Below, in pieces: positions 1 to 37,580 of a stretch of 37,580 nt of DNA. Numbering within the stretch: the stretch's first letter is position 1; each line of letters begins with the position of its first letter. A program made the position numbers and the translations under genes. The notes beneath the pieces are model-generated. The model was not told where the DNA came from, did no database searches, and saw only the letters and a list, made by a program, of their open reading frames with translations. Source of the stretch: Chitinophaga pinensis (GTDB taxonomy: Bacteria; Pseudomonadota; Gammaproteobacteria; Burkholderiales; Burkholderiaceae_C); assembly GCA_943326015.2 (NCBI GenBank), contig CALPRQ020000036.1:1-37580 (forward strand), in the 5' to 3' direction.

Positions 1-3000
1 AGCTGCGCCAGATCCTCGATCGAGTAGATGTCGTGGTGCGGCGGCGGCGAGATCAGGCCGACGCCCGGCACCGAGTGGCGCAGGAAGCCGATGTACTCGG
101 ACACCTTGCCGCCCGGCAACTGGCCGCCCTCGCCCGGCTTGGCGCCCTGGGCCATCTTGATCTGGATCTGGTCGGCCGAAGCCAGGTACTCGGCGGTCAC
201 GCCAAAGCGGCCCGATGCCACCTGCTTGATGCGCGAGCGCAGGCTGTCACCGGCCAGCAGCGGAATGTCGGACTCGACCTTGTCGGCGCCGATGATCGAC
301 GCCAGCGACTCGCCCTGCTTGATCGGGATGCCCTTGAGCTCGTTGCGGTAACGCGCCGGGTCCTCGCCGCCTTCGCCGGTGTTGGACTTGCCGCCGATGC
401 GGTTCATCGCGACCGCCAGGGTGGCGTGGGCCTCGGTGGAGATCGAACCGAGCGACATCGCGCCGGTGGCGAAGCGCTTGACGATCTCCTTGGCCGACTC
501 GACTTCCTCGACCGGAATCGCCTTGGCCGGATCGACCTTGAACTCGAACAGACCGCGCAGCGTCAGGTGGCGCTTGCTCTGGTCGTTGATGATCTGGGCG
601 TATTCCTTGTAGGTGTTCCAGTTGTTGGCGCGGGTCGAATGCTGCAGCTTGGCGATCGCGTCCGGGGTCCACATGTGGTCCTCGCCGCGGGCACGCCAGG
701 CGTACTCGCCGCCGGCATCCAGCATGTTGGCCAGCAGCGGATCATCGCTGAAGGCGGCCTTGTGGGTGCGGATCGCTTCCTCGGCCACATCGAACACGCC
801 GATGCCCTCGACGCGGGTCGGAGTGCCGGTGAAATACTTGGCCACGATCTCGCTGTTGAGGCCGATGGCCTCGAACAGCTGGGCGCCGCAGTAGGACATG
901 TAGGTGCTCACGCCCATCTTGGACATGATCTTGGACAGGCCCTTGCCGATCGCCTTGACGTAGTTGTAGATCGCCTTTTCGGCCGACAGCTCGCCCGGCA
1001 GGTCCTTGCAGATGGCCCGCAGGGTTTCCAGCGCCAGGTAGGGGTGGACGGCTTCGGCACCGTAACCCGCCAGCACGGCGAAATGGTGGATCTCGCGGGC
1101 AGAGCCGGTCTCGACCACCAGGCCGGCGGTCGTGCGCAGGCCCTCGCGCACCAGATGCTGGTGGATGGCCGACAGCGCCAGCAGCGCGGGGATCGCGACC
1201 TGGGTCGCGCTGACGTTGCGGTCGCTGATGATCAGGATGTTCTTGCCACCCTTGATCGCGTCAACGGCCTCGGCACACAGCGAAGCCAGCTTGGCCTCGA
1301 CGCCTTCCTTGCCCCAGCTTACGGGATAGGTGATGTCGATCGTGGCGCTCTTGAACTTGCCCTGGGTGGTCTGCTCGATGTTGCGCAGCTTGGCCATGTC
1401 CTTGAAGTCAAGGATGGGCTGGCTGACCTCGAGGCGCATCGGCGGATTGACCTGGTTGATGTCGAGCAGGTTGGGCTTGGGGCCGATGAAGGACACCAGC
1501 GACATCACGATCGCTTCGCGGATCGGGTCGATCGGCGGGTTGGTCACCTGCGCGAACAACTGCTTGAAGTAGTTGTAGAGCGGCTTGTTCTTGGACGACA
1601 GCACGGCCAGCGGGCTGTCGTTGCCCATCGAGCCGATGCCTTCCTCGCCGTTCTGCGCCATCGGAGCCATCAGGAACTTGATGTCTTCCTGGGTCATGCC
1701 GAAGGCCTGCTGGCGGTCCAGCAGCGAGGGCGAGACGCTGTCCATCGCGGCCACCGAGGATTCCTCGACCATCGGCTGGGCATCGAGCTCGCCGGCAACC
1801 GGCTGCACCACGTCATCGAGGCGGATGCGCAGGTTCTCGATCCACTGCTTGTAGGGCTTGGAGTTGGCGAGGTTGGCTTTGAGCTCCTCGTCGTCGATCA
1901 TGCGGCCCTGTTCCAGGTCGATCAGGAACATCTTGCCCGGCTGCAGGCGCCACTTGCGCACGATCTTGCTGTCGGGCACCGGCAGCACGCCGGCTTCGGA
2001 ACCCATGATGACGAAGTCGTCATCGGTCACACAGTAGCGGGCCGGACGCAGGCCGTTGCGGTCAAGCGTGGCGCCGATCTGGCGGCCGTCGGTGAACACG
2101 ACCGAGGCCGGGCCGTCCCACGGCTCGAGCATGGCGGCGTGGTATTCGTAGAAGGCGCGACGGCGCGGGTCCATCGTGCTGTGCTGCTCCCACGGCTCGG
2201 GGATCATCATCATCACGGCCTGGCTGATCGGGTAGCCGGCCATGGTCAGCAGTTCGAGGCAGTTGTCGAAGGTCGCGGTATCGGACTGGCTGGCGAAGCT
2301 GATCGGGTACAGCTTGCTCAGGTCCTCGCCCAGCACCGGCGATGACATCACGCCTTCGCGCGCCTTCATCCAGTTGTAGTTGCCCTTGACCGTGTTGATC
2401 TCGCCGTTGTGCGCGACATAGCGGTAGGGGTGGGCCAGCGGCCACTCGGGGAAGGTGTTGGTCGAGAAGCGCTGGTGCACCAGGCCCAGCGCCGAAATGC
2501 AACGCGGGTCCTGCAGATCGAGGTAGTAGGTACCGACCTGGTCCGCCAGCAGCAGGCCCTTGTACACGATGGTACGGCTGGACATGCTGGGGATGTAGTA
2601 CTCGTTGCTGTGCGTCAGACCCAGCGCCTGGACATTGGCGCTGGCGGTCTTGCGGATCACGTAGAGCTTGCGCTCGAGCGCGTCCTGCACGATCACGTCG
2701 GCGCCACGGCCGATGAAGACCTGGCGCATGACCGGCTCCTTCTCGCGCACAGCGGGAGACATCGGCATCTCGAGGTTGACCGGCACGTCGCGCCAGCCCA
2801 GCAGGACCTGGCCTTCGGCCTTGATCGCGCGCTCCATTTCCTGCTCGCAAGCCAGGCGGGAAGCATGCTCCTTGGGCAGGAAGACGAAACCGACGCCGTA
2901 CTCGCCAGCCGGCGGCAGGGTCACGCCCTGCTTGGCCATCTCTTCGCGGTAGAGCTGGTCGGGGATCTGGATCAGCAGGCCGGCGCCGTCGCCCATCAGC

Positions 3001-3185
3001 GGATCGGCACCAACGGCACCCCGGTGATCCAGGTTCTCGAGAATCTTGAGGGCCTGGCCGACGATGGCATGGCTCTTCTGGCCCTTGATATGGGCCACGA
3101 AGCCGACGCCGCAGGCGTCATGTTCTTGGGCAGAGCTGTACAGGCCTTGCTGCTGCAGCTGAGCGATTTCGGTAGGACGGGTCAC
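1..3185 (-). CDS. gltB: Glutamate synthase large subunit, 3' end outside window
   Basis: GltB is the large subunit of NADPH-dependent glutamate synthase. It takes ammonia from glutamine and passes it through an internal tunnel to 2-oxoglutarate, giving glutamate in the cytoplasm. About 1,061 codons of an expected ~1,500 are present. The GTG start follows a GAGGAG Shine-Dalgarno, and residues 25-29 read CGVGF: Cys25 is the catalytic Ntn-hydrolase cysteine exposed after removal of a 24-residue propeptide. The class II glutaminase motif HNGEINT and the start of the FMN synthase domain ([23 protein letters not shown]) follow. The FMN-domain C-terminus, the 3Fe-4S cysteines and the GXGXG domain lie outside. 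gltD would be expected downstream, also outside. The frame is intact throughout; identification is firm. Confidence 0.97.
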
Positions 3186-3217
3186 GCCAAACTCCTCGAT
3201 TAAGCATTAACCCTAAG

Positions 3218-3246
3218 AGGATAGACGATTCCCACCCCACAAGCAA
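3218..3246 (-). promoter_or_regulatory. Candidate sigma-70 promoter of gltB
   Basis: Read on the minus strand, a TTGCTT -35 element (3241-3246) and a TATCCT -10 element (3218-3223) are separated by exactly 17 bp. They sit about 33 bp upstream of the gltB GTG start and its GAGGAG ribosome binding site. The -35 match is only moderate, so this is a placement guess. Confidence 0.4.
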
Positions 3247-3253
3247 GCAGAAA

Positions 3254-3338
3254 AATCGGGGTCAGAGACTGATTTAACCCAACTCAAAACAGAGAGAAAA
3301 TAAATCAGGGACAGAGTAAATCCCTGGGCAGCGCCCAG
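3254..3338. repeat. REP-like inverted repeats next to the RayT gene
   Basis: Between gltB and the transposase lies a non-coding stretch with CTGATTTA (3269-3276) matched by TAAATCAG (3301-3308). Related GGGGTCAGAG (3258-3267) and GGGACAGAG (3308-3316) blocks are present, as is a perfect CTGGGC-AGC-GCCCAG hairpin (3324-3338), which lies 15 bp beyond the transposase stop codon. Short palindromes of this kind commonly flank Y1-type REP-associated transposases and are their likely substrates. Whether copies exist elsewhere in this genome cannot be seen here. Confidence 0.5.
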
Positions 3339-3352
3339 CAACCATCAGCTTG

Positions 3353-4063
3353 TCAAGCAAGCGGCTCGGTGTCCGGCTTGAGCGCACGCGGTCGGCCCGC
3401 CCGGCCCTTCTCAAGCCGACGGCCGGTCTGCTCGCGCAGCTGCGCCAGAAAACCCGCCCCGCCCAGAGGCCAGCCCTGCAGGGCGGACTCGGACAATTCC
3501 CGCTGCTGAACCACACTCAGCCCCTGACGCACCAATTCGGCGTAGGCCGCCTCGCGGGCAAACGGCGTGTTGCCCAAAGACCACACCAGTGGATGCGGCG
3601 CCAGCCATTTATCGTGACGCAGCCCGATGTAATGGCCGTGACTGGACCAGGGGTAAAACTCTGCAGCAGGAACCATGCCAGCCCGCACCGGATTGAGATC
3701 GATATAGGCCATGCACAACAGCAGATAGCGCTCGCTATCGATCACGGTCGAGCGATAGCGCCCCTCCCAGAGCGTGCCGCTGCGGCCGTGACGCAGATTG
3801 AAACGACGCACATAACTGCGCCCCAACGACTGCATCAGGCGCGACAGGGCCCCCTCCTGCAGCGGCGTCAGCAGCAGGTGCAGGTGGTTGTCCATCAGCA
3901 CATAGGCATGGACCTGCACCTTCTCGCGCTGCGCCAGTTCGGCCAGCTGGCACAGGAAGAATTCGCGGTCCTCGCGATCGACGAAGACCTGCTGCCGGTT
4001 GTTGCCGCGCAGGATCACATGATGGGGAACGCCGGTGACGGCCAATCGGGGCAAGCGGGCCAT
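3353..4063 (-). CDS. REP-associated tyrosine transposase (Y1/HUH, RayT family)
   Basis: This 236-residue single-domain Y1 transposase belongs to a family that nicks single-stranded DNA at REP palindromes and is usually present as a domesticated single-copy gene. The HUH motif is His60-Leu-His62 within MDNHLHLLL, and the probable nucleophile is Tyr84 in GRSYVRRFN. The family signatures VILRGNNRQ near the N-terminus and LWEGRYRS are present. The ATG at 4063 is preferred because it gives the family-typical MARLPRL N-terminus and has an AAGGA ribosome binding site; a longer reading from 4207 would run into the MFS gene. It starts 10 bp after the MFS stop codon, so it may be co-transcribed with it. 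No insertion-sequence ends or target duplication are evident. Confidence 0.88.
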   Translation of the reverse strand: MARLPRLAVTGVPHHVILRGNNRQQVFVDREDREFFLCQLAELAQREKVQVHAYVLMDNHLHLLLTPLQEGALSRLMQSLGRSYVRRFNLRHGRSGTLWEGRYRSTVIDSERYLLLCMAYIDLNPVRAGMVPAAEFYPWSSHGHYIGLRHDKWLAPHPLVWSLGNTPFAREAAYAELVRQGLSVVQQRELSESALQGWPLGGAGFLAQLREQTGRRLEKGRAGRPRALKPDTEPLA

Positions 4064-4073
4064 GACGAATCCT

Positions 4074-5267
4074 TCAGCGAATGCGACGCTGCAACAGAGC
4101 CGCCAGACCGAGCCCGATCGCGCAACAGCAGGCGGTGAACCACCAGGCCGGCGACCAGTCGCCCCCTTGTTGGGCGACCAGCCAGGCCACCGCCGGCGGT
4201 CCGGCAAACTGCCCCAGCGAGGACAACTGCTGCACCCAACCCACCGTGGTCGACACCGTATGGCCGCTGGGCGCCAGCCGCACCGCCAGGCTGAACAGGG
4301 TGCCGGGTATCAAGCCGCCCACCGACGAAAAAAACAGCACCGCCAGAAACTGCCCGACCGGCCCCACCACGCCCGAAAACGCGACCCAGCAGGCCAGGCC
4401 CATGGAGCCATAACCGATGACCAGCAGATGACCAGGCTGCCAGTGACGCGCCAACAGACGGCCCGCAGCCAGGTTGCCGATCGCGTTGGCCCCGGCGGCG
4501 GCGGCACTCAGCACCCCCACGGCCGCTGGCGACCAGCCGGCCTGGGTCTGGATGGTGGGCAGGAAACCGACCACCGCCAGCCATTGACCCGAATACACGG
4601 AAAAGGCCAACGCCACCAGCCAGGGGCCCGCCGAGGACAAGGTCTGGCGCAGCCGACTGCCCCAGCCCGGCCCCGGCACCGCCGCCGAGCACCCTGGGTC
4701 AGGCGGCACCCGCAGCCAGACCACAACGGCCCAGCACAGGGTCAGCCCGGACAGCAGGAGCCAGGCCCAGCGCCACCCCAGCGCGGCATAGAGCCCGGGT
4801 CCCAGCAACATGGCAATGGCAGCCCCGGTCGGCATGTAGGCGCCCCAGGCCCCCAGCAACCGACTGAGCGCCTGCGGACCCTGCACCAGACGCCGGATCA
4901 GCCCAGGCGCCGGCAGGACGGCCAGCAACAGGCCGATCCCCTCCAGCATGCGCGCGGCCAGCAACAGTGACATGCTGGACGCCATGGCGCCCAACGCGCA
5001 GCCCAGCGTCAGCAGGCCAAGCCCCAGCAGCATGGTGCGACGCAGCCCCATCCGGTCGGCCAGCAAGCCGGCCAAGGCCCCCAGCAGCATCCCCGCCATC
5101 TGCATCACCGACAGCAGGAAACCTGCTTGGACCAGGGTCAGACCCAGCTCGACACGCAGCACCGGTATGGCCGGTGGCAACTTGCCCACATGCAGGGCCG
5201 TGACCACGCCGGCGCCGATCACCAGCCAGGCGGCCCGACCGTTCAGCGCCTCAGGCGCAGCAGGCAT
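4074..5267 (-). CDS. Major facilitator superfamily transporter
   Basis: A 397-residue inner-membrane protein with about 12 hydrophobic segments. The MFS motif A loop between helices 2 and 3 is clear: [16 protein letters not shown]. Such proteins are proton- or solute-coupled carriers; the substrate cannot be read from the sequence. The general layout is reminiscent of CynX/NimT-type carriers, but this is weak. The ATG at 5267 is chosen because a GAGG ribosome binding site lies just upstream; it overlaps the last 17 bp of aroB, suggesting translational coupling at the end of the aroK-aroB operon. An in-frame start further up would overlap aroB more. Confidence 0.85.
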
Positions 5268-6408
5268 CGATGACCTCGGCCACCAGAGCGTCGGGCGCAC
5301 CGCGCACCACCGCCCGACCGGCATCCTCAACCAGCACGAACTTGATCTCGCCGGCCTCGGCCTTCTTGTCGACCCGCATCAGCTGCAGATAGCGCTGCGC
5401 GTTGCTCAAGCCCTCGACACCCTCGCCATGGCCAGCCTTTAGCTGCGGCCCGCGCACCGGCAGGCCGGCCGCCTCGACCAGCCGCACCAGGCGCTCGACC
5501 TTGTCCGCGGCCAGCAGGCCCAGCTTCTGGGACAGACGCGCGGCCATCACCATGCCGCAACCCACGCCCTCGCCGTGCAGCCACTCGCCGTAGCCCAGGC
5601 CAGCCTCGATCGCGTGACCGAAGGTATGACCGAAGTTCAGGATCGCGCGCAGGCCCGCCTCGCGCTCGTCCTGCCCGACGACCTCGGCCTTGATCTCGCA
5701 GCTGCGCTGCACCGCATGCGCCAGCGCCTTGGGGTCGCGCGCGCGCAGCGCCGGCAGATTCACCTCGATCCAGTCCAGGAAGGCCAGGTCGTGGATCGGG
5801 CCGTACTTGATCACCTCGGCCAGGCCGGCCGACAGCTCGCGCTCGGGCAGGGTCTGCAGCGTGTCGAGGTCACAGACCACGCGCGCCGGCTGGTAGAAGG
5901 CACCGATCATGTTCTTGCCCAGCGGGTGGTTGATCGCGGTCTTGCCGCCCACCGACGAATCGACCTGCGCCAGCAGCGTGGTCGGCACCTGGACGAAGGG
6001 CACGCCGCGCATGTAGCAGGCGGCGGCAAAGCCGGTCATGTCGCCCACCACGCCGCCGCCGAGCGCGAACAGCACTGTCTTGCGGTCACAGCCGCGCGAC
6101 AGCAGCGCGTCGAAGATCAGATTCAGCGAATCCCAGGTCTTGTACGCCTCGCCGTCGGGCAGGGTCACGACATGGATCTGCGGATAGTGGCCACTCAAGG
6201 CTTGCCGCAGGCGCGCGGCATAAAGCGGACCGACCGTCGTGTTGGTCACGATCAGCGCCGATGCGGCCTTGGGCAGGCCCGCCCAGCTGGCCGGATCGTC
6301 CAGCAGCGAGGAACCGATCAGGATGGGATAACTGCGCTCGCCCAGGTCGATCTCGACGCGGGCATGGACTTGTCCGCCCACTGGCGGCTGGGAGGTGGCT
6401 TGGGTCAT
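5251..6408 (-). CDS. aroB: 3-dehydroquinate synthase
   Basis: AroB converts DAHP to 3-dehydroquinate, the second step of the shikimate pathway, in the cytoplasm, using NAD+ and a divalent metal. The 385-residue protein has normal length. NAD-binding GGGVVGD, the substrate/cofactor motif [17 protein letters not shown], and the metal-binding histidine motifs [11 protein letters not shown] and WLHGEGV are all present. The N-terminal ~15 residues are a short non-conserved extension. It follows aroK by 9 bp, the usual arrangement in proteobacteria, downstream of the pil genes. Confidence 0.98.
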
Positions 6409-6417
6409 CCCGCTAGT

Positions 6418-6951
6418 TTAGCGGGGCATGGACTCCGACAAGGCGCCGGCGAGCTCCAGCTGCATCACGATCATGTTGACCAGGGTGGCGACCGAAGGCC
6501 GCCCGGTCTCGACCACGTAATGCGCGCACTCGCGGTACTGCGGATCGCGCGCCTCGTACAGGTCGCGCAGCCGCTGCAGCGGATCGGCCACCAGCAGCAA
6601 CGGACGGCCACGATCATGCTTGATGCGGCGGTAGATGTCCTCGGGCGTCGAGCGCAGGTATATCACCTGGCCGCGCGCCTTCAAAAATTTCCTTGTCGCC
6701 TCGCGCATGCAGGAGCCGCCACCGGTCGACAACACCACATTGGTGCCTCGGGTCAGGTCATCGAGCGTGTCCTGCTCGATGTCACGAAAGCGCGCCTCGC
6801 CCTCGCGCTCGAAGAACTCGCGGATCGAGCAGCCGATGCGCTCCTCGATCACGTGGTCGGAATCGATGAAAGGGACGGCCAGCCGCCGGGCGAGCTGACG
6901 CCCGACAGTAGATTTGCCTGAACCGGGCAGGCCGACGAGAACGATGGTCAA
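6418..6951 (-). CDS. aroK: Shikimate kinase
   Basis: AroK phosphorylates shikimate to shikimate 3-phosphate using ATP. The 177-residue protein begins almost directly with the Walker A loop GLPGSGKST (residues 7-15). The substrate-binding Asp is in DSDHVIEER, the GGG loop in LSTGGGS, and the lid arginine region in DRGRPLLL. The start codon is TTG at 6951; no ATG is available upstream in frame before a plausible boundary, and the resulting N-terminus MTIVLVG fits the family. The ribosome binding site is weak. In many betaproteobacteria aroK directly follows pilQ; here a 2.2-kb lipoprotein gene sits between them. Confidence 0.96.
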   Translation of the reverse strand: MTIVLVGLPGSGKSTVGRQLARRLAVPFIDSDHVIEERIGCSIREFFEREGEARFRDIEQDTLDDLTRGTNVVLSTGGGSCMREATRKFLKARGQVIYLRSTPEDIYRRIKHDRGRPLLLVADPLQRLRDLYEARDPQYRECAHYVVETGRPSVATLVNMIVMQLELAGALSESMPR

Positions 6952-7073
6952 GGGAACAAGGTCGGATAGGTTGGCTACAGAACACAGCCGGCCTGCTCAA
7001 GCAACAGAACCGGGCATCGGGATCACTGTTTTCGAGTGTAACCCGACGCCCCATGACGCATGTCCAGTACAAA

Positions 7074-9311
7074 TCAGGGCACAGGCGCAGGCACAGTGAC
7101 CATGAACATGCTTGTCTTGCTGGCAGAGCCCGAAGTGGCCACAACGGTGAATTCAATCGTCTCGCCACCCGAGCATTTCTCAAGAATCGCCCCGTGCACG
7201 GTCGGCTCGGTGCTGTTGCCAATGACTGAGTCCATCAGCTTGGCCGCGCACTGGCTCGTATCGGGCTTGCGCACCGACACGCCGAGCGTGGCATCGGCAG
7301 GCAAGGGGTTGCCATCCCGATCAGCCAGACGGACCTGCATACCAGTATTGCTGCAAGCCATCAGCTGGGTGTGATAACGACGCGGAATCGAAGCGTCAAA
7401 CCCGCCCAAGTAACCAATCACCTTACCCGTTGCATCCTTAATCTCCGGGGCCACGGAATGCGTACAGGCTGGGAAATCCGTGCTCTGGCTGTTAGGCAGG
7501 CCGATCTCACCGCCAGAAAATATGATCACGATGTCCCTACGCACCTTGGTCGGCGTGTAGCGGCTGCCGTCCGGCTTGGTGCCGCTGCCGTTCCAAACGC
7601 CATTGCAGGTGCCGGGTAGCGACAGCCCGACATTCGAATTGTCAGGACAGGCAGAACTACCTTTCGCATCCGCGGCTATCGGGTAGGACACCTCACCTTC
7701 ATCGGTGTAAGTAACCTTGTTATTGATGACGACCAGGTTCTTGTAAGCCGCCGTGAAGATACCATCCTCGTTCTTGTCCATGAAAGGCACACCAAGATCC
7801 TCGAACAACTCGCCGGGATCGTAACGGTTGTTGTTGTTCTTGTCGATGAAAGACTCCTCTCCGTCGGCCATCGCAAGCACCGTGACCCGACCTGGACGCG
7901 GATCACCAAGAGGATTGCCGTTGACGTCCACGGAACCCAGCGGACGGTAGTCCTGGCACAGCAGTTTCACCGTGCACCTACCATCATTAATGATGCAACT
8001 GCTGGCATTCTTTCCGTCCAGTGTGTTGATCTGACCTCCCTCAGCCACGAGCGCCACTGGTGTGCCGTTGGGCACAGGGTTGCCTTGGCGATCAGCTAAG
8101 TTGACGGTAATATTTGTGAAGTCGTTGTTGCGTTGGCTTGTGAATTGAGCGCCGCAATAAAGGTTCAGTCTGTCCGCCGCGATATCAAAGAAGCGCTGCG
8201 TCGGAAAACCTGTCTGCACCGTCAGTATGTTGGAATCGGTATGGATACCAGCTGCGGCCGCCAGCGTCGCGCGCACTTGCGCCGTCTCAGGTTGCGTGCC
8301 CGCGCAAACCGAGAAACTCACCTCGCCGGTCGTCGCAGCCGACACCGCCATGTTGCCCGATGCCGACGAGTCACAAAAATGCAAGCCGCCGGTCCCGTTG
8401 ACCAGAGAGGCATTGACCGTCTGCCCGCCAACCGGACTCCCATTGGAGTCGATCACCTTGAACTTCACCAGCGAACTGTTCGCCCCCACGGAGTCCGACT
8501 GGTAGATCACGGCGGGACTGGCTTGCACAAACTGGATTCCCGTCACCGGGGCCGTGGCCACCGTGAAACTGGCGGAAACGGACTGAGCCACGCCAGCAGC
8601 AAGCGCAGAAACAGAGCAACTTCCGACCCCCGTGGTCTGGATCACCGCAGAGGCCTTGCCGCTCGCATCCACTGCGGCCGAAGCAGGCGACACCGTGCCG
8701 CAGGCGCTGGAAAATGCAACCGTCACCGAGTTGGATGCGGCGGGCAGCCCGTTGACGCTGGCATTCACGCTCACATTCACCGACTGGCCGAGCTGGGCCG
8801 AGGCGGGAGTGACGGTCAGACCCGAAAGGGTCACATGGCCTGCCGTGATCTGCAAATCCAGCGTCTGCGAGACTTCGGCTCCATCGACGCTGGCTTTGAC
8901 TGTGGCGGTGACGGCACCGCTCGAAGCAACCGAAGCCGGCGCAATCGCAAACAAGGCCACGCCGGACGCATCGGTCAACTGAGCGCCCGATTGCGGCGTC
9001 AAGACCGCCGACTGGCTATCCAGCGTGACCGTCACGCGCTTGAACGACTGCGGCTCCTTCTTCGCATTCGCGAGAGTCACCTTGAGATTGCGCGTTTCGG
9101 TCTGCGACAGGCTGGGAGGACTCAACACCGCACCGGCTGCATCAACCAATTGCAGCGTCATGGTTGCGGCGGCGGTGGTACCACCACCAGTTCCGCCCCC
9201 GGTTCCGGTTTCTGTCCCCACCGCCACCGTCCCCGCACTCCCCCCTCCCCCACCGCAAGCCACCAGCGCCAGCGTCACCCACAGCGCCACCAGCCATTTG
9301 AAGATCTTCAT
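7074..9311 (-). CDS. Large Ig-like (Big/invasin-type) surface lipoprotein
   Basis: A 745-residue predicted lipoprotein of unknown specific role. The signal peptide ends in lipobox LVAC with Cys19, followed by a Gly-rich linker (GGGGGS, then Gly/Thr runs). The body is made of Ser/Thr/Val/Ala-rich beta-sandwich repeats (roughly residues 50-380), such as LTVTPASAQLGQSVNVSV, typical of bacterial Ig-like/invasin modules. Around residues 488-520 there are two EF-hand-like stretches (DKNNNNRYDPGE and DKNEDGIF) as in calcium-stabilised adhesins. The C-terminal half is richer in Cys. It starts 33 bp after pilQ with an AGAGGA ribosome binding site and is probably read through from the pil operon. Base composition is visibly more AT-rich than the neighbours. 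A role in adhesion or pilus function is inference from context. Confidence 0.8.
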   Translation of the reverse strand: MKIFKWLVALWVTLALVACGGGGGSAGTVAVGTETGTGGGTGGGTTAAATMTLQLVDAAGAVLSPPSLSQTETRNLKVTLANAKKEPQSFKRVTVTLDSQSAVLTPQSGAQLTDASGVALFAIAPASVASSGAVTATVKASVDGAEVSQTLDLQITAGHVTLSGLTVTPASAQLGQSVNVSVNASVNGLPAASNSVTVAFSSACGTVSPASAAVDASGKASAVIQTTGVGSCSVSALAAGVAQSVSASFTVATAPVTGIQFVQASPAVIYQSDSVGANSSLVKFKVIDSNGSPVGGQTVNASLVNGTGGLHFCDSSASGNMAVSAATTGEVSFSVCAGTQPETAQVRATLAAAAGIHTDSNILTVQTGFPTQRFFDIAADRLNLYCGAQFTSQRNNDFTNITVNLADRQGNPVPNGTPVALVAEGGQINTLDGKNASSCIINDGRCTVKLLCQDYRPLGSVDVNGNPLGDPRPGRVTVLAMADGEESFIDKNNNNRYDPGELFEDLGVPFMDKNEDGIFTAAYKNLVVINNKVTYTDEGEVSYPIAADAKGSSACPDNSNVGLSLPGTCNGVWNGSGTKPDGSRYTPTKVRRDIVIIFSGGEIGLPNSQSTDFPACTHSVAPEIKDATGKVIGYLGGFDASIPRRYHTQLMACSNTGMQVRLADRDGNPLPADATLGVSVRKPDTSQCAAKLMDSVIGNSTEPTVHGAILEKCSGGETIEFTVVATSGSASKTSMFMVTVPAPVP

Positions 9312-9344
9312 GCTTGGTTTTCCTCTCGTTACGTAGATCTGGTT

Positions 9345-11507
9345 TCAGCGCGCGGTGGTGATGACTTCCGACAGCATGCGTGGCGTCAGGAACACCAGCA
9401 ACTCGGTCTTCTCGGTCTTGACCAAGCGGCTCTTGAACAGGTTGCCGGCGAACGGGATGTCGCCGAGCAAGGGCACCTTGCTGACGTCCTCCTGCTCGCT
9501 CGAGGTGAAGATGCCGCCAATCACCACGGTGCCGCCGTTCTCGACCAGCACATTGGTCTTGACACGCTTGGTGTTGATGGCAATGCCACCCGGAACAGGG
9601 ATGCCCGGGGTGTCCTTGCTGACCTCGACGTTGAGGATGATGCCGCCTTCGGGAGTGATCTGGGGTGTCACGACCAACCTGAGGCTCGCCTTCTTGAAGC
9701 TCACTTGAGTGGCGCCCGACGATCCCCCGGCAGAGGACTGATACGGAATTTCAACGCCCTGTTCGATCTCGGCCTGGGTCTGGTCGGCCGTGATCACGCG
9801 CGGGCTGGCCACCACCTTGCCCTTGCCGTCGGCCTGCAGCGCCGAAATTTCGAGGTCGAGGAAGCGGTTGGCGGTCGGGCTGAACAGTGACAACGCCAGC
9901 CGCGCCGGATCGGTCGACCCGATGGTTGAAGCGGGCAGGTTGACGAAGCTGGTGTTGGCCGAGGTCAGCGCCGTGGCACGCTCCAGCGTGGTCGCCGAGA
10001 CGGCATCGTAGCTGCCACCCAAAGCCACCCGGTTGCTGCCGCCAAGCGAGTAGCCGGCATCGCCGCCGCGGATACCGCGCAGGTCGCTGCCGCCAAACTT
10101 GACGCCAAGCGAGCGGCCAAAGGAGTCGGATGCCTCGACGATGCGCGCCTCGATCATGACCTGGCGCACCGGGATGTCGAGCTTCTTGATCAGGTCCTGC
10201 ACCGCTTCGAGCCGGGACGGGATATCGGTCACGAACAGCTGATTGGTGCGCGGCTCGGGCACCACGCTGCCACGCGGCGACAGCAGGCGTGCGACAGTGG
10301 CCCCGCTGCTACCGCCCGACTGGCCGGCCACCTCGCCGCGCAATTGCGCCGCGATGTCGATCGCCTTGGCGTAGTTCATCTGGAAGGCCTGGGTGCGCAC
10401 CGGCTCCAGCGTCTGCACGGCGGCCTTGGACTCGAAGTCCTGCTTCTCGCGCGCGGCGATCTCGTCCTTGGGCGCGATCCAGATCACGTTGCCGGCCTTG
10501 CGCATGCCCAGGCCCTTGGCCTGCAGGATGATGTCAAGCGCCTGGTCCCAGGGTACATCCTTGAGCCGCAGCGTGACGTTGCCGGTCACCGAGTCCGAGG
10601 TCACGATGTTGAAGTTGGTGAAATCCGCGATCACCTGCAGCAAGGACCGCACCTCGATGTTCTGGAAGTTGAGCGTCAGCTTCTCGCCGGCGTAGCCTGG
10701 CCCCTGCGTCAGCTTGTTGGGATCAACCTTGGGTTCGCGCACCTCCAGCACGAACTGCCTGTCGCTCTGGTAGGCGCTGTGCTCCCAGTTGCCGCGGGCC
10801 TCGACCACCATGCGCACGCGGTCGCCGACCTGGGTCGTGGTGACGGTCTGCACCGGGGAGCCGAAATCGGTGACGTCGAGGCGGCGACGCAGCCCTTGCG
10901 GCAGCGAAGTCTTGAGGAAGTCGACCACCAGATTCTTGCCCTGCTGGCGAATGTCGACGCCCACCTGATTGCTGGCCAGGTCCACCAGCAGGCGACCGGA
11001 CCCTTCGGGGCCACGACGGAAATCCACATCCTGCAGCGGCAGCATCTCGTTGCCACCGCCCTCCGCGAAGGCGGGTGTGGCGACGGGCGCCGCACTGGTG
11101 TCGGGCGCCAGCAGCACCAGCAGGGTGTTGCCCTCGATCCGGGTCTGGTAGCCGGTGGCGCGGTTGAGGTTGAGCACGACCCGGGTGCGATCGCCCGCCT
11201 GGACCACGTTGGCCGAGCGCAGGTTGCCCTGGTTGAGCTCGAACAGCTTGCGCCCGGTGGCGTTGCTGGCGCCGGCAAAGTCCAGCGCGATGCGCGCCGG
11301 CGACTGGATCGCGAAGCCGGTCGGCGCCTGCCGGATGGGTTCGCTGGCCTGGATACGCAAGATCTCGGTGCCCCCCTGCGTCGCGGCAGAGATGGACTGG
11401 ATCGCGAGCTGCGCCTGTGCCAGCCCGGCCGACAACAGGCCCAGCACCAGCAGGGACAACTGGTGCCAGCCCGTCTGGCCCGCCGTCGTTTTCGTGTTCT
11501 TCTTCAT
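9345..11507 (-). CDS. pilQ: Type IV pilus secretin PilQ
   Basis: PilQ forms the outer-membrane multimeric channel through which the pilus passes. The 720-residue protein has a signal peptide ending near AGLAQAQ, two AMIN peptidoglycan-binding regions (about residues 35-135 and 155-260), a secretin/TonB short N-terminal (STN) region (about 280-335, LTLNFQNIEVRSLLQVIADF), an N1-type domain (about 370-460) and the C-terminal secretin domain (about 510-715, with VVASPRVITADQTQAEI and VVIGGIFT). The ATG at 11507 overlaps the pilP stop as ATGA and is preceded by AGGAGG. An in-frame extension to 11960 would lie wholly over pilP and is rejected. Last of the pilMNOPQ genes. Confidence 0.97.
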   Translation of the reverse strand: MKKNTKTTAGQTGWHQLSLLVLGLLSAGLAQAQLAIQSISAATQGGTEILRIQASEPIRQAPTGFAIQSPARIALDFAGASNATGRKLFELNQGNLRSANVVQAGDRTRVVLNLNRATGYQTRIEGNTLLVLLAPDTSAAPVATPAFAEGGGNEMLPLQDVDFRRGPEGSGRLLVDLASNQVGVDIRQQGKNLVVDFLKTSLPQGLRRRLDVTDFGSPVQTVTTTQVGDRVRMVVEARGNWEHSAYQSDRQFVLEVREPKVDPNKLTQGPGYAGEKLTLNFQNIEVRSLLQVIADFTNFNIVTSDSVTGNVTLRLKDVPWDQALDIILQAKGLGMRKAGNVIWIAPKDEIAAREKQDFESKAAVQTLEPVRTQAFQMNYAKAIDIAAQLRGEVAGQSGGSSGATVARLLSPRGSVVPEPRTNQLFVTDIPSRLEAVQDLIKKLDIPVRQVMIEARIVEASDSFGRSLGVKFGGSDLRGIRGGDAGYSLGGSNRVALGGSYDAVSATTLERATALTSANTSFVNLPASTIGSTDPARLALSLFSPTANRFLDLEISALQADGKGKVVASPRVITADQTQAEIEQGVEIPYQSSAGGSSGATQVSFKKASLRLVVTPQITPEGGIILNVEVSKDTPGIPVPGGIAINTKRVKTNVLVENGGTVVIGGIFTSSEQEDVSKVPLLGDIPFAGNLFKSRLVKTEKTELLVFLTPRMLSEVITTAR

Positions 11508-12055
11508 TTGCGGGTTTCCTCCTGTAGCTGCAGCGTGGCCGGTCGTTCGACCCAGTCGCCGGCCGCGTCCTGGGCGATCTCGCGCAGCACGATCTGATGC
11601 CCGTCGATCTGCATAATGCGTCCGAAATTCTGTCCCAGGTACTGGCCGACACCGACCTGGTAGAGCAGCTTGTCCACCCGGACCAGCGCCACCTTGCGGC
11701 CAGCCCGATCCATCAGGCCGACCATGGTCATGCTGTCGAGCGGAACCAGCTCCAGCGGCTCCTTGCGCCGATCGAGCTCGGCACGGACCAGGGTACTGCC
11801 GGCGCCCGCTGTGCTCTCGCTGCGCAACGCGATGAAAAGCTTCTCGGAACTGAAGGGCGACACGGCCGACTCGCTGCCATAGGCCTGCGGCACGAAGCGC
11901 TTGGGCTCGGCTATCGGTTCGACCTGGGGCGAGACGGCATTGCGCTGCTCGGTCATCCACTGATGGATCTCGTCATCCGAGCCCTGGCTGCAAGCCGTCA
12001 GCAGCAGGGCCAGGCCCAGGACGGCGACTTGCCGGGTGATACGGACAGGCCTCAT
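11504..12055 (-). CDS. pilP: Type IV pilus inner-membrane lipoprotein PilP
   Basis: PilP is a periplasmic lipoprotein that links the PilN/PilO inner-membrane pair to the PilQ secretin. The 183-residue precursor has the lipobox LLTAC with Cys22, a flexible linker with charged/Pro residues, and a C-terminal beta-domain containing ELVPLDSMTMVG and VGQYLGQNFGRI, which are family hallmarks. Its ATG overlaps the pilO stop (ATGA) and its stop overlaps the pilQ start in the same way, so translation is probably coupled across the operon. Confidence 0.96.
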   Translation of the reverse strand: MRPVRITRQVAVLGLALLLTACSQGSDDEIHQWMTEQRNAVSPQVEPIAEPKRFVPQAYGSESAVSPFSSEKLFIALRSESTAGAGSTLVRAELDRRKEPLELVPLDSMTMVGLMDRAGRKVALVRVDKLLYQVGVGQYLGQNFGRIMQIDGHQIVLREIAQDAAGDWVERPATLQLQEETRK

Positions 12056-12771
12056 TTCTTGCCCCCCTTCTGCTGCGAGGCCTTGCGGGCCTCCTTCTGG
12101 GACAGGATCTCGTCGGGATCGAGGTAGCGGAAGGTCTTGGCCGTGGCGTCCAGCGTCAGCTGACCGGACTGGACGGTCTGTGCGGGCTGGCCGGACTTGC
12201 CGACCGCCGGGGCGATCGTGAGGTTGTTGAGCGTGACGATGCGCGACAGCGCCGCGATGTCGGCCGCGAACAACGCGATGTCGTGGTAGCTGCCGGTCAC
12301 GCGCAAGGCAATGGGTTGCTCGGCGTAGTATTCCTGCACGTTGACGCTGCCAGGGCGAAACAGCTCGAACTGCAGGCTACGGCCAAGGCCGGCCTGGTTG
12401 ATATCGGACAGCAGCGCGTCCATCTCGGCCTTGCTGGGCAGCTGCTTCTCAAGCTGGTTGACGTAGACCTGGACCTGCTCGAGTTGCTGCTTGAGCGCCT
12501 CGAGATTGACTGCCTGGGCGAGCTTGGTCTGGTAGGTCTGGCGCAGCTCGGTTTCCTGCTGGCGTTCGGCTTCGAGCTCGTCGGACAGGCCGCTGAGCCA
12601 GGCATACCAGAGTCCCACGACGACCACCACCGCCACCGCGAACAGCAGCAGGTAGCGCGGCAACGCAGGCCAGCGCGAGGGGTCATTCCGATCCAGATTG
12701 GTGAAATCGTTGCGGACCCGCGTGCTCAGGGCGGCGAAGTCGATGGCGGGCGCTTGCTTGAATCTGGCCAT
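12052..12771 (-). CDS. pilO: Type IV pilus alignment protein PilO
   Basis: PilO pairs with PilN in the inner membrane to form the alignment subcomplex between the cytoplasmic PilM and the PilP/PilQ envelope parts. The 239-residue protein has a cytoplasmic N-tail (~38 residues), one membrane helix (about 39-60, YLLLFAVAVVVVVGLWYAWL), a coiled coil (about 65-115, rich in Gln/Glu/Leu) and a ferredoxin-like periplasmic domain. The conserved FELFRPG and EYYAEQPIALRVTGSYHD are present. The ATG at 12771 follows AGGAGAA and begins 13 bp after the pilN stop; longer in-frame readings overlap pilN. Confidence 0.96.
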   Translation of the reverse strand: MARFKQAPAIDFAALSTRVRNDFTNLDRNDPSRWPALPRYLLLFAVAVVVVVGLWYAWLSGLSDELEAERQQETELRQTYQTKLAQAVNLEALKQQLEQVQVYVNQLEKQLPSKAEMDALLSDINQAGLGRSLQFELFRPGSVNVQEYYAEQPIALRVTGSYHDIALFAADIAALSRIVTLNNLTIAPAVGKSGQPAQTVQSGQLTLDATAKTFRYLDPDEILSQKEARKASQQKGGKK

Positions 12772-12784
12772 GCTGGGGTTCTCC

Positions 12785-13417
12785 TCAGACCTTGCCGGCC
12801 GGCTGTGCGCCCGGCTTGCTGCCTGGCTTGGCGTCAGGCGAGCCGGGACCCGCTTCCTGGCTACGCACGAGCGTGACCCGGATCGAGAAGATGGAGACAC
12901 GCCTGGACCCACGCTGGGGCACGTTGACCTCGCCCGCCACGATCTCGACCAGCTGCGGCTGGCGCAGCCAGGCACTGTGGTTGGCCAGGTTGCGCAGCAG
13001 CTCGGAAACGCGCTCCTGCGACTGGGCCATGCCTGCGATCAGGATGCTGTCCCCCTCCTGCTTGAGCGAGTTCAGGTAGACACCATCCGGCAGTTGCGTG
13101 ACCATTTCCTCCAGCAGATGCACGGGCAGGTTACGGTCGGCCTGCAGACTTTCGACGGCCTGCTGGCGCGCCTTGAGTGCCTCGACCTGGGACTTGAGGC
13201 CGGCGACTTCCTTGATCTGTGCGTCGAGCACCGCGATCTCGGCCCGGAACAGGTCGTTGCGGTCGCGCTGGACGTCGATGCGCGTCTGGAACGACAGCAT
13301 GACCGCGCCGGACAGCAGCCCCCCCACCAGCGCGGCCAGCCCGAGCTGGACCAGGAAGATATCGCGCCTGCGCTTGCGCGCCGCCTCGCGGTGCGGCAGC
13401 AGGTTGATCAGGATCAT
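12785..13417 (-). CDS. pilN: Type IV pilus alignment protein PilN
   Basis: PilN's short cytoplasmic N-terminus docks onto PilM, and its periplasmic part pairs with PilO. The 210-residue protein begins with the diagnostic INLLPHRE motif (residues 3-10), followed by a membrane helix (about 21-43), a coiled coil (about 48-95) and a ferredoxin-like domain including LPDGVYLNSLKQEG. The Pro/Gly/Lys-rich tail from about residue 188 is non-conserved. The start overlaps the pilM stop by ATGA. Confidence 0.96.
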   Translation of the reverse strand: MILINLLPHREAARKRRRDIFLVQLGLAALVGGLLSGAVMLSFQTRIDVQRDRNDLFRAEIAVLDAQIKEVAGLKSQVEALKARQQAVESLQADRNLPVHLLEEMVTQLPDGVYLNSLKQEGDSILIAGMAQSQERVSELLRNLANHSAWLRQPQLVEIVAGEVNVPQRGSRRVSIFSIRVTLVRSQEAGPGSPDAKPGSKPGAQPAGKV

Positions 13418-14493
13418 GGGTGGAACCTCCGCAATGCCAGTCCGGTGGCGACGAGGTAGGAGGTCGATTCGGAAGCCAGCGTCCCGGCCTTGACCTCGGG
13501 TCCGAGAACCATGCCGTCAAAGGGGTTGATGAGCTTGCACGCAAAGGCGGTCTGGGCCGCGACCGCCTCGACCAGGCCGGGCAAGGCAGCGCAGCCGCCC
13601 GACAGGAGGATGTGATCGACCTTGTTGTGCGGCGTGCTGGTGAAGAAGAACTGCAAGGCCCGCCCGATCTCCTGACCCAGACTGTCCATGAAGGGGCGCA
13701 GCACCTTGTCGGCATAGTCAGCCGGCAGGTCGCCGGTCTTCTTCTTCACATCGGCTTCCTCGAAGCTCAGACCGTACTGGCGCGCGATCTGTTGCGTCAG
13801 CATGGCACCGCCAAAGACCTGATCGCGCTCGTAGATCACGTCGTCGTTGCGGATGACCTGCAGGCCGGTGCTGTGCGAGCCGACCTCGAACAGTGCAATC
13901 AAGGCATCAAGGCCGCGGTTGGGCAAGGCATCGATGACACGGCTGGCGGCCAGCCGCGTGGCATAGGACTCGACATCCATCACGACAGGTACCAGTCCGA
14001 CCGCCTCGGCCAGCGCCTGGCGGTCCGAGACTTTCTCCTTGCGCGAGGCGGCCAGCAGCACGCCGATCATCTCGGGCGAACCGGCCGTTGGCCCGATCAC
14101 GCAAAAGTCCAGGCTGACCTCGGCCAGGGGAAATGGGATGTACTGAGAGGCTTCGGCCTCGACCTGGGCTTCCAGTTCAAGGTCACTGAGGCCGGCGGCC
14201 AGGACGATCTTCTTGGTGATGACCGCCGAACCCGGCAAGGCCAGCGCCACGTTCCTGGTCTTGCTGCCGCACTTGCGCAGCAGGCGGCGCAGCGCCTCGG
14301 CCACCTCGTCGAACTTCTCGACATTGCCCTCGTTGACCCACCCGCGCTCAAGAGGCTCCAGGCCGCAGCGCTCGAGCACCAGCTGCCCCTCGCGGCTGCG
14401 GCCCAGCTCGACCAGCTTGACAGTAGAGGAACTGATATCGATGCCGAGCAGGGGCGCAGGCCCTTGCCCCATGAATGTCCCGAAAGAAATCAA
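13414..14493 (-). CDS. pilM: Type IV pilus actin-like ATPase PilM
   Basis: PilM is a cytoplasmic FtsA/actin-like protein that binds PilN and ATP and anchors the alignment subcomplex. The 359-residue protein has the phosphate-1 motif LLGIDISSSTVKLVEL near the N-terminus, the family stretch EVSLDFCVIG, and the later nucleotide motif ILLSGGCAALPGL. The TTG at 14493 is chosen because a strong purine-rich site (GGGGGGAGAG) lies just upstream and ISFGTF fits related proteins; ATG codons at 14472 and 14529 are alternatives. It is the first gene of the pilMNOPQ operon and is divergent from ponA. Confidence 0.95.
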   Translation of the reverse strand: MISFGTFMGQGPAPLLGIDISSSTVKLVELGRSREGQLVLERCGLEPLERGWVNEGNVEKFDEVAEALRRLLRKCGSKTRNVALALPGSAVITKKIVLAAGLSDLELEAQVEAEASQYIPFPLAEVSLDFCVIGPTAGSPEMIGVLLAASRKEKVSDRQALAEAVGLVPVVMDVESYATRLAASRVIDALPNRGLDALIALFEVGSHSTGLQVIRNDDVIYERDQVFGGAMLTQQIARQYGLSFEEADVKKKTGDLPADYADKVLRPFMDSLGQEIGRALQFFFTSTPHNKVDHILLSGGCAALPGLVEAVAAQTAFACKLINPFDGMVLGPEVKAGTLASESTSYLVATGLALRRFHP

Positions 14494-14548
14494 TTCTCTC
14501 CCCCCGTTGGAAAGATGCCTGCATGACATCCTGTTTTGCTTTGATCAC

Positions 14549-14578
14549 ATACTAGCAGCAAGATAGTCATGGGAACAA
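14549..14578 (-). promoter_or_regulatory. Candidate promoter of the pilMNOPQ operon
   Basis: On the minus strand a TTGTTC -35 (14573-14578) and a TAGTAT -10 (14549-14554) are 18 bp apart, giving a leader of roughly 50 nt before the TTG start of pilM. Both hexamers are partial matches, so confidence is modest. Confidence 0.35.
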
Positions 14579-14665
14579 GGCCAACATCGTCCTGACCGGG
14601 CACCACTGTTGCCGTTTTGTTTCAGCCCGACATGAGGACATCAAGCGGCAGGATGATCGGATTTC

Positions 14666-14671
14666 TATAAT
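14666..14671 (+). promoter_or_regulatory. Candidate -10 element (TATAAT) of ponA
   Basis: A perfect TATAAT lies 26 bp upstream of the ponA ATG. No convincing -35 hexamer is found at 16-18 bp; transcription from here would give a leader of only about 20 nt, and no clear Shine-Dalgarno precedes the ATG. A separate -24/-12-like sequence further upstream (14598-14613) is treated as a finding. Confidence 0.4.
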
Positions 14672-14697
14672 CGCGCACCACTTCCTGACGCACAAGC

Positions 14698-17079
14698 ATG
14701 CCTGCTCGCCACCCCCACTCGAACTCGCCGGAGGGCCAGTCCTCTGCCCACGGCCAACGCCCATCCACGAGCTGGCGCTGGCTCAAGTGGCTGCTCGGTG
14801 CAGCCATCGCCAGCGTGCTGGCGCTGCTGCTGGCGCTGGGCATCGCGCTCGCGGTGGCTTTTCCCAATCTGCCCGACGTCGCGGCACTGGCTGACTACCG
14901 GCCCAAGCTGCCGCTGCGCGTGCTGAGCGCCGACGGCGAGACCATCGCCGAATTCGGCGAGGAACGGCGCAACCTGACGCCGATCGAGGACATCCCGCCG
15001 ATCATGATCAACGCCGTGCTGGCGATCGAGGACGCGCGCTTCTACGAGCACAGCGGCATCGACTACATCGGCATGCTGCGCGCGGCACTGGCCAACCTGG
15101 GCCGCTCCAAGAGCCAGGGCGCCTCGACCATCACGATGCAGGTCGCGCGCAACGTCTATCTATCGAGCGAGAAGAGCTACCAGCGCAAGATCTACGAGGT
15201 GCTGCTGACCTTCAAGCTAGAGGCCTTGTTGAGCAAGGACCAGATCCTCGGGATCTACATGAACCAGATCTTCCTGGGACACCGCGCCTACGGCTTCGCC
15301 GCCGCATCCCAGGTCTACTTCGGCAAGCCGCTCAAGGAGCTCACGATCGCCGAGGCCGCCATGCTCGCCGGCCTGCCCAAGGCGCCTTCGGCCTACAACC
15401 CGATCACCAACCCCAAGCGCGCCCGCATTCGCCAGCAGTACATCATCGAGCGCATGCAGGAAAACGGCTTCATCACCGCCGATCAGGCACGCGCGGCCAA
15501 GGAAGAGCAGTTGGTGCTGAAGCGCGACAGCGAAAAGCAGCCACTGCACGCCGAGTACCTGGCCGAGATGGTGCGCCAGGTGGTCTATCAGCAGTACGGC
15601 CCCGAGACCTACACCCGGGGTCTGACGGTACACACGACGCTGGATGCACAGGCGCAGCGTGCCGCCTACAACGCGCTGCGCCGCGGCGTGCTCGACTTCG
15701 AGCGCCGCCAGCATTACCGCGGCCCCGAGAAGTTCATCGAGCTGCCGGCTGACCCCAGGGCACGCACCGACGCCATCGATGAGGTCATGACCAACCGCCC
15801 CGACAGCGGCGAGCTGCGCACGGCAGTGGTGCTGGAGGCCGGACCACGCAAGGTGGTGGTGGTGCGCGGCGACGACGAACTGATCGTGATCACGGGCGAT
15901 GGCCTGAAGCCGGTGCAGTCGGGTCTGTCGGACAAGGCGCCACCCAACCTCAGGCTGCGCCCGGGCGCGGTGGTGCGAGTGGTCAGGAATGCAGCGGGGT
16001 GGGAGCTGACGCAGATGCCAGAGGTCGAGTCGGCCTTCGTCGCGCTCGACCCGCGCAGCGGCGAGATCCGCGCGCTGGTCGGCGGCTTCGACTTCGAGAA
16101 GAACAAGTTCAACCATGTGACCCAAGCCTGGCGCCAGCCGGGCTCGAGCTTCAAGCCCTTCATCTATTCGGCTGCACTCGAAAAGGGCATCTCGCCGGCG
16201 ACCGTGGTCAACGACGCTCCGCTCTACTTCAACGCCGGTGTCACGGGCGGCCAGCCCTGGGAGCCCAAGAACTACGACGGCAAGTTCGAAGGCCCGATGA
16301 CCGTGCGCACCGCACTGGCCAAGTCCAAGAACATGGTGTCGATCCGCATCCTGCAGACGGTGGGCACGGCAGAGGCGCAGCAGTGGGTCACGCGCTTCGG
16401 CTTCGATGCCGACAAGCACCCGCCCTACCTGACGATGGCGCTGGGCGCGGGCTCGGTCACGCCGCTGCAGATGGCGGCCGGCTACGGCGTGTTCGCCAAT
16501 GGTGGGCACTATGCCGCGCCGCGCTTCATCAGCCGGATTGACGACCACAGGGGCCGCGTGCTGCAGGAGTTCAAGCCGCCGGCGCTGGAAGACCTGCCAC
16601 GGGTGATCGAGCCGCGCAACGCCTTCGTCATGGGCCAGTTGCTCAACGAGGTCGCGCGCTCGGGTACCGCGGCACGCGCACAGGCTACGCTCAAGCGGCC
16701 CGACCTCTACGGCAAGACCGGCACCACCAACGATGCGGTGGACGCCTGGTTCGTGGGCTACCAGCCCACCCTGGTCGGTGCGGTCTGGGTGGGCTACGAC
16801 AACCCGCGCAACCTGGGCAGCCGCGAAACCGGCGGTGGCCTGTCGCTGCCGATCTGGATCAGTTTCATGCAGGAGGCGCTGCGCAACACGCCGGTGGCCG
16901 AGATACCGGTCCCGCCCGGCGTGGTCAACGTCCAGGGCGAGTGGTATTACGACAACTACGCGCCCGGCAAAGGCATAGCCAGGCTGGGCGGCGGCGAGGG
17001 CGCGAGCGAGGCAGCGAGCGAGGAGGTGCCGCCCGAATCGGAGGAAAAGCGCGGCATCATGGACCTGTTCAGGAACTGA
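14698..17079 (+). CDS. mrcA: Penicillin-binding protein 1A, bifunctional
   Basis: PBP1A (ponA/mrcA) polymerises lipid II glycan strands and cross-links the peptides at the periplasmic face of the inner membrane. The 793-residue protein has a cytoplasmic N-tail, one membrane anchor (about 31-54), and a GT51 transglycosylase domain with catalytic Glu111 in [14 protein letters not shown] and the [12 protein letters not shown] motif. An OB-like insert follows, then a transpeptidase domain with active Ser483 (SSFK), the SKN motif (543-545) and KTG (673-675). The length is typical. The C-terminal ~45 residues are Gly/Glu-rich and non-conserved. Divergence from pilM is the standard proteobacterial arrangement. 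Confidence 0.97.
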
Positions 17080-17398
17080 AGACCAGCGCCTGGCCGGCCT
17101 GCGCGCTGGCCTCGCGCGAGAGGTGGGCAAAGAACTCGCCCGCCCCCTTGCTGTCCTGCCACTGGCTGCCGTCGAACTGGTAGTGATAGCCGCCCGAGCG
17201 CGCGGCCAGCCAGATCTCGTGCAGCGGTTTCTGCAGGTTGATCACGATCTGGCTGCGGTTGGCAAAGGTCAGCGTGATCACGCCGCCGTTGCGCTGGTTG
17301 TCGATGTCGGCGTCGCTGTCGTCGTTGATGCGGTCGCAGGCCAGCTCGATGGCCTTGAGCACCGCTTCGGCGCGATCCATGTATTCGAGGTCGGTCAT
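17069..17398 (-). CDS. cyaY: Frataxin-like iron-binding protein CyaY
   Basis: CyaY is the bacterial frataxin, which binds iron and modulates Fe-S cluster assembly by IscS. The 109-residue protein has the acidic first helix ([18 protein letters not shown] and following DDSDADID), the beta-sheet segment [19 protein letters not shown], and the signature [16 protein letters not shown]. The ATG at 17398 gives the family-typical length; an upstream in-frame start at 17428 adds ten unmatched residues. The 3' end overlaps the ponA 3' end by 11 bp (convergent), and the 5' end faces lptM. Confidence 0.95.
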
Positions 17399-17464
17399 TA
17401 CAATTCCCGGATGTTTGAAATCCGGCAAATTCTAGGCCCGAGCAGGCCGATCGCTGTTGGCCCC

Positions 17465-17635
17465 ATGGCTCGCATGGCCTTGGCCTGCATCACGCGGCCT
17501 GCGCTGGCGGGCCTGTGCGCCAGCGCGCTGCTGGTTCTGGCAGGCTGCGGCCAGAAGGGTCCGCTCTACCTGCCCGACGGACAGACATCGACGGCTCCGC
17601 CCCCGGCCCAAAGCCCCCATAAAACTCAACGCTGA
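17465..17635 (+). CDS. lptM: LptM-type small lipoprotein (LPS translocon maturation factor)
   Basis: A 56-residue predicted lipoprotein. The signal peptide ends in LVLAGC (Cys28), followed directly by GQKGPLYLP, the signature of the YifL/LptM family. In E. coli LptM assists disulphide maturation of the LptD/LptE translocon at the outer membrane. The tail is Pro/Thr-rich. ATG codons in frame occur at 17411, 17465 and 17474; 17465 gives a standard signal peptide length. It ends 4 bp before lysA, the conserved lptM-lysA pairing, and is divergent from cyaY. Confidence 0.85.
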   Translation: MARMALACITRPALAGLCASALLVLAGCGQKGPLYLPDGQTSTAPPPAQSPHKTQR

Positions 17636-17639
17636 ACCC

Positions 17640-18926
17640 ATGTCCCAACTCGAACAAGCCCGCGCCGACCTGCCGGCCCGCCCCCACATCGACTACCGCG
17701 ACGGCCAGCTGATGGTCGAGGGGGTGTCCGCCGCCCAGCTGGCACGCGAGCACGGCACGCCGCTGTTCGTCTACTCGCAGGCGGTCATGCTGGACGCGCT
17801 GGCGGCCTACCAGCGCGGCTTCGCCGGCCGCGACGCGCTGATCTGCTATGCGATGAAGGCCAACTCGACGCTGGCGGTGCTGCGCACCTTCGTGCAGGCT
17901 GGCTGCGGCCTCGACATCGTCTCGGGCGGCGAGCTCGAGCGCGCGCTGCGCGCGGGCGTCGATCCGGCCAAGGTGATCTTCTCGGGCGTCGGCAAGACCC
18001 GGGCCGAGATGCGCCGCGCACTCGAAGCCGGCATCGGCTGCTTCAACGTCGAGAGCCTGCCCGAGCTCGACGTGCTGAGCGCGGTCGCCCACGAAATGGG
18101 CCTGCGTGCTCCGGTCAGCCTGCGCGTCAACCCCGACGTCGACGCCAAGACCCATCCCTACATTTCGACCGGCCTCAAGGGCAACAAGTTCGGCATCGCG
18201 CACACCGACGCGCTGGCGGCCTACCGCCACGCCGCCGCCCTGCCCGGCCTGAAGGTCACCGGCATCGACTGCCATATCGGCTCGCAGATCACCGAGACCT
18301 CGCCCTACCTCGATGCGATGGACCGGGTGCTCGACTTGGTCGATGCGATCGAGGCGGCCGGCATCCGGCTGGAGCACATCGACTTCGGCGGCGGCCTGGG
18401 CATCAACTACCACGGCGAGATCCCGCCGGCGGCCGATGCGCTCTGGCAGCTGCTGCTGGCCAAGCTCGACGCGCGCGGCTACGGCCAGCGCAAGCTCGTG
18501 ATCGAGCCCGGTCGCTCGCTGGTCGGCAACGCCGGCATCTGCCTGACCGAGGCGGTGTTCCTGAAACCCGGCGAACAGAAGAACTTCCTGATCGTCGACG
18601 CGGCGATGAACGACCTGCCGCGCCCGGCGATGTACGAGGCCTACCACGCCATCGTGCCGGTGCAGCCGCGCGAGAGCGAGGCACAGAGCTGGGACGTGGT
18701 CGGTCCGGTCTGCGAGAGCGGCGACTGGCTGGGCCGCGACCGCGCGCTCGCCGTGCAGCCTGGCGATCTGCTGGCGGTCTGCTCGGCCGGTGCCTACTGC
18801 ATGAGCATGTCGAGCAACTACAACACGCGCGGTCGCGCGGCCGAGGTGCTGGTCCAGGGCGACCAGGCGCGGCTGGTGCGCGCGCGCGAGTCGATAGCCG
18901 ACCAGCTGCGACTCGAATCGCTATAA
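17640..18926 (+). CDS. lysA: Diaminopimelate decarboxylase
   Basis: LysA decarboxylates meso-diaminopimelate to L-lysine, the last lysine step, using PLP. The 428-residue protein shows the Schiff-base Lys73 in YAMKAN, the SGGELERAL and HIGSQI motifs, the phosphate/substrate motif [11 protein letters not shown], the dimer-interface active-site motif [11 protein letters not shown], and the C-terminal [12 protein letters not shown]. The ATG at 17640 immediately follows the lptM stop. No intrinsic terminator with a T-run follows; a GC hairpin without T-tract is present at 18938-18955. Confidence 0.98.
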
Positions 18927-18961
18927 GCCAGGACTGGCCTGGGCAGCCACCCAGGGCTAGA

Positions 18962-18986
18962 CTGCACGGTGGAGGATACCGTGCAG
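18962..18986 (+). promoter_or_regulatory. Translation-control hairpin over the ribosome binding site of the ANL/ATP-grasp gene
   Basis: CTGCACGGT (18962-18970) and ACCGTGCAG (18978-18986) form a perfect 9-bp stem. The 7-nt loop is GGAGGAT, which is the Shine-Dalgarno, and the GTG start codon (18981-18983) is inside the 3' arm. A second hairpin, CCTGGG/CCCAGG (18938-18955), lies just upstream. The structure would let ribosomes contact the SD but hide the start codon until the stem melts. The pairing is seen directly; the regulatory role is inferred. Confidence 0.6.
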
Positions 18987-21900
18987 CACAACATCACTCT
19001 CGACCTGATCGGTCATGCCCGGACGCGCCCGGATGCGCCGGCCCTGCTGCTTCCCCGCAGGACGATCAGCTGGTCAGAACTCGATGGACTGGTCTGGCAA
19101 TATGCCTGGCAGCTGCACAGCCTGGGCGTGCGGGCCGGCCAGGTCGTCGGACTGAGCTTCGCCGAGGAGCTCGGCCTGGTGCTGACGCTGCTGGCGCTCA
19201 CGCGCCTCGGGGCGACCGCCTATTCCATTGCGCGCAGCGCGACCGCCATCCAGCGCCGGCAGATGGCTGCACAGGCGCGAGTCGCCTGGCTCGCCAGTGA
19301 CCAGCCCGAGCAATTCGATGCCGGCGTCGCGGGCTTGCGGCTGGAACGCCGGGCGATCGAAGCCAGCCCGACCCGGATCGACGAGCGCCTCATGGTGCAA
19401 GCACCGGATGCCCCCTGGCTGCTGATCACGGGCTCGGGTTCGACCGGCCGACCCAAGCTGATCCCGGTCAGTCATGCGCAGGGGCGTGCCCGGTCCGAAC
19501 TGGGTGCCAGTGCCCTCGGGCTGAACCTGTCCGACCGCGTCGCCGCGCTGAGCCACTTCGATTTCTCGACCTCGAAGTTCCGCCTGCACGAGGCCTTGCG
19601 GGCCGGGGCAGCCTGCGCACTGGAGGTCTGGGCCGGGGCGGCCACGGTGCAACGCTGCGCCAGCACCGGACTCACCGTGCTCTACGGCACCGTCTTCCAT
19701 GCCGAAAAATTGCTCGAATCGCTGCCGGCAGGCAGCCGCAATGCCCTGCCGATGCTGCGGGCCTTCGAGCTCACGGCCTCGACGGTGAGCGACGAGCTGC
19801 GCCGGCGTATCCGGCAGACGCTGACGCCGCAGCTCCATGTCCGCTACGGCATCAACGAAGCAGGGCCGGTCGCGTTCGCGGGCCCGCCCGAGGTCTACCA
19901 GGTCCCGGGCACGGTCGGTCGCCCGCCTGCTGGCGTCGAAATCCAGGTAGTCGACCGGCGCGGACAGGCGCTGCCGCCCGCCACGGTGGGCCTGGTCCGG
20001 ATCAGGACGCCGGCCCTGGTCGACGGCTACCTCGGCGATGAGGCCGCCACGCACGCGAGCTTCCAGGATGGCTGGTTCCTGCCAGGCGACCTCGGGCTGC
20101 TCACCCGCGAGGGACAGCTGGTGTTCTACGGACGGGCCGACCACATGCTGATCATGAACGGGATCAACATCTATCCGGCCGAGATCGAGCAACTCATGGC
20201 CGCCCACCCCGATGTCGCCGATACAGCCGTGGTGCCGGTGCGACACCGCATCCATCAGGATATCCCGGTCTGCGCGGTAGCCCTCAGGGCGGGCTCGCAG
20301 GTCTCGGCGCAGGCTCTGCTCGACCATGCCAGGAGCCAGCTCGGCGTCCGCGGCCCCTGTCGGGTCCTGATTCTCGATGCGATCCCGCGCAACCACGAAA
20401 GCAAGCTGGTTCGCGCCGAACTGCTGCGCCAGATCGGGCACCGGCTGGCCCCTCCCGGAGCACAGGCGGACACCCGGAGCCCGCCAGCTGCACCCCTGAC
20501 AGACGCGGCCCGCCGCCGACAGCGGCTGCAGCCTTTCGAGCAGACCTTTGCCCTGCCCGAACCGATCGAGCTGCAGCAGCTCGACCGCTGGCTGGAGCAG
20601 GTGCTGCAAGCGCCGATCGACCGCGTCGATTCGACGGCCAAGCTGTCACCGCAGCAGCAGCGGGCTGGCCAGTGGCTGTGGCGCGCCCTGCTGCTCGCGC
20701 GCTGGCTGATGCAGGCGAGCCGGATTCCCGTGTTCGACCCGCCGCGCCTGCTCTCGCTGCAAGCGGCAACAAGCGGCAGCTGGCGGGCCAGGGTGGCGCT
20801 GGCCCTGGTCGATCAGCTGCCGGCCGCCGCCTATGCCGAAGCGCTGACGACGGCGCTCAGGCTCTGCGACTGGGCCGCCGCCAGGCCGCTGACCGACGCC
20901 GGCTTGCAAGTCTTCTACGACGCCGTCCACCAACTGGCGCGGACGCCACTGTCCAGGCTGATGTCCTGTGGCAAATCCACCCTGCCGCTGCTGCGGGCTG
21001 CCTACGACAAGGACATTCCCTTCATCCATCTGGGGGGCGGTATCTTCCAGCTCGGCTGGGGCAGCAAGGCCCACCGGATGGACCGCAGCGCGACCGAGCT
21101 CGATTCGGCCATCGGCGCGCGACTCGCACAAGGCAAGGCGTTGAGCACCAGCCTGTTGCACGGGGCGGGACTGCCAGCCCCCCAGCACCAGGTCGTGACC
21201 CAGCAGGCGGCCGCGCTGGCGGCTGCGCGCCAGCTGGGCTGGCCGGTGGTGGTCAAGCCGCAGGACCTGGACCGGGGCGAAGGGGTAGCGGTGGACATTG
21301 CGGACGAGGCGGCGCTCAAGATGGCCTTCGCCGCCGCGCAAGGCTTGTCGCCCAGCAGGCAGGTGATCGTCGAACGGCAGGTTCCCGGCTGCTGCCACCG
21401 CCTCTTCATCGCCAGGGGCCGGCTGCTGTATGCCGTCAAGCGCCTGCCGCTGTCCATCATGACCGATGGCCGGCATACGATCGCCGAACTCGTCCAGACC
21501 GAGGTGGACGCGCAACGACGCCTCGCTCCCTGGCAACGCTCGGCCATCCGGCCGCTGGACGAACTGGCACTGGCCGCGATAGCGGCAGCCGGCCATAGCA
21601 CCGACGCCATGCCGCCAGCCGGTATGCGGGTGGCCCTGCGCCGGATCGAATCGACCGCCTGGGGCGGTGTCGACGAAGAGGTGAGCGACATCGTCCACCC
21701 CGAAAACCTCAGGATCGCCATCGAGGCGGCCCGGCTGTTCGGGCTGGACATCGCGGGCATCGACCTCATCACGCCCGACATCACCCGGCCCTGGTTCGAG
21801 AACGGCGCCGTCATCAACGAGGTCAACTATTCGCCTCAGCTGGGCGGAGGGGAAATCTCCCGCCGCCATGTCCCGGCCCTGCTGGACTTGCTGGTGCAGG

Positions 21901-22208
21901 ACCGGGGCCGGATACCGATCGAGCTGTTCGTCGGCGACGAAGCGGCCTGGACGGCCGCCAGCCAGCGCTGGCAAGCGCTGCTGGCAGAAGGCCTGCGCGC
22001 CTACCTCAGCAGCGGCGAACTGACCCTCTCGCCGTCGGGTGCCCCGCACCACATGCTCTTGACGGGCTGCTATCGGCGAGCACGCGCGCTCGCGCTGTCG
22101 GCCGACGTGGACGCCATCGTGCTGGCGGTCCCGGCGCCGGAGTTCGCCAGCCATGAACTCCCGTTCGAAGGCGTGGACCACAGCGTGTGGAGGGTCACAG
22201 CACACTGA
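18981..22208 (+). CDS. Fusion of an ANL adenylating enzyme with a cyanophycin-synthetase-like ATP-grasp ligase
   Basis: A 1,075-residue protein of unknown product. Residues ~1-485 are an ANL (acyl/aryl/aminoacyl-AMP forming) domain: P-loop TGSGSTGRPK (150-159), A5-like YGINEAGP (289-296), A7-like LPGDLG (~367-372), hinge GRADHMLIMNGINIYPAEIE (~384-403) and catalytic A10 lysine in NHESKLVR (K475). A Pro/Arg-rich linker leads to an Ala-rich helical region (~550-660). A CphA-like stretch with GGGIFQLGWGSKAHR (~685-699) precedes an ATP-grasp fold with ATP-binding VVVKPQ (K759), VIVERQVPG and metal-site NEVN (946-949). The last ~95 residues resemble a degenerate CphA Mur-ligase segment. No carrier domain with a phosphopantetheine serine is seen. 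GTG at 18981 is preferred (GGAGG 5 nt upstream); GTG at 18969 would add four residues. Likely chemistry is carboxyl adenylation followed by amide ligation; substrates are unknown. Confidence 0.8.
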   Translation: MQHNITLDLIGHARTRPDAPALLLPRRTISWSELDGLVWQYAWQLHSLGVRAGQVVGLSFAEELGLVLTLLALTRLGATAYSIARSATAIQRRQMAAQARVAWLASDQPEQFDAGVAGLRLERRAIEASPTRIDERLMVQAPDAPWLLITGSGSTGRPKLIPVSHAQGRARSELGASALGLNLSDRVAALSHFDFSTSKFRLHEALRAGAACALEVWAGAATVQRCASTGLTVLYGTVFHAEKLLESLPAGSRNALPMLRAFELTASTVSDELRRRIRQTLTPQLHVRYGINEAGPVAFAGPPEVYQVPGTVGRPPAGVEIQVVDRRGQALPPATVGLVRIRTPALVDGYLGDEAATHASFQDGWFLPGDLGLLTREGQLVFYGRADHMLIMNGINIYPAEIEQLMAAHPDVADTAVVPVRHRIHQDIPVCAVALRAGSQVSAQALLDHARSQLGVRGPCRVLILDAIPRNHESKLVRAELLRQIGHRLAPPGAQADTRSPPAAPLTDAARRRQRLQPFEQTFALPEPIELQQLDRWLEQVLQAPIDRVDSTAKLSPQQQRAGQWLWRALLLARWLMQASRIPVFDPPRLLSLQAATSGSWRARVALALVDQLPAAAYAEALTTALRLCDWAAARPLTDAGLQVFYDAVHQLARTPLSRLMSCGKSTLPLLRAAYDKDIPFIHLGGGIFQLGWGSKAHRMDRSATELDSAIGARLAQGKALSTSLLHGAGLPAPQHQVVTQQAAALAAARQLGWPVVVKPQDLDRGEGVAVDIADEAALKMAFAAAQGLSPSRQVIVERQVPGCCHRLFIARGRLLYAVKRLPLSIMTDGRHTIAELVQTEVDAQRRLAPWQRSAIRPLDELALAAIAAAGHSTDAMPPAGMRVALRRIESTAWGGVDEEVSDIVHPENLRIAIEAARLFGLDIAGIDLITPDITRPWFENGAVINEVNYSPQLGGGEISRRHVPALLDLLVQDRGRIPIELFVGDEAAWTAASQRWQALLAEGLRAYLSSGELTLSPSGAPHHMLLTGCYRRARALALSADVDAIVLAVPAPEFASHELPFEGVDHSVWRVTAH

Positions 22209-22260
22209 GAGCCCCCTGGCATGGAAGTAAACCTCCCCTTTTTGTGCTTTTCGCCTTAAA

Positions 22261-22315
22261 CTGCCAAAAAGATAAGATGCAGGGAGTTGACCAGGGAGTC
22301 TGGTTGGCAGCATCT
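22261..22315 (+). promoter_or_regulatory. Leader with nested inverted and direct repeats before the minor-pilin operon
   Basis: Within the 141-bp gap before fimT, CTGCCAA (22261-22267) pairs with TTGGCAG (22304-22310), AGATGC (22275-22280) with GCATCT (22310-22315), and ACCAG (22290-22294) with CTGGT (22300-22304). The heptamer AGGGAGT occurs twice, 12 bp apart (22281 and 22293). The arrangement could be an operator or a folded 5' leader. No clear sigma-70 or sigma-54 promoter was identified. Confidence 0.4.
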
Positions 22316-22349
22316 CAGGTTTGGACTGTCTTTATTGACAGAATGAAGC

Positions 22350-23009
22350 ATGTTGCTAACAGTGGGTTCCTCGCCAGATAGCCGGTTTTCTTTCGGATAC
22401 CGGCAACGAGACCAGGGCATCACCCTGCTTGAGCTGATGGTGACGGTTGCGATCGTGGGGATACTCGCGATGCTGGCCGCACCCGCCTTCGACTCCATGG
22501 TCAAGGCCAACCGTACCAAGTCGGTCGCCAACGAGTTGCTGGCATCGCTGAATCTGGCGCGCTCGGAGGCGGCACGCCGCGGCCAGCCGGTCAGCGTCTG
22601 CCGCAGCGACGATGGCAGCAACTGCGCGACGAGTGGCACGGGCTGGGATAAGGGCTGGATTGTCTTTGTCAACGAGAACCACACCAACGCCAAAGAGCGT
22701 GAAACCGCTGTGCGCGACAAAGGCGAGCAACTGCTGCAGGTCAGGCGGGATCTTCCCGCCGGGATCACGGTACGCCCCAATGGCAACTTCCTGCAGTCAC
22801 TGACCTACCTGCGAACGGGCCTGCTCTGGAATGGCCTGGGAACCGGAACCTTCGCCGTTTGCGCCGGCAGCGACAAGGCTATCGCCAAGAGAAAGCCGCA
22901 AGCCATCGTGGTGAATGCAACCCGCGCCATCCTGGCAACGGATGGCAACGGCGACGGCATCCCCGAGAAGGGCGACGCAGGCAACCTCCAGAGCTGCGAA
23001 ACCCCATGA
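22350..23009 (+). CDS. fimT: Minor pseudopilin FimT/FimU (GspH family)
   Basis: A 219-residue type IV minor prepilin, GspH/FimT family. The 23-residue leader ends at Gly23, followed by ITLLELMVTVAIVGILAML with Glu at +5, the prepilin peptidase site and N-terminal helix. The family stretch NELLASLNLARSEAARRGQPV follows, and a pair of Cys residues lies in the globular part (CRSDDGSNC). Unusually, residues 198-209 form an EF-hand-like loop DGNGDGIPEKGD close to the C-terminus. It is the first gene of the minor-pilin operon; its stop overlaps pilV by ATGA. FimT versus FimU cannot be settled from sequence alone. The ribosome binding site is weak. Confidence 0.88.
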   Translation: MLLTVGSSPDSRFSFGYRQRDQGITLLELMVTVAIVGILAMLAAPAFDSMVKANRTKSVANELLASLNLARSEAARRGQPVSVCRSDDGSNCATSGTGWDKGWIVFVNENHTNAKERETAVRDKGEQLLQVRRDLPAGITVRPNGNFLQSLTYLRTGLLWNGLGTGTFAVCAGSDKAIAKRKPQAIVVNATRAILATDGNGDGIPEKGDAGNLQSCETP

Positions 23010-23482
23010 TGCCCGATCCAAGGTCCGCGCGCGGCGCCTCACTGCTGGAAGTCCTGGTCACCATCGTGATCATGGCCGTGGGCCTGCTGGGACTGGCCAA
23101 GCTGCAGGTCAGCAATCTGCGCAACAACCAGAATACCCTCTACCGCACCGAGGCGACCTTCCTGGCCAACGACATGCTCGACAGCATGCGCGTGCTCAAC
23201 AGCGTGGCGCCAAATGACAAGGCTGACGATTACGCGGTATTGACTGACAGCACAGCAGCGGCCGGCCCCAGCGCAGTGGCGCTTGCCGACGTCAGCGCCT
23301 GGAAGGCCCGGATCGCACAGGCCTTGCCAGGAGGCGATGGCTCCATCAGCGTCAATGGCCGGATCGCCACGATAGTTATCGAATGGAATGATCGCCGCGC
23401 CGGCACGCCAGGCAGCGCGGACAGCTGCAGCAGCAGCAAGACCGTGCGCCCGGCCTGCTTCGAGACGCAGGGGGGCGTATGA
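23006..23482 (+). CDS. pilV: Type IV pilus minor pilin PilV
   Basis: PilV is a core minor pilin that helps prime pilus assembly and display PilY1. The 158-residue prepilin has a 10-residue leader ending in Gly10, then ASLLEVLVTIVIMAVGLLGL with Glu+5, and the family stretch LAKLQVSNLRNNQNTLYRTEATFLANDMLD. The start at 23006 overlaps the fimT stop (ATGA); a second ATG directly follows at 23009. Its stop overlaps the pilW start by ATGA. An Asp/Ala/Ser-rich globular domain with two Cys near the C-terminus completes it. Confidence 0.92.
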   Translation: MMPDPRSARGASLLEVLVTIVIMAVGLLGLAKLQVSNLRNNQNTLYRTEATFLANDMLDSMRVLNSVAPNDKADDYAVLTDSTAAAGPSAVALADVSAWKARIAQALPGGDGSISVNGRIATIVIEWNDRRAGTPGSADSCSSSKTVRPACFETQGGV

Positions 23483-24639
23483 AGCGGCACGCCCGCGGGG
23501 TCACGCTGGTCGAGCTGATGGTCAGCATCAGCATAGGACTGGTCGTTGCCGGTGCGATGGTCGCGCTCTACATCGGCACCGCACGCAGCTACCGCCAGAT
23601 CGAAGCGCTGGGACAGCTGCAGTCGAACGCACGCTATGTATTCGAGATCATGGGCTACGACATCCGGATGGCGGGCAATACAGGCTGCCATGTCCCACGG
23701 GGGGGGACTGCCACCCCCCCGCCAGCGAACTTCGTGAACGACTACGCCAATCCCAATTACTGGTGGAGCAACACCGACCAGCCGCTGCGGGGCTTCGATG
23801 AAACGGCTGACAGCAATGCCGTCGGCGATGCAGGATTTCCCCGGATCGCACCCGGCAATTACGGGCCCAACGCGCTGCGCGGAGACTCGATCATCGTGCT
23901 GCGGGCCAACACGGAAGACAACACCGGCAGCGTGACCAACTACAACCTGGGTGCGGGGGACATACCGTTCGACGACCCGAGCGGCAAGGGCTTCAAGGCC
24001 GGGGCCCTGCTCCTGCTGACCGACTGCACCAACCAGGCGGCGGTGTTCCAGAAGACCGGCGGCACCGATACCGGTCCGATCCAGCACAGGAAAAGCAGCA
24101 ACGGCAGCGCCAGCAACCCGGGCAACTGCGAGGATACCCTGGCAGGCAGCTGTGCTTCAGCCGGTAGCCTTGTGAGCATGACCGGAGCCAAGTTGCTCCC
24201 CCTTTCAGCCAGCGCCTACTACCTGCGCAGCAGCCCCTACAAATACCCCAACAGCAACCAGAACATCCCCACGCTCTACCGCCAGACACTGGGCACGAAG
24301 TCCGGCCAGGTAGACACCCAACCCGAGGAACTGGTCAGCGGCGTCACCGACCTGCAAATACGCTATGGCGTGGACACCAGCGCGACACCCGATGGCGTCG
24401 TGGACGCCTACATGACGGCGGCGGCTTTCAACGCCGCTGGCTATTCCTGGGACTGGACGGACAACCCGACGCAACGCCGCGTGCTCGCAGTGCGAGTGAC
24501 CATCACCCTCGAATCAGCCGACAACTCGGTCGCCAGCGAAAGTACCAGCTTCACGCTCGGCAACGGCAACGTCATCACCGACCGGCGACTGCGCCGCAGC
24601 TACACGATGACTTTCGGCATCCGCCAGAGGCTGTCATGA
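23479..24639 (+). CDS. pilW: Type IV pilus minor pilin PilW
   Basis: A 386-residue minor prepilin. The very short leader ends at Gly7, then VTLVELMVSISIGLVVAGAMVALY with Glu+5, followed by the PilW-type NARYVFEIMGYDIRMAGNTGC. The C-terminal region contains PEELVSGVTDLQIRYGVDT and YTMTFGIRQRLS, characteristic of PilW. Positions 23699-23706 are eight consecutive G and 23714-23720 seven consecutive C, encoding Arg-Gly-Gly-Thr-Ala-Thr-Pro-Pro, so the reading frame is sensitive to slippage there. It is joined to pilV and pilX by ATGA overlaps. Confidence 0.93.
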   Translation: MKRHARGVTLVELMVSISIGLVVAGAMVALYIGTARSYRQIEALGQLQSNARYVFEIMGYDIRMAGNTGCHVPRGGTATPPPANFVNDYANPNYWWSNTDQPLRGFDETADSNAVGDAGFPRIAPGNYGPNALRGDSIIVLRANTEDNTGSVTNYNLGAGDIPFDDPSGKGFKAGALLLLTDCTNQAAVFQKTGGTDTGPIQHRKSSNGSASNPGNCEDTLAGSCASAGSLVSMTGAKLLPLSASAYYLRSSPYKYPNSNQNIPTLYRQTLGTKSGQVDTQPEELVSGVTDLQIRYGVDTSATPDGVVDAYMTAAAFNAAGYSWDWTDNPTQRRVLAVRVTITLESADNSVASESTSFTLGNGNVITDRRLRRSYTMTFGIRQRLS

Positions 24640-25292
24640 ATCCCTTGCCCCGCGCCACAATTCACGCCCGTCAATGCTCGCAGCACGGCATGGTCCTGGT
24701 CACCGGCCTGCTGCTGCTGGTCATGGTCACGCTGGTCGTGCTGGGAGCTTCCCGCGGTGGCCGGCTGCAGACTGTGATGGCCAGCAACACCCGGGACCGG
24801 GACCTCGCCTTCCAGGCGGCCGAAGCGGCACTGCTCGACGGCGAAGAAAGAGTCACCGCCTTCCACGACGTTTTCACCGCCCCCGCCAATTTGGATGCAC
24901 CCAATCCAGCAGCAGGCCTGCTGAACCGGAACGCCTTGGCAACTACCGAAAAGACCCGCCTCATCGTGCTCGGGTCGAAGAGTGACTACTGGGTCAGTCC
25001 GGCCGGAACGGATGGCTATGGCTGGTTCGACGGCAACGGCGGAATCGACAGCAGCAAATCGATCACATCGAACAAGACGGTTTCGGGCGTCGATGCACAA
25101 CCGAGGTTTGTCGTCGAATACCTCGGCAAGGCAAGCAACAGCGGCCTCGGCGGCAGCCGATGCGGCAATCAATCCCACCACCGCTACCGCATCACGACGC
25201 TGGCCGTCGGCGCCTCGGCGGGATCACGCAAGCAGGCCGATACGCGCGTGATGCTGCAAAGCGAATATGCCTTGTGCGCCAGCGCGCCCTGA
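24636..25292 (+). CDS. pilX: Type IV pilus minor pilin PilX
   Basis: A 218-residue protein of the PilX family. The leader ends at Gly18 (QHG), followed by MVLVTGLLLLVMVTLVVLG; as usual for PilX (and the GspK-like tip pseudopilins), Glu at +5 is absent and Thr is found there. The next segment (SNTRDRDLAFQAAEAALLDGEE) is the PilX_N hallmark. Probably part of the tip-priming complex with PilV, PilW and PilY1. The start overlaps the pilW stop; the pilY1 ATG follows after 29 bp. Confidence 0.92.
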   Translation: MNPLPRATIHARQCSQHGMVLVTGLLLLVMVTLVVLGASRGGRLQTVMASNTRDRDLAFQAAEAALLDGEERVTAFHDVFTAPANLDAPNPAAGLLNRNALATTEKTRLIVLGSKSDYWVSPAGTDGYGWFDGNGGIDSSKSITSNKTVSGVDAQPRFVVEYLGKASNSGLGGSRCGNQSHHRYRITTLAVGASAGSRKQADTRVMLQSEYALCASAP

Positions 25293-25321
25293 ATGACATC
25301 GCCACCGAAGGGGAATCATCG

Positions 25322-28300
25322 ATGAAAAAGTCACGACTGCAACTGACCTTGGCGGGCTTGCTGCTGTCGGGACCGGCTGGCAGCTTCGACATGTCGAACG
25401 TCCCGCTGTTCGTGACCAGCAACGTCGCCCCCAACCTGGTGCTGACGCTGGACGATTCCGGCAGCATGCGACGCGCCTTCGTCCCGGAACATTGCAACGA
25501 TGCCAGCGATTGCGAGGCGCTCGACAACCGCTGGAGCAAGGCGGCCAACGGCAACGCGCTCTACTACAACCCTGATGTCTACTACCCCCCACCGTTCAAT
25601 GCCGACCTGAGCCGGCGCACGACCAGCTTTGGCGCCGCCTGGCGCAACGGCTACTACCCCGAGGCAGGCTCGGTCAATTTGGGTACCGACTATCGCCCGA
25701 CGGCTGGCCTGCAGATGAACGGGAATTTCTCGTGCGCAGGCAACGGCGGCAGCAGCAGTGGCGACCTGTGGTTCGAGTGCCACATGGGGCATTACAGCGA
25801 CGATCTGGGGACACTGGGGGCTGCCAGTGTAAGCAGCCCTGCCAAGGCCCATTATTACAACTACAACACCGGATTGCCCAGCTGCAAGACCCTGCCCGTT
25901 GCCAGCCGCAAGAACGCGAACGAGTGCTATCAGCTGGTCATCGTGGGCGCCAGTTCGGGGCCGGGCCTGACCGACATCAACGGCGACAGCGTTGTCACGG
26001 CCCAGGACCGGGACGAACGGCAGAACTTCGCCAACTGGTACTCGTTCTACCGGACCCGCAATCTGGCCGTCATCTCGGCCGCCTCGCTGGCCTTTGCCAA
26101 CCTCAGCGCCACGTCGCGGCTGTCCTGGCAGGCGCTCAATACCTGCCGCGACTCGCCCAGCTCGCTCGTGACCCGCAACTGCAATGGCTGGAGCGGCAGC
26201 TTCGGCAGCAACGCGATCAACGTCTTCGGCAACGCCGCCCACAGGCAGAACTTCTACGGCTGGCTGTCCAGATTGCCCATGAGCGGTGACACGCCGCTGC
26301 GCGAGGCGCTGATCCGGGCCGGCGAATACTTCAAGACCACTGGCGAGAACAGCCCCTACGACAACGACCTCAGCGCGGGCAATTCGGATCAGTACAGCTG
26401 CCGGCGCAACTTCCACATCCTGATGACGGACGGCATTTGGAACGACAGCCTGAGCGACATCGGCGACATCGACGGTCAGTCCATCCCGGGCCTGCCTGAC
26501 GAGGCGCGCACGCCCTACGACGCGAAGAACAAGGCCTATGGCGACAGTACGCGCAACACGCTGTCGGACCTGGCGTTCAAGTACTGGGCAACCGACCTGG
26601 TGCCATCACTCCCGAACAAGCTGACCCCGCTCATCGAAGCGCAAGACGACTACGACGCTCTGGGACACTACGGAACCGGAAACGGTATCCAGGACACGAC
26701 GCAACAGATTTTCTGGAACGCCAGGAACAATCCGGCGACCTGGCAGCACATGGTCAACTTCACGATCGGCCTGGGCCTGACGGACTATCTGCAGAAAGCG
26801 GGGCTGAACTGGACCGGCGACATGTACGGCGGCAGCTATCTCGATCTGATGAACGGCAGCAAGAACTGGCCACCGGCGACCGAGAGCATGGGCCGGTGGG
26901 GTGACGAATACGGCAAGAGCGCACACGACCTCTGGCACGCGGCGATCAACAGCCGCGGCCGCTTCTTCAGCGTCGAGTCGCCGCAAGCCCTGCGCGATGC
27001 CTTCGAGAGGATCCTGTCCATGGTCGAGGCTGCGACACCGACTGCGGCAGCGCTGGCCAGCAACTCGACCAATACCAGCAGCAATGCAGGCCAGAAGACC
27101 CGGGTCTTCCAGGCCCGCTTCGACACCCGCTACTGGAACGGAAGCCTCTACGCACTCGAAGTCGAGGGCCAAACCGGAGCCATCAGCGGCCCGGTCTGGG
27201 ACGCTGGTGCCAAACTGAACCAGCTGGCGGCCAGCAATGGGCGCAAGATCTTCATGCGCGGCAAGGCTGGTGCAGCCAACCTGGGCTGGAGCAATCTGAC
27301 CCCAGCCCAGCAAACGGCCCTGAACCAGTCAGATGGCAACGGCAGCCTGCGACTGAACTGGCTGCGCGGTGACCACTCCAAGGAGCAGCGCTTCATCGGT
27401 GGCCTGTTCCGCAACCGCACGGCCTTCGAGCTCAACTACGACGGCACGATGCGGCAGACGGGCAGCGAATGGCTGCTGGGCGACATCGTGGCTTCCGACC
27501 CGCTTTACGTCGGCACTGGCAGCCAGCAGTACGACCTGCTGCCCGCCGGAGCTCCCGGCCGGGACAGCTACACCGCCTACGTCAGCGCCAAGGCGAGCAG
27601 AACGCCCATGATCTATGTCGGCGCCAACGACGGCATGCTGCACGCCTTCCGCGCGACCGACGGCGTCGAGCAGTTCGCCGTGATCCCCAACGCGGTCTTT
27701 CCCAACCTGCACCAGCTGACCAAGCCAAGCTATACCCACCGCCACTACGTGGACGGCTCGCCCAGCGGCGGTGATGCCTTCCTCGGCGGCGCCTGGAAGA
27801 CCGTGGTGGTGACCGGCTTGCGCGCGGGCGGCAAGTCGGTGTTTGCCGTCGATGCCACGCAAGCCGATAACCCGACGGCCAGCCAGTTCATGTGGGAGTT
27901 CAACGCCGACGGCAGCGACGACAACATGGGCTACAGCTACAGCCAGCCGCAGGTGGTTCGCCTCAACGACGGCAACTGGGCCGCCGTGTTCGGCAACGGC
28001 TACAACAGCAAGAATGGCGGCGTGTCGCTCTACATCGTCAACCTGGCAGACGGCAGCCTGATCAAGCGCATCGAGGCCGTCAAGAATGACGTCGACAACG
28101 GCCTGTCCACTCCCACCCTGGTCGATACCGACGGCGACCGCATCGTCGATACGGCATATGCCGGTGACCTGAAAGGCAAGGTCTGGAAGTTCGACCTGAA
28201 GTCCGGCTCGGCTTCGAACTGGAGCGGGTCCGGATTTTTCACGGCGCAGGACGGCAGTGGCAACCCGCAGCCGATCACGGTGCAGCCCAATGTGGTCAAG

Positions 28301-28963
28301 GGCGACCGCGGCTACTGGGTCTTCTTCGGCACGGGCCGCATGCTGTCGAGCACCGACATCGCGGCTGCGGCCATGTCGAAACGGCAGAGTTTCTACGGCC
28401 TGTGGGACAACAACACGGCGATCGCTGGCCGCAGCGCCTTGGTCGAACAGACCGTGACCGGCACCGCCAGCAAGAATGGCATGAACCTGCGGGTCACATC
28501 CAACAACGAGGTCAACCTGACTGTCAAGCGTGGCTGGTACATGGATCTGCCCAGCAGCGGCGAACGGGTGACCGCCGAAGCGGCGACCGTGATCGACAAC
28601 GTCAACCAGGACGACAACCGGATCGTTTTCACGACCGCCATCCCGTCCGCCGATCCGTGCAACGCACAAGGCACGAGCTGGCTGATGGAGCTGTCGTTCA
28701 AGGGCAGACGCCCCACGCAACCGGCATTCGACCTGAACAGCGATCTGAAGTTTGACTCGGGAGACACCGTGCTCGACGGCGTCATTCCCACCGGAATGCA
28801 ATCCACGGTCGGCATCATGGACTCGGTGACATGGCTGGACCGAGATGCCGATGTGGCCTTCAAGCTGGCGCCGGGCACCAAGGGCAAGGTCCAGACCATC
28901 GCCAACCGTGGGCGTGGGCTGGGAGGACGCAGCAGGCGGGTGAGCTGGCAGCAGCTGATGTAG
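25322..28963 (+). CDS. pilY1: Type IV pilus tip adhesin PilY1
   Basis: PilY1 is secreted, sits at the pilus tip, and controls adhesion, extension/retraction and surface sensing. The 1,213-residue precursor has a signal peptide (about 1-20), a divergent von Willebrand A-like N-terminal part with the MIDAS-type DDSGSM (44-49), and an EF-hand-like loop DINGDSVVTAQD (218-229) inside it. An RGD tripeptide (682-684, WLRGDHS) lies in a conserved family stretch. The C-terminal beta-propeller contains GDIVASDPLYVG, MIYVGANDGMLHAFRATDG (from about 763) and the calcium-loop-like DTDGDRIVD (935-943). The ATG at 25322 follows AAGGGGA. Upstream in-frame codons lie within pilX. Confidence 0.95.
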   Translation: MKKSRLQLTLAGLLLSGPAGSFDMSNVPLFVTSNVAPNLVLTLDDSGSMRRAFVPEHCNDASDCEALDNRWSKAANGNALYYNPDVYYPPPFNADLSRRTTSFGAAWRNGYYPEAGSVNLGTDYRPTAGLQMNGNFSCAGNGGSSSGDLWFECHMGHYSDDLGTLGAASVSSPAKAHYYNYNTGLPSCKTLPVASRKNANECYQLVIVGASSGPGLTDINGDSVVTAQDRDERQNFANWYSFYRTRNLAVISAASLAFANLSATSRLSWQALNTCRDSPSSLVTRNCNGWSGSFGSNAINVFGNAAHRQNFYGWLSRLPMSGDTPLREALIRAGEYFKTTGENSPYDNDLSAGNSDQYSCRRNFHILMTDGIWNDSLSDIGDIDGQSIPGLPDEARTPYDAKNKAYGDSTRNTLSDLAFKYWATDLVPSLPNKLTPLIEAQDDYDALGHYGTGNGIQDTTQQIFWNARNNPATWQHMVNFTIGLGLTDYLQKAGLNWTGDMYGGSYLDLMNGSKNWPPATESMGRWGDEYGKSAHDLWHAAINSRGRFFSVESPQALRDAFERILSMVEAATPTAAALASNSTNTSSNAGQKTRVFQARFDTRYWNGSLYALEVEGQTGAISGPVWDAGAKLNQLAASNGRKIFMRGKAGAANLGWSNLTPAQQTALNQSDGNGSLRLNWLRGDHSKEQRFIGGLFRNRTAFELNYDGTMRQTGSEWLLGDIVASDPLYVGTGSQQYDLLPAGAPGRDSYTAYVSAKASRTPMIYVGANDGMLHAFRATDGVEQFAVIPNAVFPNLHQLTKPSYTHRHYVDGSPSGGDAFLGGAWKTVVVTGLRAGGKSVFAVDATQADNPTASQFMWEFNADGSDDNMGYSYSQPQVVRLNDGNWAAVFGNGYNSKNGGVSLYIVNLADGSLIKRIEAVKNDVDNGLSTPTLVDTDGDRIVDTAYAGDLKGKVWKFDLKSGSASNWSGSGFFTAQDGSGNPQPITVQPNVVKGDRGYWVFFGTGRMLSSTDIAAAAMSKRQSFYGLWDNNTAIAGRSALVEQTVTGTASKNGMNLRVTSNNEVNLTVKRGWYMDLPSSGERVTAEAATVIDNVNQDDNRIVFTTAIPSADPCNAQGTSWLMELSFKGRRPTQPAFDLNSDLKFDSGDTVLDGVIPTGMQSTVGIMDSVTWLDRDADVAFKLAPGTKGKVQTIANRGRGLGGRSRRVSWQQLM

Positions 28964-28975
28964 CAAGGTGGACCG

Positions 28976-29422
28976 ATGAACCCGACATCCTCTTTCGACA
29001 GGCGACGGGTCACGGCGGGCTTCAGCCTGCTGGAGCTCGTGATCACGGTCGCGATCGTCGGCGTGCTGGCCTCCATCGCCATGCCGTCCTATGTCAGTCA
29101 TCTGGCGCGGGGCAAGCGGGCCGAGGTCAAGGGCGCGCTGCAGGAGAACGCACAATTCCTCGAGACCTACTACACGACCCGTGGCTTCTACTCGACGGCC
29201 AAGGGCAGCAACAAGGCAGCCACCCTGCCGGTCATCCAGGTGCCCAGTTCGGGGACAGCCAACTACACCATCACGGCGACGGTCACGAACACGAGCTATA
29301 CGCTGACGGCCAAGGCGGTGAACACGATGGCAAAGGATGACTGCGGCAACTTCACGCTGACGCACACCGGCACGCAGGGCGTCAGTGGCAAGCTGGGCGT
29401 AGCCGAATGCTGGAACCGCTAG
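28976..29422 (+). CDS. pilE: Type IV minor pilin PilE
   Basis: A 148-residue prepilin with a 15-residue leader ending at Gly15, then FSLLELVITVAIVGVLASIAMPSYV with Glu+5, and the RGKRAEVKGALQENAQFLETYY helix typical of the PilE/ComP group. The C-terminal DCGNFTLTHTG ... AECWNR supplies the disulphide-bounded D-region. It starts 12 bp after pilY1 with an AAGGTGGA ribosome binding site and closes the operon, as pilE does in Pseudomonas. It ends 21 bp from the convergent msrP with no evident terminator. Confidence 0.92.
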   Translation: MNPTSSFDRRRVTAGFSLLELVITVAIVGVLASIAMPSYVSHLARGKRAEVKGALQENAQFLETYYTTRGFYSTAKGSNKAATLPVIQVPSSGTANYTITATVTNTSYTLTAKAVNTMAKDDCGNFTLTHTGTQGVSGKLGVAECWNR

Positions 29423-29443
29423 CCACGCCCAGCGAGGGCCGCC

Positions 29444-30469
29444 TCAGTAGTGGCGCTGCAGGTCCATCCCGGCGTAAAGCTGCGCGACCTGGGCGGCGTA
29501 GCCATTGAACGGCAGGGTCGGACGACGCTTGGCAAACAGGCCGCCGGCCTCGCCGAGCCGGCGCTCGCTGGACTGGCTCCAGCGCGGATGCGGCACATCC
29601 GGGTTGACGTTGGAATAAAAGCCGTATTCGCGCGGAGCGGCCAGGTTCCAGGAGGTGCGGGGCATCTGCTCGACCAGGCGTATCCTGACAATGGACTTCG
29701 CGCTCTTGAAGCCATATTTCCAGGGCACGACCAGCCGCAGCGGCGCGCCGTTCTGGTTCGGCAACAGCTCGCCGTAGAGGCCGAAGGCCAGCAGCGTCAG
29801 CGGGTGCATGGCCTCGTCGAGCCGCAGGCCCTCGACATAGGGCCAGTCGAGCACGCCAGCGCTCAGGCCGGGCATGGTCGCCGGGTCGGACAGCGTGGTG
29901 AATTCGACGTATTTCGCGCTGCCCAGCGGCTCGACCTGCCTGAGCAGCCCGGCCAGCGAGTAGCCGACCCAGGGAATCACCATCGACCAGCCCTCGACGC
30001 AGCGCAGGCGATAGATGCGCTCCTCCATGGCACCGAGCTTGAGCAGATCCTCGATGCCGAAGCTGCGCGGCTTGCCGACCAGGCCTTCGACCCGCAGCGT
30101 CCAGGGCCGGGTCTTCATGCGGTGAGCGTGGCGGGCCGGATCGGACTTGTCGGTGCCGAACTCGTAGAAATTGTTGTAGCCGGTGACGTCGGCGTAGGGG
30201 GTAAGCGGCTCCGTCGTGAGGGCGCCCGGCACGCTGGAGCGCACTCCCGGCAGCGGCGCCAGTTTGCCGGGCCGCGTGACGAAGCCGGTCGGAGCCGTGC
30301 CGGAAGCGGTCTCAGCCGCCTGCACCAGCCCCTGATGCGGACCCAGCGCCATGACGCTGCCGGCTGCCACGAACTGGCGCAGCAGCGTCCGGCGCTGATG
30401 CCAGACCTCGGGCGGAGTGATTTCACTCGGCGGCGGAGCGCTTCGCGGGTCTGTGATTCGGATCAACAT
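29444..30469 (-). CDS. msrP: Protein-methionine-sulfoxide reductase catalytic subunit MsrP (YedY)
   Basis: MsrP is a periplasmic molybdopterin enzyme that reduces methionine sulfoxide in envelope proteins. The 341-residue precursor carries a Tat signal with the twin arginine at 26-27 ([13 protein letters not shown]). The Mo-coordinating Cys157 is in [16 protein letters not shown], and the conserved [18 protein letters not shown] and [18 protein letters not shown] follow. The usual haem-b membrane partner MsrQ is not adjacent: pilE is on the downstream side and ccsB on the upstream side. The ATG at 30469 has only a weak ribosome binding site. It lies 140 bp beyond ccsB, behind a terminator, so it probably has its own promoter. 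Confidence 0.96.
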
Positions 30470-30516
30470 GGCCGGTCTCGCTTTCTTGCGGCTTGGAACA
30501 GATGCGGCCAAGTTAG

Positions 30517-30563
30517 CAGAAAAACAAAGACCCGGATTGCCCATGGTCAGGCGCAATCCGGGT
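30517..30563 (-). terminator. Rho-independent terminator of the ccsB-side operon
   Basis: On the minus strand a perfect 11-bp stem ACCCGGATTGC / GCAATCCGGGT (plus-strand 30530-30540 and 30553-30563, 12-nt loop) is followed by a T-rich tract (CTTTGTTTTT). It lies 46 bp past the ccsB stop and separates it from msrP. Confidence 0.85.
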
Positions 30564-30609
30564 CCGGGTGCAAGCCAGCAGCAGCAAGCGCGGCGGCGAA
30601 TGGCTGCGA

Positions 30610-31947
30610 TCAGAGCTCGCCGTAGCTGTGCAGGCCGCTGAGGAACATGTTGACGCCGATGAAGGCGAAAGTGGTCACGACCAGGCCGGTCAGCGCCCAC
30701 CAGGCCGCCATCGTGCCGCGCAGGCCCTTCATGAGGCGCATGTGCAACCAGGCCGCGTAGTTGAGCCAGACGATCAGCGCCCAGGTTTCCTTGGGGTCCC
30801 AGCTCCAGTAGCCGCCCCAGGCCTCGGCCGCCCACAGCGCGCCCAGCACGGTCGCGATGGTGAAGAAGGCAAAGCCGACCGCGATCGACTTGTACATGAC
30901 GTCGTCGAGCACCTCGAGCGTGGGCAGGCGTTCGGCGATGCGGCCGCGCGCGGTCAGGATGCCACCGACGATCAGCGCCGAGATGCCGAAGTAGACGAAC
31001 CAGTAGCCACTGCCGGCTTCGCTCGCGCCACGGCGGAACACCAGCGGCTCGAAGCACAGCACGATGCCGAGCAGCCAGAGCGGCGCCAGCTTGAACCAGC
31101 GCGTCTCGCCCGCGCTGTGCTTGATCAGGTAGGCAAACGCCAGCATCGCCGACAGCGCGAAAGTGCCATAGCCGATGAAGTTGGCCGGCACATGCAGCTT
31201 CATCCACCAGCTCTGCAGCGCGGGAACCAGCGGCTGGATCTGATGGGCCTCGCGCACCACGGTGTACCAGAGCAGGAAGCCGACTGCCGCGCTGACCACC
31301 AGCATCACGAAGGCGCCCATGCGGCGGGTCTGGTACTGGTCCTCGTAGTAGAGGTAGTAGGACGCGGTCAGCCAGGAGAACAGCACGAAGACCTCGTAGA
31401 GGTTGCTGACCGGGATATGGCCGACATCGGCGCCGATCAGGTAGCTCTCGTACCAGCGCACCAGGGTGCCGACCAGCGCCAGCACGACCGCTGCCCAGGT
31501 CAGGCGCGAGCCCAGCTTCTCGAAGGCATCCCCTTCGCGGGCGAGCAGGCCGATCCAGTAGAAGGCGGTCGCGATGAAGAACAGCATGCACATCCAGAGG
31601 ATGGCCGACTGGCTCGACAGGAAGTACTTGAGCAGGAAGGCCTGCTCGGCACGCGCGAGGTCGGGTCCGGTGCCGGTCTGGTAGAGCCAGATCGCCAGCA
31701 GGGCCAGCGCGGCCACCGCCAGCGTGAGCTGGCGCACCGGACGCCAGAACCAGGCCAGCGCGACCAGCGAAGGCACCGCGCCGACCAGAATGGCCTGCTC
31801 GTAGCCGTTCATGTGGGCGCCGTAGAGCGAGAAGGCGAATCCGGCGCCCGCCGCGACGAGGACGGCGAACAGCCAGTCCCACAGGTTTCTGCGGGCGAGG
31901 TAGCCGGGTGGCAGTTGCAGGGCGACGGTCTGGGTGGCGGTGTTCAT
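30610..31947 (-). CDS. ccsB: Cytochrome c biogenesis protein CcsB (CcsA/ResC type)
   Basis: This is the haem-handling membrane half of the System II cytochrome c synthetase. It works with ResB to export haem and attach it to CXXCH motifs in the periplasm. The 445-residue multi-spanning protein holds the tryptophan-rich haem motif [18 protein letters not shown] and the conserved-histidine regions [12 protein letters not shown] and WLHMRLMKG. The N-terminal ~20 residues are cytoplasmic. The start overlaps the resB stop by ATGA (31944-31947), and upstream in-frame codons lie in resB. Naming varies between ccsA, ccsB and resC. Confidence 0.95.
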
Positions 31948-34079
31948 GCTTTCACCTCGGTGGGGTTCTGCAGCAGCAGGGTCTTGAGGGTCTCGAATTC
32001 GCGGTCGGCGTCCATGGTCTTTCGATTGCTGGAAAGCGCCAGCGTGGCGTGCAGGCCGCCGTCGGCGCGCGGCGCCAGCCAGACCCAGAGCCGGCGCTCG
32101 CGCACGTAGAGCATCGCGAACACGCCCAGGATCAGGAACAGGCAACCGAGGTAGACCACGGTCTTGCCCGGCGCGCGCGCGACCTGGAACACGCTGGCCT
32201 GGACCTGCTCGAAGCTCTCAAGGCGCAGCGCCATCGGCACCGGGTAGTAGAAGGCGTCACTCAGCGCCATCAGCGCCAGCGTCATGAAGGACACGCCGCG
32301 TTCATCGCGCTGCAGCGCCGGCAGGCCGGCACGCTCTCGCCCAATCTGCGCCAGCTCGAACAGGGTGCCGTTGAGGATGCGCAGCAGCATCTCGCTGGCG
32401 CGCTCGCGCTCGGCTTCGGGCACGTTGGACTCGATGAACTGGGACAGCGCGGGCAGGCCGCCCGGCAGGGGTTCGGTGCCGGCAGGTGCGGCCTGCTGCA
32501 CGCCAGCGAACAGGTCGAGCGCGCGGCCCGCCGAGGCCTCGAGCGCCTGGGTCAGGTCGCGGCGCTGGCCCTCGGTGGCGCCAGCGGCGTAGCGGCGCAC
32601 GGCTTCGCGCCGCTGGGCAGGATCGGCCAGCGCGGCGCGCAGGCTCAGGAAACCGTCCATGCCGTCCTTCTCGTCGGCCGGCAGGCGCAGGTAACGGAAG
32701 GGCTCGGCCGGCGTATCGCGCACGCCGAGCAGGAAGACGCGGCGGCCGTCGATGTCGAACGGCAGCATGTAGTTGTTGAACTCGCGCGCCTGACCGGAGG
32801 CATCGCGCAGCTTGTAGTTGACGCTCGGGCCGACGTTGCGCCGCACCTGCTGGTTCATGGTCTTGTGGCCGGCGCCCAGGCGGCCCTCGATGGCCTGACG
32901 CAGGTCGACCTTGCGCACATCGGCACCACTGGCGGCCTTGCCGCCAAGGTTCTCGACGTTGATCACGCGCAGGCCGGTGAACTCGACCGTCATGGGCTGG
33001 CCGCCGAAGTTCAGCCGCGCCGAATCGCCGACCCGGCCGTCGAGTTCGAGCGAGCGCGGCACACCGTCGATCGCGATGCCCTTGAGCTTGAGCCGGGAAC
33101 CGCCGTCGTCGAAGCTGGACTGGTAGATCTCGACACCCCGGTAATTGACCGGATGGTTGACCTCGACCCGCGCCTCTTTCGTCTCGCCGGTGTAGCGGTC
33201 GTGGATCACGATGTCGCTGGCGAACAGCTTGGGCATGCCGGTCGAGTAGTAATCGACGCTGAACTTCTTGAGCTCGATCTCGAACGGCAGGTCCTGCAGC
33301 AGCACGCCGTCGGGCTGGGTCAGGATCGCGACACCGGCGCGCTGCCCCTCGCCCACCAGCAGGCTGCCACGGAAGGTCGGATTGCGGTCGGACAGGCGGT
33401 GCTGTTCGGCCACATCGGCGATCATGCCGCCGCCAGCAAAGGGGGTCTTGCCCTGGAACCAGGTCTGGGCCTTGACGACCAGATCGCCGTCGAACAGGCC
33501 ACCCAGGCAGATCAGCACGATCGCGCTGTGCGCGGCCAGGTAGCCCAGCTTGTTGGCCGCACCCGTCTTGGCCGCCACCATGAAGCCGGGACCGGCTTCG
33601 GTTTCACGGCGCTGCAGCCTGACCTTCCAGCCAGCGCCAGCCAGGGCCTGGCCCATGGCTTGCGCCGCAGCCTCCGGGGTCTGTGCAAGCTCGGCCTCGG
33701 CGCGATGGCCGAAGGCTTTCAGGCTCTGCTCGCGAATGCCTTCCTTGTAGGACTTGAGGTCCTTGAAGATCTTGGGCGTGTTGCGCGCAATGCACAGGCT
33801 GGTGCTGGTGACCAGGAAGGCCAGGATCAGCATGAACCACCAGGCACTGTAGACCGAATAGAGCTGGAAGGCGCCGAACAGCTCGGACCAGAAGGGGCCG
33901 AACTGGTTGATGTAGTTGTTGATGGGCTCGTGCTGCTTGAGCACGGTGCCGATGACCGAGGCGATGCAGATGACGGTCAGCAGCGCGATCGCGAAACGCA
34001 TCGACGAGAGCAGTTCCACCGCAGCGCGCAGGCGGCGCGAGCCGCGTTCGAGTTCAAGACCGGTGGTGGAAGCGCTCAT
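31944..34079 (-). CDS. resB: Cytochrome c biogenesis protein ResB (Ccs1)
   Basis: ResB is the large partner of CcsB in System II, with a big periplasmic domain that presents apocytochrome. The 711-residue protein has N-terminal membrane helices (including [21 protein letters not shown] and the later [15 protein letters not shown]), a third helix near [19 protein letters not shown], a long periplasmic region with [21 protein letters not shown], and a final helix near [18 protein letters not shown]. The start codon is only 11 nt beyond the T-run of a terminator-like hairpin, and no Shine-Dalgarno is obvious. Translationally coupled to ccsB. Confidence 0.95.
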
Positions 34080-34090
34080 GGTTCAGGAAT

Positions 34091-34119
34091 AAAAAAGCAG
34101 GCCGGGTGTCCGGGCCTGC
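34091..34119 (-). terminator. Terminator/attenuator hairpin between cytochrome c4 and resB
   Basis: On the minus strand GCAGGCC ... GGCCTGC (plus-strand 34113-34119 and 34097-34103) forms a stem with a short GC-rich interior, followed by six T (34091-34096). It would end the cytochrome c4 transcript, yet it lies entirely within the 154-bp gap and finishes only 12 nt before the resB ATG, so partial read-through or attenuation is likely for resB-ccsB. Confidence 0.75.
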
Positions 34120-34233
34120 CTGGGTTGGGGCGAATGGGAGACCTGGACTACCAGCGCCCGGATTATCCTGCCGAAGATTAAGGCCAGCTTATTGCCCCCG
34201 GGTGACGAGGGGTATTGCCGCGCCCGGAACCGC

Positions 34234-34848
34234 TCAGCGCAGGCCGGCGATGTAGTCGGAAACCGCCGTGATTTCCTTGTCGGTCAGGTAGGCGGCGACG
34301 CCGGTCATCTGCGCGCTGTTCTTGCGCTCGCCGCTGCGGAAGGACTTGAGCTGGGTGGCGGTGTATTCGGCATGCTGACCCGACAGGCGCGGGTACTGGG
34401 CCGGAATGCCAGCGCCGTTGGGCGAATGGCAGCCCGCGCAGGCGGCGATCTGACGGTCGGCGATACCGCCGCGGTAGATGCGCTCGCCCAGGGCCACCAA
34501 GGCCTTGTCCTGGGCGGCGCCGTTGACGGGCTTCTGGGATGCGAGCCAGAAGCTCACATTGCGCATGTCGTCGTCGGACAGCGCGGCGGCCATGCCGGAC
34601 ATCACGGCGTTGGCGCGCTTGCCAGCCTTGAATTCAGTCAGCTGCTTGACCAGGTACTCGGGGTGCTGGCCGGCCAGTTTGGGGTTGGTGCCAATGACGG
34701 AGTTGCCATCGGCGGCGTGACAAGCCGCGCACACCTGGCCAAAGGATGCAGCGCCCTTACCCAGATCGGGCTTGGCGGCCTGCGCATGGGCGGACAACGA
34801 CAGGGCTGCGAGCGCAGCAGCGCCGATGAGGGATGCGATCAGTTTCAT
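34234..34848 (-). CDS. Dihaem cytochrome c4
   Basis: A 204-residue periplasmic dihaem cytochrome of the c4 family, an electron carrier usually serving terminal oxidases. The signal peptide ends near AHAQA (about residue 24). Two haem sites are present: CAACH (40-44) and CAGCH (137-141). Each half-domain has the expected downstream Met ligand region (AVMSGMAAALSD and AQMTGVAAYLTD) and the repeated PKLAGQHPEYLVKQL / PRLSGQHAEYTATQL pattern, which shows the internal duplication. The ATG at 34848 gives a clean signal peptide; 34893 is an alternative in-frame start. Its position directly upstream of resB-ccsB fits a client-plus-maturation unit. Confidence 0.94.
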   Translation of the reverse strand: MKLIASLIGAAALAALSLSAHAQAAKPDLGKGAASFGQVCAACHAADGNSVIGTNPKLAGQHPEYLVKQLTEFKAGKRANAVMSGMAAALSDDDMRNVSFWLASQKPVNGAAQDKALVALGERIYRGGIADRQIAACAGCHSPNGAGIPAQYPRLSGQHAEYTATQLKSFRSGERKNSAQMTGVAAYLTDKEITAVSDYIAGLR

Positions 34849-34938
34849 TTCGAGGGCAGATGGCGTCAGGTTGCGAGGAAGCGACCTGCACAACGATTGT
34901 CACGCAAGACGCAAAACGGGATGATTTTACAATGGACG

Positions 34939-35679
34939 ATGACCGCAGAACCGCACATGAGCCCAGAACCCGCATCCGACCGCAAAATTCAGCCCGCCGC
35001 CCGGCCCGCGACCGACGTCAAAACGGCCCATGGCTGGCTGCACACGGCGCGTTTCCTGACCGAAGCGCCCCAGTTGCACCACCTGCCGGCGCTCGACGTG
35101 CCCGAGATCGCCTTCGTCGGCCGATCGAACGCGGGCAAGTCGACCAGTATCAACACGCTGACGCAACAGAAGCGGCTGGCCTTCGCCTCCAAGACGCCGG
35201 GCCGCACCCAGAGCATCAACCTGTTCGCGCTCGGCAAGCAGGGCGCCACCGACGCCGTGCTGGCCGACCTGCCGGGCTACGGCTATGCCGCCGTGCCGCA
35301 GGAAGCCAAGCGGCGCTGGCAGCAGGTGATGGCCAACTATCTGGTCAGCCGTCCCAATCTGCGCGGCATCGTGCTGCTGTGCGACCCCCGGCTGGGACTG
35401 ACCGAGCTCGACGAAGCCTTGCTCGAGATCATCCGTCCGCGCGTCGAGCAGGGACTCAAGTTCCTGGTGCTGCTGACCAAGTCCGACAAGCTGACCCGCA
35501 GCGAGGCGGCCAAGGTGCTGCAGATCACCCGACTGCAGGCCGGCGGCGGCGAGGTCAGGCTGTTCTCGGCGCTCAAGAAGCAGGGGCTGGACGATGTCGC
35601 GACGCTGCTGTGGGACTGGACCCATCCGGTGGACGCCGCTGCAGCCCCTGCGGATGCACCGGCAGCGCCCGGCGCCTGA
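34939..35679 (+). CDS. engB: Ribosome biogenesis GTPase EngB (YsxC/YihA)
   Basis: EngB is a TrmE-Era-type small GTPase needed for large ribosomal subunit assembly. With the ATG at 34939 the protein is 246 residues: G1 motif GRSNAGKS (61-68), G2-region TPGRTQSIN, G3 DLPGYG, and G4 TKSD. The family-specific VLLCDPRLGLTELD is present. ATGs in frame also occur at 34921 and 34957; a TACAAT at 34928-34933 could be a -10 element, in which case 34957 is the real start. The C-terminal ~20 residues are an Ala/Pro tail. Divergent from cytochrome c4, convergent with the acyltransferase gene. Confidence 0.94.
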   Translation: MTAEPHMSPEPASDRKIQPAARPATDVKTAHGWLHTARFLTEAPQLHHLPALDVPEIAFVGRSNAGKSTSINTLTQQKRLAFASKTPGRTQSINLFALGKQGATDAVLADLPGYGYAAVPQEAKRRWQQVMANYLVSRPNLRGIVLLCDPRLGLTELDEALLEIIRPRVEQGLKFLVLLTKSDKLTRSEAAKVLQITRLQAGGGEVRLFSALKKQGLDDVATLLWDWTHPVDAAAAPADAPAAPGA

Positions 35680-35718
35680 AACGACGCGACAGGGACCGCC
35701 TTTCGCCTGGGCGCTGGT

Positions 35719-36567
35719 TCAGCTCGGCGCGCGCGGTGACTTGTAGCGCGCATAGCCCCAGAGGTATTGCTGCGGGCAGCGCAGGATCACCCGCTCCATG
35801 GCGCGATTGAACTGGACGGCGATGGCGGCTGCGTCATCGGCCAGTGGTTCGTCCAGCACCTGCTCAAGCGGCAGGATGTGCACGACATAGCCGCGGCCCC
35901 AGGACAGGCGCTCGCCCCAAGCCAGCAGCACGCGGGTATGGGCCAGACGGGCGAAGCGCGCCGACAGCGTCATGGTGTAGGCCGGCTGGCCGAAGAAGGG
36001 GGCCCAGACGCCCTGCCCCTCGGGCGGAACCTGGTCGGGCAGCAGGCCGACGGCCTCGCCGCTCTTGAGCGCCTGGATCAGCTGGCGCACGCCGGCCAGC
36101 GTGGTCGGCGCCGTCGCCAGGCCCGGCCGGGCACGGCTGGCCTCGACCAGCTCGCGCAGCCAGGCCTGACGCGGCGGCCGGTACAGCACGGTCATCGGCT
36201 TCGGATCGGCGCCGGTGCCGAACTGCGCGGCATAGGCCTGGGCCGTGATCTCGAAGCAGCCCATGTGCGGCGTCAGGAACAACATGCCTTGCCCGGCCGC
36301 GCGCGCGGCCTCGACATGTTCGGCACCATCCCAACGCCAGGATACGGGCCGGCCCAGCCAGAGCCGGGGCAGCTCGGCGCTGAGCTTGCCGGCCTCGCCG
36401 ACCGAGGCCCAGCGCGCCGTGCCGCGCAAGCCGGCCAGGCGGGTGTTGTGCGCCCAGCGGCGACGGTAGGACGGCGAGGCCAGCCAGGCCAGCCAGCCAC
36501 CGAGCCAGCCGAGCGCGTGCAGCAGGGGCAGCGGCCAGGCCGCCAGCGATCGAAAAACAGTAGACAT
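35719..36567 (-). CDS. lpxL: Lipid A biosynthesis (lauroyl-type) acyltransferase
   Basis: A 282-residue member of the LpxL/LpxM (HtrB/MsbB) family, inner-membrane enzymes that add secondary acyl chains to lipid A. It has an N-terminal membrane segment (about 11-30), the catalytic HX4E motif (His101-MGCF-Glu106), the conserved VLYRPPR and the VGLLPDQVPPEGQGVWAPFFG motif. The C-terminal region ends with CPQQYLWGYARYK. The acyl chain specificity cannot be read; a more general lysophospholipid acyltransferase role is possible. The ATG at 36567 is preferred; the adjacent GTG at 36570 would add one residue. Divergent from metK. Confidence 0.88.
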   Translation of the reverse strand: MSTVFRSLAAWPLPLLHALGWLGGWLAWLASPSYRRRWAHNTRLAGLRGTARWASVGEAGKLSAELPRLWLGRPVSWRWDGAEHVEAARAAGQGMLFLTPHMGCFEITAQAYAAQFGTGADPKPMTVLYRPPRQAWLRELVEASRARPGLATAPTTLAGVRQLIQALKSGEAVGLLPDQVPPEGQGVWAPFFGQPAYTMTLSARFARLAHTRVLLAWGERLSWGRGYVVHILPLEQVLDEPLADDAAAIAVQFNRAMERVILRCPQQYLWGYARYKSPRAPS

Positions 36568-36580
36568 CACGGGGGGATTA

Positions 36581-36609
36581 TCGACTTGCAGGCCGCCCAG
36601 GCGTAGAAT
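36581..36609 (+). promoter_or_regulatory. Candidate sigma-70 promoter of metK
   Basis: TCGACT (-35, 36581-36586) and TAGAAT (-10, 36604-36609) are separated by exactly 17 bp. Transcription would begin near 36616, which is where the first paired strand of the riboswitch-like leader starts, leaving a ~110-nt leader. Confidence 0.6.
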
Positions 36610-36613
36610 TCCC

Positions 36614-36718
36614 GCATCGCCGAGTTACTTGAACTACTTGCAGGGCGATTCACAAATCCTGCTAAAGCGTTCGCCAGGCTCCGCAGAGAGTTGGCAACGC
36701 GCCAACCCCGAATGGAGC
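36614..36718 (+). promoter_or_regulatory. SAM-II-like riboswitch and ribosome-site-masking leader of metK
   Basis: The aptamer-like part (36614-36668) has P1 ATCGCC (36616-36621) paired with GGCGAT (36644-36649), a loop ending in ACTTGCAG just before the 3' P1 strand, a pseudoknot partner GCAGG (36640-36644) / CCTGC (36658-36662), and the terminal GCTAAAGC. This order (CUUGCAG, P1 strand, A-rich joint, GCUAAAG) is the SAM-II pattern as I remember it. Downstream, GTTGGC/GCCAAC (36690-36706) nests within GCTCC/GGAGC (36678-36682, 36714-36718). The GGAG of the last arm is the metK Shine-Dalgarno and is followed by six T. Rising SAM would be expected to lower MetK synthesis. The pairings are seen; ligand identity is inferred. 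Confidence 0.6.
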
Positions 36719-36725
36719 TTTTTTC

Positions 36726-37580
36726 ATGTCCAGCGACTTCCTCTTCACCTCCGAATCGGTTTCCGAAGGCCATCCCGACAAGGTGGCCGACCAGATCTCG
36801 GACGCCATCCTAGACGCCATCTTCGAGCAGGACCCGCGTTCGCGCGTCGCTGCCGAGACCCTGACCAACACCGGCCTCGTGGTGCTGGCCGGCGAGATCA
36901 CCACCAACGCGCATGTCGACTACATCCAGGTCGCGCGCGACACGATCAAGCGCATCGGCTACGACAACACCGAGTACGGCATCGACTACAAGGGCTGCGC
37001 GGTGCTGGTGGCCTATGACAAGCAGAGCAATGACATCGCGCAGGGCGTGGACCACGCGAGCGACGACTACCTGAATATCGGCGCTGGCGACCAGGGCCTG
37101 ATGTTCGGCTACGCCTGCGACGAGACGCCGGACCTGATGCCGGCGCCGATCTACTACGCGCACCGTCTGGTCGAGCGCCAGGCCCAGCTGCGCAAGGACG
37201 GCCGCCTGCCTTTCCTGCGCCCGGACGCCAAGAGCCAGGTCACGATGCGCTATGTCGACGGCAAGCCGCACAGCATCGACACCGTGGTGCTGTCGACCCA
37301 GCACAGTCCGGACCAGTCCGAGACCCAGCACAAGATGAAGGCCAGCTTCACCGAGGCGATCATCGAGGAAATCATCAAGCCGGTGCTGCCTTCGGCCTGG
37401 CTGCAGGATACCAAGTACCTGATCAACCCGACCGGCCGCTTCGTCATCGGCGGCCCGCAGGGTGACTGCGGCCTGACCGGACGCAAGATCATTGTCGACA
37501 CCTATGGCGGCGCCTGCCCGCACGGTGGCGGCGCCTTCAGCGGCAAAGACCCGACCAAGGTGGACCGCTCGGCCGCCTAT
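36726..37580 (+). CDS. metK: S-adenosylmethionine synthetase, 3' end outside window
   Basis: MetK makes S-adenosylmethionine from ATP and methionine in the cytoplasm. The first 285 codons of an expected ~390 are present. Seen are the N-terminal [22 protein letters not shown] (methionine/ATP site), [14 protein letters not shown], the hexapeptide GAGDQG in the family context, DQSE, and the phosphate-binding [19 protein letters not shown] at the window edge. The ATG at 36726 lies 8 nt after GGAG. The reading frame is intact to the end of the window. Confidence 0.98.

Follow-up and report, generated by a model that had tools for sequence, protein, structure and literature searches.

A carrier-free fusion of an ANL domain and a cyanophycin-synthetase-type ATP-grasp as a possible member of an undescribed ligase family that would decorate peptides or proteins

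Results

The fusion gene and its setting

The window, that is the whole stretch of 37,580 nucleotides that was analysed, encodes at 18981-22208 a single protein of 1075 residues consisting of an ANL half followed by an ATP-grasp half of the cyanophycin synthetase (CphA) type (Table 1). The reading frame extends from 18969 to 22208 (1079 codons) without a stop, and the residue numbers used here (K479, K763 etc.) are counted from 18969. The GTG at 18981 is the preferred start because GGAGGA is found just upstream and because the starts called in three orthologues are GTG codons that align to it; the initial annotation had also placed the start here, which is a better choice than 18969. The position between lysA and minor pilin genes was likewise correctly described. 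Together with the pilin and PilY1 genes, the fusion gene makes up one block; in the close relative G002 this block is replaced.

Table 1. Features of the fusion gene and its neighbours in the window.
Feature	Position	Strand	Evidence
lysA, 54 bases before the preferred GTG start	17640-18926	+	TIGR01048
Likely ribosome-binding site (GGAGGA) serving the preferred GTG start	18971-18976	+	Sequence
Fused ANL-ATP-grasp ligase gene	18981-22208	+	Reading frame open from 18969; GTG at 18981 preferred
ANL N-terminal (AMP-binding) domain, residues 16-355	19014-20033	+	PF00501, E 1.3e-36; motifs
ANL C-terminal domain, residues 405-479, with A10 Lys479	20181-20405	+	PF13193, E 4.4e-10
Linker of low confidence, in which neither a carrier domain nor a phosphopantetheine motif was found	20433-20522	+	Domain search, alignment, models, motif scan
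Region resembling the CphA N domain in fold only; HxxEH absent	20526-20960	+	C-half model, Foldseek; profile comparison negative
ATP-grasp (CphA G domain); K723, K763, R811, R825, D932 and E951 kept; R769 at the position of CphA His267	20961-21845	+	Profile match, residue alignment
What is left of the Mur-ligase (M) domain of CphA, with GDEAAWT in place of the P-loop	21849-22205	+	hhalign E 3.8e-8 (one comparison); sequence
GspH-type pilin, PilW, PilX, PilY1 and ComP-type pilin genes	22350-29422	+	Domain and family matches

The ANL half and the linker

The ANL half has both domains of the superfamily and a complete set of motifs, TGSGSTGRPK (residue 154), YGINE (293), PGDL (372), GRADHMLIMNG (388) and PRNHESK (473), comprising the P-loop and what we take to be A5, A7, A8 and A10, the lysine of A10 included, as had been claimed. 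The A7 Asp and A8 Arg are found in all nine fusions and the A10 Lys in eight of them (14 of the 15 aligned ANL rows). The A10 segment is missing from the Rubrivivax fusion, and activity of the ANL half is therefore not assured in every fusion; in the L119 fusion the A5 Glu is changed to Asp. A prediction of amino acid specificity from the A4 Asp was discarded; Asp198 is found in 10 of 15 rows and is missing from the L117, L126 and L092 fusions. The sequence supports the initial reading of two carboxylate-activating engines in one protein; adenylate formation by this half is predicted, and direct transfer to an amine would be a plausible next step.

The domain search gave no carrier family at E ≤ 0.1 in the fusion protein, the motif scan gave no GxDS-type phosphopantetheine motif, and the linker has no conserved Ser. 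A carrier domain concealed within the linker was rejected, with neither a family nor a motif match, and the earlier statement that no carrier separates the halves is upheld. The PCP that follows the A domain in an NRPS module is accordingly not found in the fusion.

The ATP-grasp half

The cyanophycin synthetase model matched residues 623-958 with an E-value of 1.2e-71 and 242 bits, and the C half matched CphA1 (PDB 7lgn) at 1.2e-52. The scores of the fusion (205.7 and 242 bits) lie far below the respective NCBIfam cut-offs for CphA1 (850 and 877 bits). The full-length model had a pLDDT of 69 and was poor in the ATP-grasp, and a model of the C half (pLDDT 91.8) was used instead. In agreement with the CphA-like flanks noted initially, the half consists of an N domain recognized by fold, a G domain and an M-domain remnant. 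No profile link was found between the N domain of the fusion and that of CphA, and the GxxGKT of the Mur P-loop is absent from the remnant.

Equivalents of the CphA1 ATP/Mg residues K220, K261, R309, D431 and E450 are present in the window and in all nine fusions. CphA positions K220, K261, R323, D431 and N452 are invariant across 34 ATP-grasp rows, while E450 is E or D and R309 is R in 33 of them. The equivalents of N394, S396, R458 and H267 are replaced while R323 is kept; in the accessible text of PMC9427784, N394, R323 and R458 of CphA1 are described as Asp-binding and H267 as a loop residue. Because most of the Asp-ligase residues of CphA are replaced, the C half, as far as its sequence tells, fails as a cyanophycin synthetase. 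A cyanophycin-like nature of the storage peptide suggested initially is not supported: three of the four named Asp-recognition or loop residues, the HxxEH and the Mur P-loop are missing, and the same genome has elsewhere one complete cphA and one cphA-like gene, the latter without the Mur P-loop.

Recurrence, phylogeny and selection

A list of genomes with the same architecture, as proposed in the initial annotation, now comprises nine genomes of six genera. The dN/dS values of six Malikia pairs were 0.16-0.26 for the ANL half and 0.14-0.29 for the ATP-grasp half, indicating purifying selection on both. Because of this selection and the presence in nine genomes of six genera, the fusion is not an assembly accident, and the description of an ANL-ATP-grasp protein is confirmed as a whole by reading frame, domain matches, motifs and recurrence. 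The genome searches covered samples of genomes. Among 2701 matching plasmid records and 56 matching phage records, none had one place covering 80% of the query.

The tree of the C halves placed all nine fusions and two unfused proteins in one group (support 99/97). One of the two unfused proteins, L120, has a separate ANL gene directly downstream with a one-base overlap, the product of which is 44% identical to the window ANL. L076 and L120 were paired in the ANL tree (92/87) and their joint group in the C-half tree was weakly supported (84/45). The unfused ANLs in the fusion group (L090 twice, L091 and L120) are all from genomes that also carry a fusion; this group has a support of no more than 81/81 and does not include the L092 fusion. 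Fusion-type ANLs (642-767 bits) were found in three of 399 genomes of the order, all three with the ATP-grasp, and the next best match was 415 bits; this is a weak test of co-occurrence since sequences from those three genomes were included in the profile.

Of the seven related ANLs fetched from outside the fusion group, five have a TctC-type transport receptor next to them or one gene away (BLAST), the exceptions being L139 and the second ANL of L140. The link suggests a catabolic CoA-ligase setting and was counted against an amide-ligase reading. L079 was rejected as a split ANL/ATP-grasp pair: its ANL is just 31% identical and adjoins a TctC receptor, and gdhB also lies between the genes.

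Neighbourhoods of the family

A new observation concerns non-fused sisters of the ATP-grasp. Wherever the aKG-HExxH peptide hydroxylase was found (seven loci), such a sister and a short ORF rich in Lys and Gly lie next to it. A single TIGR04267 match was found in each of six genomes out of 20, always with less than 1 kb between it and a match of the family ATP-grasp; at all six loci a short ORF is predicted, belonging to either of two peptide types. The seventh locus, L152, was fetched with the ATP-grasp profile alone and has both the hydroxylase and the peptide ORF. The predicted peptides are rich in Lys and Gly with few acidic residues, and the six that were scanned matched no family above cut-off. 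A putative precursor peptide, as expected for RiPP tailoring, was found nearby at the seven non-fused loci and none was found near the Malikia copy.

For the fusions themselves, a single gene (an epimerase) lies between the fusion and the HExxH gene in G532, and no peptide-like ORF was found near fusions outside that cluster. The surroundings of the Malikia fusions gave neither a peptide gene nor a hydroxylase, and no TIGR04267 match was found in the five Malikia genomes or in the fusion-bearing G193, G423 and G1100, some of these genomes being incomplete. A peptide match at L082, obtained in a regular-expression scan of 149 sequences, was taken for chance. RND efflux genes are found alongside the fusion in G193 and a separate ANL gene adjoins the L119 fusion.

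Other ATP-grasps of the family have genes for large secreted proteins as neighbours: RTX with type I secretion (L120), autotransporters (L125 and L127) and a TPS adhesin with an ornithine-cyclodeaminase-like gene (L151), all given as raw occurrences. In the scanned parts of seven fetched loci, neither peptide and hydroxylase genes nor secreted-protein genes were found. The absence of pathway neighbours noted initially therefore holds for the Malikia copy but not for some relatives, which have a hydroxylase with short peptides, secreted giants or an ANL gene next to them.

Discussion

The function that we tentatively favour is a bifunctional, carrier-free ligase forming two bonds, with a peptide or protein as the most likely acceptor because of the neighbourhoods of the family. 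The ANL half would turn a small carboxylic acid or amino acid into its adenylate and pass it straight to an amine (or CoA), and the ATP-grasp half would make an acyl-phosphate for a second amide bond. The fusion may hold the two active sites together, a role like that of the carrier domain in a peptide synthetase. In the HExxH clusters the acceptor could be the short ribosomal peptide rich in Lys and Gly, and at other loci a secreted surface protein. Pilins or PilY1 are no more than candidates in the case of the Malikia copy. Catalysis by both halves, the order of the steps, the substrates and the peptide or protein target are inferred. By analogy, a two-bond amide product is plausible, but the data would fit equally well with a CoA thioester or with an adenylate that a third protein uses.

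It is possible, if somewhat unlikely, that the fusion has no ribosomal target and makes a free N-acyl or aminoacyl dipeptide with a signalling, siderophore-like or protective role, the ANL half acylating one amino acid and the ATP-grasp half adding another. Cystargolide offers a precedent, as the available text of PMC11427300 describes CysC (ANL) acylating Val and CysD (ATP-grasp) adding a second Val, and the efflux genes in G193 and the lack of peptide genes near fusions other than that in G532 agree with it. The non-fused sisters, accompanied by hydroxylase and short peptide ORFs or by secreted giants, instead suggest polypeptide substrates.

Rather improbable is an acyl-CoA ligase fused for regulation or convenience to the ATP-grasp, with the CoA thioester used by another enzyme. 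The A8 stretch NGINIYPAEIE, which we take to be like that of acyl-CoA ligases, points this way, as do the TctC-linked sister ANLs, the separate ANL gene at L119 and the presence of MatB, MenE and benzoate-CoA ligase among the top structural matches of the window ANL. However, CoA ligases, A domains and amide synthetases (McbA at ranks 46-47) all occur among the matches and are not separated by the fold, and the unfused ANLs of the fusion group come exclusively from fusion-bearing genomes, with the limits of that group given above.

A catalytically dead half, present as a passenger or regulator, is very unlikely: the A10 Lys is missing in Rubrivivax and the M-domain remnant shows that active sites are lost in the lineage, but the A7 Asp, the A8 Arg and the listed ATP/Mg residues are kept in all nine fusions and the A10 Lys in eight, and dN/dS is low for both halves in Malikia. 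Least credible of all is a synthetase for cyanophycin-like or other polyamide storage polymers with an ANL starter module, for although the C half is of CphA ancestry and CphA2 enzymes polymerise beta-Asp-Arg dipeptides (passages of PMC9262961), the residues listed above are replaced, the HxxEH is missing (as it is, in the same passages, from CphA2) and a complete cphA and a cphA-like gene are present elsewhere in the genome.

With the carrier-free two-bond ligase as the preferred reading, the fusion may belong to an undescribed ligase family decorating peptides or proteins, because several relatives adjoin small lysine-rich peptides or large surface proteins. A more far-reaching proposal, which we regard as doubtful, is that a new CphA-derived ligase class has been recruited to tailor ribosomal peptides and secreted surface proteins, that a subset acts together with the aKG-HExxH hydroxylase, the targets being Lys/Gly-rich peptides that carry a leader of the LDxxKLxGF type, and that one branch with its own ANL attaches an adenylate-activated acid and an amino acid without a carrier. 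A self-contained, carrier-free ligase with two activations in one chain would be useful for enzymatic amide synthesis. The fusion is also an entry to the family of CphA-derived ATP-grasp, HExxH hydroxylase and short Lys/Gly-rich peptide, the clusters of which open its chemistry to simple co-expression and mass spectrometry.

In the open-licence PMC literature searched, no description was found of an ANL-ATP-grasp fusion of the same order, in line with the initial annotation, nor of a family combining CphA-derived ATP-grasp, HExxH hydroxylase and Lys/Gly-rich peptide. RiPP clusters with an aKG-HExxH hydroxylase (such as pfl/pos and biphenomycin) also have this family beside a short leader-core-like ORF (PMC12636437), but the term 'ATP-grasp' does not occur in the accessible part of that text and the peptide ORFs found here are Lys/Gly-rich. 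Graspetide ligases cross-link acidic side chains of a peptide with those of Ser, Thr or Lys; PsnB, one of them, is only a distant fold match to the C half (rank 46), and the peptide ORFs are poor in acidic residues. The fusion shares with CphA1 the G domain with its ATP/Mg residues, the N domain (by fold) and the M-domain remnant, and differs in the added ANL and in lacking the Mur active site, H267, N394, S396, R458 and HxxEH. CphA2 (PDB 7ta5, 8fxh and 8fxi) is similar to the C half in fold and length but has no ANL, is about 19-22% identical over the fold alignment and, as described, polymerises beta-Asp-Arg dipeptides. ANL fold and motifs are shared with NRPS A domains, MenE, MatB, benzoate-CoA ligase and McbA; unlike NRPS A domains and stand-alone ANL ligases, the protein has an ATP-grasp fused and no carrier. 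A close parallel in described chemistry is the serial carrier-free use of ANL and ATP-grasp enzymes by CysC and CysD, in that order, and in the E-64 pathway, where the available text of PMC12568646 gives an ATP-grasp and an amide bond synthetase in reverse order; in both the enzymes are separate proteins with known small substrates, while here the two activities would reside in one chain.

Domain architecture of the fusion

The likely GTG start of the fusion (see the table) coincides with called starts in three aligned orthologues. An ANL enzyme, motifs included, makes up approximately the first 490 residues of the protein, and the remainder is CphA-like. Family and motif searches of the protein found no carrier domain, and the initial annotation, an ANL part with motifs joined to a CphA-like part without a carrier, is thereby borne out. 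Its statement that no characterised enzyme is known to have this exact order agrees with what was searched: none of the open-licence PMC papers listed seems to report the fusion, and in none of the best 60 of 201 PDB chains does the best stretch span both halves.

Among solved structures, the model of the C half (pLDDT 91.8) is matched best by CphA1 and CphA2. At rank 1 is 7wae, with 581 alignment columns including gaps, a TM score of 0.65 relative to the query and an rmsd of 7.3. The final 119 residues align with the beginning of the Mur domain of CphA (hhalign E 3.8e-8 in one comparison) and have lost its P-loop; a profile comparison of the N domain with that of CphA gave no match. Roles of CphA residues (ATP, metal, Asp recognition, His267) follow PMC9427784; by these, the ATP and metal residues are kept across 34 aligned family rows. 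Of the 24 closest ATP-grasp rows, 22 have Arg at the His267 position.

In the ANL half, A7 Asp and A8 Arg are found in 15/15 rows. A5 Glu and A10 Lys are each found in 14; A5 is Asp in the L119 fusion, and the A10 segment is missing from the Rubrivivax fusion. Rubrivivax MAG52 also encodes L091, a lone ANL at 56% identity, as well as a SnoaL-ANL-ANL protein without a carrier match.

In six pairwise comparisons among four orthologues, dN/dS lies at 0.16-0.26 in the ANL, 0.14-0.29 in the ATP-grasp, 0.38-0.65 in linker and N domain together and 0.26-0.45 in the tail. In Malikia selection maintains both engines.

Coordinates of the features, each on its own locus
Locus	Feature	Position	Strand	Remarks
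Window	fusion ORF	18969-22208	+	single open frame; GTG 18981 likely start
L090	SnoaL-ANL-ANL protein, Rubrivivax MAG52	1204-4698		second ANL 57% identical, first 42%
L120	ATP-grasp	8862-10691
L120	ANL	10691-12241
L137	related ANL setting	8347-10078		adjoins TctC-type receptor, then small carrier-protein-like ORF (motif by eye)
L125	ATP-grasp setting	8696-15112		near autotransporter and Fe/2OG oxygenase
L127	ATP-grasp setting	8612-13732		as L125
L152	ATP-grasp of G1182	9591-10472		appears interrupted; 293-residue call, match from profile position 242 onward
L121	short ORF	7183-7356		LDxxKLxGF-like start, rest Lys/Gly-rich; beside ATP-grasp and aKG-HExxH hydroxylase
L079	short ORF	about 11983-12165		as L121
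L077	short ORF	about 1018-1239		as L121
L128	short ORF	8574-8705		as L121
L152	short ORF	about 11556-11795		as L121
L117	short ORF	12457-12555		second type (APYG...KVGGGKG), same setting
L123	short ORF	about 10621-10773		as L117
L118	ORF	6365-6703	-	112 residues, GGPP-type repeats, 76 bases upstream of ATP-grasp

Distribution and phylogeny

A check for genomes of the same architecture returned nine, of six genera: G000, G001, G003 and G004 (one genus), G193, G423 (Rubrivivax MAG52), G662, G532 and G1100. Four of the five genomes of the window's genus carry the fusion. The lysA gene shares 93-94% identity with those of named Malikia records, which probably places the window in or close to Malikia. 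At E <= 1e-105 the A1 profile finds the C half in 8/399 order genomes (3 fused), 4/398 phylum genomes (2 fused) and 4/283 class genomes (1 fused). In the family-level sample 111/399 genomes match the single C-half protein at 1e-50, many frames being CphA-sized, and it is fused in five. The tallies include the genome itself and the four samples overlap.

In the C-half tree (42 rows) the 24 family rows form a group of their own (support 100/100), distinct from both CphA and a second group of short ATP-grasps. All nine fusions group with L078 and L120 (99/97). Support is lower in the ANL tree, where the group holding 8/9 fusions has 81/81 and the L092 fusion lies outside. At L120, in G662, the pair is split into separate genes.

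The second group of short CphA-like ATP-grasps comprises L080, adjoining a Calx-beta giant and a GT41-sulfotransferase protein, and L081 and L082, whose neighbours (by eye; one methyltransferase scanned) include a 3122-residue protein and apparent type I secretion genes.

Neighbourhoods

The peptide hydroxylase TIGR04267 was looked for in G002 and in 19 genomes that have a family member. Six of these 20 carry a single copy each, its match lying in every case less than 1 kb from the match of a family ATP-grasp; the other 14 gave none. A short ORF is present at each of the six loci, of the LDxxKLxGF type at four and with APYG and KVGGGKG at two. The regular expressions were derived from these same loci, and their absence elsewhere therefore carries little weight. 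L152, obtained later by the ATP-grasp profile alone, has the hydroxylase plus an LDSNKLLGFK...GAKIGK peptide. The five LDxxKLxGF-type ORFs are candidates for an undescribed RiPP class. None of the six peptides scanned against families scored above cut-off; that of L123 reached 15 bits against a lasso peptide model (cut-off 33). The L118 ORF is a possible further peptide substrate.

Large secreted proteins, a class defined post hoc from the loci where they were seen, lie near other family ATP-grasps: a 2611-residue RTX protein at L120, with the split pair between it and opposite-strand type I secretion genes, autotransporters at L125 and L127 (two genomes of different families), and a TPS adhesin at L151, accompanied by an ornithine-cyclodeaminase-like gene. 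Neither hydroxylase nor secreted giant is among the called, scanned neighbours (a part of all) of L076, L078, L119, L126, L041, L122 and L124.

The fusion is absent after lysA in the close relative G002. Its lysA shares 97% identity with that of the window. Of four upstream genes compared, three resemble the window more closely in G002 than in the fusion-bearing relatives; for the fourth, which encodes 109 residues (17069-17398), L040 is the nearer one. Identity over six downstream genes is 82-99%. The interval from lysA to the counterpart of 29444-30469 holds another pilin set in G002, inverted and no more than 45% identical. Between these two genomes the difference takes in the fusion together with the pilin/PilY1 genes as a single block, consistent with either a functional tie to pili or plain exchange of the block.

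Proposed mechanism and comparison with known systems

Architecture, residue conservation, selection and neighbourhood association are established by this analysis. In the proposed mechanism the ANL half would adenylate an acid and the adenylate would be passed directly in transfer; the ATP-grasp half may then form an acyl-phosphate and a second bond, the target probably being a peptide or protein.

The C half of the window protein has ATP and metal residues in common with CphA, whereas the Asp-recognition residues N394, S396 and R458 of CphA (roles from PMC9427784) are replaced. PMC11427300 and PMC12568646 establish carrier-free assembly by ANL plus ATP-grasp with the two as separate enzymes; in the window protein they form one chain.
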